A stretch of DNA of 64,000 nucleotides, from assembly GCA_900318535.1 (NCBI GenBank), contig ONKU01000009.1, positions 50,916 through 114,915 of the forward strand, in the 5' to 3' direction. Of this stretch, positions 1 through 64,000 are shown in pieces. The translations under genes and the position numbers were made by a program. Each line of letters starts with the position of its first letter. Within the stretch, counting starts at the first letter, position 1. The DNA comes from an uncultured Prevotellaceae bacterium. Its GTDB lineage: Bacteria > Bacteroidota > Bacteroidia > Bacteroidales > Muribaculaceae. The notes below the pieces were generated by a model. That model made no database searches. It was not told the origin of the DNA and saw nothing but the letters and a program-made list of their open reading frames with translations.

Positions 1-70
1 CTGCCAGATAGGACCCGTCCTGGCCCGTGATGCCCGTGATGAGGGCGACTTTCTGGTTGTTCTCGTTCAT
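1..70 (-). CDS. gmd: GDP-mannose 4,6-dehydratase, N-terminal fragment (runs off window)
   Basis: Only the first 23 codons are present. Reading leftward from the ATG at 70-68 the protein starts MNENNQKVALITGITGQDGS, which carries the Rossmann nucleotide-binding motif with the GITGQDGSYLA signature typical of Gmd. The family converts GDP-mannose to GDP-4-keto-6-deoxymannose, the first step towards GDP-fucose and related sugars for capsule or O-antigen. The start lies 2 nt after the stop of the UpxY-like regulator, so the two are almost certainly co-transcribed. A different SDR epimerase is possible but less likely given the motif. Confidence 0.82.
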   Translation of the reverse strand, partial: MNENNQKVALITGITGQDGSYLA

Positions 71-72
71 TG

Positions 73-615
73 TTATAATGCGTTGTCTAGTTGATTCGGT
101 TCGGGGTCGGTGATTTTCTCGATCATCGACGGGTGGACAAAGGTGGTGGCCACGGCCACCAGGCCCTCGACGTTGACGACCACGCGGCGGTCGCCCTTGA
201 CGCGCACAAACACGCCCTCGGCCCCGGCAAACATGCCGCCGATGATGCGCACGCGTTCGCCCTGGGCAAAGTCGCCCAGGTCGGGCTTGAGGTAGATGAG
301 TTTTTCCTCGTAGGTGCCCGCTACCTTGATAAAGATATCCATCTCGCGCGTGGGCACCGTGATGGGCTTGCGGGTCTCACGGTCCATGATGTAGCGGATG
401 GGCAGGTCGGTGCTCTTCTTGTACTCGGCCATGCCGGTGGGCGTGATGTGGATGAAGATGAGGTTGTGCACGCTGGGCACAAGGCGCTTGACCATCACGC
501 CGTGGCGTTCCTCGCGGCGGTACTGCATGGGCACAAAACAGGTGATGCCGCGCGACTCCAGGTCTTCCTTGACCCTGAGTTCGCGGTGGTAGGTCACGCG
601 GATGGCGAACCACAC
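73..615 (-). CDS. UpxY-like NusG-family transcription antiterminator of a polysaccharide locus
   Basis: The protein has an N-terminal NusG-type (NGN) domain (WFAIRVTYHREL..., then CFVPMQYRREERHG) and a C-terminal KOW-like segment (GERVRIIGGMFAGAEGVFVRVKG). Bacteroidales UpxY proteins of this kind act on RNA polymerase to prevent early termination in capsule operons and are normally the first gene. Here it directly precedes gmd. The open frame extends up to 756, but a TAnnTTTG promoter box lies inside that extension at 663-670. I therefore prefer the GTG at 615-613, just before Trp, with a purine-rich GGGAG about 7 nt upstream; this gives about 180 residues, usual for UpxY. The start is uncertain (GTG at 657 or ATG at 705 are alternatives). 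It diverges from the Nudix gene. Confidence 0.85.
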   Translation of the reverse strand: MWFAIRVTYHRELRVKEDLESRGITCFVPMQYRREERHGVMVKRLVPSVHNLIFIHITPTGMAEYKKSTDLPIRYIMDRETRKPITVPTREMDIFIKVAGTYEEKLIYLKPDLGDFAQGERVRIIGGMFAGAEGVFVRVKGDRRVVVNVEGLVAVATTFVHPSMIEKITDPEPNQLDNAL

Positions 616-662
616 TTTCTTCTCCCGTCCTTTTTTGATGATTGTCCTTACTTCCACAAGCG

Positions 663-670
663 CAAAATTA
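663..670 (-). promoter_or_regulatory. Bacteroidota -7 box upstream of the upxY-like gene
   Basis: On the minus strand this reads TAATTTTG, matching the TAnnTTTG -7 consensus of the Bacteroidota housekeeping sigma factor. No clear TTTG -33 box is seen at the standard spacing. Its position implies transcription starting near 655 and supports a translation start downstream of that point. Confidence 0.45.
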
Positions 671-739
671 CTCTTTTTTTTGCAATAAAGTACCATTCTG
701 GCCATTTCCACGTTATTTAAATAACGAATACTATTCTCT

Positions 740-1306
740 ATGGCAAAAGAAATCAAGAAGTGGACAACGCTCGAGAGCCGCTACATCATTCAGCGGCCGT
801 GGCTCACGGCGCGCGTGGACAAGGTGCAGCTGCCCGACGGGCGCATCAACCCCGAGCACTATGTGCTGGAGTATCCCGAGTGGGTCAACATCATCGCCAT
901 CACCGGCGAGGGACAGTTTGTCATGGTGCGGCAATACCGTCACGCCATGGACGTGGTGCTCGATGAGCTGTGTGCCGGCGTGGTCGAGCAGGGCGAGGCG
1001 CCCATCGATGCGGCAAAGCGGGAACTGCTCGAGGAAACCGGCTACGGCGGTGGCACCTGGCGCGAAATCATGACCGTGGGTCAGAATCCCAGCATCTGCG
1101 ACAACATCACCCACTGTTTCCTGGCCGAGGGCGTGGAGCGCGTGCAAGGCCAGCAACTGGATGCCGGCGAGGACATTGCCGTGCTGCTGCTCTCACGCGA
1201 CGAGGTCGAGTCGATGCTGCGCGAGAACCGCCAGTTGCAGGCCCTGATGGCCGCCCCCCTGTGGCGTTATCTCGCCGAGCACCCCACATCGGCCCGCTCC
1301 AAGTAG
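740..1306 (+). CDS. Nudix hydrolase, ADP-ribose pyrophosphatase-like
   Basis: The protein is 188 residues with a complete Nudix box (G-x5-E-x7-REL-x-EE-x-G-Y) around residues 80-102, including the REL and EE residues that bind the metal. The preceding WVNIIAIT...MVRQYRHA region and the length match the ADP-ribose/nucleoside-diphosphate-sugar pyrophosphatase group (NudF-like). It probably hydrolyses ADP-ribose or another NDP-X in the cytoplasm. It is divergent from the upxY-like gene with only about 120 bp between the likely starts. Substrate cannot be told from sequence. Confidence 0.85.
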   Translation: MAKEIKKWTTLESRYIIQRPWLTARVDKVQLPDGRINPEHYVLEYPEWVNIIAITGEGQFVMVRQYRHAMDVVLDELCAGVVEQGEAPIDAAKRELLEETGYGGGTWREIMTVGQNPSICDNITHCFLAEGVERVQGQQLDAGEDIAVLLLSRDEVESMLRENRQLQALMAAPLWRYLAEHPTSARSK

Positions 1307-1356
1307 AGATTTGGAAATTCTTGGGCGCAACAGGGCGCCGATTACAGGTTTTTTTG

Positions 1357-1364
1357 TAAGTTTG
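1357..1364 (+). promoter_or_regulatory. -7 box upstream of the small lipoprotein pair
   Basis: TAAGTTTG matches TAnnTTTG and sits 19 nt before the ATG of the first lipoprotein gene. No clear -33 box is visible at 19-21 nt spacing. Confidence 0.4.
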
Positions 1365-1383
1365 CCGAAAAATTGAGTGTGAC

Positions 1384-1695
1384 ATGAAATATCTGGTACC
1401 TATCATGGCAGCCTTGGTGCTGCTGATGGCTGGATGTGCCGAGAAAAAATCCCCGCTGGATGCCGAGGCGCGCGACAGTGGCATGAGGGCCGCGGCGGCT
1501 CTGGTGGCCGTGGACCACACCGACACGATGTCGATGGAACGTGCCGTCATGGACGCCAAGGCCAAGCAGAGCGTGTATGCCCTGAAACGTGATTCGGCGG
1601 CAGTGCGTGCGTTTGACGAGGCTTTCCGTGCCTATCTCAAGGAGAAGGACCGCCCGTTATATCATTCCATTTTCCCTGAAGACGACAAGAAATGA
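1384..1695 (+). CDS. Small hypothetical lipoprotein
   Basis: The protein is 103 residues with an N-terminal hydrophobic segment ending in LLMAGC, a clear lipobox; Cys18 would be lipidated. After cleavage it is a charged, mostly helical segment with no domain I recognise. The stop codon overlaps the start of the next lipoprotein gene (ATGA-type overlap at 1692-1695), so the two are translationally coupled and may act together in the envelope. Function unknown. Confidence 0.7.
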   Translation: MKYLVPIMAALVLLMAGCAEKKSPLDAEARDSGMRAAAALVAVDHTDTMSMERAVMDAKAKQSVYALKRDSAAVRAFDEAFRAYLKEKDRPLYHSIFPEDDKK

Positions 1696-2357
1696 TGATG
1701 AGACGTTTACCGCTATTATTCATTGGCCTGATGCTGCTGTTGACCGCCTGTGGCGGTGCCAGCAAGCGCGGCGAGGCTGCAGGACGGGCGTTCCTGGCCG
1801 CTTGGGGCGACACGGCCGCAATGCATCGGGTGGTGCAAGGCTTCAATGCCCTGCGCGACGACAGCCTGCGCTGGCCGTGGGAGGTCAAGGCCGCCAATCG
1901 GGCATTTGCCGCTCCCTTGTTTGCCGACGGGCGTGACTCGCTGTTCCAGGCGGCTCATGTCATCGTGCTGTCGCCCAGGGAACTGGCCCAACTTAAAGTG
2001 CCGCCCATGGTGGATCTGCTGATGAAACGGGAATTTGACACCGACTCGGCGGCCGACTATCTGTCGCTCATTCACTGGCTGTGCTACACGCTGGGCTATG
2101 ACAGGCATGCCCAGGTCTTTGACAGCACCATGCAGGCCATCGTTGACGGCTTCTCGATCTATGAGCAGATGTGCGTCTATGTCCAGGCTTCGAGGCCTGC
2201 CGCTCTGGGCGCTGCCCTGGCCAACGATGCCAACCAGCCTGATGCCGACACGGCCGAGATCAATGAGCGCATCGGATGGCTGCGCACGATGTACACGCCC
2301 ACCGATTTCCAAACCTTTGAAACCGCATACAACGCGGCCTTGCGTCCCAAGAACTGA
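1692..2357 (+). CDS. Hypothetical lipoprotein (221 aa)
   Basis: The N-terminus MMMRRLPLLFIGLMLLLTAC is a lipoprotein signal with the lipobox LLTAC; three adjacent ATGs make the exact start uncertain by up to two codons. The mature part is rich in Ala, Asp, Trp and Tyr and looks like a helical repeat or all-alpha fold, with no recognisable catalytic motif. It overlaps the upstream lipoprotein gene and is followed 20 nt later by a polyprenyl synthase. It may belong to the same operon as the isoprenoid gene, but the sequence does not reveal a function. Confidence 0.7.
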   Translation: MMMRRLPLLFIGLMLLLTACGGASKRGEAAGRAFLAAWGDTAAMHRVVQGFNALRDDSLRWPWEVKAANRAFAAPLFADGRDSLFQAAHVIVLSPRELAQLKVPPMVDLLMKREFDTDSAADYLSLIHWLCYTLGYDRHAQVFDSTMQAIVDGFSIYEQMCVYVQASRPAALGAALANDANQPDADTAEINERIGWLRTMYTPTDFQTFETAYNAALRPKN

Positions 2358-2377
2358 AAACTGATAAACTCAAGCAT

Positions 2378-3343
2378 ATGAAAACATTCCAAGAATACCT
2401 CGAGACCGTCAATCAAGCGATTGCCGCAATTCCTTATCCTGCGGCTCCGAGTAAGCTCTATGAGCCCATTTCCTATCACATGGCGCTGGGTGGCAAGCGC
2501 GTCCGCCCGGTGCTCACGCTCATGGCTTGTGAAGCGATGGGCGGAGAACTCTCGCACGCGCTGGATGCCGCAGTGGGACTGGAGATGTTCCACAACTTCA
2601 CCCTGCTGCACGACGACGTGATGGACAATGCCGACGTGCGCCGTGGCAAGACCACCGTGCACCGCCGCTGGAACGCCAACACGGCCATCCTGAGCGGTGA
2701 CACGATGCTGACTATCGCCACTCAGTATATTGCCCGCACTGCCAACTGGCAGGTAATGGACCTGTTCAACAAGACCGCCATCGAGATTTACGAGGGACAA
2801 CAGTGGGACATGGACTACGAGCACCGCATCGACGTCACTGTCGAGGAATATATCAACATGATCCGCCTCAAGACGTCGGTCCTGCTGGGTTGCGCCCTCA
2901 AGACCGGTGCCCTCATCGTCGATGCCGATGAACAGCAGGCCGACCTGCTCTATGATGCCGGTGTGAACATGGGTCTGGCATTCCAGCTCAGGGACGACGT
3001 GCTTGACGTGTGGGGCGACCCGGCAACCTTCGGCAAGGAAATCGGTGGCGACATCATGAACAACAAGAAGACCTTCCTGCTCATCAATGCCATACGCCTT
3101 GCACAGGGCGATGATGCCGACGAGTTGCGTCACTGGCTCAACGATCCTTATGCCACCCGCGACAACAAGGTGGCCGGCGTGACTGCCCTTTACGAGCGCC
3201 TGGGCGTTCGCGACCTGGCCGAGGACGCCATCGCCGGATACAACGACCAGGCCGTAGCCGCCTTCAACCAAGTCAAAATGTCCGACGAAGACAAACAGGC
3301 GTTTATCGCGCTCGCTAACAAGCTCGCCGGACGCCAGTTCTAA
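2378..3343 (+). CDS. Polyprenyl (farnesyl/geranylgeranyl-type) diphosphate synthase
   Basis: The 321-residue protein has both aspartate-rich motifs of trans-prenyltransferases: DDVMD at residues 79-83 with the RRG that follows, and DDVLD at 206-210, plus the GGKRVRP substrate-binding motif at 38-44. These bind Mg2+ and the allylic/homoallylic diphosphates for chain elongation. There is no two-residue insertion in the first motif and a Phe lies five residues before it, a pattern I associate with short-chain (C15-C20) products, but product length is inference. Products feed menaquinone and undecaprenyl synthesis. It is followed 2 nt later by tatD, so the two are co-transcribed. Confidence 0.88.
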   Translation: MKTFQEYLETVNQAIAAIPYPAAPSKLYEPISYHMALGGKRVRPVLTLMACEAMGGELSHALDAAVGLEMFHNFTLLHDDVMDNADVRRGKTTVHRRWNANTAILSGDTMLTIATQYIARTANWQVMDLFNKTAIEIYEGQQWDMDYEHRIDVTVEEYINMIRLKTSVLLGCALKTGALIVDADEQQADLLYDAGVNMGLAFQLRDDVLDVWGDPATFGKEIGGDIMNNKKTFLLINAIRLAQGDDADELRHWLNDPYATRDNKVAGVTALYERLGVRDLAEDAIAGYNDQAVAAFNQVKMSDEDKQAFIALANKLAGRQF

Positions 3344-3345
3344 CT

Positions 3346-4116
3346 ATGATAGATAGTCATTCTCATATTTATTGCGATGCGTTTGACGAGGACCGTGATG
3401 AGGTCGTTAACAGGGCTCGTGAGGCGGGAGTGAGGCACATCATCCTGCCTAACGAGAATCTGGAGAGCGTGTCGCGCCTTGCCGCATTGCATGAGCAGTA
3501 TCCCGACTACATTTCGATGACGCTGGGTCTGCACCCCGAGGATGTGCACGACGACTACCTCGACGTGCTGGGCAAGATGCGCCCCATGCTTGACGAGTAT
3601 CCTGTCGTGGCCATCGGCGAAATAGGCATCGACTTGTATTGGGACAAGACCTGGCGGGAACAGCAAAAGCATGCCCTCGACATCCAGCTGCATTGGTGCC
3701 ACGAGCGCGACATTCCTTTCATCATTCATTGCCGCGAGGCTCTGGACGACATCCTCGATGTCATCGACCACTTGGATTGCCCCGTGCCGCGAGGCGTGTT
3801 CCACTGTTTTGCCGAAACGCCTGCCGATGTCGAGCGTGTGCGTCAAAGGGGCGATTTCTACTTCGGTGTGAATGGAGTGGTCACCTTCAAGAAAAGCACA
3901 GTGCCGCAGTTGCTGCCCGCCATCGGGCTCGACCGTCTGCTGCTGGAAACCGATGCCCCTTATCTGACTCCCGTTCCTCACCGCGGCAAGCGCAACGAGA
4001 GTGCCTACATTCCTCACGTCAACGATTTCATCGCCAAGACTTTGGGCGTCACTCCCGAGGAGGTCAGCGCTGCCACCGACCGCAATGCCCAGCAGTTGTT
4101 TGGTCTGAAACTGTGA
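3346..4116 (+). CDS. tatD: TatD family metal-dependent deoxyribonuclease
   Basis: The 256-residue protein has the full TatD metal-ligand set: HSH at residues 5-7, Glu92 in AIGEIGID, His128 in IIHCREA, His153 in GVFHCF and Asp203 in LLETDAPYL. TatD/YcfH enzymes are TIM-barrel hydrolases with 3'-5' exonuclease activity on DNA or RNA. Length is standard. The ATG follows the polyprenyl synthase stop by 2 nt, and the pair ends at a strong hairpin at 4134-4183. Exact paralogue (TatD versus YcfH type) is not decidable here. Confidence 0.88.
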   Translation: MIDSHSHIYCDAFDEDRDEVVNRAREAGVRHIILPNENLESVSRLAALHEQYPDYISMTLGLHPEDVHDDYLDVLGKMRPMLDEYPVVAIGEIGIDLYWDKTWREQQKHALDIQLHWCHERDIPFIIHCREALDDILDVIDHLDCPVPRGVFHCFAETPADVERVRQRGDFYFGVNGVVTFKKSTVPQLLPAIGLDRLLLETDAPYLTPVPHRGKRNESAYIPHVNDFIAKTLGVTPEEVSAATDRNAQQLFGLKL

Positions 4117-4133
4117 CAGTTGCTTCCATAGTG

Positions 4134-4183
4134 CCAACAACAATAAAGAGCCCACAAACTTGTGGACTCTTTATTGTTGTTGG
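4134..4183. terminator. Bidirectional rho-independent terminator
   Basis: A 24-nt arm at 4134-4157 pairs with 4160-4183 with one mismatch; the stem contains A-rich and T-rich flanks on opposite sides so it can serve both tatD (plus) and the M13 peptidase gene (minus), which converge here. Confidence 0.8.
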
Positions 4184-4196
4184 TGTCGCTGATGGA

Positions 4197-6221
4197 TTAC
4201 CAGATGATGGCGCGGTCAGCGGGATCGAGCCACATCTTGTCACCGGCCTTGATGCCGAAGGCGTCAAAGAAGGTGTCGATGTTCCTCAGCGTGGCATTCA
4301 CGCGGTAGCGGCCGATGCTGTGGGGATCGCTCTTGGTCTGCTGGAAGATGGCCTCTTCGGTCATGTTGTCAGCCCAGATGCGGCCATAGCTCAGGTAGAA
4401 GCGCTGGGCAGGAGTGAAGCCGTCCATCTTCTTGCCGTCGCGGTACTGCTGCGTGGTCTTGAAAGCGTCATAGGCGATGCGCAGGCCGCCCTGGTCGGCG
4501 ATGTTCTCGCCCAGGGTCAGGTGGCCGTTGGCATGCTGGTCCTTCACGACGATGATCTCGTCGAACTGTGCAGCCAGCTTCTCGGCGGCTTCCTGGAACT
4601 TCTGGCTGTCCTCCTCGGTCCACCAGTCGGTCATGTTGCCGTACTGGTCAAACATGCGGCCCTGGTCATCAAAGCCGTGGGTCATCTCGTGGCCGATAAC
4701 CACGCCGATGGCACCAAAGTTGGTAGCATCGTCAGCCTCTACATCAAAGAAGGGAGGCTGCAGGATGGCGGCGGGGAAGCAGATCTCGTTGGTCGTGGGG
4801 TTGTAGTAGGCGTTCACCGTCTGCGGTGTCATGCCCCATTCGTCCCTGTCAACGGGCTTGCCCATCTTGTCCAGGTTGCGGCGGGTCTCATACAGGCTGG
4901 CAGCCTTGATGTTGTCATACAGGCTCTTGCTGGGATCTACCTGCAGACCGCTGTAGTCGCGCCACTTGTCGGGGTAACCGATCTTGACGGTGAAGGCGTT
5001 GAGCTTCACCAGAGCATTGATCTTGGTCTGCTCGCTCATCCAGGTCAGGCCGGCGATGTGGGCGGCCAGCGATTTGCGCAGTTCACCGATGAGCTTCATC
5101 ATCTTCTCCTTGCTGCCATGAGCAAAGTACTTGTTCACGTAGATCTCGCCAACGGCCTCGCCCAGCAGTGAGTTGGGGAAGCCAAGGGCACGTTTCCAGC
5201 GGGGCTTGCGCTCCTTCTGTCCGCTCAGCATGCGGCCATAGAAGTCAAACGAGGTCTCGCCGAAGTCGTCACTCAGGTAATTGGAAGCGCCACGGATGAG
5301 CAGGCCGGCCATGTAGTCACGCATCTGCTGCTCGCTGAGCTTGGTCATCAGCTCGTTGGCCACGGCCATCACCTTGGGCTCGGTCAGGATGACCCATTCC
5401 ACGGTGGGAGTGCCCATCAGCTTGAAGTACTCCTTCCAGTTGATGGCAGGATAGTCGGCCTGCAACTGGTCCAGGGTGCGGATGTTGTACAGTTTGGTGT
5501 AGTCACGGGCCTCGGCGCGGTCCATCTTGGCCTGGGCAAACTTGTACTCAATGTCATAGATGGTCTTGCAGGCGCGGTTAGCCTCTTTCTTGCTGTAGCC
5601 GGCGAGCTGGAACATCTTCACCAGGAATTCCTTGTAGGCCTGCTGGATCTTCTTGCTGTCGGCATCGGTGTTCAGGTAGTAGTCCCTGTCAGGCAGACCG
5701 CTGGTGCCGGCGCTCAGCCACATCACGTTCATGTCACTGTTCTTGAGGTCGGTCTCCACGCCAACGCCAAAGAACGGGTTGCTCAACGTCAGGTGCTGAT
5801 CGGCGATGAAGCTGGTCAGGTCTTTTTTCTTGAAGGCCTTCACCTTGGCCAGGTCGGCGAGCAGGGGCTTTACGCCCTCGCTGTTCAGGCGGTCGCTGTC
5901 CATTGCCATCTTGTACAGGTCGGCAACTTTCTGGTCCACGGTGCCGAACTTGTGGTCGGTCTTGCCCAGTTCCAGGAACATGTCGCGCAGGCGGTTCTCG
6001 TTCTCCTCGGCCAGCACGTTAAACACGCCATAGCTGGAATACTCGGGGTGCTTGCTCAGCGGGTTGGCTTTCATCCAGCCACCACCGGCATACTCATAGA
6101 AATCGTCACCCGGCTTCACGCTCAGGTCCATGTCGGCGCGGTTCACGCCGTGTGTCACTTGTGCCTTCACACCAGGCACTGCAGCCATCATAATGGCCAT
6201 AGCTAATAACATCTTTTTCAT
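4197..6221 (-). CDS. M13 family zinc metallopeptidase (neprilysin/PepO-like), secreted
   Basis: The mature protein contains the M13 signature VIGHEMTHGFDDQGR, whose HExxH binds zinc, and downstream ENIADQGG, which supplies the third zinc ligand and the stabilising Asp. NAYYNPTTNEICFPAAILQPPFF is the usual NAYY substrate-binding segment. Length, about 674 residues, fits the family. The open frame continues 16 codons upstream, but I place the start at 6221 because MKKMLLAMAIMMAAVPGVKA is a classical signal peptide. The enzyme probably digests oligopeptides in the periplasm or outside the cell. It stands alone between a terminator and dnaB. Confidence 0.92.
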   Translation of the reverse strand: MKKMLLAMAIMMAAVPGVKAQVTHGVNRADMDLSVKPGDDFYEYAGGGWMKANPLSKHPEYSSYGVFNVLAEENENRLRDMFLELGKTDHKFGTVDQKVADLYKMAMDSDRLNSEGVKPLLADLAKVKAFKKKDLTSFIADQHLTLSNPFFGVGVETDLKNSDMNVMWLSAGTSGLPDRDYYLNTDADSKKIQQAYKEFLVKMFQLAGYSKKEANRACKTIYDIEYKFAQAKMDRAEARDYTKLYNIRTLDQLQADYPAINWKEYFKLMGTPTVEWVILTEPKVMAVANELMTKLSEQQMRDYMAGLLIRGASNYLSDDFGETSFDFYGRMLSGQKERKPRWKRALGFPNSLLGEAVGEIYVNKYFAHGSKEKMMKLIGELRKSLAAHIAGLTWMSEQTKINALVKLNAFTVKIGYPDKWRDYSGLQVDPSKSLYDNIKAASLYETRRNLDKMGKPVDRDEWGMTPQTVNAYYNPTTNEICFPAAILQPPFFDVEADDATNFGAIGVVIGHEMTHGFDDQGRMFDQYGNMTDWWTEEDSQKFQEAAEKLAAQFDEIIVVKDQHANGHLTLGENIADQGGLRIAYDAFKTTQQYRDGKKMDGFTPAQRFYLSYGRIWADNMTEEAIFQQTKSDPHSIGRYRVNATLRNIDTFFDAFGIKAGDKMWLDPADRAIIW

Positions 6222-6350
6222 TATTAATAAACTATAGTTTAAGTTATATGGTTTAGTCAATCGTTTCAACCCCGCAAAAGTAGCAAAAACTCTTGAAAAG
6301 GCATCCAGACGCTCTAGATATTCTAGATTATCTGGATAATTCGGGATGTT

Positions 6351-7928
6351 TTAGAAGGGGGGTGGTGTTTCGTTGGGATCTTGGATAAAGTCGACGTTGG
6401 GGGGTGGGGGAGTGAAACCGTCACCCACGGGCGAGGCACCGCCGCTGGGGATGGAGCCGCCGTTCATCTTTGACTCGTAGGTGGTCTCATTGGAGAGCAG
6501 GTCTTGCTCGCCCTGGTTCTCGAAGCGGGCATACTTGCTCACGAAGTGCAGGTTGATGGTGTCGGTGGCACCACTGCGGTGCTTGGCGACGATGAACTCG
6601 GCCAGGCCGCGGATGTTGTTGCCCTCGGCGTCCTCACTCGAGCGGGTATAGTACTCGGGGCGGTGAATGAAGCACACGATGTCGGCATCCTGCTCGATAG
6701 CGCCCGACTCACGCAGGTCGCTCAGCTGCGGGCGCTTGCCCAGCTTGTCGTCGGCGGCACGCGTCTCGACGCTGCGGTTGAGCTGCGACAGGGCGATGAT
6801 GGGGATATCCAGTTCCTTGGCCAACTGCTTGAGGTTACGCGAAATGGTGCTCACCTCCTGCTCGCGGCTGCCGAACTTCATGCCGGTGGCGTTCATCAGC
6901 TGCAGGTAGTCGATAATGATGATTTTCACGCCATGTTCGCGCACCAGGCGGCGAGCCTTGGTCCTGAGCTCAAAGATGGACAGCGACGGTGTGTCGTCGA
7001 TGAACAGCGGCGCGGTGCTCAGGCTGCGCGTGCGGGTCATCAGATTCTCCCATTCGGGCTGGGTGAGCTGGCCGCTCTTGATTTTCTCACCCTCGAGCGA
7101 GCACACGTTGCTGATGAGACGGTTCACAAGCTGCAGACTCGACATCTCGAGCGAGAACACGGCAACGGGGTAGTTGTAGTCCACGGCCATGTTCTTGGCC
7201 ATCGACAGGACAAATGCGGTCTTACCCATGGCGGGACGGGCCGCAATGATGATCAAGTCGCTGTTCTGCCAGCCGCTGGTCAGGCGGTCGAGCTTGTGGT
7301 AGCCCGATTCCAGGCCGCTGAGGCCCTCGGGACGGTTGGCGGCCCACTCGATTTTCTTGATGGCCTCCTGCACGGCGTTCTCGATGGGGATGACGTCGCG
7401 CTTGAGGGTGTTCTTGGAAATCTCAAACAGTTTGCCCTCGGCTTCCTGCATCAGGTCATACACGTCGATCGACTCGTCAAAGGCCAACTGCTGCACCTGG
7501 CTGCTGTAGCTGATGAGCTCGCGGGCAAGGTACTTCTGTGCCACGATGCGCGCATGGAACTCAACGTTGGCGGCACTCGACACCATGCCCGTCAGTTCGC
7601 TGATGCGGATGGCTCCGCCCACCTCGTCCAGTGCCTGGTTGGTGCGCAACTGGTCGGTCACGGTGAGCATGTCGATGGGCTTGCCGTTGGCGGCCAGTGT
7701 CTGGATGGCCTCATAGATCTTTTGGTTCGCGGGGTTGTAGAATGCCTCGGGCTTGAGGATTTCGCACACGTTGTTATAGGCGTCTCTCTCCAGCATCAGT
7801 GCGCCAAGCACGGCATCCTCGAGCGAGGTGTCCTGGGGCGGCAGTTTGCCGAATTCGCCGATGATTTCGGGCTCATGGGTCGGGCGCGTGCGACGGCGCG
7901 CCTGCTTGCCTACTTCAAATTCTTCCAT
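6351..7928 (-). CDS. dnaB: Replicative DNA helicase DnaB
   Basis: The 525-residue protein starts with a DnaB N-terminal domain (PPQDTSLEDAVLGALMLERDAYNNV) and has a RecA-like C-terminal ATPase with Walker A ARPAMGKTAF, the FSLEMSS segment, Walker B IIIIDYLQLM, and the SQLNRSVETR and ADIVCFIHRPEYY motifs. It unwinds DNA at the replication fork as a hexamer. The last about 50 residues are a Gly/Pro-rich tail. No intein is visible. A -7 box lies 45 nt upstream of the ATG. Confidence 0.95.
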   Translation of the reverse strand: MEEFEVGKQARRRTRPTHEPEIIGEFGKLPPQDTSLEDAVLGALMLERDAYNNVCEILKPEAFYNPANQKIYEAIQTLAANGKPIDMLTVTDQLRTNQALDEVGGAIRISELTGMVSSAANVEFHARIVAQKYLARELISYSSQVQQLAFDESIDVYDLMQEAEGKLFEISKNTLKRDVIPIENAVQEAIKKIEWAANRPEGLSGLESGYHKLDRLTSGWQNSDLIIIAARPAMGKTAFVLSMAKNMAVDYNYPVAVFSLEMSSLQLVNRLISNVCSLEGEKIKSGQLTQPEWENLMTRTRSLSTAPLFIDDTPSLSIFELRTKARRLVREHGVKIIIIDYLQLMNATGMKFGSREQEVSTISRNLKQLAKELDIPIIALSQLNRSVETRAADDKLGKRPQLSDLRESGAIEQDADIVCFIHRPEYYTRSSEDAEGNNIRGLAEFIVAKHRSGATDTINLHFVSKYARFENQGEQDLLSNETTYESKMNGGSIPSGGASPVGDGFTPPPPNVDFIQDPNETPPPF

Positions 7929-7972
7929 TATCTCGTTGTATTGTTGTCGTAGTTGTTTGATGATTGGGAGGG

Positions 7973-7980
7973 CAAAGGTA
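7973..7980 (-). promoter_or_regulatory. dnaB promoter -7 box
   Basis: Minus strand reads TACCTTTG, an exact TAnnTTTG match, 45 nt upstream of the dnaB start. No clear TTTG is seen at the -33 position. Confidence 0.5.
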
Positions 7981-8089
7981 GTGAAAAACGTTGGATTATC
8001 CCGCAGGGGTTATTTACATTCTATTCACACGATGTTGACAAAGTTGAGTTTTTTGAATGTGAACTGTTGATTTTTTCAGCAATAGTTTG

Positions 8090-8097
8090 TAATTTTG
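8090..8097 (+). promoter_or_regulatory. -7 box upstream of the membrane protein gene
   Basis: TAATTTTG matches TAnnTTTG, and a near-consensus GTTG lies 20 nt upstream. It is 28 nt from the ATG at 8125. Confidence 0.45.
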
Positions 8098-8124
8098 CAT
8101 CAGAGTAATTGATAAGTACCTGTT

Positions 8125-8808
8125 ATGACAGAAGAAGAAAGAAACAAGGAGATTGAGTGGTTGATGGGAAGCATCAAGCGATCGGCTGCCGGAGGGCGTG
8201 GTATGACTTTTACTCTCCTTTTCATGTCGATTATAATCATCGCCTTTGGCATTTTGTCGATATTCTTTCTTAAAGACGATGATGGCCATATTATTTCGCT
8301 ATGCATCGTGGCTCTGGGGGGAGTGTTCCTCTTGTCGGGTCTGATCAGTTATTTTTCTCACAAAATAATGGCCCATGCCGAGACTCCACGGGAATTGTTG
8401 GCCGCTCATGACAGGATGTGGAAAATCCAGTCGGCCATTTTAATGGTGTTTTTTGTTGTCTTGGCGGTTGTTACTCATGGTGGTTTTGTCTCTAAAGCAT
8501 GCTTAATCTTGAGCGGGGTATTGCTGGTCATCGCTGGATGGCTGGCCATGCAACACAGGTTGAGGTTATGGGTGGGTATTCTTCTGTTATTGGTAGAGAG
8601 TGTCTTGCTCTACTTCTCTGGAGTTGGCCTTCTCATGGGATTGCCCCTTCTCTTGGCGATGGTTTCAATCATGAAAGGGGAAAAGTCATTATTTGCGGGT
8701 AAAGAGAGTGAAGGCCTGGATGAAGAAGATGAACAGGATTTCAGGCGCTTGCGAGAACTTGTGGAAGAGAGCGAGTCAAGGATCGAAACGAATACAAACA
8801 ATAAATAG
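8125..8808 (+). CDS. Hypothetical multi-pass membrane protein
   Basis: The 227-residue protein has a short charged N-terminus, about six hydrophobic segments between residues 28 and 185 (for example TLLFMSIIIIAFGILSIFF and SAILMVFFVVLAVVTHGGF), and an acidic cytoplasmic-looking tail. There is no catalytic motif and no family I recognise. Codon use is more AT-rich than the glycosidase gene that follows only 7 nt after its stop. The tight spacing suggests co-transcription with the GH31 gene, but nothing in the protein ties it to sugar use. Confidence 0.75.
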   Translation: MTEEERNKEIEWLMGSIKRSAAGGRGMTFTLLFMSIIIIAFGILSIFFLKDDDGHIISLCIVALGGVFLLSGLISYFSHKIMAHAETPRELLAAHDRMWKIQSAILMVFFVVLAVVTHGGFVSKACLILSGVLLVIAGWLAMQHRLRLWVGILLLLVESVLLYFSGVGLLMGLPLLLAMVSIMKGEKSLFAGKESEGLDEEDEQDFRRLRELVEESESRIETNTNNK

Positions 8809-8815
8809 AACTGCG

Positions 8816-11188
8816 ATGAAACTTTACAGGACGATAACCGTGCTTGCTTTGGCGATGTTGGCAATGGCTTCCCTTGCCCAACAGCAAGCGACAATGACAT
8901 TTAACGACGAGGCGCGCCACCAGACGGTCACCGTGACCGCCGTGGGCGAGGACATCATACGTGTGGATGTGGTGCCCGACGGATGGAACGGCAGCAGACT
9001 GCCGTCGCTGGCGCTTGACAAGACCGCCAAGGCCGAGATCAAGGTCGAGGAGTTGGAAGACATGAGCGTGATGCGAACCGGCAGCGGCATGAAGGTGGTT
9101 CTGGACAGGACCATGGGCAGCATCACCATGGGCAGCCGCAATGGCTACTATGTCACCGACCTGTGTGACCGCAGCACGTCAACGTTGAGCCTGCTGCACC
9201 ATGGCCAGGAGTCGTTCTACGGTGCTGGCGAGCGTGGCTTCTCGTTCAATCTGGCGGGTGACACTCTTGTCAATTACAATACCCAGAACTACGGCTACCA
9301 GATGGGCGAAAAGCGCACCAAGATGATGGGCATCACCATGCCGTTTGTGATTTCGTCCAAGGGCTATGGCGTGTTGTTTGACGACTTCTGCAAGTCATCC
9401 CTCTATTTGGGAAATCAAGGCATCGAGTATACATCCACAACCCCTCAGCCCATCTCCTATTACGTCATCAACGGCAATGGCAGGGTCGAGAGCGTCGTGA
9501 AGAATTACACGTGGCTCACGGGCCGTCAGGAACTGCCGCCGCTGTGGACGCTGGGCTACATTACGTCAAAATATGGCTACCATGACCAGCGCGAGAGCGA
9601 GGGCGTGGTCGATACCCTCAAGCGCGAGGGCTATCCGCTGGACGGCATCGTGTTTGACCTGTACTGGTATGGCAAGGAGGAAGACATGGGCCGTCTGGAA
9701 TGGGACAAGCAGCAGTGGCCCGACCACCGCAAGATGCTGCGCGACTTCAAGGAGAAAGGCGTCAACGTCGTGACCATCTCGCAGCCCTATGTGCTCACCA
9801 ACGGCCGCGCCATCGACAATTACCGCCTGTTGGACCCCCAGGGCATCTTCTGCAAGACCGACGGCACCGACACGACCCACACCGTCACCATCTGGGTGGG
9901 GCAGGGTGGCATGTTCGACGTGTCCAATCCCGCCACGCGCCTGTGGCTGCGCAACCGCTACAAATCGCTCACCGACGAGGGCGTGACCGGCTGGTGGGGC
10001 GACCTGGGCGAGCCCGAAAAGCATCCGCTCGAAATCCGCCACTTCAACGGCCTCACGGCCGAGCAGTACCACAACTACTACGGCAACGAGTGGAGCAGCA
10101 TCATCTATGACATGTTCAAGGAGGAGTACCCCGACCGTCGCCCGATGGTCATGATGCGCGCCGGCACGGCTGGCCTGCAGCGCTATTCGGTGTTCCCCTG
10201 GTCCACCGACGTGTCCCGCTCGTGGGGTGGCATGCAGCCCCAGGTCAATATCATGCTCAATACGGGCCTGAGCGGTCTGGGCTACATGTCTCACGACGTG
10301 GGCGGCTTCGCTGTCGATCCCGCTAACAAGCGTGACGGCGAGCTCTACATCCGCTGGCTGCAGCTGGGCCTGTTCTCGCCCATGCTGCGCACCCACTCGA
10401 CCTATCAGGCCGAACCCTACAATTACAAGGAATTTGGCGACCTCACGTTGCGCATCATCAAGGAGCGCTACAAGTGGCTGCCCTATAACTACACGCTGGC
10501 CTATGACAACGCCTGGAACGGCCTGCCCCTGGTGCGCCCGCTGGGCATGTACGAGGACGATATGGATTTCGCCCGCTATGACCACATCAACGACCAGTAC
10601 CTGTGGGGCCGTGACGTGATGGTGGCACCCGTGATGCAGCAGGGCGCCGTCAGCCGCGAGATTACTTTCCCCGACGGCACCTGGGTCGATATCAACCATC
10701 CTGAGAAGGCCTATCAGGGCCACACGACGATCAATTACAGCGCTCCCATCGAGGTGTTGCCGCTGTTTGCCCGTGCGGGAGCCTTTATCCCACAGGCCAA
10801 CTACGAGATGCAGAATGTGGGCGACTATGATCCTGACAGATTGGATATCGTTTACTATTCCAGTGACAATCCCTCGACCTACATCCTCTTTGACGACGAC
10901 CTGCACTCGACGGGCACCCTGGCCAGAGACAAGCACCGCATCATCCAGTTCACCGCCACGCCCCAGGGCCGTACCAACTACATTACCATCCAGGGTCGCG
11001 GCGATATCGACGGCGATGCGCCCAGCAAGGCCTACCGCCTGATCATCCCCGCCATCAACAAGCCCGGCAAGGTGAAAATCAACGGCGCCAAAGCCAAGGA
11101 CGTGACCTATGACAAGCGCACCCGCACCCTGACCGTCCCCGTCACCATCGCCGACGTCACCGCCACCACCATCATCGAAATCTCATAG
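8816..11188 (+). CDS. Glycoside hydrolase family 31 (alpha-glucosidase/alpha-xylosidase type), secreted
   Basis: Starting at the ATG at 8816 gives a signal peptide (MKLYRTITVLALAMLAMASLAQ) and a 790-residue enzyme. GH31 hallmarks are DGIVFDLYWYG in the barrel, GWWGDLGEPE carrying the predicted catalytic nucleophile Asp, and WSTDVSRSWGGMQPQ with the predicted acid/base Asp, followed by SHDVGGF. An N-terminal beta-sandwich and C-terminal beta domains flank the barrel as in the family. It likely removes alpha-linked glucose or xylose from glycans in the periplasm; the substrate is not decidable. No SusCD pair adjoins it. Confidence 0.92.
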   Translation: MKLYRTITVLALAMLAMASLAQQQATMTFNDEARHQTVTVTAVGEDIIRVDVVPDGWNGSRLPSLALDKTAKAEIKVEELEDMSVMRTGSGMKVVLDRTMGSITMGSRNGYYVTDLCDRSTSTLSLLHHGQESFYGAGERGFSFNLAGDTLVNYNTQNYGYQMGEKRTKMMGITMPFVISSKGYGVLFDDFCKSSLYLGNQGIEYTSTTPQPISYYVINGNGRVESVVKNYTWLTGRQELPPLWTLGYITSKYGYHDQRESEGVVDTLKREGYPLDGIVFDLYWYGKEEDMGRLEWDKQQWPDHRKMLRDFKEKGVNVVTISQPYVLTNGRAIDNYRLLDPQGIFCKTDGTDTTHTVTIWVGQGGMFDVSNPATRLWLRNRYKSLTDEGVTGWWGDLGEPEKHPLEIRHFNGLTAEQYHNYYGNEWSSIIYDMFKEEYPDRRPMVMMRAGTAGLQRYSVFPWSTDVSRSWGGMQPQVNIMLNTGLSGLGYMSHDVGGFAVDPANKRDGELYIRWLQLGLFSPMLRTHSTYQAEPYNYKEFGDLTLRIIKERYKWLPYNYTLAYDNAWNGLPLVRPLGMYEDDMDFARYDHINDQYLWGRDVMVAPVMQQGAVSREITFPDGTWVDINHPEKAYQGHTTINYSAPIEVLPLFARAGAFIPQANYEMQNVGDYDPDRLDIVYYSSDNPSTYILFDDDLHSTGTLARDKHRIIQFTATPQGRTNYITIQGRGDIDGDAPSKAYRLIIPAINKPGKVKINGAKAKDVTYDKRTRTLTVPVTIADVTATTIIEIS

Positions 11189-11223
11189 TAATAAACTACG
11201 GATTTCACGAATTAAACTGAGGA

Positions 11224-11257
11224 CATCCGCATTCCAGAACAAAATGGAATGCGGATG
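11224..11257 (+). terminator. Hairpin terminator after GH31, member of a recurring GCATCCGC palindrome
   Basis: A 13-bp perfect stem (11224-11236 with 11245-11257) with loop ACAAAA follows the GH31 stop by 35 nt. The stem core CATCCGCATTCC recurs at 16402-16434 and, shortened, at 60263-60292. Confidence 0.6.
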
Positions 11258-11289
11258 CCCTTCGCTTAATTCGTTAATTTGGCAGACCT

Positions 11290-11366
11290 AAAAACTTCGC
11301 GTCTTAGCGTGAGGCCAAAGGACGCGGATGCCAATTAGTCCAATTCGCGCAATTCGTAGTTTAGTT
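11290..11366. repeat. Dispersed intergenic repeat (CTTAGCGT / GCGGATGCCAATTAG type)
   Basis: The stretch holds CTTCGCGTCTTAGCGTGAGG followed by ACGCGGATGCCAATTAGT and AATTCGTAGTTTA. Near-identical strings occur at 60216-60318, 60420-60462 and 63918-63962, all between genes. Confidence 0.55.
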
Positions 11367-11684
11367 TCAGATGACCACGGCGGTGCCGCTGGTGGCGACC
11401 ATGAGCATGGAGTTGCTCTCGCCGATGGTCTCATAGTCGATGTCGATGCCCACGATGGCGTTGGCGCCCATGGCCTGAGCACGTTCCATCATTTCCTGCA
11501 TGGCGGTATCCTTGGCCTTGCGAAGCACTTTCTCGTAGCTGGCCGAGCGGCCGCCCACGATGTCGCGGATGCCGGCAAATATATCCTTCATGAAGTTGGC
11601 GCCGATAATCGTTTCGCCTGTCACTACGCCCTTGTACTCTCTAATCCTGTAACCCTCTACTTGGGGAGTCGTCGTCAGTATCAT
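11367..11684 (-). CDS. YbjQ/UPF0145 family protein
   Basis: The 105-residue protein shows the UPF0145 pattern: [30 protein letters not shown] at the start, the [37 protein letters not shown] core and the terminal [13 protein letters not shown]. Family members are small, probably pentameric proteins sometimes called heavy-metal-binding, with no firmly established role. It is a single-gene unit on the minus strand, converging with GH31 across a repeat region. Confidence 0.88.
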
Positions 11685-11855
11685 ATCTCTATTCTTTTAA
11701 TTGATTAACACACCCGATCAACCATGCAAAAACTATGCCAAGCGCTCAAAACCAGATGCTCCAAAACAAAACCACGTACCATATCTCATGAACCTCCTTA
11801 GAAACATAAAACTTAAAATCTTGCCTTTTTCTTTCATCGTTTTGGGGTATTTTGC

Positions 11856-11863
11856 TATATTTG
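11856..11863 (+). promoter_or_regulatory. Promoter -7 box of the first BspA-like gene
   Basis: TATATTTG with TTTC 20 nt upstream fits the Bacteroidota promoter. The bases right after the box (CAGCAAATATCA) resemble those after the boxes of the two other BspA-like genes. The untranslated leader would be about 65 nt. Confidence 0.5.
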
Positions 11864-11932
11864 CAGCAAATATCATCTCGCCGTAGATTTATTGATAACT
11901 ATCAAGGAATCAAAATCATAAAACGATACGCT

Positions 11933-14740
11933 ATGAAAAAAGAACTCTTAATCTTTCGATGGGTCGTTCTGTTGGCGGCTCTCGCATGTGCCCACGGCGC
12001 CAGCGCCCAGGAGGCCTATGCCTGGTACTCGCCGGGGGCCAATTCGCTGACGTTCTGCTACGACAACGAGCGCAGTATCTGCGTGGGTACGACCTATGAC
12101 TTGAACGATGGCACCATCGAGCCAGGTTGGATAACTGATGGCAACAGTGCCTATGTGAAGTATGTTTCCTTTCACCACTCGTTCGCCGATTACCGCCCGA
12201 CGTCGACCTACCACTGGTTCTACGAAATGCGTAACCTTGAATCCATCACCGGGATGAGGTACCTGAACACCAGCGAGGTGACGCGCATGGATAATATGTT
12301 CCATGCCTGCTATAAATTGACGAGCATTGACTTGAGCAATTTCAATACTACCAATGTGACCAGCATGTCGGGCATGTTCTCCCGTTGCTCCGGTATGACG
12401 GTACTTGACTTGAGCAGTTTTAACACGGCCAATGTGACCAGCATGGAGTATATGTTCAATGCCTGCACCAATCTGACAACCATCTATGTCGGTACCGAGT
12501 GGAGCACAGCGGCTGTGACCAAATCTACAGACATGTTCTATAACTGCACCAGCCTGTTTGGCGGCAAAGGAACCCCCTACGATGCCGACCATGTGGATAA
12601 GACCTATGCCCGCCTCGATGGTAAAGACGGCCTTCCGGGCTACTTGAGCGATATCGTTCCTGGACCCTATGCCTGCTTCACGACGGCGGATAAGACGCTG
12701 ACGTTCTACTTCGACAACCAGCGCAATACGCGCCCAGGCAAGACCTATGACCTGAACGAGGGAAAAAACAATTCTGGCTGGAGAGACGATGGCACCAATG
12801 ACAAAGTGAGCAAGGTGGTGTTTGACCCGTCGTTTGCCGAGGCCCGCCCGACGAGCACCTACGGCTGGTTTTACGGCATGCAGTGGATGAAATCCATCGA
12901 GGGCCTCGAGTATCTGAACACCAGTGAGGTGACTTTTATGAATTATATGTTCTATGACTGCAGTGACTTGACGAGTATTGACTTGAGTCATTTCAACACC
13001 GACAAGGCCACACACATGCCTGGCTTGTTCTCCTATTGCCAGAAACTTACGAGCCTTGACCTGACCACCTTCAACACCGCCAATGTGGAAAAAATGGATT
13101 ATATGTTCTCGATGTGTGTCAATCTGCAAACCATCTATGTCGGCAGCGGATGGAGCACCGAGTCTGTGGACGATTCCGATGATATGTTCTATGGCTGTGT
13201 GGACCTGGTGGGTGGCAAAGGCACGACCTATACCAGGGACCACATTGGATCAGAATACGCCCACATCGACGGCGGTGAGAGCAATCCGGGCTACTTGAGC
13301 GATATCAATCCTGCGCCCTATGCCTGCTACACGGCCGAGGACGCGACACTGACGTTCTACTACGACAACCGACGCGGTCCTCGCCCGGGCAAGACCTACG
13401 ATCTGAACACGGACAATAACGAAACAGCCTGGCGCGCCGATGGCGCCAGCGCCAGTGTGACCAAGGTGGTGTTCGACCCGTCGTTCGCCGAGGCCCGCCC
13501 GACGACCACCTACGGTTGGTTTGACAATATGAAGCTTCTTCGACCCATCGAGGGCATGGAGAATCTGAACACCAGTGAGGTGACCAGTATGAAGCACATG
13601 TTCTATAACTGCAATGAATTGAGGAGCCTTGACTTGAGTAATTTCAATACAGCCAAGGTGACAGACATGTCGGGCATGTTCTCTCTTTGCGTATACTTGA
13701 CGAGTCTTGACTTGAGCACCTTCAACACTGCCAATGTGGAGGCCATGGATTCTATGTTCCATGCCTGTATCAGTCTGCAAACCATCTATGTGGGCGACGG
13801 ATGGAGCACGGCGGCTGTGACCGAATCCGGGAAAATGTTCAATGACTGTATCGACCTGGCGGGCGACAAAGGCACGAGCTACGACAACCACCACATCGAC
13901 AAAGAATACGCCCACATCGACGGCGGTGCCAACGACCCGGGCTACATGAGCTATATCGCGCCCCAGGCTTATGCCTGCTACTCGGCCGAGAACACGACGC
14001 TGACGTTCTACTACGACTACTATCGCACTAGCCGAACGGTCCGAACGGGCACGACCTACGACTTGAACGCTGGCTCAGTCGAACCCGACTGGGCTAACGA
14101 TGGCACCAATGCCAAAGTGACCCAGGTGGCCTTCGACCCCTCGTTCGCCGAAGTCCGCCCGATGTTCACCTGCTACTGGTTCTACGAAATGAGGAGGCTT
14201 GAAACCATCACAGGGATGAACTACCTGAACACTAGCGAGGTGACGCGCATGGACGCCATGTTCTACCGCTGCTATAAATTGACGACTCTGGACTTGAGCA
14301 GTTTCAATACTACCAATGTGACGGATTTGAGTGAGATGTTCCGGGGTAGCAATGCTCTGCAGACGATCTATGTGGGAGATGGTTGGCAGTTGAGTGACAT
14401 GGCTCAAGCGTTGTCAAGAAATGTGTTCAATGACTGCACCAGTCTGGTGGGTGGTCAGGGCACGGCCTACGATGCCGCCCATGTGGGTGCGGACTATGCC
14501 CACATCGACGGTGGCCCCAGCAACCCGGGCTACTTCAGCGAGAAAGGTGCCTACGAGCGTGGCGATGTGGACGGTGACGGCAGCGTGAACATCAGCGACG
14601 TGACTGCCTTGATCGACCTGTTGCTTGCTGGAGGCACCATCACCAATCCGGTTGCTGACTGCAACCAGGACGGCAGCGTGGACATCAGCGACGTTACCGC
14701 CCTGATCGACTTCTTGCTCGCCGGCCAGTGGTCGAATTGA
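11933..14740 (+). CDS. BspA-like (DUF285) surface protein with four modules and C-terminal dockerin-like repeats
   Basis: The start at 11933 gives a signal peptide ending GASAQ. Four modules of about 216 residues follow, beginning near residues 27, 245, 461 and 679. Each has an entry segment (YACYT...TLTFYYDN...TYDLN), a W...DGT...VTKVVFDPSFA segment, then several 25-26-residue DUF285 repeats (LNTSEVTxMxxMFxxCxxLTSLDLSxFNT) and a closing YAHIDGG..NPGY. Residues about 876-935 are two dockerin type I-like calcium loops (DVDGDGSVNISDV, DCNQDGSVDISDV). Such proteins are exported and may mediate adhesion or docking; the partner is unknown. Single-gene unit with its own promoter and terminator. Confidence 0.88.
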   Translation: MKKELLIFRWVVLLAALACAHGASAQEAYAWYSPGANSLTFCYDNERSICVGTTYDLNDGTIEPGWITDGNSAYVKYVSFHHSFADYRPTSTYHWFYEMRNLESITGMRYLNTSEVTRMDNMFHACYKLTSIDLSNFNTTNVTSMSGMFSRCSGMTVLDLSSFNTANVTSMEYMFNACTNLTTIYVGTEWSTAAVTKSTDMFYNCTSLFGGKGTPYDADHVDKTYARLDGKDGLPGYLSDIVPGPYACFTTADKTLTFYFDNQRNTRPGKTYDLNEGKNNSGWRDDGTNDKVSKVVFDPSFAEARPTSTYGWFYGMQWMKSIEGLEYLNTSEVTFMNYMFYDCSDLTSIDLSHFNTDKATHMPGLFSYCQKLTSLDLTTFNTANVEKMDYMFSMCVNLQTIYVGSGWSTESVDDSDDMFYGCVDLVGGKGTTYTRDHIGSEYAHIDGGESNPGYLSDINPAPYACYTAEDATLTFYYDNRRGPRPGKTYDLNTDNNETAWRADGASASVTKVVFDPSFAEARPTTTYGWFDNMKLLRPIEGMENLNTSEVTSMKHMFYNCNELRSLDLSNFNTAKVTDMSGMFSLCVYLTSLDLSTFNTANVEAMDSMFHACISLQTIYVGDGWSTAAVTESGKMFNDCIDLAGDKGTSYDNHHIDKEYAHIDGGANDPGYMSYIAPQAYACYSAENTTLTFYYDYYRTSRTVRTGTTYDLNAGSVEPDWANDGTNAKVTQVAFDPSFAEVRPMFTCYWFYEMRRLETITGMNYLNTSEVTRMDAMFYRCYKLTTLDLSSFNTTNVTDLSEMFRGSNALQTIYVGDGWQLSDMAQALSRNVFNDCTSLVGGQGTAYDAAHVGADYAHIDGGPSNPGYFSEKGAYERGDVDGDGSVNISDVTALIDLLLAGGTITNPVADCNQDGSVDISDVTALIDFLLAGQWSN

Positions 14741-14773
14741 TGGATATGAGATAATAATTAGTATCCTCATTAC

Positions 14774-14821
14774 TGAACTGCACCCCGAAAGTTAGGCACA
14801 AGACTTTTGGGGTGCAGTTCA
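14774..14821 (+). terminator. Long hairpin terminator after the first BspA-like gene
   Basis: An 18-nt arm (14775-14792) pairs with 14803-14820 with one mismatch. The outermost bases are TGAACTGCACCCC and GGGGTGCAGTTCA, which recall the TG..CA ends of IS3-type elements placed back to back. It lies 34 nt after the gene. Confidence 0.6.
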
Positions 14822-14846
14822 TTGCATTTTTCTGATGGATTTTTGG

Positions 14847-14854
14847 TAAATTTG
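14847..14854 (+). promoter_or_regulatory. Promoter -7 box of the second BspA-like gene
   Basis: TAAATTTG followed by CGGCAGATTTTAA, almost the same as the sequence downstream of the box of the third BspA-like gene. The leader is about 25 nt. Confidence 0.5.
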
Positions 14855-14885
14855 CGGCAGATTTTAACTATAAACCTGAATTGTT

Positions 14886-16373
14886 ATGAAACAGAATTAT
14901 TTACTTTCTAGATTGATAGTCGTGGTAGCGGCTATGATGTGCGCCCTCGGTGCCAGCGCCCAAGAGGCCTATGCCTGTTTCACGTCGGATAACACGACGC
15001 TGACGTTCTACTACGACGACGATCGCAACATCCGCCCGGGCACAACCTACTTTCTGAATACCGATAACAACGATGCCGGTTGGGACACCGATGGCACCAA
15101 AGCCAATGTGACTCGAGTGGTGTTTGACCCGTCGTTCGCTGATGCCCGCCCGACGACCACCTACGGCTGGTTTTATGGCATGACAAATCTTCAATCCGTC
15201 GAGGGCGTCGAGCATCTGAACACCAGTAAGGTGACCCGTATGGATTATATGTTCTATGACTGCTACAGATTGACAAACCTTGACTTGAGTCATTTCAACA
15301 CCGACAAGGTTGAACGCATGTCTGCCATGTTCTCTCGCTGCTCTGGTTTGACGATGCTTGACTTGAGGCATTTCAACACAGCCATGGTGGACAACATGGA
15401 GTATATGTTCAATGCCTGCACGAATCTGAGAACCATCTATGTCAGCATCGGATGGAGCACAGCGGCTGTGACCGGGTCCTTAAATATGTTCTATAACTGT
15501 ACCAGCCTGGTAGGCGGACAAGGCACGACCTTCGACTCAGGCCATGTGGATGCCGGCTACGCTCACTTCGACGGTGGCACGAGCAACCCGGGCTACTTCA
15601 CCGAGTTGAAAGAGGCCTATGCATGCTACACACCTGAAAACACGACGCTGACGTTCTACTACAACGGCCTGCGCATTGGCCGCCCAGGCAGGACCTACAA
15701 CATGAACGAGGGAGAATTCGATACCGGTTGGGACATTGATAATACCAACCACGAGGTGACCAAGGTGGTCTTTGACCCCTCGTTTGCTGATGCCCGCCCG
15801 ACGACAACCTGGGGTTGGTTTTACAGAATGTGGAATCTTGAATCCATCCAGGGCTTGACTTATCTGAACACCAGTGAGGTGGAGATTATGGCTTTCATGT
15901 TCGATAGCTGTTATAAATTGACGAGCCTTGATTTGAGCAGTTTCAACACGGCCCAGGTCTACGAGATACGACACATGTTTATCGACTGCAATAACCTGCG
16001 GACCATCTATGTGGGCGATGGTTGGACGACGGCTTCCATGCGCTACACTTGGGACATGTTCAAGAATTGTACCAGCCTGGTTGGCAGTAAGGGTACGGCC
16101 TACGATGTCAACCACGTTGACAAAGAGTATGCCCACATCGACGGCGGCCCCAGCAACCCGGGCTACCTCAGTGAGAAGCCGGCCTTCATCCGTGGCGACG
16201 TGAACGGTGATAGCCATGTAGATATCGCCGACGTGACTGCCTTGATCGACCTGCTGCTTGGTGGAGGCACCATCACCAATCCGGCTGCCGACTGCAACCA
16301 GAACAGCAGTGTTGACATCGCTGACGTTACCGCCCTGATCGATTTCCTGCTGAGCGGAACCTGGAATAATTAG
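14886..16373 (+). CDS. BspA-like (DUF285) surface protein with two modules and dockerin-like repeats
   Basis: The 495-residue paralogue has the same architecture as the 935-residue upstream gene but only two modules (starting near residues 27 and 244). The signal peptide ends LGASAQ. Each module has the TLTFYYDDDR-type entry, VVFDPSFADARPTTTYGWFY, DUF285 repeats (MFYDCYRLTNLDLSHFNTDKV and similar) and the YAHxDGG..NPGY exit. Residues about 435-495 are two dockerin-like loops (DVNGDSHVDIADV, DCNQNSSVDIADV). The second loop has Asn-Ser in place of Asp-Gly, so calcium binding there may be weaker. Tandem with its larger paralogue but separated by a terminator. Confidence 0.88.
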   Translation: MKQNYLLSRLIVVVAAMMCALGASAQEAYACFTSDNTTLTFYYDDDRNIRPGTTYFLNTDNNDAGWDTDGTKANVTRVVFDPSFADARPTTTYGWFYGMTNLQSVEGVEHLNTSKVTRMDYMFYDCYRLTNLDLSHFNTDKVERMSAMFSRCSGLTMLDLRHFNTAMVDNMEYMFNACTNLRTIYVSIGWSTAAVTGSLNMFYNCTSLVGGQGTTFDSGHVDAGYAHFDGGTSNPGYFTELKEAYACYTPENTTLTFYYNGLRIGRPGRTYNMNEGEFDTGWDIDNTNHEVTKVVFDPSFADARPTTTWGWFYRMWNLESIQGLTYLNTSEVEIMAFMFDSCYKLTSLDLSSFNTAQVYEIRHMFIDCNNLRTIYVGDGWTTASMRYTWDMFKNCTSLVGSKGTAYDVNHVDKEYAHIDGGPSNPGYLSEKPAFIRGDVNGDSHVDIADVTALIDLLLGGGTITNPAADCNQNSSVDIADVTALIDFLLSGTWNN

Positions 16374-16401
16374 GAATTAGAAATCAGAAATGAGGAATTA
16401 G

Positions 16402-16434
16402 GCATTCGCACTCCGTCGCTAGGGGTGCGGATGC
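16402..16434 (+). terminator. Hairpin terminator, GCATCCGC-type palindrome
   Basis: Arms 16402-16414 and 16422-16434 pair with two mismatches or wobble positions and are followed by TTGTTGTTT. Same palindrome family as 11224-11257. Confidence 0.5.
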
Positions 16435-16564
16435 TTGTTGTTTGAGCTGCATTTTCCCTTTTTGTGAGAGTGCCGATGAAAAATATTGATTTTTTTTGAA
16501 GCATTTTGGGGGTGCCGTGCGTCTAAAGGGTAAAAACGAGAATAATTAAACCCAGAAATAGATT

Positions 16565-19120
16565 ATGAAACGTCATTTTTTGAACCGAATTTTGAGTGTC
16601 GCCGTCATTGTCTTGACGTGCCTCACCGCTGTGGCACAGGACCTGAACGGCGCATGGAAAGGAAGTATCACGGCAGGCCCTTACACCGTCCCTGTTGTGC
16701 TGAACCTGCAGCAGCAGGGCGATGAAATTACCGCCACACTCGACTCGCCCGAGCAGAAGGCCTACGGCATCAAGGCCAAGGCTTCCATTAAGGACGGCAA
16801 ACTCAACGTCGAGATTCCCGAGATCGGCGCCAACTACAAGGCGACCATCGATGGCAACACCCTGGACGGCACTTACAGCCAGATGGGCTATTCCACCTCG
16901 TTGAAGCTGACGCGTGAGGTGCCGGCAGCTCCCGCTGATGACGATGATTGGGTCAACGACTCGCTGCTGAGCGTGTTTGACAACATCCAGTTGAAGGATG
17001 TGACGGTCACCGCCCAGCGTCAGCTTATCAAGCAGGAGGTGGACCGCATCGGCTACAATGTGGCCGAGGATGCCGACAGCAAGACCAACAACGTGCTGAC
17101 GATGCTGCGCAAGGTGCCCATGGTGAGCGTCGATGCCAGTGACGAAATCCGTGTGAACGGACAGCAGAATTTCAAGATTTTCCGCAACGGCCATCCCGAT
17201 CCCTCGCTCTCGCGCAACGCCAAGGACATCCTCAAGGCGATGCCTGCCAGTGCGGTGAAGCGTATCGAGGTCATCACCGAGCCGGGCGCAAAATATGACG
17301 CCGAGGGCACAACGATGATCCTGAACATCGTCATGGCCGACAACTCGACCATCAAGGGCGTATCGGGCATGGCATCGGCCAGGGCCGACCACAGGGGAGC
17401 TGTGGGCGGGTCACTGAACATGACCACCCAGCTCGACAAGGTGGTGCTGTCGGTGGATTACGGTATCCACCACGATGGCAACAACGGGCAGGGCTATCGC
17501 TCGTCAAGCCTCAGCGAGTACGCCCAGAGTGGGGCACAACTGCTGGGCAACAGCAAATTTGATACCGATAAGGTCACTGTACACTTTGGCGACGTGAGCG
17601 CCAGCTGGGAGCCCGACACGTTGAATCTGCTCTCGTGGTCATTGAGTGGATTTGCCTACAATTATGCCGGCAACGGCGTGAATACCAACCTGATGCAGAG
17701 CGCCACGGGACAGCCCATCTACTCCTTCGGCATGGGCAACCACACCAAGGCCGACAGCTACAACTTTGACACCCGCGTGGACTACCAGCGCAACACGCAC
17801 CGCAAGGGTGAGGCCATCACGCTGAGCTACATGCTCTCGGCCTTCCGCAACAAGAACAAGGACAACTCGCGCTATACCGACCTGACCAACATGCCTGTTG
17901 ACTACTACGGCATCGACCAGGACGGAAAAGAGAACTTCAACGAGCACACCATGCAGCTCGACTGGAAGCGACCCTTGACCGAAAAGCACACTCTGGAGAC
18001 CGGCGCCAAGTACATCTACCGCCTGAACCGCAGCCACAACGTGCTGGACTATCTGGGCATCGATGATGACACCGACATGCGTTACAAGCACGTCACCCAG
18101 GTGGGCGCTGCCTATGTGAGCTACACCTTCCACAGCGGGCCGTGGGATGCCCGTGCCGGACTGCGCTACGAGCACAGCTTCCTGCGTGCCACCTATCCCG
18201 ATGGCCAGCAGGATGCCTACGAGGCCCATCTCAACGACTTCGTGCCCAGTGCTAGCTTGCGTTACCAGTTCAACTTTGCCAACAGCCTGAAGCTGTCCTA
18301 TGCCGCCAGCATCAACCGTCCCGGCATTAGCTACCTAAATCCCGCCGTAATCGAAACGCCCACGAGCCGCTCCTTCGGTAATACCGACCTGGGCAGTGTG
18401 CACTACCACTCGGTGAGCCTGACCTACATGCGTGTGGGTCCCAAGCTGACCTTCAACGTCACACCGCAGTTCCAGTTCAGTAACAACGGCATCGGTGCCG
18501 TGAAGTGGGCCGACGGACTGGTACAGGTATCGACCTATGCCAACACCCTCAAGACCTACTCGACGACCCTCTCGGCCTTCGTGCAGTGGATGATGACCCA
18601 GAAGACCAACTTCATGCTCAATGGCTCCATCGGCTACAACTACTACAAGAGCAAAGAGCTCGGGCTGAAGAATGACCGCATCAGCGGCAACTTCTTCGCC
18701 AACGTCACCCAGTTCCTGCCCTGGAAACTGCAGCTGTCGGGCTTCGCCGGCATGTGGGGCGGCGGCATCAGCGACCTGTATGGCCGCATGGGAACGGTGT
18801 TCTTCCATGGCTTCAGTCTGCAGCGCTCTTTCCTCAATGAGGACCGCTTGACCGTCCAACTGCAGGCCGTCGTGCCCTTCGGCGGCAAGTACATGACGAT
18901 GAAGAACTATGTAACCCAGGGCGACGTGACGGGCTGGACCCGCTACGAGCAGCAGGCCCGCCGCTTTGGCATCAACATCAGCTACCGCTTCGGCTCCCTC
19001 TCGACGCGCGTCAAGAAGGCCAATGCGACCATCGAGAACGACGACCTCATCGGCAGCGGCAAGCAGTCGGGCAACACGGGCGGCAACACGCCCGTCAACG
19101 GCATGGGCGGCGGCAACTAA
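16565..19120 (+). CDS. TonB-dependent receptor-type outer membrane beta-barrel protein with N-terminal beta domain
   Basis: The 851-residue protein has a signal peptide ending AVAQ. Residues about 23-118 (LNGAWKGSITAGPYTVPVVLNL..., LDSPEQKAYGI, GTYSQMGYSTSLKLTRE) form a small beta domain of the type I know from Bacteroidota secreted hydrolases. A plug-like region follows (LKDVTVTAQRQLIKQEVDRIGYNV, MLRKVPMVSVDASDEIRVNG, RIEVITEPGAKYDAEGT) and then a long barrel rich in alternating aromatic residues. It belongs to the group lacking a SusD partner. The ligand is unknown. The usual carboxypeptidase-regulatory-like domain is replaced by the N-terminal domain. A Gly/Asn-rich tail ends the protein. 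Confidence 0.85.
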   Translation: MKRHFLNRILSVAVIVLTCLTAVAQDLNGAWKGSITAGPYTVPVVLNLQQQGDEITATLDSPEQKAYGIKAKASIKDGKLNVEIPEIGANYKATIDGNTLDGTYSQMGYSTSLKLTREVPAAPADDDDWVNDSLLSVFDNIQLKDVTVTAQRQLIKQEVDRIGYNVAEDADSKTNNVLTMLRKVPMVSVDASDEIRVNGQQNFKIFRNGHPDPSLSRNAKDILKAMPASAVKRIEVITEPGAKYDAEGTTMILNIVMADNSTIKGVSGMASARADHRGAVGGSLNMTTQLDKVVLSVDYGIHHDGNNGQGYRSSSLSEYAQSGAQLLGNSKFDTDKVTVHFGDVSASWEPDTLNLLSWSLSGFAYNYAGNGVNTNLMQSATGQPIYSFGMGNHTKADSYNFDTRVDYQRNTHRKGEAITLSYMLSAFRNKNKDNSRYTDLTNMPVDYYGIDQDGKENFNEHTMQLDWKRPLTEKHTLETGAKYIYRLNRSHNVLDYLGIDDDTDMRYKHVTQVGAAYVSYTFHSGPWDARAGLRYEHSFLRATYPDGQQDAYEAHLNDFVPSASLRYQFNFANSLKLSYAASINRPGISYLNPAVIETPTSRSFGNTDLGSVHYHSVSLTYMRVGPKLTFNVTPQFQFSNNGIGAVKWADGLVQVSTYANTLKTYSTTLSAFVQWMMTQKTNFMLNGSIGYNYYKSKELGLKNDRISGNFFANVTQFLPWKLQLSGFAGMWGGGISDLYGRMGTVFFHGFSLQRSFLNEDRLTVQLQAVVPFGGKYMTMKNYVTQGDVTGWTRYEQQARRFGINISYRFGSLSTRVKKANATIENDDLIGSGKQSGNTGGNTPVNGMGGGN

Positions 19121-19151
19121 ATCCCGCTACGATAACACATGCTGAGATATC

Positions 19152-19181
19152 TGAGAATCGTGCCGCAAGGCACGATTCTCA
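19152..19181 (+). terminator. Rho-independent terminator after the TonB-receptor-like gene
   Basis: A perfect 13-bp stem (TGAGAATCGTGCC with its complement) with loop GCAA, followed by TGTTTGT. Confidence 0.75.
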
Positions 19182-19233
19182 TGTTTGTACGTTAAATAAT
19201 CGGAGTTGTGCGACAGGATTGCCATGTTTTTGC

Positions 19234-19241
19234 TAATTTTG
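19234..19241 (+). promoter_or_regulatory. -7 box upstream of the lipoprotein gene
   Basis: TAATTTTG matches TAnnTTTG and lies 28 nt before the ATG at 19269. Confidence 0.4.
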
Positions 19242-19268
19242 CGGCCGAAAAAGGAAAAAATCAAGGTT

Positions 19269-19799
19269 ATGAAGAGTATTCTCAGAACGATACTGCTGTG
19301 TGCCGCCGTTGCAGTGGCACTCTCGGCGTGTGAGGGCGATCATGAGGTCATCGAGACCGACTGGACCACGCTCGAGACCGTTGAGTTGCAGAAGCATTAC
19401 AACAAGTACATGGACGGTGATTGGGTGTATCAGTACGATGATACCGTCCACTTCATCGAGATGTCCTATTCATTCAGTACCAAGGACAGCACCTTCTCGG
19501 GCTACTACAATGAGCTGATCAACATTGCGCCCTCCAATGCGGATAGTCCCGACTGGCAGCTGCTGTGGCAAGGCTCCTTCTCAGGCAAATGGGTGCTGCT
19601 GCACAGTGTGGACCTGGACCAGGATTACATCTACATGGGCGACATGGTCTTCAATAATGTGCATGGTGTGCTGGCCAAATATGACGTGTTGGGTGGCCGT
19701 GTGCTCTTCTATGGCGCTTCCAAGAATTTCCTGCGTGTGACGACGCCGCTCACGTTCAAGCGCATCGACATGCGCCATCCCGAAAATCCCGCAGAATAA
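19269..19799 (+). CDS. Hypothetical lipoprotein (176 aa), lipocalin-like pattern
   Basis: The start at 19269 gives MKSILRTILLCAAVAVALSAC, a lipoprotein signal peptide with Cys21 as lipid site. The mature protein alternates hydrophobic and polar residues with several Trp and Tyr (MDGDWVYQYDDTVHFIEMSYSF, DWQLLWQGSFSGKWVLLH), which suggests an all-beta, lipocalin-like fold; this is inference from pattern only. It has its own promoter box and a terminator at 19858-19887. No function can be assigned. Confidence 0.75.
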   Translation: MKSILRTILLCAAVAVALSACEGDHEVIETDWTTLETVELQKHYNKYMDGDWVYQYDDTVHFIEMSYSFSTKDSTFSGYYNELINIAPSNADSPDWQLLWQGSFSGKWVLLHSVDLDQDYIYMGDMVFNNVHGVLAKYDVLGGRVLFYGASKNFLRVTTPLTFKRIDMRHPENPAE

Positions 19800-19857
19800 A
19801 GTAAGATAAAGGCTTTTATCTGATATTTAAACGCTAAACTCTCCTCTCTGTATGTAC

Positions 19858-19887
19858 TTCAGGTTTCTAAGACTTTAGAGACCTGAA
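19858..19887 (+). terminator. Rho-independent terminator of the lipoprotein gene
   Basis: Twelve-nt arms (19858-19869 and 19876-19887) with one internal mismatch are followed on the plus strand by six T. It overlaps the last codons of the convergent membrane-protein gene. Confidence 0.65.
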
Positions 19888-20537
19888 TTTTTTGGCATGA
19901 AGCGCGAGGGGTCTTCCTTGTCCTCCTCGGCAGGCTTGGCAGCGGTATTTTCCTCTACCGGCGGCGCTGCGGGCGGCGTTTGCTGCTTGGCACGATGGGA
20001 GCGGTGCAGGTTGCTCTCCAGGCGGTTGAATTCCTTGCGCACGTGGCGGCGGCCGTCCTCAAAGGTGTCATCTACCGCGCGCTCGATGGTCTCGTTGAAT
20101 TTGAACGGCAGCAGCGAGATCAGTGCCGAAATCAGTGACAATGCCGTCAAGGCAAACGACAGCTTGTGACCGATACCCAGACCGATGATGGAGAATCCCT
20201 CGCCCAGGTCGTTGTCGGGCGTTACTTCGGGAGCATGCTGCAGCCCGATGGCATGCAGGCTGTTGGTGTGCATGAAGAACCACAATCCCAAGACAATCAG
20301 CGCAATGGATCCCAATACCCACCAGCGCTTTTTCAGGCAGTTCAGTGCGATGGCGCCAAAGCAGGTGATGAACGGCAACAGTGCCAGCAGCACGTTGCCC
20401 AGCGACAGGGATTGTGTGATAGTGCCGGCGGTGAAATCCAACCCGCTCACCGTACCGTTCAACGAAATGTCGTAAAACGGCAGGAAAACGTAGCAGATGA
20501 GCGCCAGTACAAGCAATATGTTAGTAATCGGTCTCAT
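19875..20537 (-). CDS. Hypothetical membrane protein with charged C-terminal tail
   Basis: The 220-residue protein has four predicted transmembrane segments (residues about 6-22, 45-66, 73-89 and 126-144) and a hydrophilic C-terminal third rich in Lys, Arg, Pro and Glu (ERAVDDTFEDGRRHVRKEFNRLESNLHRSHRAKQQ), which looks helical and cytoplasmic. I recognise no family. It is a single gene next to the hairpin-rich element at 20761-21288 and converges with the lipoprotein gene. Confidence 0.72.
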   Translation of the reverse strand: MRPITNILLVLALICYVFLPFYDISLNGTVSGLDFTAGTITQSLSLGNVLLALLPFITCFGAIALNCLKKRWWVLGSIALIVLGLWFFMHTNSLHAIGLQHAPEVTPDNDLGEGFSIIGLGIGHKLSFALTALSLISALISLLPFKFNETIERAVDDTFEDGRRHVRKEFNRLESNLHRSHRAKQQTPPAAPPVEENTAAKPAEEDKEDPSRFMPKNSGL

Positions 20538-20689
20538 GTGAAATCGGTTGATGGTAGTGGCCCGTTAAGCCACAAAAGTTTGCGAATTTACAAAGATTTG
20601 CCGAACCGCCCGCAGATTGAAACCAAATTTTACACAAATTCACGTTTCTTAGCGACCACTGTAACCATTCAGCGAAACGCCCTCTGAAA

Positions 20690-20722
20690 TCCCCCACGCT
20701 AAGACGCTAAGGCGCTAAGATG
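20690..20722. repeat. Short CTAAGACGCTAAGGCGCTAAG repeat tract
   Basis: Three near-copies of the 7-9-nt unit CGCTAAG in a row, the same motif as in the other intergenic repeats (11297, 21326, 57570, 60220, 63942). Confidence 0.5.
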
Positions 20723-20760
20723 TTAATATTCAATTAGATGAATTCCGATAAATGAGATTA

Positions 20761-21288
20761 TGCCATTATACTATCATGAATCAATGCAGTGACAATTGCA
20801 CATTTTCTTGTTTTCCGCATTGGGGCACGCCGTGGTGTCGCTCTAGAGAAGCAGGTCGAAAGCCTGCACAAGGCCAGCGGCCTTGACTTGAGGTAACACC
20901 ACGGCGCGAGGGCCGTAGGTCCTCGTGGCGTGGTGGCTCGAATGCTACTCATGATGGGCCCTGAAGGGGGCCACTAACTGCGACATTTCCTTAGCCTGTG
21001 GTGTGTGGCCCTCTACGAGGCCCTTTCTCTCTAGCCACCCTTTCCCCATGCCACACAGACCTATCGGCCTGTGCGCCATGGGGTTGCCATAATTCAAGGC
21101 CCACGGCCTTGTCAAGGTCTTCGACCTTTTCTGCCAGATAAAAACAGCACTGGACACGCCATTTTGCAAAATCCGATGCGCTAATTCTGTGAAGATCAGT
21201 CACAATCTCTTATATCCAAATACTAGTGCGGAAAACAGGTGAGATCTGCCATTATACTACCATTAATCAATGCAGTGACAATTGCACA
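20761..21288. repeat. Hairpin-dense GC-rich element between 42-bp direct repeats; possible structured RNA or MITE-like element
   Basis: Direct repeats at 20761-20802 and 21247-21288 match at 40 of 42 positions (start TGCCATTATACTA). Just inside lie 11-bp inverted repeats, TGTTTTCCGCA (20809-20819) and TGCGGAAAACA (21227-21237). The roughly 410-bp interior holds at least eight hairpins; read on the minus strand, stems include AAGGTC/GACCTT, AAGGCC/GGCCTT, a bipartite stem CCCCATG...CATGGGG enclosing CACAGGCC/GGTCTGTG (with a G-U pair), GGCCTC/GAGGCC, and GCCGTGGTGT/ACACCACGGC enclosing two smaller hairpins. Open frames across it look non-coding. It fills the 880-bp gap between the membrane-protein gene and rnc. 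Confidence 0.65.
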
Positions 21289-21421
21289 GTTTGAATTACC
21301 ACAAACAACTATAGAATAAAAGCTTAGCGTCTTTGCGCCTTTGCGTGGGGTAAAACGGGTGAATAGTCACGCGGCCACTGGGGTGAGTGACCGGCAAGGG
21401 GTGGGGGAGTGTGGTAACGGG

Positions 21422-22195
21422 TCAGTTGGTGGCGGTGGCGAGGACCTGCTCGCAGAATTGCTGGTCGTGCTGCAGACGGTCGAGCGCCTTTTTGGACGCG
21501 CTCTGGTGGGATTCCTTCTTGCTGTAGCCCACGGCGTCGCTGGCGTAGATGCCTCCCAGGATGACGGCGGTGCGGAAGACGGGGTTTTTATCGGCATCGG
21601 TATAGCTGTCCACCAGTTCATACTCGATGCTGATGCGGTACTTTTGTGTCCACTCGATGAGGCGTGACTTGAAATTCTGCTCGGTCTTGACCAGGTCGTT
21701 CAGGTCAAAGTGCTTCTTGATCAAGCGGTTGATGATGAATTTGCGGCAGCGTTGATAACCCTGGTCCAGATAAACGGCGCCCACGAGGGCCTCCAGGGCA
21801 TTGCCGCAGATGTAGCTGTTGTGGGACGAGGTGTGCATCAGCGCGTGGACATGGCTGTCGAGATGCAGCGAGTTGCCGATGCGGTTCAGGCTCTCGCGCT
21901 GCACGATCTTGGCGCGTGTGCTGGTGAGGAAGCCCTCGTGCTTCCCCGGGAAGGTGCTGTAGAGGAAATCGGCCACAACGGTGTCGAGCACGGCGTCGCC
22001 CAAGTATTCCAGGCGCTCGTTGTTGGCCCACCGGCCGTCGTGCATCTTCACTGGCTTGGAGCGATGTACCATCGCCAACTGGTAGGGCCTGATATCGCGG
22101 GGATAGTAGCCGGTGATACGGTGAATAAAAACATAAAGCTCCTTATCCTTGACGAAAAGGAGCTTTATGAGTGATATGGCGTTGCTGAGCGGCAT
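21422..22195 (-). CDS. rnc: Ribonuclease III
   Basis: The 257-residue protein has the RNase III signature NNERLEYLGDAVLDTVVADFLY, with the catalytic acidic residues of ERLEFLGD type, and the second acidic cluster GNALEALVGAVYLDQGY. Residues about 170-240 form a double-stranded RNA-binding domain (FKSRLIEWTQKYRISIEYEL...AVGYSKKESHQSASKKAL). It cuts dsRNA in rRNA maturation and regulation. It is 24 nt downstream of fabF, the common Bacteroidota order acpP-fabF-rnc, so all three are probably co-transcribed. Confidence 0.95.
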   Translation of the reverse strand: MPLSNAISLIKLLFVKDKELYVFIHRITGYYPRDIRPYQLAMVHRSKPVKMHDGRWANNERLEYLGDAVLDTVVADFLYSTFPGKHEGFLTSTRAKIVQRESLNRIGNSLHLDSHVHALMHTSSHNSYICGNALEALVGAVYLDQGYQRCRKFIINRLIKKHFDLNDLVKTEQNFKSRLIEWTQKYRISIEYELVDSYTDADKNPVFRTAVILGGIYASDAVGYSKKESHQSASKKALDRLQHDQQFCEQVLATATN

Positions 22196-22219
22196 CGTCC
22201 GTGGCTTTATTTCAGCCGT

Positions 22220-23503
22220 TTATTTCTGGAATTTCTTGACGATGATGCTGGCATTGTGTCCGCCGAAGCCAAACGTGTTGGAAAGTGCAATGTTTACTGT
22301 TCGCTTTTGTGCCTTGTTGAAGGTGAAGTTCATCTTGTAGTCGATGTTCTCATCCTCGTCACCGTCGGCATGGTTGATGGTGGGAGGAATGACGTCGTCA
22401 CGGCAGGCCAGCAGGCAGAAGACTGCCTCCATGGCGCCCGTGGCACCCAGCATGTGGCCGGTCATCGACTTGGTGCTGCTCACGTTGAGCTTGTAAGCAT
22501 GCTCGCCGAAGACGTCCTTCACGGCCTGAGCCTCGCTCAAGTCGCCCACCGGGGTGGACGTACCGTGAGCGTTGACATAGTCAACATCCTCGGGCTTGAT
22601 GCCGGCGTCCTCGATGGCGCGCTGCATCACGAGCTTGGCGCCCAAGCCCTCGGGATGGCTGGCGGTGATGTGATAGGCGTCGGCACTCATGCCGCCACCG
22701 ATGACCTCACCATAAATCTTGGCACCGCGTGCCAGGGCGTGCTCGAGTTCCTCAAACACGAGGCACACACCGCCCTCACCCATCACGAAGCCGTCACGCG
22801 AGCCGCTGAAGGGGCGTGAAGCACCCTCGGGATCGTCGTTGCGCAGCGAGATGGCCTTCATGGCGTTGAAGCCGCCCACGCCAGCGGGGAACAGGGGAGC
22901 CTCGCTACCGCCGGTGACGATAGCCTTGGCCTTGCCCAGGCGGACGTAGTTGAAAGCGTCGATCAGTGCATTGGTCGAGGTGGCACAAGCCGAAACAACA
23001 CCAAAGTTGGGGCCGCGGAAGCCGTACTTGATCGAAATCTGACCAGCAGCGATGTCGGCAATCATCGTCGGGATGAAGAACGGGCTGTACATCGGGCCGC
23101 GCTCCTCATGACGGGCGTAGTCGCCAGCCTGGTCCTCAAAGGTGTGCAATCCACCGATACCTGACGCGAAAATCACGCCCACCTCGTCGCGGTCGATACC
23201 ATCGGCCAGCAGGTTGGCGTCCTCAACGGCTTGCTTGGCGCACGCCAACGCATACTGCGTGTACAGGTCGTTGCGCTTGAAGTCTTTCACCTCGCGGCGG
23301 TCGTTGGGGTCATTCACGTAGTTCAGCGGATCAAATCCCTTGATTTCGCAAGCGAATTTGGTCTTGAACAGTGTCGTGTCAAAATGGGTAATAGGCCCTG
23401 CGCCGCTCACTCCCTTAAGGGCGTTGTCCCATGTGGTTTCAACGTCCAGACCTAAGGGAGTAATGGCACCAAGGCCGGTTACCACAACTCTCTTTAATTC
23501 CAT
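22220..23503 (-). CDS. fabF: 3-oxoacyl-[acyl-carrier-protein] synthase II
   Basis: The 427-residue condensing enzyme has the active-site Cys in VVSACATSTNAL and the two catalytic His residues in NAHGTSTPVGD and TGHMLGATGAMEA, plus the GFGGHN motif near the C-terminus. It extends acyl-ACP with malonyl-ACP in fatty acid synthesis. The start MELKRVVVTGLGAITPLG is typical. It lies between acpP (24 nt upstream) and rnc. Confidence 0.97.
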   Translation of the reverse strand: MELKRVVVTGLGAITPLGLDVETTWDNALKGVSGAGPITHFDTTLFKTKFACEIKGFDPLNYVNDPNDRREVKDFKRNDLYTQYALACAKQAVEDANLLADGIDRDEVGVIFASGIGGLHTFEDQAGDYARHEERGPMYSPFFIPTMIADIAAGQISIKYGFRGPNFGVVSACATSTNALIDAFNYVRLGKAKAIVTGGSEAPLFPAGVGGFNAMKAISLRNDDPEGASRPFSGSRDGFVMGEGGVCLVFEELEHALARGAKIYGEVIGGGMSADAYHITASHPEGLGAKLVMQRAIEDAGIKPEDVDYVNAHGTSTPVGDLSEAQAVKDVFGEHAYKLNVSSTKSMTGHMLGATGAMEAVFCLLACRDDVIPPTINHADGDEDENIDYKMNFTFNKAQKRTVNIALSNTFGFGGHNASIIVKKFQK

Positions 23504-23527
23504 GTGGTAAAGTGGAAATGAAAAGAT

Positions 23528-23770
23528 TTATTCGGCTGCCTTAGCTTCTTCGATGAACTTGATGGCGTCGCCTACGTTTTGGATGGTCTCAGATTTGTCA
23601 TCGGGGATCTTGATGTCGAACTGCTTCTCAAATTCCATGATCAGCTCGACGGTATCAAGACTATCAGCACCCAGGTCCTGGCTAAAAGTAGCCTCGGGAG
23701 TTACCTCAGACTCGCTAACACCTAACTTGTCAACGATAATTTGTTTTACTCTTTCTTCAATTTCTGACAT
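23528..23770 (-). CDS. acpP: Acyl carrier protein
   Basis: The 80-residue acidic protein has the phosphopantetheine attachment motif [12 protein letters not shown] with Ser37 as the modified residue. It carries acyl chains for fatty acid synthesis and delivers them to FabF, encoded just downstream. Length and composition are standard. First gene of the acpP-fabF-rnc unit. Confidence 0.97.
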
Positions 23771-23804
23771 AGTCGTAATTATTAAAAAGTTTGAAAAAAA
23801 TTAA

Positions 23805-24146
23805 TGTTCTCGTTTTTACTTCAAATCCAGTGCTTTCTCAACTCAGTCAAGCGGTTATCTGCTTGTGTTATCGATTAGCCCCTAGTTTTGAGCCTGCAAA
23901 GTAAATACAATTTCTTCAAATAATAAAGAAAAATTTACTTAATTTGCGCCCCGTTGAATTATTTTTAGACTTTAGTGGGTTGAGGCACAGCGTTTTTAAG
24001 TATATTTTCAAAGTTTTTACTTCGTTCGGCTGTTAAAAAGTGTAATTATTTCTCTTTTTGCCCCTTCGTGTCAGTCCCGCGGCCAACCTTCCCGGCGCAA
24101 ATTACCCATTGGACTGCAACTGTCGTGCCAAGTTTAACGTGGTGGA
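23805..24146. other. AT-rich spacer, acpP upstream region
   Basis: About 340 bp between acpP and the end of rnz. It must hold the acpP promoter but I see no exact TAnnTTTG box, no convincing hairpin and no supported gene. Confidence 0.5.
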
Positions 24147-25067
24147 TTATTTTTGGTTCAGGTCGATGACCAGGCCCTCGTTGGCCAGGCGGGTGTTGGG
24201 GAAGATGCTTTGGGCCTCTTGCAGCAGCGGCGTCTCGTCGAGGTAGCGCTTGGAGAAGTGCCCGATGATGAGTTGCCCCACGCCAGCCTCATGGGCGACG
24301 GTGGCGGCTTCCAGGGCAGTGCTGTGGTGGCGCTTGTGGGCCTTGACGCGCAGGCTGTCGTCGTAGGTGGCCTCATGGTAGAGCCAGTCCACGCCCTCCA
24401 CGTTCTTGATGACGCGGCGCGAGAACTTGGTGTCGCTGCAGTAGGCGTAGCTGATGGCGGCGTCGGCAGCGGTGGTCAACTGGTCGTTGGGGACGACAAT
24501 GCCGTCGGGGCTGACCCAGTCTTCGCCCTGGCGCAGCGCGTTCATGGCATAATGGGGCACGCCCAGCCGCTTGACCTCCTCGCCGATGATGTGGCGCAGT
24601 TTGGGCTTTTCCCTGAACAGGAAGCCCACAGCGGGCACGCGGTGAACCAGCGGGAAAGTGGTCACCGTCAGCGCATCATCCTCCCAGATGACGCGCTTGT
24701 GGGTGTCGATGATGTTGAAACGCACCTCAAACGGGCGCTCGCGGCAAAAGTAGTCCAGCATCTGCCCGAACAGTTCCGCACCGTCCTTGAAGGTGTGGAT
24801 GGTCAGCGAGCCCGTGCGGTTCAGCAGCGCCATCGTCGATACCAGGCCCGGCAGCCCGAAGCAGTGGTCGCCGTGAAGGTGGGAGATGAAAATGTGGTTA
24901 AGGCGCATCAGCTTGAGCTTCATGCGGCGCACGGCCAGTTGGGCGCCCTCGCCGCAGTCAATCATCATCAGGTTGTCGCGCACGTTCAGCACCTGGCACG
25001 ACGGCTGGTGGCGCGGCGTCATGGTCGCGCTCCCGCATCCCAATATGTTCAGTTCTAGCCTAGTCAT
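24147..25067 (-). CDS. rnz: Ribonuclease Z (tRNA 3'-processing endonuclease)
   Basis: The 306-residue metallo-beta-lactamase-fold protein carries HLHGDH at residues 63-68, CGEGAQ near 38, and the downstream metal ligands in the CSDTKFS and HEATYDDS segments, plus HHSTALEAATVAHEAGVGQLIIGHFSKRY. RNase Z removes 3' trailers from pre-tRNAs. Its ATG overlaps the last 8 nt of the upstream TPR protein gene, which indicates translational coupling. The start MTRLELNILGCGSATMTP is typical of the family. Confidence 0.95.
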   Translation of the reverse strand: MTRLELNILGCGSATMTPRHQPSCQVLNVRDNLMMIDCGEGAQLAVRRMKLKLMRLNHIFISHLHGDHCFGLPGLVSTMALLNRTGSLTIHTFKDGAELFGQMLDYFCRERPFEVRFNIIDTHKRVIWEDDALTVTTFPLVHRVPAVGFLFREKPKLRHIIGEEVKRLGVPHYAMNALRQGEDWVSPDGIVVPNDQLTTAADAAISYAYCSDTKFSRRVIKNVEGVDWLYHEATYDDSLRVKAHKRHHSTALEAATVAHEAGVGQLIIGHFSKRYLDETPLLQEAQSIFPNTRLANEGLVIDLNQK

Positions 25068-26751
25068 CGGGCTGTTGCTGCTTCTGCATCTCTTCTATCG
25101 TGGTGATGGCCTCTCTGTATTTCTGTGTATTGGGATGCTCTGGTCCGTAGAATTGCTCACAACCGGCCAGCGCTTGACGGTAGCATTCCAACACCTTGTC
25201 CAAATCGTTCTTCGCATAATAAATTCTCGCCATGTAACCCAGGCTCATGATGGTGTTGGGATGTGCAGGGCCAAAGGCGGACTGATAGGCATCATGGGCT
25301 TTTTGGAAATAGATGAGCGAATTGTCATAATCCTTAAGGGAGATATAGAGTGTCCCGACGTTGAGATAGGAAAGGGCCGTGGCGTCGGAATTCGGGCCAA
25401 GAACACGTTCGCGCTGTTCGAGCGCCTTCATGTGGCACTCCATCGATTTTTCGTATTCACCCATCCGGTTGTAAATGACGCCCAGATTGTTGTAGGACTG
25501 CGAGAAATCCAGATTATCCTTGTCCTGGATGGTGCGGTTCCTGATGTCGAGTCCCTTCAAGGTATATTCCAGTGCTTTCTCGATGCTGTCTTGCGAGGTG
25601 TAGATTCTGCCGATGTGGGTATAGACCAGCGCTGCGTCAGGATTGTCTAACCCTTCGGTTTGCCCGTAGATGTCCAGGGCCTTGTGATGCCATTCCAGTG
25701 ATTGGCCCAAATCTCCCATGTGGTCATAGGTCAAGCCGATGAACTCGGTGATGAAGCCGGCTTCCTCACTGACCACTCCATATTGTCGCTGTACTTGTAT
25801 AAGAGCCCGCTGATAGTAAGTCAATGCCTGGGAATAGTCGGCCATTTGGCTGTCGAAGAATACTGCAGCGTATTGCAGCATTCTCACGTCGGTGGTGTCG
25901 AGCCGCACGAGGCGTTCCAGATAATAGGCAGCCGAGTCATTCTGGTAGTTGGATGCCTGGATGGTGTATTTGCTGAAGTAGTCACGTTTGAGGTCTTCTA
26001 GCTCTTTGTCAATGTCTTCCTGCAGTTGCTGGGACAGCTGCTCTGATTTTTCTTTGAGCTGCTTTTTATTGAGCAGTTCCTGCTCGCGCTTGTCAAAACT
26101 GCCCTTGCGGTTGATCAGCTCGTCGGCCTGTTCCAGGTCGGCGTTCTCGATGCAGGCCTGTATCTCCTGGCTCATTTCGTCCATGCCGCTGTAATCGGTC
26201 GTGGCATAGCGCTCGGCCATCTGGTCGATGAGCTGGATATAGTTATTGTAGTTGGAGTTCAGCTCCTCATATTTCGCACGGTACTCCTGCTCACTGATGG
26301 TTTTTTGTTTCAACTGCTTTTCGAGGGCAACCACTTTTTGGTCATAGTTTTTCTTGGCTTTGTCATAGGCCTTGTCCTCGATGCGCTTCTTGTCGTTCTC
26401 GAGCTGTGTGTCCGATACCATGACGATTTCCAGGGGAACCGATGACGAGTAGGCAAACCGACGGCCTTTGAGCTGCTTGTCCACCAGCGAGTAACCTTTC
26501 TTTTGCACTCGGGTCACAGTGAAGGATTCTCCCTGGCGCTTGCCGGGAATGGAGAAGGAGAACTTGCCGCCCTTCTTGCTCACGATGACGTTGGGGTATT
26601 CCAGTACATCGATGCTGACACCAGCGAGGTACTCGCTGGGCTTGCCGGGGCGTTCCAGTGTCCTCACGATTCCCGATTGCATCTGGGCACTGGCCCCCGT
26701 CGTGAGGCACAGGCAGGCCATCATCCACAAAACCTTTTTCATCTTGTTCAT
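25060..26751 (-). CDS. Secreted tetratricopeptide-repeat protein with N-terminal carboxypeptidase-regulatory-like segment
   Basis: The start at 26751 (or the next ATG at 26742) gives a signal peptide ending GASAQ and a protein of about 563 residues. A small beta domain (GKPSEYLAGVSIDVLEYPNVIVSKKGGKFSFSIPGKRQGESFTV) comes first, then a long coiled-coil region (about residues 110-260, Lys/Glu/Gln-rich), then at least six TPR units in the C-terminal half (SYNNLGVIYNRMGEYEKSMECHMKALEQRERVLGPN...). TPR proteins mediate protein contacts; the partner is unknown. It overlaps rnz by 8 nt. The longer open frame to 26853 lacks a signal peptide and crosses a promoter box. Confidence 0.82.
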   Translation of the reverse strand: MNKMKKVLWMMACLCLTTGASAQMQSGIVRTLERPGKPSEYLAGVSIDVLEYPNVIVSKKGGKFSFSIPGKRQGESFTVTRVQKKGYSLVDKQLKGRRFAYSSSVPLEIVMVSDTQLENDKKRIEDKAYDKAKKNYDQKVVALEKQLKQKTISEQEYRAKYEELNSNYNNYIQLIDQMAERYATTDYSGMDEMSQEIQACIENADLEQADELINRKGSFDKREQELLNKKQLKEKSEQLSQQLQEDIDKELEDLKRDYFSKYTIQASNYQNDSAAYYLERLVRLDTTDVRMLQYAAVFFDSQMADYSQALTYYQRALIQVQRQYGVVSEEAGFITEFIGLTYDHMGDLGQSLEWHHKALDIYGQTEGLDNPDAALVYTHIGRIYTSQDSIEKALEYTLKGLDIRNRTIQDKDNLDFSQSYNNLGVIYNRMGEYEKSMECHMKALEQRERVLGPNSDATALSYLNVGTLYISLKDYDNSLIYFQKAHDAYQSAFGPAHPNTIMSLGYMARIYYAKNDLDKVLECYRQALAGCEQFYGPEHPNTQKYREAITTIEEMQKQQQPDD

Positions 26752-26774
26752 CGGTTGACTAGTGTTTAACCTTG

Positions 26775-26782
26775 CAAATTTA
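26775..26782 (-). promoter_or_regulatory. Promoter -7 box for the TPR-rnz unit
   Basis: Minus strand TAAATTTG with near-consensus GTTG 20 nt upstream, 24 nt before the preferred ATG. Confidence 0.5.
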
Positions 26783-26825
26783 CGCAATATATCGGGGAGC
26801 GGCAACTCATAGCCCAATAAAAAAA

Positions 26826-26854
26826 TGTGCGCTTGTTTCCCAACAACTCGCACA
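26826..26854 (-). terminator. Rho-independent terminator on the minus strand
   Basis: Stem TGTGCG/CGCACA with a 17-nt loop, followed on the minus strand by seven T. A second possible stem (CAAGAG...CTCTTG, 27037-27071) lies closer to the end of the Ser/Gly-rich protein gene. Confidence 0.45.
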
Positions 26855-26879
26855 CTTTAAACCTTAAAAATCTAATCCT

Positions 26880-26936
26880 ATGAAAAAACTTGATGCAAAA
26901 ATACTATATCTCAGATATTTGGCAAAAAAAACTTGA
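26880..26936 (+). other. Possible 18-codon ORF behind a Bacteroidales-type leader
   Basis: ATG at 26880 opens MKKLDAKILYLRYLAKKT and stops at 26936. It is preceded by TTAAAAATCTAATCCT, a leader often seen before Bacteroidales membrane-protein genes. It may be the remnant of a lost gene or a leader peptide; I cannot support it as a functional gene. Confidence 0.2.
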
Positions 26937-27117
26937 CTAATATTTGTAAAAATGCATAGAAAAAGTGTTAAATAAATCCCTATGAATTTTAATAGTATAT
27001 TTTTGGAACACTTATGTGGAATTTTTGACCACAAACCAAGAGACGGGCACCCTGATGGCGTCCGCCTCTTGAATTAAAGAATTATCGTGTGTGTATGAAG
27101 AAATCTAGTCTCTCTTT

Positions 27118-28611
27118 TTAGTAGCCGATGGACAGCATGGTGTAGTAGTGTCCCAGGTTCTCAAATGTCGAGAGCGTTACCCAACCGGTGCTGCCGCCTC
27201 CATACCAGCTCAGCTCGTTGTTGCCGCTGTTGATGGGCTGACCGTATACTCTGCACAGGCTGTTGTAAACCCTGTTGTAGCGATAACGGTCGGTGCGGCT
27301 GGTGTGGAAGATGAACTGTGCGTTAACCAGTCTGTCATAGTCGTCGTAGCAGAGCATGACGTCTTCCCAGGCGAGATTGAGCAGAGGCACGTTTCTCAGG
27401 TAGATCACGTGGTCGGCATAGCCGTCAATCTCATAGCCGTTGATGTACAGATAGTCAATCGAAGTGTCAAAGAGCGTTCCGAAGGTGATGCCCAGAATCC
27501 TGTCGATGATGGGGGCACTTGCATAGGGGTGCCAGCCTACGGGGATTACAGGACGATACCATACGATGGGAGCGGGACGATAGTGGCGAACGGGAGGGGG
27601 CAGGGGACGACTCCAACTCCAGTAGTGGTTGGTATGGTACCTGTGGAAGTCGTTGCGGTAGTGGTGGCTACTGTAATCAAAGTGGTTGTCGTGATTGTAA
27701 CCGTGGTTGCCGTTGTGGCCCCTGTTGCCATTAGGACGGTTGCCGTTGGGACGATTGCCGCCGCGGTTGCGGTCCTTGCCGTTGCGGTCATGTCCGGGGT
27801 CGATGTTACCGGGCTTGCCGCCGTTGTGGCCGGGATCAATGTTGCCGTTACCGCCCTTGTTGCCGTTACCGCCCTTGTTGCCGTTTCCACCCTTGTTGTC
27901 GTTACCGCCTCTGCCGTTTCCACCTCGGCCATTGCCGCCCTTGTCGTTAGGCTTGGTCGTGCTGGTGGAAGGGGTAACAGTGCGGCGGGAGTCCGAATTG
28001 GTGGTACCAAAAGTACTGTTGTCAACTTTGCTCTTGGTCAGGTCGCCCACCTTGGTGGGGGAGGCGATGTCGGTGCGACGGTTTGGGATCGTCGTAGTCG
28101 TACTGGTGCCGCTGTTGCTGCTGTCGCCGCTGTGGTTGGTGGCGCCACGATTGACGCGGGTGCCGCTGTCACCGGTGCGCACTGTGCCCACACTGCTGCC
28201 ACTGGAGCCCGTGGTGCTGCGGCTCACTTGCGGAGTCGTGGTGGTGCGGGTGCTGCTGCTGGTGGTGCTGCGGTTCACCTGCGGCGTCGTGGTCATGCGG
28301 CTGCTGGAGCTCGAAGTGTTGCGGTTCACCTGCGGGCTGACCGCACTGCGGCTGCTGCTCGAGCTTGAAGTGTTGCGGCTCACCTGCGGGGTGGCTGAAC
28401 TGCTGCGGCTCATGCTGGAGCTCGAAGTGTTGCGGCTCACCGTCGGTGCCGTTGATTGGTTGGAACGTGAGACAGCTGCCGACTGGCTTCTGCTGCTGGT
28501 GCTGCCTCCTTGTGAACGACTGCGGCCCTGGGCCGAGGCGTCTGATGCGCTGAAGATCAGGCATCCCATGAGAGCGAAGCTCATCATGATTCGTGTAACA
28601 GAAGTTTTCAT
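27118..28611 (-). CDS. Secreted low-complexity Ser/Thr/Gly/Asn-rich protein with globular C-terminal domain
   Basis: The 497-residue protein has a signal peptide ending DASAQ. Residues about 45-145 are imperfect 17-19-residue tandem repeats built on PQVSRNTSSSSSSR. A linker follows, then Gly/Asn repeats (GGNGNK units, about residues 225-260) and a His/Asn/Arg/Tyr-rich stretch. The last about 140 residues (PIIDRILGITFGTLFDTSIDYLYINGYEIDGYADHVIYLRNV...) look folded and carry no motif I know. The Arg-rich character of the repeats suggests surface or polyanion contact, which is inference. Single-gene unit; low-complexity DNA makes assembly errors more likely here. Confidence 0.72.
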   Translation of the reverse strand: MKTSVTRIMMSFALMGCLIFSASDASAQGRSRSQGGSTSSRSQSAAVSRSNQSTAPTVSRNTSSSSMSRSSSATPQVSRNTSSSSSSRSAVSPQVNRNTSSSSSRMTTTPQVNRSTTSSSTRTTTTPQVSRSTTGSSGSSVGTVRTGDSGTRVNRGATNHSGDSSNSGTSTTTTIPNRRTDIASPTKVGDLTKSKVDNSTFGTTNSDSRRTVTPSTSTTKPNDKGGNGRGGNGRGGNDNKGGNGNKGGNGNKGGNGNIDPGHNGGKPGNIDPGHDRNGKDRNRGGNRPNGNRPNGNRGHNGNHGYNHDNHFDYSSHHYRNDFHRYHTNHYWSWSRPLPPPVRHYRPAPIVWYRPVIPVGWHPYASAPIIDRILGITFGTLFDTSIDYLYINGYEIDGYADHVIYLRNVPLLNLAWEDVMLCYDDYDRLVNAQFIFHTSRTDRYRYNRVYNSLCRVYGQPINSGNNELSWYGGGSTGWVTLSTFENLGHYYTMLSIGY

Positions 28612-28701
28612 AATTGTGTTGTTTTATAATGTTCAACAAGTGATTTAAAATTCGTTTTGTTTGTCTTTTAGACTGCAACATATGTGCCTAGTTTAACCAT
28701 T

Positions 28702-28765
28702 AAAAACGGCGATTGGCCCCATTTACGCCCTATTAGGCATAAAAATGCGACCAATCGCCGTTTTT
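28702..28765 (-). terminator. Terminator, possibly bidirectional, downstream of queA
   Basis: Arms 28702-28716 and 28751-28765 are perfect 15-nt complements (AAAAACGGCGATTGG); each strand ends the stem in a T run. The loop is about 34 nt and carries a partial inner pairing. Confidence 0.65.
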
Positions 28766-28816
28766 CATAGATGAATCCGGTGCCCAAATTGCGGCATCGG
28801 GCTGTCAGTGGGGGCT

Positions 28817-30061
28817 TTACCGGAGCAGTAACTGGGCGTCACCGTAGCTCAGGAAGCGGAAATCATGCTCCATGGCGTAGTCATACATGCCGCGCCACCG
28901 GTCCTGGCCCACAAAGGCGGCTACAAGCAGCAGCAGGGTCGATTGCGGCTGGTGGAAGTTGGTGATCATGCCGCTCACGATGCGGTACTCAAATCCCGGG
29001 GCAATCATCAGCTGGGTGCTGCCCATGTAGGTGTCGGCATGGTGCCGGTCCAGATAATCGACGATGTTCTGCAGCGCCTTCTTGGTCGTGATCTTGCACG
29101 GGGTGGTGTAAGGCATCCACTGGGTGACGGTGAGCGCTTCCTCATCGGCATCGGGGTTCTCCTCAAGGATCTGGCCGATGTAGTACAGGCTCTCCAGGGT
29201 GCGCACGCTGGTGGTGCCCACGGCAATCACCGGCCCGGGGGCATTGATGATGTCGGTGATGACGCTGCGAGGCACGCTGATGAACTCGTAGTGCATCGGG
29301 TGGTCGCCGATGTGCTCGCTCTTGACGGGCTGGAATGTGCCGGCGCCCACGTGCAGCGTGATCTCGCGGCGCAGGATGCCGCGGTCGTCACACTCGGCCA
29401 GCACCTCGTCGGTGAAGTGCAGGCCCGCTGTCGGGGCGGCCACGCTACCGTCGATGTGGCTGTAAACGGTCTGATAATCAGTCGAGTCGCTCTCTTCGGT
29501 GCCACGGTTCAGGTAGGGCGGGATGGGAATCTCGCCGATAGCCTCCAGCACGTCGGCAAAGGTGATGCTCTCTCCTTTCTCTCCACTGCCATCCCAGTCA
29601 AAGGCGATTTCCCATGCGTTGCCGCGCTGCTCACCGCGCGTGGCAGCCAGGACGACCTCACGGCCCTCGATGGTGACAGTCTGCGTCAGGGCGCCTTGTT
29701 TCCAGCGCTTGCTGTTGCCCACCAGGCACTGCCACACGCAGTGGCCCGTGGTCTGGAATATCTGCTCATAGTCGCGCGGCAGCACCGGTTCCAGGCAGAA
29801 GATCTCGATCGTCGACCCCGTCTCCTTGCGGAACCTGAGGCGGGCGTTGATCACGCGCGTATTATTATAGATGAGTGTTGAGCGCTCGGGCAGCAGCGAC
29901 GGAACTTCCCAAAATTTCCTCTCCTCGATAGCGCCGTTATTATAATACAGCAACTTGCACTGCTCGCGCTGAGCAAGGGGGTGCTTGGCGATGCGTTCAT
30001 CGGGCAGGGGATAGTCATAGTCGGCGATGCGCAGGGCGCGGATGTCGTCAATCAAAGCCAT
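28817..30061 (-). CDS. queA: S-adenosylmethionine:tRNA ribosyltransferase-isomerase
   Basis: With the ATG at 30061 the protein is 414 residues and shows the QueA pattern: YPLPDERIAKHPLAQRE, NNTRVINARLRFRK, GEIPIPPYLNR, DYQTVYSHIDGSVAAPTAGLHFT, GAGTFQPVKSEHI and the C-terminal ITNFHQPQSTLLLLVAAFVG. QueA moves the ribosyl part of SAM to preQ1 in tRNA to form epoxyqueuosine. It follows menA by 4 nt, so they share a transcript. The upstream frame extension to 30163 runs into menA and is not used. Confidence 0.95.
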   Translation of the reverse strand: MALIDDIRALRIADYDYPLPDERIAKHPLAQREQCKLLYYNNGAIEERKFWEVPSLLPERSTLIYNNTRVINARLRFRKETGSTIEIFCLEPVLPRDYEQIFQTTGHCVWQCLVGNSKRWKQGALTQTVTIEGREVVLAATRGEQRGNAWEIAFDWDGSGEKGESITFADVLEAIGEIPIPPYLNRGTEESDSTDYQTVYSHIDGSVAAPTAGLHFTDEVLAECDDRGILRREITLHVGAGTFQPVKSEHIGDHPMHYEFISVPRSVITDIINAPGPVIAVGTTSVRTLESLYYIGQILEENPDADEEALTVTQWMPYTTPCKITTKKALQNIVDYLDRHHADTYMGSTQLMIAPGFEYRIVSGMITNFHQPQSTLLLLVAAFVGQDRWRGMYDYAMEHDFRFLSYGDAQLLLR

Positions 30062-30065
30062 GATA

Positions 30066-30971
30066 TTAAGAATAGATAATGAAGACGATGGTGAATAATA
30101 TTGTGAAGATGAGCATGTTGCGTGCGGTCTCGCCCAACAGTGGATTAAGGGCGGCGCCGTCACGGTGCCTGAGTTTGTACCACGTGGCGGTGTGCATCAC
30201 CAGGTAGAGCACCGGGATAGCCAGCGTCCACAGCGGCAGCAGTTTGCCCATATTGACGACAATCATGATCCAGAAGGCGGTGAGAATCGCGATGGCGGTG
30301 TAGCCGTTCAGGAAGTAGGCAAAGGCGGTGACGGGTCGGCCTCTCATGACTGTCTGCGTTTTCTTGCCGGCTGCACGGTCGTCTTCAACGTCGCGGTAGT
30401 TGTTGACCAGCAGCACGTTAACGCCCATTAGGCCGATGGCGATGGAGAACAGGAGCACCAGCGGGTTCCAGCGCAATGCCATCACATAGTAGGTCAGGTT
30501 GACGGGCACGATGCCAAAGAAGATGAACACCATCAGCTCGCCCAGGCCGTGGTAGGACAGGGGGTAGGGGCCGGCACTATAGGCAAAGGCTCCCAATGCG
30601 ATAATGATGCCCGCAGGCAGCAGCCACCACCCGCCGTAAGGGATCAGGCAGCAGCCCACGACACCGGCCAGCGCCAGCAGGCCCATCGTGGCATTCCTCA
30701 GCGTCTTGGGCTTGATGTCGCCCTCGGTGACGCCGCGGCGCGGGCCCACGCGACCGGGTTTGTCGGTTCCCTTCAGGTAGTCAAAATACTCGTTGGCCAT
30801 GTTGGACACGATTTGTGCCAGCAGGGCGAAGACCAGGCACAGCGCAGCAGGTACCCACTTGAACTCGTGATGCCACTTGGCCAGCCCAATGGCGATGACC
30901 GCACCGCTCAGCGATACGGGTAACGTCCTGAGCCTGAAGCATTCAAGCCATATCTTGATCTTCTTTTTCAT
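30066..30971 (-). CDS. menA: 1,4-dihydroxy-2-naphthoate polyprenyltransferase
   Basis: The 301-residue membrane protein has the UbiA-family aspartate motif NEYFDYLKGTD at residues 60-70 and the second one NNYRDVEDDRAAGKKT, with eight or nine hydrophobic segments. MenA joins a polyprenyl chain to DHNA, the committed membrane step of menaquinone synthesis. Menaquinone is the likely electron acceptor of the complex I encoded at 40-57 kb. The opening KIKIWLECFRLRTLPVSLSGAVIAIG is typical of MenA rather than UbiA. Upstream gene of the menA-queA pair. Confidence 0.9.
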   Translation of the reverse strand: MKKKIKIWLECFRLRTLPVSLSGAVIAIGLAKWHHEFKWVPAALCLVFALLAQIVSNMANEYFDYLKGTDKPGRVGPRRGVTEGDIKPKTLRNATMGLLALAGVVGCCLIPYGGWWLLPAGIIIALGAFAYSAGPYPLSYHGLGELMVFIFFGIVPVNLTYYVMALRWNPLVLLFSIAIGLMGVNVLLVNNYRDVEDDRAAGKKTQTVMRGRPVTAFAYFLNGYTAIAILTAFWIMIVVNMGKLLPLWTLAIPVLYLVMHTATWYKLRHRDGAALNPLLGETARNMLIFTILFTIVFIIYS

Positions 30972-31079
30972 CTTTTATCTATATAATAATGTATCGTCTT
31001 TTTATTCTCCCTCTTCTTCAGAGCGGGGTGCCGCGTGAGCGAAGTGGGCATTGAAACCACACAATGAGTAATTCGGCCG

Positions 31080-31087
31080 CAAAATTA
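31080..31087 (-). promoter_or_regulatory. -7 box upstream of menA
   Basis: Minus strand TAATTTTG, 108 nt upstream of the menA start. No clear -33 box. Confidence 0.35.
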
Positions 31088-31183
31088 CAAAATTCTTCGG
31101 GTAGATTCTTGTTTTTCTTACCCTTTGGCGCGATATTTGCTGCATAAAAAGTGAAGAACGTTAACATTTTAAACCTTCGAGTT

Positions 31184-31798
31184 ATGGAACCGATGCAAGA
31201 TAATAAGCAGAGCCCAGAGCAGATGCCTCCTGTAACTCAAGGAGGAGTAGAACCTCGCTTGACCTTTAAGGAAGCCATCGGGGAATGTCTCAGCAAGTAT
31301 GCCACGTTCACTGGACGTTCACGGCGCAGTGAGTACTGGTGGTTTGGTCTGTTTGTACTGATTCTCACGCTCTTCCCCGCTGGTTTGTCAATGGCAACTG
31401 TGGGTATCTTAGGCAAGACGGAGAATGTCTTTTGCATGGTCACACTCATGGCCGTTGCGTCATTTGTGGTCGTGTTGTGGACTATCATTCCATCCTTCGC
31501 TGTTCAGACACGTCGCCTGCATGACGTGGGCCGCAGTGGCTGGTGGATTGTAGGTAGTGTTGCAGTTGGACTTTTGTATCCCATCGCCAAAAGCGTTGTC
31601 CTTGGCTTTGAGGCTCTTGACAGTGATAATGAAGTACAGAATCTGATCGACGCTTTCCAAGTGTCTACAGTGGGCGGTACCGTGATGCTGCTCTTGGCGC
31701 TGGTTGGCCTTGGCTTGTCAATTGCCGTCTTTGTGTTCTCGTTGCAGGACAGCCACAGGGGTGAGAACAAGTACGGCCCGTCTCCCAAGCATCCATAA
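31184..31798 (+). CDS. DUF805 family membrane protein (first of a tandem pair)
   Basis: The start at 31184 gives 204 residues: a polar N-terminus (EPMQDNKQSPEQMPPVTQGG), then the DUF805 signature FKEAIGECLSKYATFTGRSRRSEYWWFGLF, several transmembrane segments, the conserved TRRLHDVGRSGWWI loop and the terminal DSHRGENKYGPSP. DUF805 proteins are inner-membrane proteins of unknown role. It is followed by its own terminator and a paralogue at 31927, so this is a tandem duplication of separately expressed genes. Confidence 0.85.
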   Translation: MEPMQDNKQSPEQMPPVTQGGVEPRLTFKEAIGECLSKYATFTGRSRRSEYWWFGLFVLILTLFPAGLSMATVGILGKTENVFCMVTLMAVASFVVVLWTIIPSFAVQTRRLHDVGRSGWWIVGSVAVGLLYPIAKSVVLGFEALDSDNEVQNLIDAFQVSTVGGTVMLLLALVGLGLSIAVFVFSLQDSHRGENKYGPSPKHP

Positions 31799-31815
31799 GT
31801 GGATAGGAATTACAG

Positions 31816-31845
31816 GTGTGCCCATTTTGTGGCACACTTTTTTTG
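31816..31845 (+). terminator. Rho-independent terminator between the DUF805 genes
   Basis: Stem GTGTGCC/GGCACAC with an 8-nt loop followed by eight T. Confidence 0.85.
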
Positions 31846-31854
31846 ATGGGTAAA

Positions 31855-31886
31855 TTTGTGGAAATCAATCAAACGGCTTACCTTTG
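31855..31886 (+). promoter_or_regulatory. Consensus Bacteroidota promoter of the second DUF805 gene
   Basis: TTTG at 31855-31858, exactly 20 nt spacing, then TACCTTTG at 31879-31886; both boxes match the consensus. About 34 nt of leader precede the ATG. Confidence 0.75.
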
Positions 31887-31926
31887 TAGTGTCAATCCGT
31901 GACTTTTAACTTAAAAATCAACAGAT

Positions 31927-32559
31927 ATGGAACAACAGAATCAACAACCGCAGCCTCCTGTATTCAATCAGCCGCAGGCTCCGCAGTATCAACCTGCCCC
32001 GCAGTATCAACCCCGAGTGACCGCCAGCCCCATGATGGATCCCGTCACGGCGATAAAGACGTGTTTCAAGAAGTATTTCGACTTCAAGGGCCGTGCCCGC
32101 CGCAGCGAGTTCTGGTGGTTCATCCTGTTTGTGGTCATCGTGTCGTCGGTGTTCTCGTTCTTTGGCCTGTTGTCGCCCATCGTCGGCTATCTGAGCCTGG
32201 CATTCAGCCTTGCCGTGCTCATTCCTGAACTGGCCGTATTGTGCCGCCGTCTGCACGACACGGGTCGCGGCAGCTGGTGGGTGGTTTTGATGGCTATTCT
32301 GATGGGTGGCTATTATGGCACGTTTGCCTCGCTGATCGGCTCCAACTTCAGCGATATGGCTTCTGCCACCAACCCCGAGGACGTGATGGGAATGGCTCAA
32401 GAAATGGCTAACTCGATTCAGGCAGCTCCCGGATTGGCCACAATCATGATGCTCTGCAGCATGGGCTCCATCATCATGGCCATCATCATGATTATCTTCA
32501 CGGTAAAGGATAGCGATTGGAACGATAACAAGTACGGTCCCTCGCCCAAGTACAAATAA
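31927..32559 (+). CDS. DUF805 family membrane protein (second of a tandem pair)
   Basis: The 210-residue paralogue of the preceding gene has a Gln/Pro-rich N-terminus with two copies of APQYQP, then DPVTAIKTCFKKYFDFKGRARRSEFWWFILF, transmembrane segments, CRRLHDTGRGSWWVV and the ending KDSDWNDNKYGPSPKYK. The role is unknown. The two copies differ mainly in the N-terminal tail and the loop before the last membrane segment. It has its own consensus promoter and ends at a hairpin facing pfkA. Confidence 0.87.
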   Translation: MEQQNQQPQPPVFNQPQAPQYQPAPQYQPRVTASPMMDPVTAIKTCFKKYFDFKGRARRSEFWWFILFVVIVSSVFSFFGLLSPIVGYLSLAFSLAVLIPELAVLCRRLHDTGRGSWWVVLMAILMGGYYGTFASLIGSNFSDMASATNPEDVMGMAQEMANSIQAAPGLATIMMLCSMGSIIMAIIMIIFTVKDSDWNDNKYGPSPKYK

Positions 32560-32584
32560 GGCGTTAGGAATCAGGTATTAGGAA

Positions 32585-32616
32585 TTAGGGAGGAACAGTC
32601 CACTGCTCCTCCCTAA
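32585..32616. terminator. Hairpin terminator between DUF805 and pfkA (convergent)
   Basis: Arms 32585-32598 and 32603-32616 (TTAGGGAGGA core) pair with one internal mismatch. T run is weak. Confidence 0.55.
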
Positions 32617-32648
32617 TCTATTGTCTCTACTCACTACTCACTAATCAA

Positions 32649-33629
32649 TTAGATGGAGAGTCGGCGCAGCAGGTCCAGCAGGTCGCGGTCGATGGGTTTG
32701 TCGTCGTGAATGGCCTTGGAGAAGGGTACATACACGATTTTCTCGTCATCGTCACCGATCATGACGTTGCGCTGGCCTTCCAGCAGTGCATCGATGGCGG
32801 CTGCGCCCATGCGAGAGGCCAGGATACGGTCTTGGGCCGTGGGTGAGCCTCCGCGCTGCAAGTGGCCCAGAATGGTCACGCGCACATCCAGTTGCGGGTA
32901 CTCGTTGCGCGCCCTCTCGGCCAGGCCCATGGCGCCACCGGTAATGGGGCTCTCGGCAACAAGGACAATAGACGAATTCTTGCTCTTGCGGAACCCTCTG
33001 CCAATCAGTTCTTTCAACTGGTCAACCTCGGTGGATATTTCAGGAATGATAGCCGCCTCGGCACCCGTGGCGATGGCACCGTTCAGGGCGAGGAATCCCG
33101 ATTCGCGTCCCATGACCTCGATGAAGAACAGGCGCGAGTGACTGTTTGCGGTGTCGCGGATGCGGTCCACACACCACATGATGGTGTTCAATGCCGTGTC
33201 ATAGCCGATGGTATGGTCGGTACCGGCCAAATCGTTGTCGATGGTGCCAGGAAGGCCCACGATGGGGAAGTCAAACTCGCTGGCAAACTGGCGGGCGCCG
33301 CTCAACGAGCCGTCGCCGCCGATCACCACCAGCGCGTCAATGCCGTGTTTCTTGATAACCTTATAGGCCTGTTGACGTCCTTCAACAGTCCTGAACTCCT
33401 TGCAACGGGCGGTCTTGAGGATTGTGCCGCCGTGGTGCATGATGCTGGAAACATTCTGGGTCTGCAGGTCAACGATCTCATCTTCTACCAAGCCCTTGTA
33501 GCCACGGTAGATGCCCTTAACCTTAAAACCGTTATAAATCGCGGTACGCGTCACCGCGCGGATTGCCGCGTTCATGCCGGGGGCGTCGCCTCCCGAAGTC
33601 AATACGCCAATAGTCTTGATTGCTGCCAT
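32649..33629 (-). CDS. pfkA: ATP-dependent 6-phosphofructokinase
   Basis: The 326-residue protein shows the Pfk signature: [17 protein letters not shown] at the start, GGDGS at residues 104-108 (Gly here favours ATP over pyrophosphate as donor), PGTIDND at 127-133 with the catalytic Asp, and the [11 protein letters not shown] and [15 protein letters not shown] motifs. It phosphorylates fructose 6-phosphate, the committed step of glycolysis. Length is that of the allosteric bacterial A-type enzyme. Single gene with a -7 box 31 nt upstream. Confidence 0.95.
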
Positions 33630-33660
33630 AATCTGTTCAGTTTTAATGATGTCCTGGGTG

Positions 33661-33668
33661 CAAAGGTA
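33661..33668 (-). promoter_or_regulatory. pfkA promoter -7 box
   Basis: Minus strand TACCTTTG; a TTTG lies 23 nt upstream (33692-33695), slightly wider than the usual 19-21. Confidence 0.5.
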
Positions 33669-34096
33669 GCGTTTTTTTTGAAATAAAAAAGCAAAAACGG
33701 CATCTACTCACGCAGACACCGTTAATTCTCATGTTTTATTGCTTGCGTTTTTTTATAGGTGTTTAGATTTCTAAGGCTGGGCTTTAAATAATCATTTAAT
33801 CAACATTAACTACCATCAAAAGATTTTCCTTAGCTTTATATATATTATATATTGTGATCAATCTATACTCTATATCGTAATTGGAGAAATGCTTTTCACG
33901 CTGCAAAATTACGTTCTTCCACTTTTTGCCGTTATGAATATTAGCAGAAATAATTTGTAGAACTTGTTGGTTTTTGACCTCAAATTTGTAATTTTTTGAC
34001 CTCAAAAATTTTCATCTACCTGAAAATCAGTAAAATGTAAGTACAAATACAAATAATAATAATCAAACGCAAAACAGCGCTTTTTTTCAATAGCAA
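33669..34096. other. AT-rich spacer upstream of pfkA
   Basis: About 430 bp, clearly more AT-rich than its neighbours. It holds two copies of TTTTTGACCTCAAA (near 33971 and 33994) and a 69-codon minus-strand frame (33796-34005) that lacks an ATG and a ribosome site and resembles nothing I know. I see no supported gene. Confidence 0.5.
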
Positions 34097-34125
34097 CGGG
34101 TCAGGAACCGATAGTTCCTGACCCG
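34097..34125 (-). terminator. Hairpin after the alpha-2-macroglobulin gene
   Basis: A perfect 12-bp stem (CGGGTCAGGAAC, extendable by two pairs) 20 nt past the stop. No strong T run on the minus strand, so termination may be weak. Confidence 0.5.
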
Positions 34126-34145
34126 TGCATGGTGTGTCGGGGTTG

Positions 34146-37100
34146 TCACTTTGGAGTGGCAATGATCGTCTTGCCGGCGCTGTGGGCACTCAACTGCGGG
34201 GCATACTGGCACTGGATGGTGGCGATGCCCGAGGTGAACTCGCCGGGGTTGGTCACCCACACGTCATAGCCGATGATGTGGGTCCCCTTGCTCAAGCTGT
34301 TGAAGAACACATTGGTCTGGGTGTCCTTGGTCTCCAGGTAGAACCAGGTGCGGTCCTCGCTGCGGTAGCCCGACAGCTGGTCAACGGGCTCAAAGCAGGC
34401 GGCGCGCTCATCGGTGATGGTCACGAAGTCCATGTCCTTGTTGGTCTTGATGATGACGCGCACCTTGACCTTGTCGCCCACCTGGAACGACGTGGCCTGG
34501 TGCAGCGAGCCGTCTTGAGCGTAAACGTAGTATTCCTTGCTGATGGATACCTCCTCGATGGCCTTCTCCTTGATTTCGGTCATCGGTGCCTTGAACTGGC
34601 TATAGATGGAGCCCCAGGCAGGGCCGCTGCCCGTGCGGTCGATGACGACACTGCCAGCGGTGGTGGCAGGCAACGTGGTGCGGAAATAACCCAGCCACTG
34701 TGCCATTTTATCGAGGTTAATGGGCTCTCCAGCCACTGTAATCGATGGCGTGGTGCCGCGGTCCAGCCACTGGCTGCCGGTACTCAGGATGCTGTAAACG
34801 GCATCGGCGGCGAGGCTGTAGCTGCCCCAGTCGTTGCTCTGTTTCATCAGCAGCATCCATTTGCGTATCTGGTCAATCTCCTCTTGGCGGGGATCCACCT
34901 CGCTCATGGCCTGCAGGATGGTGCTCGTGTAGGCCACCTTGTCCAGTTCCCACCAGCCGAAGCCCGTCTGCAGGTTGTCCCAGTACATACCCAGGCTGGG
35001 CTTGACGATGGCAAACTGGCGGATGCTCTCCACGATCTGGCTGGCGGTCTTCTGGTAGCCGTTGCGGTTAAGCGTCATGGCGCAGTAGGCCTTCTGCTTG
35101 AGGGTCAGGCCATGTGACCAGTTCTTGTCCATGTACTTGACCGTCTTCTTCAGCAGGTCGGCACTGGCGCTGGACTGCTTCACGTCGGGGAAGAGGGTGC
35201 GCGTGTAGGCATAGCCCGCGAACTGGCCGTAAGGCTCCTTGCTGTACTTCTTGGCCTTGTTGAACAGGCTCACGTTCTCGCTGTCATAGTAGGCGAGTGC
35301 GCGACGGGTCATTTCAGTCAGTCGTTTGTCGTCAGGCAGGTAGCCCAGATGCTTGATTTCACCGATGAGTTGCAGCACGGTGCCTGTAGTCCAGACGCTC
35401 GACTTGCAGTTGGGATAGCGGAACCAGGTGAAGCCGCCATCGTCCATCTGCAGCGACTGCAGGGCGGTGATGATTTTCTCGTATTCCTTCTTGACGATGG
35501 CATCGTCAAAGAGTTCGTGTAGCTTCGACATGCGCAGCGTCTGCCGGTCGGCATCGCGCATCCAGGGCGATGCCAGCAGTGTGCCGATCTTCAGGTCTTG
35601 GTTCTTCTGGAGCATCGACACGAGGGTGCTGTCCTCGTCATGCTGCTTCCAGTAGGTGATGGCCTCCTTGATTTGGGGCTGCTCCTTGGCCACGCCTTGG
35701 GCCACCTCTAGCGCAAACAGGCTGTGGGCGGCTTGGGTGGCAATGTGGTATTCGTCGCTGAAGATGGTGGGCAGGGCCAGCACGCAGTACCATGTCGGGT
35801 TGTCGCAGTATTCCAGCGTCACGCGGGCGTCAGCGAGGAACTTGGGCAGCGGGGCCTCGAAGTGGGACTGGGCGGCCTCGATATAGAACGGTTCGGTCTC
35901 GATGACGGGCGAGATGGTCGTCAACACGGGCACCATCACCTGCTCGCCGTCGCCAAAGCGCCCATTGGCGGCCTTGATGCGGAAGCCCGCCATAGAGATG
36001 GTGTCGGGCACCAGCCAGTCGATGGTGACGGCTTGGCTGCCCTTCGGGTCTAGCTGCAGGTTGAAGTTGCGGGTGGCATAGATATCGCCCGAGCGCGGAT
36101 CAAACAGTTCGATGACAGCGTCGCAAGCGGCAACCTGGTCGGTAGCGTTCTGCACCGTGGCGGCCAGTGCAGCCTTGTCGCCCTGGCGCAGGAAACGCGG
36201 CATGTTGCTGCGCACCATCAGCGGCTTCTGGGTCAATACCTCGGCCATCCAGGTGGAGCCAATCATCTTCTTGTCCCATGCCATGGTCTGGGTGAACCAG
36301 GTGGTGTTGAAGTTGGGCACCTCAAATTCGATGCTGATGTTACCCTCGAGATCGCTGGTGAGTATGGGCTGCCACAAGGCCGTCTTCACGTCACTCTCGC
36401 GCAGGATCACGTTGTCGAGATACTTTGCGTTAACCTCGGGAATCTCTTGAACCTTGGCTGCCATGGGTGCCTCATTAACTGCTGATACAGAACCTGTGGC
36501 CATTCCTTTTTTAGCCGTTCCATAGGCTGTAACCACAACCTCACTAAGCTCTGCATCACCATTCCCACCAAATCCGCGTGACACATCCGCCACGTCGGCC
36601 GACATTACTGCTTCCTCCTTTAGACTTCTCGTCAGCATGCGGCCGCGTCCATAGCCGTAGTCAAAGAAGCCTTGGTCATAGGTATAAAGGGACGGCAACT
36701 TGGGAAACGCTGCATCGGGCATGTTCAGCGACTTGCCCATCCAGCTGGTTCCGCTCCGCCGCAGGTTTGTGACCGTGTTGACGTAGTACAATACCGCGCG
36801 GTTACTGGGCTGCCAGTTCTTGAAGGCCCATTCGTTGCCCTGGATGCTGGCAATGGCCTTGTCAAACATGTCGATCATCATAGCGGCGCGCACGGGCTTG
36901 CCGTTCTGGTCGGTGAGGCTGAATGTCCATTTCTCCATGTCACCAGGCACAAGCTTGTCGCGGAACGACGTGGCGGTCACCTTCACGGCCTCGGCCTTGT
37001 AAGGATTTTGAAGTGTGACTTGCTCAGTGACCTGTTTGGTGTCATAATGGGTAATGAACCAGACGTTTACGTCTTTTCCTGCCTCCTTGGGCAGCTTGAC

Positions 37101-39830
37101 GGTGAAATCGTGGATCCCCGCATTGTAGGTGAGCCAGCCATGGGCGATAACCTTGTCACTTGTTCTTGCCACATAATATATATAAGCCTTGGGGGTGGAT
37201 ACGCCCACGGCGATGTGGCCCACGTTGTTCTTGTCCACACTCTGTTGCAGCGGCGTGAGCCACAGCGGGCAGTCCTTGACGGGCGCCTTCTTGTCGCCCT
37301 TGCGGTACAGGGTGATCATGCGCTCAATATCCACCTCCTGCTCGCCCTCCTCGGCATCGATGATGTGGATTTTCAGCATATATTGGCCCGAAGGCAGATT
37401 TTTCAGGTCGATGGTCGGGTCGGCGGTGTTGAAGTTGCCGGTCAGGACAGGTTCCTTGCCATCGATGGGGGTGACCTCCCAGGTGCAGTAGGTATCGGTT
37501 TGCTTCTCATCGGTGGAGACGTACTTCAACGGCAGCTTGATGGGCTTGTCATTGAGGTAGATGTCGTTGTTCTCGCTACCCATCACAATGCCGCGGCGCG
37601 AGCCCACGATGAACGCGGTGGTCGCCTGGTGGGTCTCGCCGGCATCGGTGGTGACGATGGCATCGACGCGGTAAAGATAGCGGGCCCAGCAGTGCCTGCC
37701 TGGCTTGAGGCCGATGTTCTCCTCAAACAGTTCGGCAGGATACTCGATGGTGAAGTGGCCTTGATCATCGGTAACGACGGTGGTGTCTTGCAGGTGACTG
37801 CCGCCAAGAGTGGGCACACGCCACCAGTTCCACTCGTTCTGGGCGAGTGACAGGCGCACCTCGGTATTCTGCAGGGGCAATCCGCTGTAGGTCATCGCCT
37901 GGCCGCTAACCTTCACGGGCTGGCCGGCAACGTAGCTGCGGCGCGGGACGGGGAAAGTGACCTCAAACGTCGGCGTCTTATACTCGCTCACGTTCACATC
38001 GCGATAGGCGAGATTTCTGGATAACCGTCCTTTCTCTTTGATGAAAATGGTGAAACTGCCGTTCATGCGGTCCTTGGGAACGACAAAGGTGCCCTCAATG
38101 CGGCCGAACTCATCGGTGGTCATGGTAACCGTGTCGATGGGCTCTCGGTTTTGGTCCATGAATATTACTTCTGCCTCCTTGCCGCCGAGTACAACACGGC
38201 CGTTGGTTGCGACACGATAGATGATGGCGGCCCAATGGATGGTCTCGCCGGGGCGATAGACGCCCAGGTCGGTATAGATATCACCGGTCTCGTTGCTGTA
38301 GGTGTTATTCTCAAGTATACCGAGTTGAGTCGGCAATCCGTAGCGGTCGTTACCCTTGACGGCGGTCAGCATCCGGCCAAACTCACTACGCTCTCGGGCA
38401 GTGAGATTGATGATGACCGAGCCATCGCTGCCTGTAGTGCCTAGGGTCTTGTTGTTTTTATCCGACATGATCGCCACTCCTGACAACGGTTTGCCGGTGT
38501 TGATGTCGACGGCGATAATGCGGTCCTGCAGTTCGTTGTCCGTGCCCGATGTGGTTTTGCCGTCTAAATGGATGGCGCCAACACGTTCAAAGCTGTTACT
38601 GTAGAGAGCAAAGGTGGCTATGTCGGTCACGTGCAGGATATTGTAGCGACTCAATTGATCCTCGGTGTTGTTGTCGAAGTCGAATGCGGGACAGATGGCA
38701 TAGATGCCATAGGGCAGGGGAGGCAGCGTGGTGACCACGTTGTCAGCTTCAAACGGCACATTGCCCTGAACCGTCACGGGATGGCGCGAAACAAGCTGCA
38801 ACTTGCTCTTGTCCAGCCTGTATTCCTTCAGCATGTTGTCGGGAATGCGATAGACCTCGATGGTGAACGAGTTCGTATTCTGGACATCGGCTTTCACACT
38901 GATGCTGTCGCTCGATGAACGCACCTCGGGATAAGTGAGCTGAACCGTCTTGCGCTCCATGGCGATGAGGGTGTTTTTCACCTGGGTCGTGAAGATGGAG
39001 TTGGGGAAACGTTCCGCATACTCCTTCAATGTCTTGTAATGGAGCTTGTTGTCCACCCATGCGACACGATTCAGCAGCAGTGCGCAGTATTCATTGTCCT
39101 GATATTGCTGGTAGGTCTCGATAGGGAAAGAATAGCCCTGGGTCTCGGTAATTGCAAAGATGTGTGCCGGCAGGTTACCCTCGGTCGAGGCCATCCAGTC
39201 GCTGTTGATGCGCTCCATCAGGTCCTTATTCTCCTCAATGCCGTTGAGTATTTCCTTGCCTTTCATCAGCAGGAACTCGTTCAGGGTAGGGATGTAGGTG
39301 GCGCCCAGCTTGTTGCACCTGATGATGCCAGTCAGCGAGGTCACCGCCACGGCCTTGAGGGCTTCGGGTTCGGCAAGGCTCTTCTCGATGAGTTCGGTGA
39401 TTTTCTGGTCAAACTGCTTGCGGTCCCACTCGCTGATGTCCTGGGGAACCTCCTCGACGGGGTTGTCGCGGTCGCTCCAGCGGGCAAAGCGGTTGCGGTA
39501 GCCCTGATAGACCATCGCGTCGAGGTGGTAGAGCAGGGCGCGGATGTGCGGGCGCTTCTCCTTGCCGGCTGTTGTCTCGATGCGCGAGACGATGTCGGCC
39601 ATGTTGTCCTGCGAGATGCCGCTTTGCGCAACGCTGTAGCGCACCAGCGCATCGACGAGCAGTTGTCCGTCATCGCTGCCTTTCAGCGCCTTGTCAATGT
39701 CGGCAAGCGCTTCCTTGCTCACGTCTTGCGGGAAATTGAAGTCAACTACCTTCTCGCCGCCCAAAGAATGGAATGGGAATGCCATAATCACTAAAGCTAT
39801 AAATAGGATATGAATAATTTGCCGTTTCAT
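34146..39830 (-). CDS. Bacterial alpha-2-macroglobulin family protein, thioester-less, with embedded SusC-like motif
   Basis: The 1894-residue protein has a signal peptide (MKRQIIHILFIALVIMAFPF), an N-terminal helical region, macroglobulin domains including an MG2-type segment (TDLGVYRPGETIHWAAIIYRV), the bait-region/A2M segment (NFNTTWFTQTMAWDKKMIGSTWMAEVLTQKPLMVRSNMPRFLRQGDKA) and an alpha/alpha toroid (about residues 1390-1720). The CxEQ thioester is absent; the corresponding region reads LEYCDNPTWYCVLALPTIFSDEYH. Near residues 1090-1115 sits LSEVVVTAYGTAKKGMATGSVS-like sequence, the start motif of SusC-type plugs. A2M proteins are thought to trap proteases at the cell surface. Single-gene unit. 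Confidence 0.88.
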   Translation of the reverse strand: MKRQIIHILFIALVIMAFPFHSLGGEKVVDFNFPQDVSKEALADIDKALKGSDDGQLLVDALVRYSVAQSGISQDNMADIVSRIETTAGKEKRPHIRALLYHLDAMVYQGYRNRFARWSDRDNPVEEVPQDISEWDRKQFDQKITELIEKSLAEPEALKAVAVTSLTGIIRCNKLGATYIPTLNEFLLMKGKEILNGIEENKDLMERINSDWMASTEGNLPAHIFAITETQGYSFPIETYQQYQDNEYCALLLNRVAWVDNKLHYKTLKEYAERFPNSIFTTQVKNTLIAMERKTVQLTYPEVRSSSDSISVKADVQNTNSFTIEVYRIPDNMLKEYRLDKSKLQLVSRHPVTVQGNVPFEADNVVTTLPPLPYGIYAICPAFDFDNNTEDQLSRYNILHVTDIATFALYSNSFERVGAIHLDGKTTSGTDNELQDRIIAVDINTGKPLSGVAIMSDKNNKTLGTTGSDGSVIINLTARERSEFGRMLTAVKGNDRYGLPTQLGILENNTYSNETGDIYTDLGVYRPGETIHWAAIIYRVATNGRVVLGGKEAEVIFMDQNREPIDTVTMTTDEFGRIEGTFVVPKDRMNGSFTIFIKEKGRLSRNLAYRDVNVSEYKTPTFEVTFPVPRRSYVAGQPVKVSGQAMTYSGLPLQNTEVRLSLAQNEWNWWRVPTLGGSHLQDTTVVTDDQGHFTIEYPAELFEENIGLKPGRHCWARYLYRVDAIVTTDAGETHQATTAFIVGSRRGIVMGSENNDIYLNDKPIKLPLKYVSTDEKQTDTYCTWEVTPIDGKEPVLTGNFNTADPTIDLKNLPSGQYMLKIHIIDAEEGEQEVDIERMITLYRKGDKKAPVKDCPLWLTPLQQSVDKNNVGHIAVGVSTPKAYIYYVARTSDKVIAHGWLTYNAGIHDFTVKLPKEAGKDVNVWFITHYDTKQVTEQVTLQNPYKAEAVKVTATSFRDKLVPGDMEKWTFSLTDQNGKPVRAAMMIDMFDKAIASIQGNEWAFKNWQPSNRAVLYYVNTVTNLRRSGTSWMGKSLNMPDAAFPKLPSLYTYDQGFFDYGYGRGRMLTRSLKEEAVMSADVADVSRGFGGNGDAELSEVVVTAYGTAKKGMATGSVSAVNEAPMAAKVQEIPEVNAKYLDNVILRESDVKTALWQPILTSDLEGNISIEFEVPNFNTTWFTQTMAWDKKMIGSTWMAEVLTQKPLMVRSNMPRFLRQGDKAALAATVQNATDQVAACDAVIELFDPRSGDIYATRNFNLQLDPKGSQAVTIDWLVPDTISMAGFRIKAANGRFGDGEQVMVPVLTTISPVIETEPFYIEAAQSHFEAPLPKFLADARVTLEYCDNPTWYCVLALPTIFSDEYHIATQAAHSLFALEVAQGVAKEQPQIKEAITYWKQHDEDSTLVSMLQKNQDLKIGTLLASPWMRDADRQTLRMSKLHELFDDAIVKKEYEKIITALQSLQMDDGGFTWFRYPNCKSSVWTTGTVLQLIGEIKHLGYLPDDKRLTEMTRRALAYYDSENVSLFNKAKKYSKEPYGQFAGYAYTRTLFPDVKQSSASADLLKKTVKYMDKNWSHGLTLKQKAYCAMTLNRNGYQKTASQIVESIRQFAIVKPSLGMYWDNLQTGFGWWELDKVAYTSTILQAMSEVDPRQEEIDQIRKWMLLMKQSNDWGSYSLAADAVYSILSTGSQWLDRGTTPSITVAGEPINLDKMAQWLGYFRTTLPATTAGSVVIDRTGSGPAWGSIYSQFKAPMTEIKEKAIEEVSISKEYYVYAQDGSLHQATSFQVGDKVKVRVIIKTNKDMDFVTITDERAACFEPVDQLSGYRSEDRTWFYLETKDTQTNVFFNSLSKGTHIIGYDVWVTNPGEFTSGIATIQCQYAPQLSAHSAGKTIIATPK

Positions 39831-40055
39831 AATCGCAATGTGTTTGGTTTACCTTAATAACTCCAAAATTACATAAATAATGTGCAAACGCCTCGCCACC
39901 GCCCTCTATTTTGCAATAATTAACGTCAAATCCCCAAAAATATACTGCAGATGAAAGGAAAACCCCTTCATTCTGTTTAAAATCAACACGAATGACCTTG
40001 AATTGAGAAATTCATGACCATTCGTGTGATTGATGACGTGCGTCAATAAAAAAGC
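39831..40055. other. Spacer between A2M gene and the nuo-atp terminator
   Basis: About 225 bp of AT-rich DNA containing a TAATTTTG box on the minus strand (39864-39871), probably for the A2M gene. No gene seen. Confidence 0.4.
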
Positions 40056-40085
40056 GGGAGCGCTATGGTCTTCCACTGCGCTCCC
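40056..40085 (-). terminator. Rho-independent terminator of the nuo-atp transcript
   Basis: Stem GGGAGCGC/GCGCTCCC (40056-40063 with 40078-40085), extended by CG-rich pairs, followed on the minus strand by GCTTTTTTATTG. It lies about 100 nt after nuoN and is the first convincing terminator downstream of nuoA, 17 kb away. Confidence 0.75.
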
Positions 40086-40187
40086 TAACATGAAACAAAT
40101 CTTTTCTTCTCAGTCTTGGTTATGCTAAATGATATCAGAAGTAGTCGTTATTGAAGTTTGCTTCATTAATACTCAAGTTAGCACCGA

Positions 40188-41672
40188 TTACTGGATGAGG
40201 GCGAACATCGAGCTGATGGCATCGACGGCACCGTTGATGCTGGCATAGATGCAGCTGATCAAACCGATAAAGATGATGCCCAGCGTGCACAGGATGAGGC
40301 CGGCACGCTCGCTCCAGTGGCTCGTGATCTTGGGAATCACGCAATCGTCCTGACGCAGGAACATGGCCTTGACCACCAGCAGGTAGTAGTACAACGAGAT
40401 GATGGTGTTGACCAGCGCGATGAGCACGAGCACGTAGATGGCCACCGAACCCTGATGGCAAGCGCCCACAAAGATGAAGAACTTGCTGAAGAAGCCCGCA
40501 AACGGGGGAATACCACCCAGCGAGAACATCGCCAGCATCATTGTGAAGGCCAGCCAGGGGTTGGTCTTGAACAGGCCGTTGTAGTCGTCCATGGTGACCT
40601 TGCCGGTCTGGCGCTCGATCGCGGCAATCACGCCAAAGGCGGCGAGGTTGCTGAAGATGTATACCAGCACGTAGTAGATCATCGACGACATGCCCATCAC
40701 GTTCACGGCAATGATACCGAGCATGATGTAACCGGCTTGGGAAATCGACGAGAACGCCAGGAAGCGCTTCAGGTTGCGCTGGCGGATGGCGAACAGGTTA
40801 CCGATGGTGATGGTGAGCACGATGATGGCATACAGCATCCACTCCCACACCTGGCCATAGGCCGAACCGAACACCTGCACCAGAATCACCAGGAACGAGA
40901 ACGCGGCAGCACCCTTGCTGATGACCGACAGATAGCTGGTCACAGCGGTGGGGGCTCCCTGGTAAACGTCAGCGGTCCACTGGTGGAAGGGAACAAGCGA
41001 GAGCTTGAAGCCCACACCGGCGATGACAAATGCCAGGGCGGCAATCAGCAGCGCCGAGTGGTTGCCCATGACGCTGGTGGCGATGTCCTTGAAGTAGAGC
41101 GATCCGCTCATGCCATAGACGAACGAGATGCCCAGCAGGAAAATGGCCGACGAGAAGATGGCGGTGAAGATATACTTCGCAGCCGCCTCGTGCGACTCGT
41201 AGTAGCGTTTCTCAAAGGCAGCCAGCGCAGCGATGGGCAGCGAGGCGGTCTCCAGACCGATGACAAACAGCAGGAAATGGCGTGCCGAGATCATGAGGAA
41301 CATGCCCAGCAGCGTCAACAGCGTCAACTCGTAGAACTCGCCGCGGCGAACGCTCACAAAGTCGCTGTTGGTCCATTTCACAGCCTGCAGGAGCACCAGC
41401 ACGACGCCCACGTTGAGGATGTTCTTCATCACCCACGTGGCCGAGTTGCTCTCAAACATGCCGCCAAAGGCTTCTCCCACTCCGGCAGGGCAGCAGAAAC
41501 AGTATATCGTGTAGAGCGCCATCATCACGACCGAGAAAACCGGCATGTAACGCTGTGAGCGCTCAGGCATGAAAGTGTCATAGATGAAAACAAGCAGGAA
41601 AACCAGCAACAGGCCTATCTCCTGCGGCATCAACAAGAATTGTGAATAATCCATCATATCTGTATTATGCAA
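40188..41672 (-). CDS. nuoN: NADH-quinone oxidoreductase subunit N
   Basis: The 494-residue protein has 13-14 transmembrane segments and antiporter-like motifs typical of NuoN (FKLSLVPFHQWTADVYQGAPTAVTSYLSVISKGAA with the key Lys and His residues; FSLGGIPPFAGFFSKFFIF). It is one of three proton-translocating membrane-arm subunits of complex I. It is the last gene of the nuo-atp unit, 24 nt after nuoM, and is followed by a terminator. Confidence 0.95.
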   Translation of the reverse strand: MHNTDMMDYSQFLLMPQEIGLLLVFLLVFIYDTFMPERSQRYMPVFSVVMMALYTIYCFCCPAGVGEAFGGMFESNSATWVMKNILNVGVVLVLLQAVKWTNSDFVSVRRGEFYELTLLTLLGMFLMISARHFLLFVIGLETASLPIAALAAFEKRYYESHEAAAKYIFTAIFSSAIFLLGISFVYGMSGSLYFKDIATSVMGNHSALLIAALAFVIAGVGFKLSLVPFHQWTADVYQGAPTAVTSYLSVISKGAAAFSFLVILVQVFGSAYGQVWEWMLYAIIVLTITIGNLFAIRQRNLKRFLAFSSISQAGYIMLGIIAVNVMGMSSMIYYVLVYIFSNLAAFGVIAAIERQTGKVTMDDYNGLFKTNPWLAFTMMLAMFSLGGIPPFAGFFSKFFIFVGACHQGSVAIYVLVLIALVNTIISLYYYLLVVKAMFLRQDDCVIPKITSHWSERAGLILCTLGIIFIGLISCIYASINGAVDAISSMFALIQ

Positions 41673-41696
41673 TTTTTATCAGGTTAAACACTCTCA

Positions 41697-43226
41697 TCAC
41701 AACACGGGCAGGGCAGCCTGCAGCGCCTCGACAACGGGGGCAAAGCTGCTGCTGATGATGTTAATAAAGAAGTTGGGGAAGCAGCCGATGGCAGCCACAG
41801 CAAGGATCAGCGTGGCGGTCGAGAGGCGCTCCTCCCAGGTGGCATCGGTCAACGAGCGATGGTGCTCATCCTGTACCTCGCCAAACAGCAGCTTGGCGAC
41901 AACGCGCAGGATGTAGACCGCCGTCACCACAATCGACGTGGTCGCCATGATGGTGAGCACGCGGTGGAACAGGTCGGTGTGCTGGAACGAGCCGAAGAAG
42001 ATGGTCATCTCGGCCGCGAAACCGCTCAGACCCGGCAGACCCAGCGAGGCCAGACCGGCAATCACATAGCCCACACCCAGGTAGGGCATGATGTGCATCA
42101 TGCCGCCCATGTCGCGGATGTCACGCGTGTGGGTGCGACCGTAGATCATACCGATCAGGGCAAAGAACAGGGCCGTCATCAGACCGTGGGACAGCATCTG
42201 CAGCACAGCACCGGTCATCGCCGTGGTGTTGAACATGAGGATGGCAAACAATACCATACCGCAGTGGCTCACACTCGAGTAGGCGTTGATGTACTTGAGG
42301 TCGGTCTGCACACAGGCGCTCAACGCACCATAGACGATGCTGAAGCCCGTCAGCAGCAGGAAAATCCATGCCAGCTCGTTGGCGGCAAACGGCATCAGGT
42401 AGATGGCGATGCGGAAACAGCCATATCCACCAAGCTTCATCAGCACACCGGCGTGGAGCATCGACACCGCCGTGGGCGCCGAGGCATGACCGTCGGGAGA
42501 CCATGTGTGGAACGGGAACATGGCACCCAGCACGCCAAAGCCGACAAACGTCAGCGGGAACAGCAGGTACTGCCAGCTGTGGGGAATGGCATTGTTATGG
42601 GCAATGTCCAGGATGTTCATCGTCAAGGGCTGACCCTCGGGGGCCGAGTGGAAGTAGATACCAATCAGGCCAAGCATCAGGAAGGCCGAGCCACCCATCA
42701 GCATCAGGGTCAGTTTCATGGCGCTGTAGTTCTTGTTGCCGCTGCCCCACACACCAATGAGCAGGTACATGGGAATCAGAGCGACCTCATAGAACATGAA
42801 CATCGTGAACAGGTCGATCGAGATAAAGAAGCCGAACACGCCAGTCGACAGCAGGAAGAACCACATGAAGAACTGACGGGGCATGGGATTCATCTTCCAC
42901 GAGGCGAACACGCCGGCAAACACGATGAATGCCGACAGCAAGATCATCACCACGCTCACGCCATCGACACCCAGTGCCAGATGGACGTTGAACGGGGCAT
43001 ACCACAGCACGTCGCTGCGCAGGATCATCTCACTGGTGTCGCCGGCACCACGCGTCTGCAGGAAGATGCTCACCAGCCAAACGGCAAGCACCATGAGCGC
43101 GCTGGCACCAACAACGGCAACGGTCCTCAAGGCCTTGATGCCGCGGTTGCTGCACAGGGCCAGGCCTCCGAGTGTCAACAGAGGCACGATCACAAAGTAA
43201 ATCAGTATATTATTGAAAATTTCCAT
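41697..43226 (-). CDS. nuoM: NADH-quinone oxidoreductase subunit M
   Basis: The 509-residue protein shows NuoM features: FYEVALIPMYLLIGVWG with the conserved Glu, PFHTWSPDGHASAPTAVSMLHAGVLMKLGGYG and SSVSHCGMVLFAI. About 14 membrane segments form an antiporter-type proton channel of complex I. Length is standard. It sits 34 nt after nuoL and 24 nt before nuoN. Confidence 0.96.
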   Translation of the reverse strand: MEIFNNILIYFVIVPLLTLGGLALCSNRGIKALRTVAVVGASALMVLAVWLVSIFLQTRGAGDTSEMILRSDVLWYAPFNVHLALGVDGVSVVMILLSAFIVFAGVFASWKMNPMPRQFFMWFFLLSTGVFGFFISIDLFTMFMFYEVALIPMYLLIGVWGSGNKNYSAMKLTLMLMGGSAFLMLGLIGIYFHSAPEGQPLTMNILDIAHNNAIPHSWQYLLFPLTFVGFGVLGAMFPFHTWSPDGHASAPTAVSMLHAGVLMKLGGYGCFRIAIYLMPFAANELAWIFLLLTGFSIVYGALSACVQTDLKYINAYSSVSHCGMVLFAILMFNTTAMTGAVLQMLSHGLMTALFFALIGMIYGRTHTRDIRDMGGMMHIMPYLGVGYVIAGLASLGLPGLSGFAAEMTIFFGSFQHTDLFHRVLTIMATTSIVVTAVYILRVVAKLLFGEVQDEHHRSLTDATWEERLSTATLILAVAAIGCFPNFFINIISSSFAPVVEALQAALPVL

Positions 43227-43260
43227 TTGATATATCCTTTCTATTTTGTCAGACCGTTGA

Positions 43261-45258
43261 TTAGAGAATTACACATATCATGGTGATTGCAGCGAGCAGC
43301 AGGGCTCCCAGCAGATACACATATACATAGGCCTGTATGCTGCCCGACTGCAGACGGCGGATGCCGAACGACAGCGAGTTGGTGGCATCGGCCAGCAGAT
43401 TCATGAAGCCGTCGATGATGTGACGGTCAAACCAGGCAATGGGAACGCACAAGCCCTGGAAAATCACCTTGTGGGTGATGAACTGGTAGAGCTCGTCCAT
43501 GTAGAAGCGCTTGTAGCTTGCCGTCCACAGGCCACGCATCGAGTTGGCCATGCGCTCGGGCAGCGGGTTCTCCTTGAAGTACATCACCGTTGCCAGGGCA
43601 ATGCCGATGAGGGCGATCAGGACGCTCGTGCCAGCCACCTTCAGGTCGAGGGCGGTGTGCAGCTCCTTGCCGTCCCAGGTGACCATGTCGTGGAAGGGAA
43701 CGAAGCCCGCAACACACGAGATGGCAGCCAGGATAATCAGCGGCAGCGTCATCGTCCAGGGCTGGTCCTTGGGAGCGTGGTGCGCATCGTGCACCTCATG
43801 TTTCTTCCACCAGAAGATGAGGTAGTAGATGCGGAACATGTAGAAGGCGGTCATACCGGCCACCATCGACATCCAGATGCCCCAACCCAGGCCGCGCTGG
43901 TAGGCAGCGACGAGGATCTCATCCTTTGACCAGAAACCGGCGAACGGGGGAATACCCGCGATGGCCAGACAGCCGATGAAGAAGCAGATGCTGGTGATGG
44001 GCATGAACTTGTGCAGGCCGTGCATCTTGTCGTTCTCATTGCTGTGAACGGCATGGATGATGGCACCGGCGCACAGGAAGAGCAACGCCTTGAACATTGC
44101 GTGGGTGAACAGGTGGAACATCGACGCCATGTAACCCAGGCCGTAGCCCTCGTGGATCTCGATGAGCGAGTTCTGGTTGGACGAAACGGCCAGCGAGGTC
44201 ATCATGAAGGCGATCTGCGAGATGGTCGAGAAGGCCAGCGCACGCTTGATGTCGCTCTGGGTGCAGGCGATGGCGGCGGCATAGAACGCCGTGAAGGCGC
44301 CAACCACCAGGATGATGTTCATCGCGCCCTGCACGAGCACATACAGCGGGAACAGCCTAGCCACCAGGAATACACCGGCCACAACCATCGTAGCGGCGTG
44401 AATCAGTGCCGACACGGGGGTGGGACCCTCCATGGCGTCGGGCAGCCAGATGTGCAACGGGTACATCGCACTCTTACCGGCACCGCCGATGAAGATGAAC
44501 GTCAACGCCCAGGCCATAACCGAGCAACCCATGAAGGTGGCCCCTCCGGCAGTGCTGATGGCGCTCTGAGCCGTCTCCAGGCTACCCGACATCGTGGGCC
44601 CGAAGACCAGCTTGTCGAAGTCGAAGGTGTTGGTGTAATAGCTCAGAATCATGATACCCAGCAGGAAGAACAGGTCAGCCAAGCGGGTGACGATAAAGGC
44701 CTTCTTGTTGGCATGATTGGCGGCAGGCGTCGAGTAATAGAAACCGATGAGCAGGTAGGACGACAGACCCACCATCTCAAAGAAGATGAAAATCTGGAAA
44801 ATGTTGGTGGCTACCACCAGACCCAGCATCGAGAACGTGAACAGCGCCAGGAAGGCATAGTAACGCTGGAATCCCTTCTCGGCGTTGCCGTCATGGTCAC
44901 TCATGTACCCGAGGCTGTAGAGGTGCACCATCAGCGATACCGTGGTGATGACCACGAGCATCATTGCGGCGATGGGGTCTACAAGGACGCCCATGCGCAC
45001 CACCAGCGTGTCGGTAAACGACAGCCAGGCGGGATTGGCGACAACAACGGCCTGGCGAACGCCGTCCACCATCTGGCCCTGGCCGCTGCCAAAGAAATAG
45101 GTCAGCGCCACGCCATAGGCGAGGACGGTGTCGACCAGCATGGCCAGCACGCCAATCACACCGGTGATTTTTCTACCCATTTTCACCCCGACGAGTCCCA
45201 GGAACAGGAACATCAGCAGGGGTAATGCTACAACTACTATTGCTAAACTTAATGGCAT
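43261..45258 (-). CDS. nuoL: NADH-quinone oxidoreductase subunit L
   Basis: The 665-residue protein has the NuoL core (FFEMVGLSSYLLIGFYY, KSAMYPLHIWLPDAMEGPTPVSALIHAATMVVAGVFLVAR, HLFTHAMFKALLFLCAGAIIHA, GIPPFAGFWSKDEIL) and the long C-terminal part expected to hold the lateral helix along the membrane arm. It is the distal proton-pumping subunit. It begins 5 nt after the nuoK stop. Confidence 0.96.
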   Translation of the reverse strand: MPLSLAIVVVALPLLMFLFLGLVGVKMGRKITGVIGVLAMLVDTVLAYGVALTYFFGSGQGQMVDGVRQAVVVANPAWLSFTDTLVVRMGVLVDPIAAMMLVVITTVSLMVHLYSLGYMSDHDGNAEKGFQRYYAFLALFTFSMLGLVVATNIFQIFIFFEMVGLSSYLLIGFYYSTPAANHANKKAFIVTRLADLFFLLGIMILSYYTNTFDFDKLVFGPTMSGSLETAQSAISTAGGATFMGCSVMAWALTFIFIGGAGKSAMYPLHIWLPDAMEGPTPVSALIHAATMVVAGVFLVARLFPLYVLVQGAMNIILVVGAFTAFYAAAIACTQSDIKRALAFSTISQIAFMMTSLAVSSNQNSLIEIHEGYGLGYMASMFHLFTHAMFKALLFLCAGAIIHAVHSNENDKMHGLHKFMPITSICFFIGCLAIAGIPPFAGFWSKDEILVAAYQRGLGWGIWMSMVAGMTAFYMFRIYYLIFWWKKHEVHDAHHAPKDQPWTMTLPLIILAAISCVAGFVPFHDMVTWDGKELHTALDLKVAGTSVLIALIGIALATVMYFKENPLPERMANSMRGLWTASYKRFYMDELYQFITHKVIFQGLCVPIAWFDRHIIDGFMNLLADATNSLSFGIRRLQSGSIQAYVYVYLLGALLLAAITMICVIL

Positions 45259-45263
45259 AATCG

Positions 45264-45587
45264 TTAGAATTTCAGTTTAGTGATTTGGTTGATGTCCACG
45301 TTCCTGGCAATGCGGAAGACATTGATGATGATGGCCAGGGCAAGGGCCGTCTCGGCGGCCGCGATGGCTATCGCGAACAGCGAGAAGAACATGCCGTCCA
45401 TCTGACCGGGGAACAGGTAACGGTTAAACACCACAAAGTTGATATCCACCGAGTTGAGCATCAGCTCCAGTGAAATCATGATCGCAATCATGTTCTTGCG
45501 GGTGATGAAACCGTAAACACCGCAGCCAAACATGATCAGGCTGGGAATGAGATACATAAACAGTGTCAAGTCCATAATCTTTCTCAA
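45264..45587 (-). CDS. nuoK: NADH-quinone oxidoreductase subunit K
   Basis: The 107-residue protein has three transmembrane segments with the NuoK pattern MIAIMISLELMLNSVDINFVVFNR, including the conserved membrane Glu, and AIAIAAAETALALAIIINVFR with the second Glu. Both glutamates belong to the central proton path. It lies 3 nt after nuoJ and 5 nt before nuoL. Confidence 0.95.
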   Translation of the reverse strand: MRKIMDLTLFMYLIPSLIMFGCGVYGFITRKNMIAIMISLELMLNSVDINFVVFNRYLFPGQMDGMFFSLFAIAIAAAETALALAIIINVFRIARNVDINQITKLKF

Positions 45588-45590
45588 TGT

Positions 45591-46106
45591 TTAGCGGCGA
45601 CGGGCAATAACCACACCTCCAATGATACAAGCCAATAACAACACGCTGATGGCCTCAAAAGGCAACAGATAGCCGAACTTGTCGGTACTCAACAAGAACT
45701 GGCCGATCTTTTCCATATTGACGTCCACCCCGCTGGTGAGCAGTCTGCCACCAAAACCGGCATAGCTGAACAGGGCATAGCCGCACACGGCGACGCCTGC
45801 CAGCGCTGCCGTCAGTCCCAGCCAGCGACGATGCGTGGCCAGCGCCTCGGCACTCTTTCCGGGGTGTTGCGTGAGCATGATGGCAAACACAAACAGCACC
45901 ATAATGCCACCGGCATAGACGGCAATCTGCACAGCTCCCAGGAACTGATAGTCCATCTGGAAGTAGATGATGGCTGTGGCAAACAGCACAAACAGCAGAT
46001 AGGTTGCGGAGCGCAAAATCTTGCGCGTGGTAACCGTCAGCACCGAGAAGACGATGATGGCGATCGCAACAATAAAATACAAAATGATGTTACCTACTGA
46101 TTCCAT
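45591..46106 (-). CDS. nuoJ: NADH-quinone oxidoreductase subunit J
   Basis: The 171-residue membrane protein has five hydrophobic segments and the NuoJ signature of TM3, YFQMDYQFLGAVQIAVYAGGIMVLFVFAIML. It contributes to the conformational coupling element of complex I. Its ATG overlaps the last base of nuoI (46106). The C-terminus VLLLACIIGGVVIARRR is standard. Confidence 0.95.
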   Translation of the reverse strand: MESVGNIILYFIVAIAIIVFSVLTVTTRKILRSATYLLFVLFATAIIYFQMDYQFLGAVQIAVYAGGIMVLFVFAIMLTQHPGKSAEALATHRRWLGLTAALAGVAVCGYALFSYAGFGGRLLTSGVDVNMEKIGQFLLSTDKFGYLLPFEAISVLLLACIIGGVVIARRR

Positions 46107-46651
46107 TATTCCTTATTCTCTTTGGTTTCTTGTTTAGGCGCCGGTGCAGCAGGAGCCTCGGCAGGCTTGGCGGCCGGTGCGGGAGCAGGAGCGGGTTCGT
46201 CCTTCTCGGGCAGGTAGTTGAGCTGCTTGTTGAGCTTCTCGCGCGTGAACACGGCCTGCTCAAAGTCGTTGCTGAAGCGGATGGCGTTGGTGGGGCACAC
46301 CTGCACACACAGTCCGCAGAAGGTGCAGCTGCCCAAGTCATACATGTACTTGTCAAGCTTCATCTTCTTCTTGCCGTCGGGCAAGTCGACCATGCGCTTG
46401 GTGATGCTGATGGTTTGGTTGGGGCAGTTGCGCTCACAGCTGCCGCAGGCAATGCACTTGTGGCCGCCGTTCTCGTCATAGATGAACTCCAGCGTGGCCC
46501 TGAAGCGCTCCGGGATGTGCAGCTCGGCGCGGTTCTCGGGATACTGCTCGGTCACCTTGGGGGTCACCAGCTCCACGCCGGTCACCTCCATGCCCTTGAT
46601 CAGGCTGAGAAAGCCTTTGAAGATTGAGACGAAATACTCCTTGATATTCAT
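46106..46651 (-). CDS. nuoI: NADH-quinone oxidoreductase subunit I (2x[4Fe-4S])
   Basis: The 181-residue protein has two 4Fe-4S ferredoxin motifs, CIACGSCERNCP and CTFCGLCVQVCP, which hold clusters N6a and N6b and pass electrons to NuoB. The last about 35 residues are an Ala/Pro/Lys-rich low-complexity tail that is absent from classical NuoI. In most relatives nuoI follows nuoH directly; here it follows atpG, with the ATP synthase operon between. Its ATG is 36 nt beyond the corrected atpG stop. Confidence 0.96.
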   Translation of the reverse strand: MNIKEYFVSIFKGFLSLIKGMEVTGVELVTPKVTEQYPENRAELHIPERFRATLEFIYDENGGHKCIACGSCERNCPNQTISITKRMVDLPDGKKKMKLDKYMYDLGSCTFCGLCVQVCPTNAIRFSNDFEQAVFTREKLNKQLNYLPEKDEPAPAPAPAAKPAEAPAAPAPKQETKENKE

Positions 46652-47568
46652 AATATAATGGTTCTATTGTAATCGTTACATTTCGCGTTAGCGTTCCACC
46701 TGTCCGCCCAGGATATCGAGCAGCTCGGTGGTGATGCCCTGTTGACGCAGTTTGTTGTACTCCAGCTGCAGCTCGTCGAGCAGCTCGCGTTGTCGCTGGC
46801 CGCCTGCATCGCCATCACGCGCGCGCTCTGCTCGCTGGCCGTGCTCTGGATGAACACATCCTGGAGCATCGACTTGATGTGCAGCGGCAGCACGGTGTTG
46901 AAGATGGTGTTGGCGTCGGGCTCAAACAGGCAGGGGCTGTTGGCGGCGCGGGGGTCAACATTGTCGGCTAGGCCCTGGTAGCTCACGGGCAGCAGCTGCT
47001 CGCGGGTGAACACCTGCTTGCCGGTGGAGATGAAATGCATGTACAGCATCTCCACGCGGTCAAACGTGCGCTCCAGGAAGCGGGTCTTCATCAGGTCGGT
47101 GAAGGCATACAGCTCCTCGCTGCCGCTGCGGGTGTTGAGGGCCACCTTCTCCACCTGGATGTCCTTGCCGGCAATCTTCGAGACCGCCTTGGCCATCTTC
47201 TTGCCCACGGGCACGATGGTGATGCCCACCTGCGCGCCGTACTCGTTGCGCACCTGCTTGATGGTGACGAGCAACTGCTTGAAGATGTTGACGTTGAAGC
47301 CGCCGCACAGGCCGTCGTCGCTACCGAACACCACCAGTGCCACACGCTGCACGTCGCGCTCGGCGATGAGCGGCGAGTCAAACTGCTGGTCGGTGACCAG
47401 CAGGTGGCTGATGACGTGCTGCACCATGTGGCGGTAGGGCGACAGGCGTTGCAGCTGGCCAGTGGCCTTGCGCATCTTGGACGAGCTGATCATCTTCATG
47501 GCGCTCGTCGTCTTCTGCGTCGAGGCGACTGAACCTATTCGCGTCTTGAGTTCTCTTAATGTTGACAT
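46648..47568 (-). CDS. atpG: ATP synthase F1 gamma subunit, C-terminus frameshifted as sequenced
   Basis: The N-terminus STLRELKTRIGSVASTQKTTSAMKMISSSKMRKA and the ASEQSARVMAMQAASDNA segment identify the gamma rotor subunit. At 46786/46787 the frame breaks: the open frame goes on as nonsense to 46648 and overlaps nuoI. In another frame the expected C-terminal helix, ELLDELQLEYNKLRQQGITT... then GGQVER and a stop at 46690-46688, is intact. Alignment by eye suggests about 4 nt (or 1 nt) are missing in an otherwise normal 293-294-residue protein. The lost helix forms part of the central shaft, so a true lesion would be severe. Sequencing or assembly error is a real alternative. Confidence 0.88.
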   Translation of the reverse strand: MSTLRELKTRIGSVASTQKTTSAMKMISSSKMRKATGQLQRLSPYRHMVQHVISHLLVTDQQFDSPLIAERDVQRVALVVFGSDDGLCGGFNVNIFKQLLVTIKQVRNEYGAQVGITIVPVGKKMAKAVSKIAGKDIQVEKVALNTRSGSEELYAFTDLMKTRFLERTFDRVEMLYMHFISTGKQVFTREQLLPVSYQGLADNVDPRAANSPCLFEPDANTIFNTVLPLHIKSMLQDVFIQSTASEQSARVMAMQAASDNASCSTSCSWSTTNCVNRASPPSCSISWADRWNANAKCNDYNRTIIL

Positions 47569-47596
47569 CTTGCGAACTTAATGTGATTGCAGTATA

Positions 47597-49189
47597 TTAA
47601 CTGGCGGCAGTGGTATACTTCGAGGTTACCTCGGCAGCGGCGGCCTTGAGCTTGGCCATGACGTCGTCGTCGATCTTGCCGCTGCGCAGCACGTCGAGGA
47701 CGTCGTGCTGGTGCTTGCCGCGCAGGTAATGGATGAACAGTTTCTCGAACTCGGCCACCTTGTCCAGCGGCACGTCGCGCAACAGGCCGTTCACGCCGCA
47801 ATAGATGACGGCAACCTGCTCCTCGACCTGCATGGGCGTGTACTGGGGCTGCACGAGCAGGCGCTCGTTCTTGCGGCCCGTGTCGATGGTGCGCGCGGTA
47901 ACGGGGTCGATGTCTCCACCGAACTTGGTGAAGGCCTCGAGCTCACGGTACTGCGCCTGGGCGATCTTGAGCGTACCGGCCACCTTCTTCATGCACTTGA
48001 TCTGGGCATTACCACCCACACGCGATACCGAGATACCCACGTTGACGGCAGGACGGATACCCGAGTTGAACAGGGCCGACTCGAGGTAGATCTGGCCGTC
48101 GGTGATCGAGATCACGTTGGTGGGGATATAGGCGCTCACGTCGCCGGCCTGGGTCTCGATAATGGGAAGTGCCGTCAGCGAGCCGCCACCCTTGACGATG
48201 GGCTTGAGGGGCTCGGGCAGGTCGTTCATCACGCTGGCCACAGCCTGGTTCTCGTTGATCTTGGCAGCACGTTCCAGCAGGCGGCTGTGCAGGTAGAAGA
48301 TGTCGCCGGGATAAGCCTCGCGGCCCGAGGGGCGCTTGAGGATCAGCGAGATCTCGCGGTAGGCCACAGCGTGCTTCGACAGGTCGTCATAGATGACCAG
48401 CGCGTCGCGGCCGGTGTCGCGGAAGTACTCGCCGATGGCGGCACCTGCAAACGGTGCATAGTAACGCATCGAAGCCGAGTCGGCAGCCGTAGCGGCCACC
48501 ACGATGGTGTAGGGCAGGGCGCCGCTCTCCTCGAGTTTGTTGACGAGGGCAGCCACGGTCGATGCCTTCTGGCCGATGGCGACATAGATGCAATATACCG
48601 GCTTGCCGGCTTCGTAGCCAGCACGCTGGTTGATGATGGTGTCCACCGCGATGGCGGTCTTGCCGATCTGGCGGTCACCGATGATGAGCTCACGCTGGCC
48701 GCGGCCGATGGGGATCATCGAGTCGATGGCCTTGAGGCCCGTCTGCAGCGGCTGGTTCACCGGCTGGCGGAAGATGACGCCGGGAGCCTTGCGCTCCAGC
48801 GGCAGGCGCAGCTTGTCGCCGTCGATGGGTCCCTTGCCGTCGATGGGCTGTGCCAGAACGTTGATCACGCGGCCCAGCAGGCCCTCGCCCACCTCGATGG
48901 AGGCGATGGCGCCGGTGCGGCGCACCTTCATGTTCTCGGTCACGGTGTCCACCTCGTCCAGCAGGATGATACCCACGTCGCTCTCCTCCAGGTTCATGGC
49001 CACGCCGGTCACGCCGTTCTCGAACTGCACGAGCTCGTTGGCCTCGACATTGTGCAGGCCATAGGCATGAGCCACGCCGTCACCCACCTCCAGGACGGTG
49101 CCTTCTTCCTCAAAGGCCACCTGACGCTTGGCGATGTCTTCGACGAGCTGCTGTTTCAGTATATCAGATATTTCACTGGGATTAATCAT
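47597..49189 (-). CDS. atpA: ATP synthase F1 alpha subunit
   Basis: The 530-residue protein has the alpha-subunit P-loop GDRQIGKTA and the segments [65 protein letters not shown], including the arginine finger in the SVSRVG stretch. It holds the non-catalytic nucleotide sites of F1. It lies between atpH and atpG and appears intact. Confidence 0.97.
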
Positions 49190-49198
49190 CTCTTGTAG

Positions 49199-49741
49199 TT
49201 ATTTCTTTTGCAGTTGTAATCGCAATTCGTTCAATTCTCTCTTTACCGACGCGTCAAGCACCAGGTCGTTGATGACCACGGTGAAGCCGCCAATCAGCTC
49301 GGGGTCGATGACCTGCTCGATTTCGAGCTCCATCGCGCCCAGGCGCTTCTTCACGATGTCGATAATGGCATTGACCTCGGCCTCGGGCATGGGGACCGCC
49401 GTGGTGATGACCACGTGGGCAATCTCGTGGGCCTCGCGGTAGAGGTCGACGTAGGCGAGGGAAATCTTCTGCAGATACTCCGTGCGGTTGTTGCGCACGC
49501 ACAGCAGCAGGAACTTGTCCAGCGAGCTGCCGGGCTTGCCGCCGGCGAGTTTGAGCATATAGGACCCCTTGGCCTCGTCAGAGATTTCTGGATTGAGCAC
49601 AGCGCGCTTGAGTTCGTCGATAGCGGTGTAGCGGAAACTCAGGCCCTTCAAGAGCTCGTAAATCTCCTGCGCGTCACCGTTCTCGACGGCGTACTTGTAC
49701 AGCGCTTTGGCGTATCGGCGTGGAATCAGTCCGTCACTCAT
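49199..49741 (-). CDS. atpH: ATP synthase F1 delta subunit
   Basis: The 180-residue protein has the OSCP/delta pattern: MSDGLIPRRYAKALYKYA at the start and EQVIDPELIGGFTVVINDLVLDASVKRELNELRLQL near the end. It joins the peripheral stalk (b subunit) to the top of F1. It begins 6 nt after atpF and ends 9 nt before atpA. Confidence 0.95.
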   Translation of the reverse strand: MSDGLIPRRYAKALYKYAVENGDAQEIYELLKGLSFRYTAIDELKRAVLNPEISDEAKGSYMLKLAGGKPGSSLDKFLLLCVRNNRTEYLQKISLAYVDLYREAHEIAHVVITTAVPMPEAEVNAIIDIVKKRLGAMELEIEQVIDPELIGGFTVVINDLVLDASVKRELNELRLQLQKK

Positions 49742-49747
49742 ATCGCA

Positions 49748-50245
49748 TTAGTTTTTAGCCTCAACCTCACTCAGATATTGGTCAACAAGCGCGCGCTGGG
49801 CATCGTCGTTGGCGATGTTCTTGCGGATGACCTTTTCGGCGATTTGCAACGCCAGGTCGCCCACCTCGGTGCGCAGCTGCTTCTCGGCCTCCTTGCGTGC
49901 CTGCTCGAGCGACACCTGGGCCGCCTCGGTCACCTTCTTGGCTTCGTCGGCTGCCTCGCCGTGGGCCTTCTCGATGAGCTCGTTGCGCATCTTGGCGGCC
50001 TCACGCAGGATTTCGGCCTGCTCGTTGCGGGCTTCGGCAATCAACTTGTCTGCCTCGGCCTTGGCATTGTCCAGATGCGACTTGGCTTCCTGGGCATAGG
50101 CAACCCCCTTGTCAATCATGTCGGCACGCTCCTCCATACTCTTGATGATGAAAGGCCATGCCCACTTGGCAAGGATGCCAAAGAGGCACAGGAAGGCGAT
50201 GAACATCCAGAACGCCAGGCCAAATTCAGGCTTGAAAAGTTCCAT
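49748..50245 (-). CDS. atpF: ATP synthase Fo b subunit
   Basis: The 165-residue protein has one N-terminal transmembrane segment (FGLAFWMFIAFLCLFGILAKWAWPFII) followed by a long Glu/Ala/Lys-rich helix, the peripheral stalk dimer. Lies between atpE and atpH with short spacers. Confidence 0.95.
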   Translation of the reverse strand: MELFKPEFGLAFWMFIAFLCLFGILAKWAWPFIIKSMEERADMIDKGVAYAQEAKSHLDNAKAEADKLIAEARNEQAEILREAAKMRNELIEKAHGEAADEAKKVTEAAQVSLEQARKEAEKQLRTEVGDLALQIAEKVIRKNIANDDAQRALVDQYLSEVEAKN

Positions 50246-50268
50246 CTGGTAAACCGGTTAAGGGTGGA

Positions 50269-50559
<291 letters not shown>

Positions 50560-50584
50560 TTATTGATAATCTCATGTTCAATGT

Positions 50585-51658
50585 TCACTCGGCGTGCTCA
50601 TGGACGTGGGCCATCGAGATGAACATGGTGGAAAGGATAGTGAACACATAGGCCTGGATGAAGCTCACCAGCACATCGAGCAGGAGCATGAACAGCGACA
50701 GCGCTACCGAGAGCGGCGTCATCGCTCCACCCACAGCGGTGCCGAACATGCTGCCGAAGATGAAGATCAACAGCATGAACACGATCACCACCATGTGGCC
50801 ACCCATCATGTTAGCAAAAAGACGAATCATCAGCGCGATGGGCTTGGTGAAGATGCCAAACAGCTCGATGACCTGCATCAGGGGCACGGGGCACTTGAGC
50901 GCCGTGGGCACGTCGGGCCAGAACATCTCTTTCCAGTAGTGCTTGGTACCCGTCAGGTTGGTAATCAGGAAGGTGATCAGCGCGAGCACGGCCGTCACCG
51001 CCAGGTTACCCGTCAGGTTGGCACCACCGGGGAAGATGACAATCAGACCCAGCAGGTTCATCGTCAGGATAAAGAAGAATACCGTCAGCAGGTAGGGGGC
51101 ATATTTGGGGGCCTCCTTGCCCATGATGGGGCGGATGGTGTCGGTATACACAAAGTCCACCACCAGTTCCAGGGCGGCGGTAAAGCGGCGCGGTGCCTTC
51201 ATTCCGTTCTTCTTGTACCAGTTCTTGACCTTGAAGACCATCAGCAGCACCAGCAGGGCGGCAATGAAGATGCCGGCCACATTCTTGGTGATGGACAGGT
51301 CCACGGGACGGTACTGGCTGCCGTCGGGCAGCACCTGGACCACCTTGTTGTTGTAGTCCCCGCCCTTGGCGATCTGGAAACCGTCATACTGTGCACCCTC
51401 GTCGAGGCGGCTCGACATGAAGGCATGCCACGAGCCGTCCTGGGCGCGCACGATGATGGGTAACGGGATGCGCTTGCTATGGTTGAACGGCACCTCCCAG
51501 CCATAGGCATCGCCCAGGTGCTCAAAGATGATCTCCTGGGGGTCCACCTCGGCCTCGCCGCCGCCACTGTGGGCACGGTGGGCTGCCGTGTCGGCATATC
51601 CCAGTGCCATGAGTGCGACGATGACGACCGCGATGATTGCTGTGATTGCTTTCTTCAT
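50585..51658 (-). CDS. atpB: ATP synthase Fo a subunit
   Basis: The 357-residue protein is longer than classical a subunits because of an N-terminal signal-like helix and a periplasmic domain (HAHSGGGEAEVDPQEIIFEHLGDAYGWEV...), a feature I associate with Bacteroidota. The core contains LRLFANMMGGH-type sequence (LMIRLFANMMGGHMVV) with the essential Arg, and the final helices SVALSLFMLLLDVLVSFIQAYVFTILSTMFI. It forms the half-channels for protons next to the c ring. Confidence 0.95.
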   Translation of the reverse strand: MKKAITAIIAVVIVALMALGYADTAAHRAHSGGGEAEVDPQEIIFEHLGDAYGWEVPFNHSKRIPLPIIVRAQDGSWHAFMSSRLDEGAQYDGFQIAKGGDYNNKVVQVLPDGSQYRPVDLSITKNVAGIFIAALLVLLMVFKVKNWYKKNGMKAPRRFTAALELVVDFVYTDTIRPIMGKEAPKYAPYLLTVFFFILTMNLLGLIVIFPGGANLTGNLAVTAVLALITFLITNLTGTKHYWKEMFWPDVPTALKCPVPLMQVIELFGIFTKPIALMIRLFANMMGGHMVVIVFMLLIFIFGSMFGTAVGGAMTPLSVALSLFMLLLDVLVSFIQAYVFTILSTMFISMAHVHEHAE

Positions 51659-51667
51659 AGTCTTGCG

Positions 51668-51901
51668 TTAATACAGGCAAACCGACACCACATTATCTTT
51701 AACATCGGCCACACCGCCGTGAATGTCACGCTCCACGGTGTTGCCATCGGCCACATAGCACATGCGGCCCGCCTTGAGGGCGGCGATGAGCGCGGCATGG
51801 TTCTTGAGCACCTGGAACTGGCCCATGACGCCAGGCAGGGTCACCTGCTCGACGGTGCCTTCAAACTCGATTTGTTCAGCCGATATGATTTTGAGTGTCA
51901 T
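51668..51901 (-). CDS. atpC: ATP synthase F1 epsilon subunit (short form)
   Basis: The 77-residue protein is the N-terminal beta-sandwich of epsilon (MTLKIISAEQIEFEGTVEQVTLPGVMGQFQVLKNHAALIAALKAGRM) without the C-terminal helices. The short form implies it links gamma to the c ring but cannot act as the extended inhibitory arm. The length is typical for the phylum. It lies between atpD and atpB. Confidence 0.93.
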   Translation of the reverse strand: MTLKIISAEQIEFEGTVEQVTLPGVMGQFQVLKNHAALIAALKAGRMCYVADGNTVERDIHGGVADVKDNVVSVCLY

Positions 51902-51942
51902 GTTTATATAAAAATGTATGACTGAATGATACTGATGCGATA

Positions 51943-53405
<1,463 letters not shown>

Positions 53406-53438
53406 TTATTGTGTTTTTATTGTTGATTTTTCCATGCA

Positions 53439-54521
53439 TCAGGCGCCAAAGTACCACTTCTGGGTTACCACGATGGCCATCACCACCAGGTTCACCAGGC
53501 CGATGGGCATCAGGTAGCGCCACTCCAGGGCCAGCATCTGGTCGATGCGCACGCGCGGGAACGACCAGCGGATCCAGAAGAAGATGAATGTGATGAAGAA
53601 CGCCTTGCCCAGGAACCATACCACGCTGGGAATCCAATCCATCACCTGGTTGAAGCCTTCCCAACCGGGAATGTGCAACGGCATCCAGCCGCCTAGGAAC
53701 AGCAGCGTGGCGATGCCCGACACGATGAACAGGTTCAGGTACTCGGCCAGGTAGAAGAAGCCGAAGTGGATACCCGAGTACTCGGTGTGGTAACCGGCCG
53801 TGAGCTCGTGCTCGGCCTCGGGAAGGTCAAACGGGCCACGGTTGTTCTCGGCATTGGCGGCAATCATATATATAATGAACGCGAGAATGGCGGGCAGGTG
53901 GCCCTTGAACAGGAACCAGCCGTCCTGCTGCGCCTCGACGATGCCCGTGATGGACATGGTGCCGGCCAGGCACACGATCGTCAGGATCGAGATGCCGCAG
54001 CTCAGCTCGTAGCTGATCATCTGGGCTCCCGAGCGCATAGCGCCAATCAGGGTATACTTGCTGTTACTTGCCCAGCCGGCGAGCAGGATGCCCAGCACGC
54101 CGATGGACGACACGGCGACGATGAAGAACACGCCGATGTTCATGTCAACGATCTGCAGGCCCTTGCCCCACGGCAGGCAGGCAAAGGTGAGCATCGAGGC
54201 GATGAGCACCAGATAGGGCGCGAGCTTGAACAGGAACTTGTCGGTGTGCCACAGGGTAATCAGCTCCTTCTGCAGGATCTTGATTACGTCGGCAAACACC
54301 TGGAGCAGACCCCACTTACCCACACGCATCGGGCCCAGGCGGCACTGGATCCAGCCGCACACCTTGCGCTCGTAGAAGATGTAGAACATGGCGATGAGCG
54401 AATAAGCTACCAGCAGACCTACTGCCACCAGCACACACTCGATGGTCGTCGTGAGCCATCCCGGCATCACGCTGTTGAGCAGCTCATCAATCCATCTCGT
54501 GACGATTCCGAAGTCAAACAT
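53439..54521 (-). CDS. nuoH: NADH-quinone oxidoreductase subunit H
   Basis: The 360-residue protein has eight or nine membrane segments and NuoH landmarks [66 protein letters not shown] and [30 protein letters not shown]. It lines the quinone entry and couples quinone reduction to the pump. The next gene downstream is atpD rather than nuoI. Confidence 0.96.
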
Positions 54522-54567
54522 ATCTTGTTTCCTTTTTTAGTTGTTTTTGTTCTAGCTGATTAACTCG

Positions 54568-56202
54568 TTAGCGGTCGATGTCGGGGATGACGAAGTCGAG
54601 CGACGCCGTGATGGTGATCAGGTCGGCAATCATGTTGTCGCGGCACGTCAGGTCCACCACGCCGATCAGGTTGAAGCACGGTGACTGGAAGTGAACGCGC
54701 ACGGGCTTGGCATTGCCGTCGCTCTCGATGTACACGCCAAAGGCCCCGCGGCTGGCCTCTACCTGCTGGTACCAGTGGCCGGCGGGCAGCTTCATCATCT
54801 TGGGCACCTTGGGAGCGATGTACTCGCCCTGGATGCCCTCGGCCTCCAGCTTGTCGCAGGCCTGGCGCAGGATCTTGATGCACTGCTCCATCTCCTTCAT
54901 GCGGACCATGTAGCGGTCCATCGAGTCGCCGTTCTCATAAACGACCTCGTCAAAGTCGAACTCGTTGTAGAGCGAGTAGGGGTTGGTCTTGCGCACGTCG
55001 CAGTGCCAACCGCTGGCACGGCCCGAGGGGCCGGTGATGTCATAGGCGATGGCGTCCTGCTTGCTCAGGATGCCCACGCCGGTCATGCGGTTCACGGCGA
55101 TGACGTTGCCGGTGAACAGCTTGTGGTATTCCTTGAGGTTCTTCTCGATGACGTCACACGCGTGGCGCACGTCCTTGATGAAGTCCTCGTGCACGTCGGC
55201 CACCACACCGCCGATGGTGCTGTAGCTCATCGACATGCGGGCACCGCAGGTGCGGTCAAAGATGTCATAAATCAACTCGCGGTCGCGGAAACCGTAGAAG
55301 AACGCCGTCGTGGCGCCCTGGTCCATCGTCAAGCAGCCGTAGCTCAGCAAGTGCGACGACAGGCGCATCAGCTCGTCCATCATCAGGCGGATGAGCTCGG
55401 CGCGGCGGGGCACCTCAAGGCCGAGGGCCTTCTCGACGCACAGGCACATGCAGTGGCGGTTGATGTGGGCGGCCATGTAGTCCATGCGCTCGGTGTAGAG
55501 CAGCATCTGGGGATAAGTCAGGCTCTCGCACATCTTCTCGATGCCGCGATGGATGTAACCGCTCACGACGTCGATTTTCTTCACGATCTCACCGTCCAGG
55601 CTGGCGCGGTAACGCATCACACCGTGGGTGGACGGGTGCTGCGGGCCCACGTTGACGACATACTCGTCGTCCTCAAACACCTTGCCGTCGATCTTGGTCA
55701 CCTTGCCGTTCTCGTCCTCGACCCAGCGGCAGGTGTAGTCCTCGTTGGTCTCGTCGTCGAGGCGCAGCGGATTGCTGGCGGGGTCATAGTCCTTGCGCAG
55801 GGGGTAACCCACCCAGTCGGTGCGCAGGAACATGCGGCGCATGTCGGGATGGCCGATGAACACGATGCCAAAGAAGTCAAACACCTCGCGCTCCTGGAAA
55901 TTGGCCACGGGCCACAGGTCGCACACGCTGTGCAGGCGGGGATTCTCGCGGTCGGCGGTAGCCACCTTCACGTGCAGCAGCTCGTGGGCGCTGGTGTTGG
56001 TCAGGTAATATACACAGCCCAGGGCCTCGGTCCAGTCCATGCCCACCACGGCGCTCAGCACGTCGTAGTGCAGCTGGGTCTTCAGGGCGCTTGCCAGGTC
56101 GTGCCACTGCGCGTCATCAACGGTGACCAGCGGGAACTCGCCGGTGGTGTCAACCTGCGCCTGGGGGCACAACTGGGTGATTTTGTTCTCTATATCTGCC
56201 AT
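54568..56202 (-). CDS. nuoCD: NADH-quinone oxidoreductase fused subunit C/D
   Basis: The 544-residue protein fuses a NuoC-type domain (about residues 1-150; VYYLTNTSAHELLHVKVA, DLWPVANFQEREVFDFFGIVFIGHPDMRRM) to NuoD (about 180-544; VNVGPQHPSTHGVMRYRASLDGE, SGYIHRGIEKMCESLTY, DPASN-type linker). NuoD forms the quinone site with NuoB. The C-terminus DFVIPDIDR is standard. Fusion of C and D is common in this phylum. It starts 25 nt after nuoB. Confidence 0.96.
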   Translation of the reverse strand: MADIENKITQLCPQAQVDTTGEFPLVTVDDAQWHDLASALKTQLHYDVLSAVVGMDWTEALGCVYYLTNTSAHELLHVKVATADRENPRLHSVCDLWPVANFQEREVFDFFGIVFIGHPDMRRMFLRTDWVGYPLRKDYDPASNPLRLDDETNEDYTCRWVEDENGKVTKIDGKVFEDDEYVVNVGPQHPSTHGVMRYRASLDGEIVKKIDVVSGYIHRGIEKMCESLTYPQMLLYTERMDYMAAHINRHCMCLCVEKALGLEVPRRAELIRLMMDELMRLSSHLLSYGCLTMDQGATTAFFYGFRDRELIYDIFDRTCGARMSMSYSTIGGVVADVHEDFIKDVRHACDVIEKNLKEYHKLFTGNVIAVNRMTGVGILSKQDAIAYDITGPSGRASGWHCDVRKTNPYSLYNEFDFDEVVYENGDSMDRYMVRMKEMEQCIKILRQACDKLEAEGIQGEYIAPKVPKMMKLPAGHWYQQVEASRGAFGVYIESDGNAKPVRVHFQSPCFNLIGVVDLTCRDNMIADLITITASLDFVIPDIDR

Positions 56203-56227
56203 ATTTCAATGGATTTTATCGGGTTAT

Positions 56228-56827
56228 TTATTTGGCTTCCTCCTTCACATACTTCAGGCCCTCGAGTTTCTCCTTGCGGTTCACGCCGCCAAAGTACTTC
56301 TGCACCTTGATCTTGCGCTGCAGCTGCATCAGGGCATAGAAGAAGGCCTCGGGACGGGGCGGGCAGCCGGGTAGGTACACGTCGACGGGGATGATCTCGT
56401 CAACGCCCTTGACCACGCAGTAGCTGTTCTTGAACGGGCCACCGCTCACGGTGCACGAGCCGCACGCGATCACATACTTGGGCTCGGCCATCTGCTCGTA
56501 CAGGCGCTTCAGGGCCGGAGCCATGCGGTAGTTGATGGTGCCCTGGCACATGATGTAGTCGGCCTGGCGGGGGCTGTTGCGCGCCACCTCAAAGCCGTAG
56601 CGGGCCATGTCGTAGCGGGCAGCGCCCAGGCACATGAACTCGATAGCGCAGCAGCTGGTGCCGAAGCACAGCGGCCACAACGAGTTGCTCACACCCCAGT
56701 TCATCAGCTGGTCCAGCTTGCCAACGATGATGTTGGTGCCGCCGGCGCGCAGTTGCTCTACCAGGTTATCGATATACTCGTTGTCCTTGAAGTCCTCATG
56801 CTTCATCGACTTGATTTTCACTTCCAT
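56228..56827 (-). CDS. nuoB: NADH-quinone oxidoreductase subunit B
   Basis: With the ATG at 56827 the protein is 199 residues and has the N2 cluster ligands in TSCCAIEF, CGSC (IACGSCTVSGG) and PGCPPRPE. N2 passes electrons to quinone. The start overlaps the nuoA stop by about 10 nt, so the frame extension to 56938 lies in nuoA and is not used. The C-terminus KVQKYFGGVNRKEKLEGLKYVKEEAK is somewhat extended. Confidence 0.95.
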   Translation of the reverse strand: MEVKIKSMKHEDFKDNEYIDNLVEQLRAGGTNIIVGKLDQLMNWGVSNSLWPLCFGTSCCAIEFMCLGAARYDMARYGFEVARNSPRQADYIMCQGTINYRMAPALKRLYEQMAEPKYVIACGSCTVSGGPFKNSYCVVKGVDEIIPVDVYLPGCPPRPEAFFYALMQLQRKIKVQKYFGGVNRKEKLEGLKYVKEEAK

Positions 56828-57192
56828 CTCAACGCTCCTTTCTTCCAGGCATAAGCCAGACCTAAAACCAGAATAACAAGGAAAGTGCCCACGGCAAGCA
56901 GGGCCTGACTGCCGATGTTCTTGCAGATGGTTGCCCACGGGAACAGGAAGACCGTCTCCACGTCAAACATCAGGAACAGGATGGCAAACAGGTAGTAACC
57001 CACGTGGTACTGGGCCATGGAGTCGCCTCGGGTGGGGATACCGCACTCAAAGGGCTCGCCTTTCTTCTCAGTGTAACTGCGCGGGCCAATGAGCCACGCG
57101 ATAACCAGGGCGCCGACTACCAGCAACACACCGGTCAAGGCCGCTGTGATGGCGAGCGTCGTGCTCTGTACTCCGAAAATTGAAAAATCCAT
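56818..57192 (-). CDS. nuoA: NADH-quinone oxidoreductase subunit A
   Basis: The 124-residue protein has three membrane segments and the NuoA motif KKGEPFECGIPTRGDSMAQYHVGYYLFAILFLMFDVETVFLFPW. It is the first gene of the nuo-atp transcript, about 135 nt downstream of a consensus promoter, and overlaps nuoB. No nuoE, nuoF or nuoG is found upstream. Confidence 0.96.
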   Translation of the reverse strand: MDFSIFGVQSTTLAITAALTGVLLVVGALVIAWLIGPRSYTEKKGEPFECGIPTRGDSMAQYHVGYYLFAILFLMFDVETVFLFPWATICKNIGSQALLAVGTFLVILVLGLAYAWKKGALRWK

Positions 57193-57326
57193 AAAAGATG
57201 TTTAGTATTTGTGATGTTTAATTTTTGGCGGTTTATGAATCGTTTTGCATTAAATACACTATCGCACAATTACTTACGGCTTTTGGCCGCAAGAAACTGC
57301 AACAATAATGCCCTCTAATGCGGTGC
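57193..57326 (-). other. Leader region of the nuo-atp transcript
   Basis: About 130 nt between promoter and nuoA. It contains a CGGCTTTTGGCCG hairpin and no ORF; a regulatory role is possible but nothing specific is recognised. Confidence 0.35.
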
Positions 57327-57358
57327 AAATTTACACAATTATTATAAAACAACCAAAC
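57327..57358 (-). promoter_or_regulatory. Consensus promoter of the nuo-atp superoperon
   Basis: On the minus strand TTTG (57358-57355), exactly 20 nt, then TAAATTTG (57334-57327): both boxes match the Bacteroidota consensus. Confidence 0.75.
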
Positions 57359-57702
57359 CAAATTGCAAGCATTTTTTGCCCTTGTTAACAAGTATAATGC
57401 TGCCTGTAACCATTCGGCCGTTTGGCCCCACGCCAAGGCGCAAAGCTTTTCCTGTAGCCGTTTGTAGTGATGTGAAATGTGCATTTGTCACTTCGTTGGC
57501 GAATGATAGCAAAATGGCATATCTCATTTGTCGGAATCCATTTAGCTGAATGTTAATGTCTTAGCGCCTTAGCGCCTTGGCGTGGGGCATTTCAGGGGGC
57601 GTTTCGTCATGGTTATGCTGCCCGTGCGGCCCCCATTGGCCGCATTCTTGTGAATTATATTTAAAACTAGCGGATTATGGCTGTTATGTGGATTTTTCTT
57701 TG
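57359..57702. repeat. Intergenic region between nuo promoter and pnp, with CTTAGCGCCTTAGCGC repeat
   Basis: The 340 bp contains the dispersed repeat TCTTAGCGCCTTAGCGCCTT at about 57560-57580 and a CCACGCCAAGGCGCAAAGC string near 57428 in the opposite sense. No gene is supported. Confidence 0.4.
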
Positions 57703-57710
57703 TACCTTTG
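57703..57710 (+). promoter_or_regulatory. pnp promoter -7 box
   Basis: TACCTTTG matches TAnnTTTG, 34 nt before the ATG. The -33 box is not clear. Confidence 0.55.
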
Positions 57711-57743
57711 CGCGATTTTTTATCAATATTATAGTAATTTTTT

Positions 57744-60020
57744 ATGACACCTACTACAAAAACCATCGTACTGAGTGACGGACGTGAGATCACTCTGCAG
57801 ACTGGAAAGCTTGCTGAGCAAGCCGATGGAGCTGTTGAATTGAGGTTCAACAACACGATGTTGTTGGCCACCGTATGCTCGGCCAAGGAGGCCGACGAGG
57901 GCGTGGATTTCATGCCCCTTACTGTTGAATATAAGGAGAAATTCTCCGCCTATGGCCGTTTCCCCGGCGGTTTCACCCGTCGCGAGGGTCGCGCCAGCGA
58001 CTACGAGATCCTGACCGCGCGTCTTGTTGACCGTGTGCTCAGGCCCTTGTTCCCCTCTAATTATCACGCCAACACCATCGTTCACATTTTGATGTTCTCG
58101 AGCGACGGCGTTGACGCCCCCGATGCCCTGGCAGGTCTTGCCGCATCGGCTGCCATCGCAGTGAGCGATGTGCCGTTTGAAGAGCCCATTGCCGAGGTGC
58201 GCGTTGCACGCATCGACGGCGAATTCGTTATCGACCCGACGTTTGAGCAGATTGAGAAAGCTGACATGGAATTGATGGTAGGTGCGACTTACGATAATAT
58301 TATGATGGTCGAGGGCGAAATGGACGAAGTGAGCGAGGATGACCTGATTGCCGCCTTGAAGGCTGCCCATGAGGCTATCAAGCCCATGTGCCTGATCCAG
58401 AAGGAGTGGGCCAAGGAGCTGGGCGTTGCCAAGCGCGAGTACTGCCACGAGACCGACGACGAGGAACTCCACGAGCGCGTGCGCAAGGAGATCTATCCCA
58501 AGTGCTACGCTGTAGCTCAGGCCGGCAAGGCCGACAAGCAGTGGCGCAACGAGACCTTCCAGAAGGCCTATGACGACTTCATGGAGACCATCCCCGAGGA
58601 GGAGCGCGAGGAGAAGGAACCGATGATCAAGCGCTATTACGAGGAAGTGCAGCGCGACGCCGTTCGCCGTTGCATCCTCGATGAGCACATCCGCCTGGAC
58701 GGCCGCAAGACCAACGAGATCCGTCCCATCCTGTGCGAGCCCGACTACCTGCCTTATCCCCACGGCTCGGCACTGTTCAAGCGTGGCGAGACCCAGGCCC
58801 TGGCTACCGTCACCCTGGGCACCAAGGACGACGAGAAGCTCATCGACGACGTGCTGCGTCACGAGAACGAGCGCTTCCTGTTGCACTACAACTTCCCCGC
58901 CTTCTCGACCGGTGAGGCCCGCGCACCCCGTGGCGTGAGCCGCCGCGAGATCGGCCACGGCAACCTGGCACACCGCGCCCTCAAGCGCATGATCCCCGAG
59001 GACAACCCCTACTGCATCCGCATCGTGAGCGACATCCTGAGCAGTAACGGTTCGTCATCGATGGCTACCGTGTGCGCCGGCTGCATGGCACTGCTCGACG
59101 CCGGTATCAAGCTCAAGAAGCCCGTTGCAGGTATCGCAATGGGTCTGATTACCGACGAGGGTAACGTGAAGCACGCCGTGCTGAGCGACATCCTGGGCGA
59201 TGAGGACCACCTGGGCGACATGGACTTCAAGGTGACGGGTACCGTCGACGGTATCACCGCCACTCAGATGGATATCAAGTGCGACGGTCTGCCCTACGAG
59301 ATTCTCGAGCAGGCACTGCACCAGGCCAAGGAAGGCCGTCTCCACATCCTCAACCTCATCAACGAGGCCATTCCCGCTCCCCGCGAGGACTACAAGCCCC
59401 ACGTGCCCCGCATCGTCACCATGGTTATCGACAAGGAATTCATTGGTGCCGTTATCGGCAAGGGTGGTGAAGTCATCCAGGGTCTGCAGGAAGAGACCGG
59501 CACCACCATCAGCATCGAGGAGGTTGACGGCAAGGGAATCGTCGAGATCGCTGCTGCCAACAAGGAGAGCATCGAGGCTGCCGTGGCCCGCATCAAGGCC
59601 ATCACCGCAGTTCCCGAGGAGGGTCAGATCTACACCGGCAAGGTGGTCAGCATCCTCGAGTTCGGTGCATTCGTTGAGTTCATGGCTGGCCGCGACGGCC
59701 TGCTGCACATCAGCGAGATCAGCTGGGACCGCCTCGAGAACATGGAGGCCAGTGGCCTGCACGAGGGCGACGAGGTTACTGTCAAGCTCATCGAGATTGA
59801 CAAGAAGACCGGCAAGTTCCGCCTGTCGATGCGCGCCCTGCAGGACAAGCCCGAGGGCTATGACGAGCGCAAGCAGGGTGGTAACCGTGGTCCCCGTCCC
59901 GGTGGCAACCGTGGTCCTCGCCCCAACGGTCCCCGTCCTAACGGTAATGGTGGCAACCGCGGTCCCCGTCCCAACGGCCCGCGTCGTCCCCGCCGCGACG
60001 ACCGCCGCGATGACGAGTAA
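57744..60020 (+). CDS. pnp: Polyribonucleotide nucleotidyltransferase (PNPase)
   Basis: The 758-residue protein has two RNase PH-like domains (the second with the [14 protein letters not shown]-adjacent core and [20 protein letters not shown]), a KH domain ([37 protein letters not shown], about residues 555-600) and an S1 domain ([32 protein letters not shown], about 628-700). It degrades RNA from the 3' end using phosphate. The last about 50 residues are an unusual Arg/Gly/Pro/Asn tail with NRGPRPNG repeats, resembling RGG-type RNA-binding tails; this is likely an additional RNA contact. Single gene, divergent from nuoA. Confidence 0.97.
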
Positions 60021-60028
60021 CCTCCACA

Positions 60029-60070
60029 ACTCCTCCCCTAAGCTAGGGGAGGTGCCCGCAAGGGCGGAGG
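60029..60070. repeat. REP-like hairpin after pnp
   Basis: CCTCCCCTAAGCTAGGGGAGG forms a stem of about 8-9 bp nested inside ACTCCTCC...GGAGGAGT arms; strings of this kind are scattered in Bacteroidota spacers. Confidence 0.45.
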
Positions 60071-60090
60071 AGTATGACATATCAACAACG

Positions 60091-60119
60091 AGCGCCGAGG
60101 TCTATATGGCCCCGGCGCT
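60091..60119 (+). terminator. Rho-independent terminator of pnp
   Basis: Stem AGCGCCG/CGGCGCT with a 15-nt loop followed by TAGTTTTCGTTT, about 70 nt after the stop. Confidence 0.65.
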
Positions 60120-60195
60120 TAGTTTTCGTTTCGTCCGTTTTGTCCGCACGCCCCCCAAAAAGGAAAACAATAAATACAACAAATACAATGGCATC

Positions 60196-60462
60196 CGCGC
60201 CCTCATCGCCCCACGCCAAGACGCTAAGACGCGAAGATTTTAGGTCTACGAATTTAACGAAAGCATCCGCGCCCCAATTTGAACGCGGATGCAATTAGTT
60301 TAATTAGCGAAATTAGCATTAGCGCCGCAGGCCATAACTCTAAACCCTAAACTCTAAACTGCGAGCAACGCGAGCATTACTGCGGAAGCCAATTCGTTAA
60401 ATTTGCTGACAATTAAAAGAACGCGGATGCCTAATTAGTTTAATTAGCGAAATTCGTAGTTT
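60196..60462. repeat. Cluster of dispersed intergenic repeats
   Basis: Contains CCAAGACGCTAAGACGCGAA, the palindrome GCATCCGCG..CGCGGATGC (60263-60292), and two copies of the GCGGATGC-(n)-AATTAGTTTAATTAGCGAAATT unit (60284-60318 and 60424-60452) also found at 11314-11365. No gene is supported here. Confidence 0.6.
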
Positions 60463-60463
60463 A

Positions 60464-60569
60464 TCACCAATGGCCGGAGAGCAGGTAGTCGATCAGGGCG
60501 GTCACGTCGCTGATGTTGACGCTGCTGTCCTGGTTGCAGTCGGCGGCTGTCACATTAACGCCTGATGGA
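60464..60569 (-). pseudogene. Out-of-frame dockerin remnant of the third BspA-like gene
   Basis: In a frame different from the upstream gene the minus strand encodes NPSGVNVTAADCNQDSSV followed by NISDVTALIDYLLSGHW and a stop at 60464. This is the second dockerin-like loop and C-terminus of the paralogues (compare DCNQDGSVDISDVTALIDFLL). The first loop is missing and a stop (TAA) at 60570-60572 precedes it, so it is not translated as part of the BspA-like protein. Confidence 0.7.
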
Positions 60570-63500
60570 TTAGTAGCCTGGGTTGCTGGGGCCGCCGTCG
60601 ATGTGGGCGTAGGTCTTGTCCACATGGTTGGCATCGTAGGTCGTGCCCTGGCCGCCCACAAGGTTGAAGCAGTTCGTGAACATATCACTGGACTGCGTCA
60701 CAGCCGCAGTGCTCCAGTCATTGCCTACATAGATGGTCTGCAGATTGAGGCCGCCAGCGAACATGTATCTCATATCGGTCACCTTGGACGTGTTGAAATG
60801 GCTCACATCAAGGCTTGTTAGTATAGAGCAGTTGTAGAACATCGCGCCCATTGCAGTCACCTTGGACGTGTTGAAACTGTTCAAATCAAGGCTTGTTAGT
60901 ATAGAGCAGTTGTAGAACATCGCGCCCATGTCGGTTACCTTGGACGTGTTGAAGTGACTCAAGTCAAGACTCGTCAAATTTTTACAGCCTCCGAACATCC
61001 AAGCCATATTGGTCACCTCGCTGGTGTTCAGGTAACTCATGCCCGTGATGGATTCAAGATTCTGCATGTAATAGAACCAATCGTAGGTGGTCGTCGGGCG
61101 AGCACCAGCGAACGAGGGGTCAAAGACCGCCTTGGTCACACTGGCATTGGTGCCGTCACTCTCCCAACCGGGATGGGCGTATCCCTCGTTCAGGTCGTAG
61201 GTCGTGCCCGTGCGGCTGCTGCGCTGGTTGTCGTAGTAGAACGTCAGCGTCGTGTTCGAGGACGTGTAGCAGGCATAGGCCTCAGGCGCGTTCTTGTCTG
61301 TGAAGTAGCCCGGGTTGCTCGGGCCGCCGTCGATGTGGGCGTACGCACCATCAATGTGGTTCTCATCATAGGTCGTGCCCATGCCGCCCACCAGGCTGGT
61401 GCAGTTATTGAACATATTAACGGAGTTCGTCACGGCAGCGGTGCTCCAATCACTGCCCACATAGATGGTCCGCAGAAGAGTGCTACCTTCGAACATTTTA
61501 TTCATATTGGTCACGTTGGACGTGTTGAAACTGCTCAAATCAAGGCTCGTTAAGCCAGTGCAGTTATTGAACATTTGATTCATATATATCACCTTGGACG
61601 TGTTGAAGTGGCTCACATCAAGGCTTGTCAGTTTATTGCAGTTGTAGAACATCCAGTTCATATAGATCACTTCGCTGGTGTTCAGGTACTCCATGCCCGT
61701 GATGGATTGAAGGTTCTGCATGTTAAAGAACCAATCGCAGGTGGTCGTCGGGCGGGCGCCTGCGAACGAGGGGTCAAAGACCACCTTGGTCACACTGGCA
61801 TTGGTGCCATCGGTGTCCCAACCGGTATCGTATCTGCCCTCGTTCAGGTCGTAGGTCGTGCCCGTGCGGCTGCTGCGCTGGTTGTCGTAGTAGAACGTCA
61901 GCGTCGTGTTCGACGGCGTGTAGCAGGCGTATGCCTCTTTCCACTCGGTGAAGTAGCCCGGGTTGCTCGTGCCGCCGTCGATGTGGGCATAGGTCTTGTC
62001 CTTCGGGTTGGAGGAACTGTAGGTCGTGCCCTGGCCACCCACCAGACTGGTGCTGTAACTGAACATATTGTCTGAGTTTGTCACGGCCGTCGTGCTCCAT
62101 CCAGTGCCCACATAGATCGTTTGCAGATTCCTGCAGTCAAAGATCATGCAATTCATTGTGGTCACCCTGGACGTGTTGAAACCGCTCAAGTCAAGGCTCG
62201 TCAATCTATAGCAACTATTGAACATGTGACCCATATTGGTCACCTCGCTGGTGTTTAGGTAACTCAGGCCCGTGATGGATTGAAGGTTTGTCATATCATA
62301 GAACCAATCGTAGGTGGTCGTCGGGCGGGCGCCAGCGAACGAGGGGTCAAAGACCACCTTGGTCACGCTGGCATTGGTGCCGTCAGTGTCCCAAGCGACA
62401 TCGGTGTTGCCCGTGTTCAAGTCGTAGATCGTGCCTGTGCGGCTGCTGCGCTGGTTGTCGTAGTAGAACGTCAGCGTCGTGTTCGACGGCGTGTAGCAGG
62501 CATAGGCCTCTTTCCATTCGGTGAAGTAGCCCGGGTTGCTGGGGCCTCCGTCGATGTGGGCGTAGGCCTTGTCAATATGGTTGGCATCGTAAGTCGTGCC
62601 CTTACCGCCCACCAGGTTGAAGCAGTTCGTAAACATATCACTGGACTCCGTCACAGCCGCAGTGCTCCAGTCATTGCCTACATAGATGGTCTGCAGATAA
62701 TCACAGTCATAAAACATGTTGTACATACTGTTCACCTTGGACGTGTTGAAACTGCCCAAGTCAAGACTTGTTAGTCTTGTGCAGTATTTGAACATGCTTC
62801 TCATGCTGGTCACCTTGGACGTGTTGAAGCGGCTCACATCAAGGCTCGTCAAGCTTGTGCACCACATGAACATATAGGCCATATTGGTCACCTCGCTGGT
62901 GTTTAGGTAACTCATGCCCGTGATGGATTGAAGGTTTGTCATATCATAGAACCAATCGAAGGTGGTCGTCGGGCGTGCATTAGCAAACGAGGGGTCAAAG
63001 ACCACCTTGGTCACATTGGATTTGGTGCCGTCGGTGTCCCAATCGGTATAGTTGCTGCCCGTGTTCAGGTCATAGGTCGTGCCCGTGCGGCTGCTGCGCT
63101 GGTTGTCATAGTAGAACGTCAGCGTCGTGTTCGACGACGTGTAGCAGGCATAGGCCTCGGTGCCTCTGGTGAAGTAGCCCGGGTTGCTAGGGCCGCCGTC
63201 GATGTGGGCATAGTCGATACCAACATGGCTGCTGTTGAAGGTCGTGCCCTGGCCGCCCACCAGAGAGGTGCAATTGTAGAACATTCCCGCGGATGCTTCC
63301 ACGGCAGCCGTGCTCCAGCCACTGCCCGCATAAATGGTACGAAGGTTACTGCAACCCATAAACATGCCTCCCATGGCAATCACATTGGCCGTGTTGAAAC
63401 TGCTCAGGTCTAAGACCGTCAAGCTGCTGCAGCCCCTGAACATGCTCACCATATGGGTTACAGCACTTGTGTTCATATAGTTTAGCCCATAGATAGTCTG

Positions 63501-63806
63501 AAGTTGGGCCATATCACGAAACCAAGAGTGGCAAGTCGTCGGGAGGGCATCGGCGAACGACGGGTCAAACTTCACCTCGCTCACATTGGCATTGGTGCCG
63601 TCAGTGTACCAACCGGGACTGTAGTTGCCCGTGTTCAAGTCGTAGGTCGTGCCCGTGCGGCTGCTGCGCAGGTTGTCGTAGTAGAACGTCAGCGTCGTGT
63701 TCGACGGCGTGTAGTTGGCATAGGCCTCGGCAGCGGCGGCGCCGAGGGCACACATCATCGCCGCCACCAGGACGGCAAAACGGAGGAGTAAATTTTTCTT
63801 TTTCAT
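60570..63806 (-). CDS. BspA-like (DUF285) surface protein with five modules, dockerin tail lost
   Basis: The 1078-residue protein starts with a signal peptide ending LGAAAA. Five modules of about 190-220 residues follow, starting near residues 26, 217, 435, 623 and 842, each with YACYTPSNTTLTFYYDNQRSSRTGTTYDLN-type entry, VFDPSFA, DUF285 repeats (LDLSSFNTSNVTNMNKMF) and the YAHIDGGPSNPGY exit. The frame stops right after the last NPGY, while the dockerin remnant continues out of frame. The modules are much more alike than those of the 11.9-kb paralogue, which points to recent module duplication. Likely exported adhesin-like protein; partner unknown. Confidence 0.87.
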   Translation of the reverse strand: MKKKNLLLRFAVLVAAMMCALGAAAAEAYANYTPSNTTLTFYYDNLRSSRTGTTYDLNTGNYSPGWYTDGTNANVSEVKFDPSFADALPTTCHSWFRDMAQLQTIYGLNYMNTSAVTHMVSMFRGCSSLTVLDLSSFNTANVIAMGGMFMGCSNLRTIYAGSGWSTAAVEASAGMFYNCTSLVGGQGTTFNSSHVGIDYAHIDGGPSNPGYFTRGTEAYACYTSSNTTLTFYYDNQRSSRTGTTYDLNTGSNYTDWDTDGTKSNVTKVVFDPSFANARPTTTFDWFYDMTNLQSITGMSYLNTSEVTNMAYMFMWCTSLTSLDVSRFNTSKVTSMRSMFKYCTRLTSLDLGSFNTSKVNSMYNMFYDCDYLQTIYVGNDWSTAAVTESSDMFTNCFNLVGGKGTTYDANHIDKAYAHIDGGPSNPGYFTEWKEAYACYTPSNTTLTFYYDNQRSSRTGTIYDLNTGNTDVAWDTDGTNASVTKVVFDPSFAGARPTTTYDWFYDMTNLQSITGLSYLNTSEVTNMGHMFNSCYRLTSLDLSGFNTSRVTTMNCMIFDCRNLQTIYVGTGWSTTAVTNSDNMFSYSTSLVGGQGTTYSSSNPKDKTYAHIDGGTSNPGYFTEWKEAYACYTPSNTTLTFYYDNQRSSRTGTTYDLNEGRYDTGWDTDGTNASVTKVVFDPSFAGARPTTTCDWFFNMQNLQSITGMEYLNTSEVIYMNWMFYNCNKLTSLDVSHFNTSKVIYMNQMFNNCTGLTSLDLSSFNTSNVTNMNKMFEGSTLLRTIYVGSDWSTAAVTNSVNMFNNCTSLVGGMGTTYDENHIDGAYAHIDGGPSNPGYFTDKNAPEAYACYTSSNTTLTFYYDNQRSSRTGTTYDLNEGYAHPGWESDGTNASVTKAVFDPSFAGARPTTTYDWFYYMQNLESITGMSYLNTSEVTNMAWMFGGCKNLTSLDLSHFNTSKVTDMGAMFYNCSILTSLDLNSFNTSKVTAMGAMFYNCSILTSLDVSHFNTSKVTDMRYMFAGGLNLQTIYVGNDWSTAAVTQSSDMFTNCFNLVGGQGTTYDANHVDKTYAHIDGGPSNPGY

Positions 63807-63838
63807 GACAATATCGTATTAAAAGTTAATATCTGCCG

Positions 63839-63846
63839 CAAATATA
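63839..63846 (-). promoter_or_regulatory. Promoter -7 box of the third BspA-like gene
   Basis: Minus strand TATATTTG followed by CGGCAGATATTAA, nearly the same as at 14847-14866. Confidence 0.5.
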
Positions 63847-63885
63847 GTCATTTTTCAATAAAAAGCCTAATAAAAAACTCTTTTT

Positions 63886-63962
63886 TATTAGGCTTTAGGT
63901 TTTAGGTGTTAGGCTTTAGGGGGCATCCGCGTCCTTTACCTCACGCTAAGCCGCGAAGTTTT
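63886..63962. repeat. TTAGGCTTTAGG tract and dispersed CACGCTAAG repeat
   Basis: Four near-copies of TTAGG(C/T)TTTAGG precede GGCATCCGCGTCC and CACGCTAAGCCGCGAAG, which match the repeats at 11290-11366 and 60196-60262. Confidence 0.5.
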
Positions 63963-64000
63963 TAAACGTTCGCAGATAGTAAAACAATGGATATCAGATG

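Follow-up and report, generated by a model that had tools for sequence, protein, structure and literature searches.

F-type ATP synthase genes nested within the complex I operon of Muribaculaceae and related Bacteroidales families

The nesting of ATP synthase genes within a complex I locus has been known for one family of Bacteroidales since 2016. As set out in the available portions of Ormerod et al. 2016 (PMC4936053), family S24-7 (Ca. Homeothermaceae) integrates its F-type ATP synthase within the complex I locus and carries 11 of the 14 complex I subunits, without NuoEFG. The available account of Bacteroides fragilis describes a nuo operon (BF638R_0850-0841) for a complex I without NuoEFG; deletion of nuo does not significantly alter NADH:quinone oxidoreductase activity, and the electron donor is described there as unknown (PMC7002350). 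Since this operon spans ten consecutive locus tags, it probably contains no atp genes.

Here we describe the corresponding locus in a window of 64,000 nucleotides from the genome of an uncultured bacterium of the family Muribaculaceae. We take this family to be the same as S24-7 (Ca. Homeothermaceae). The nested layout is the rule there and not an oddity of a single genome. With good confidence, we read the locus as the usual energy operon in Muribaculaceae and several related Bacteroidales families, which would have arisen by a single insertion and would form a unit of about 17 kb.

Gene content and order were computed with Pfam and NCBIfam, which confirmed the nested order, strand and coordinates proposed in the initial annotation. 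From 57192 down to 40188 on the minus strand, the genes read nuoA-B-CD-H, atpD-C-B-E-F-H-A-G, nuoI-J-K-L-M-N. The features are as follows.

57326-57357, minus strand: Bacteroidota-type promoter-like site, TTTG then TAAATTTG, 165 bp upstream of nuoA
56818-57192, minus strand: nuoA (PF00507, 7.7e-35)
56228-56827, minus strand: nuoB (PF01058, NF011391), likely start 56827 by homology
54568-56202, minus strand: nuoCD fusion (PF00329 and PF00346)
53439-54521, minus strand: nuoH (PF00146, 1e-116)
51943-53387, minus strand: atpD, F1 beta, in two frames here (N part, ORF 52425-53387; C part, ORF 51943-52731)
51668-51901, minus strand: atpC, F1 epsilon, 77 aa, N-terminal beta-sandwich domain only (PF02823, 3.3e-19)
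50585-51658, minus strand: atpB, Fo a (PF00119)
50269-50511, minus strand: atpE, Fo c (PF00137)
49748-50245, minus strand: atpF, Fo b (PF00430)
49199-49741, minus strand: atpH, F1 delta (PF00213)
47597-49189, minus strand: atpA, F1 alpha (TIGR00962, over its cut-off)
46648-47568, minus strand: atpG, F1 gamma (PF00231 in two frames; alignment)
46106-46651, minus strand: nuoI (NuoI models just under cut-off; Fer4), with a Pro/Ala-rich C-terminal tail
45591-46106, minus strand: nuoJ (PF00499)
45264-45587, minus strand: nuoK (PF00420)
43261-45258, minus strand: nuoL (NF005141, over cut-off)
41697-43226, minus strand: nuoM (TIGR01972, over cut-off)
40188-41672, minus strand: nuoN (TIGR01770, over cut-off), first listed start TTG
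40056-40085, minus strand: intrinsic terminator-like hairpin followed by a T run (fold -21.8 kcal/mol, z -4.46)

The longer GTG ORF of nuoB starts at 56938. The nuoH-atpD joint lies at 53387/53439, with a gap of 51 bp, and the atpG-nuoI joint near 46651/46690. Genes for all eight subunits of the F1Fo ATP synthase were found, and complex I is of the 11-subunit kind (nuoA, B, CD, H, I, J, K, L, M and N), with no NuoEFG within the window's operon. The single genome-wide PF01512 match, of the NuoF type, lies on a different contig (C15), in a 635-aa ORF that presumably resembles a hydrogenase-type subunit.

Conservation of the layout was computed first within the family, for the 110 of 198 Muribaculaceae genomes searched that have nuo and atp rows both among the matches listed. 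In 96 of these 110, nuoH and atpG are on the same strand, 6692-7824 bp apart; in the other 14 they are split over two contigs. Nine of the 14 were fetched (G048, G065, G067, G120 and G196 were left out), and all nine have the contig break inside the cluster and at least one joint, with both joints present in seven. G007 and G137, in which nuoJ-N seemed to be missing after nuoI, were considered as real operon splits and rejected, since in both a run of N stands at the break. The contig of G007 also carries nuoL, at a distance of about 1 Mb. Given that the runs of N fall in the repetitive nuoI tail, we take both breaks as scaffolding faults; the runs could alternatively be withheld stretches.

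The nested layout also occurs in six more families of Bacteroidales. In the order sample, complex-I-like NuoH rows were defined by a bit score above 330, and 45 of 139 genomes entered the tally as having both genes; nine of these, from seven families, are nested. The initial annotation had held that Bacteroidota keep the nuo and atp loci apart, a generalization contradicted by these seven families and, for Muribaculaceae, by the 2016 report. Among the 36 non-nested genomes, nuo was fetched in nine, and nuoI adjoins nuoH in every one; in the other 27 the two genes are known only to be off the nested spacing, and contig breaks are another possible cause of this. Both joints are present in all 34 nested regions fetched, and the full nuoB-to-nuoN order in 33; in the locus L084, a run of N cuts the order off behind nuoI. 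Among named records (best 80 of 567 matches), 64 have both joints, 15 have just the right-hand one and one has neither, the 16 without both being cut by contig ends; the count of 64 leans towards nesting because the AtpG query alignment was made mostly of nested loci. Outside the order, no nested pair was seen by eye among the matches listed for 148 phylum-sample genomes (G000 included). G357 has atpG upstream of nuoH, with nuoI directly after nuoH.

The nested loci form one clade in both the Nuo and the Atp trees (local support 1.0 and 0.987), which makes one origin likely; the un-nested G302 is placed differently in the two. The stretch after nuoH is common to 595 of 595 locus pairs, and genes outside the block are seldom common (3 of 528 and 14 of 561 pairs). 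From the sequence comparison, we infer that the layout likely arose once. In the ancestor that the nesting families have in common, the atp operon most likely entered the nuo operon a single time, co-oriented with it, and the layout would have been inherited ever since.

Motif and terminator statistics were computed across nested loci, which are kin and so do not count as independent. The promoter-like site that the initial annotation had placed before nuoA is present in the window in the Bacteroidota form (TTTG / TAnnTTTG). Of 79 nested loci, 59 have the -7 motif within 200 bp before nuoA, where 13.2 were expected, in a test that uses the -7 box without the second box; the complete two-box site was found within the same distance in only 6 of 36 loci against 0.2 expected. 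There is no enrichment of the -7 motif before atpD (7 of 91 loci; 7.2 expected) or nuoI (2 of 91; 2.7 expected). Before nuoL (15 of 89; 5.6 expected) and nuoM (16 of 89; 4.6 expected) the motif is mildly over-represented, so internal starts are possible there. A sigma-70 scan gave 17 sites against 9.1 expected.

The terminator-like hairpin after nuoN lies where the initial annotation had placed a terminator, and the claim that internal terminators are absent was borne out: none of the 17 internal gaps has a terminator-like site in 36 nested loci (35 for the gaps after nuoI). After nuoN, such a site was found in only 10 of 35 loci against 0.0 in shuffles. With a simpler scan, 12 terminator-like sites fell inside coding sequence of the region, where chance would give 14.4.

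A single 17-kb transcript, the initial annotation's proposal, is the best reading of the nuo-atp-nuo locus: the -7 motif is strongly enriched only before nuoA, the joint gaps are short, and the internal gaps are free of terminator-like sites. We infer that one promoter before nuoA and the terminator after nuoN most likely delimit a transcription unit of about 17 kb. It would specify an 11-subunit complex I, with NuoEFG not in the operon and the F1Fo ATP synthase genes between nuoH and nuoI, and pump and turbine would be switched together. The fixed ratio of pump to turbine put forward in the initial annotation is a conjecture, as is any benefit of co-expression. A shared transcript sets common timing, and subunit ratios are still set by translation. 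It is unlikely that the genes are adjacent without being co-transcribed, with atpD and nuoI under promoters of another kind and the order preserved only because long operons seldom tolerate disruption. Conserved order is by itself no proof of one transcript, and the promoter statistics across loci cover one promoter type only; however, the nuoH-atpD gap (19-132 bp in 36 nested loci) and the atpG-nuoI gap (14-141 bp in 35, the window left out) contain neither a motif excess nor a terminator-like site.

The window's eight ATP synthase reading frames are not all intact. Compared with close relatives, atpD lacks 55 bp near 52666, which breaks its frame, and atpG loses its frame near 46786, where 4 bp are missing; the homologous C-terminus of atpG is found in a different frame and extends to about 46688. 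The aligned relatives have both genes intact. Neither lesion appears in the initial annotation. We conclude that both deletions are probably assembly errors. It is rather improbable that the strain's ATP synthase is truly broken and the two genes are real pseudogenes, even though both lesions hit F1 genes, no other nuo or atp gene of at least 120 residues in the window is disrupted compared with three close relatives, and the shorter genes are of normal length. Protein identity flanking the lesions is 93-100 percent, which argues that atpD and atpG were under selection until recently; the exception is the atpG end (67-69 percent), where the match extends back past the lesion. Furthermore, the genome G187, which belongs to the same genus, carries a 53-bp deletion of its own in nuoB, apparently an assembly fault of this kind. 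Frame breaks of ATP synthase genes in such assemblies call for read support.

Directly behind the atp block, nuoI encodes an Ala/Lys/Glu/Pro-rich tail that is specific to Muribaculaceae. We consider it quite improbable, if conceivable, that selection maintains the linkage because one message at one membrane spot allows a complex I devoid of its NADH module to be co-assembled with the ATP synthase, the Muribaculaceae NuoI tail tethering the electron donor or another partner.

A chimera of assembly or binning in the window's genome alone, which the initial annotation had allowed for, has next to no chance of explaining the joints and was rejected: the assembly does hold the two frame-breaking deletions, but both joints recur in the 64 of 80 named records noted above, some titled as isolates, and in G173, a single-contig genome of the same genus.

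In the un-nested genomes G205, G199, G271 and G302, the nuo genes are in the same order as in the window, and G205 and G302 also keep atpD-C-B-E-F-H-A-G in one row. Unlike in the window, nuoI follows nuoH by 2-18 bp in all four and the atp genes are elsewhere; in G302 the atp row is 11.4 kb from nuo, in convergent orientation. The window's complex I operon resembles that of B. fragilis in being without NuoEFG, as far as the latter is described (PMC7002350). Like the S24-7 locus in the available text of Ormerod et al. 2016 (PMC4936053), it has the atp genes inside the complex I locus and NuoEFG not in the operon; that text gives no joint positions, promoter or terminator analysis, or extension to other families. 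The layout provides a naturally occurring case, in common gut bacteria, of a proton pump that appears to be transcribed from one promoter together with the turbine that its gradient drives. To the 2016 report we add the joint positions, six other families, a probable single origin, statistics that speak for a single promoter and against internal terminators, and the family-specific NuoI tail.

The genome fragment carries all eight F-type ATP synthase genes, nested between nuoH and nuoI of a complex I operon. Pfam and NCBIfam models identify all of the genes, bearing out the order and strand given in the initial annotation:

57192 to 40188, minus strand: nuoA, nuoB, nuoCD, nuoH, then atpD, atpC, atpB, atpE, atpF, atpH, atpA, atpG, then nuoI, nuoJ, nuoK, nuoL, nuoM, nuoN (each gene by Pfam and NCBIfam)

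Ormerod et al. 2016 (PMC4936053) described an F-type ATP synthase integrated within the complex-I locus of family S24-7, and the core finding is therefore already in print. In the text of PMC4936053 consulted and in the literature searched, we found no mention of nesting in other families, of one clade uniting the nested loci, of promoter statistics or of the NuoI tail.

The arrangement is widespread in Muribaculaceae, where NuoH occurs in 194 and AtpG in 191 of 198 genomes. Among the matches listed, 110 family genomes have both genes; these lie on the same strand, 6692-7824 bp apart, in 96 genomes and on separate contigs in 14. Nine of the 14 were fetched, and seven have both joints (nuoH-atpD and atpG-nuoI), spread over two contigs; G093 has the right joint alone and G056 the left alone. 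In two genomes (G007 and G137; loci L129, L232 and L233) nuoJ-N seem split from nuoI. We rejected a true split, as both breaks fall on stretches of N within the repetitive part of nuoI that encodes its tail.

Nesting also extends beyond the family. Both genes are among the matches listed for 45 of 139 genomes in an order-wide sample, and nine of the 45 are nested, in families f1 (Muribaculaceae), f22, f28, f60, f68, f88 and f109. The expectation that the two loci are separate in Bacteroidota fails in these seven families. The genes are on separate contigs in 33 of the 45 and apart on one contig in three; nine of these 36 non-nested genomes were fetched at nuo, and nuoI lies within 64 bp of nuoH in every one. 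The adjacencies that the initial annotation proposed to seek in relatives are present in all 34 nested regions fetched in the first survey, which also all include nuoA; 33 keep the full nuoB-to-nuoN order. Both joints occur in 64 of the best 80 of 567 named-collection matches, a set that leans towards nesting. Another 15 have only the right joint and one has neither, all 16 being truncated by contig ends. The 64 include, by title, the isolates Barnesiella sp. An55, Duncaniella muris DSM 103720 and Muribaculaceae Isolate-110; in NCBI taxonomy, Barnesiellaceae includes Barnesiella and Coprobacter, and Duncaniella belongs to Muribaculaceae.

The nested genes are a fixed block amid shuffling surroundings. 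The 1.5 kb after nuoH is common to 595/595 nested-locus pairs, versus 3/528 for the genes adjoining nuoN (median flank 1598 bp) and 14/561 for those upstream of nuoA (median flank 1002 bp). The nuoH-atpD gap is 19-132 bp across 36 nested loci, and the atpG-nuoI gap 14-141 bp across 35 (window left out).

A tree of nine Nuo proteins from 44 loci and one of six Atp proteins from 48 loci each recover the full set of 35 nested loci as a single clade (local support 1.0 and 0.987, respectively). A single insertion is the simplest reading, and we infer the direction in which the pieces moved. The trees differ on the closest un-nested lineage: the Atp tree makes G302 the sister of the nested clade, and the Nuo tree joins it to G205 and G255. 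The two operons of G302 (L104, L105) are convergent and separated by 11.4 kb that contains further ORFs, which may hint at the way in which nesting came about or disappeared.

The promoter-like site at 57326-57357 and the terminator hairpin at 40056-40085 were both found in the sequence. The Bacteroidota -7 motif is TAnnTTTG. It occurs within 200 bp of nuoA in 59/79 loci versus 13.2 expected from dinucleotide shuffles. It is at expectation before atpD (7/91 versus 7.2) and nuoI (2/91 versus 2.7), with a mild excess before nuoL (15/89 versus 5.6) and nuoM (16/89 versus 4.6). Across 36 loci, the full two-box site precedes nuoA in six (0.2 expected) and no other gene. Because related loci are non-independent, none of these counts is a probability. 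Terminator-like sites follow nuoN in 10/35 loci (0.0 in shuffles), and none was found in any of the 17 gaps within the operon, across 36 loci (35 for the gaps beyond nuoI). These statistics favour a single predicted transcript from nuoA to nuoN. It would switch pump and turbine together; sharing a transcript is not in itself enough to set the ratio between them.

Two frame-breaking deletions, missed by the initial annotation, emerged from alignment with the close relatives G187 and G164, and a third relative, G193, concurs. One of 55 bp divides atpD (51943-53387) between two frames; the other, of 4 bp, is in atpG (46648-47568), whose frame is lost near position 253 of the PF00231 profile. Both are probably assembly faults, because no other nuo or atp gene of at least 120 residues in the window is disrupted relative to the three relatives, protein identity flanking the lesions is 93-100 percent, and nuoB of G187, from the same genus, has its own 53-bp deletion. 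The exception is the atpG end, with an identity of 67-69 percent, where the match extends back beyond the lesion. The small nuo and atp genes are of normal length.

At 77 residues, AtpC (epsilon, 51668-51901) aligns with no more than the N-terminal beta-sandwich domain; its C-terminal helical domain thus seems to be absent. The ion-site motif of the c subunit (EG versus ES or ET) is a guide to ion choice; here it is EG, which suggests protons rather than sodium. Comparison of NuoI from loci L070-L103 and L128 revealed a low-complexity Ala/Lys/Glu/Pro-rich C-terminal tail in Muribaculaceae (window gene at 46106-46651), 23-203 residues long in 28 loci (L084, with N, excluded) versus 1-15 residues in seven loci of other nesting families. 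Some tails repeat a short helical-looking motif. Elsewhere in the window, two large proteins (11852-14740 and 60570-63806) carry DUF285 and leucine-rich repeats, the first also a dockerin type I domain.

Pfam and NCBIfam identified no NuoEFG among the operon genes. PF01512, the NuoF-type model, has a single match in the genome: an ORF of 635 residues on a separate contig (C15, L246), possibly a hydrogenase subunit. In Bacteroides fragilis, which has a complex I without NuoEFG, the nuo genes are, according to the authors, poorly expressed in rich medium, and their deletion caused no significant change in NADH oxidation (PMC7002350).
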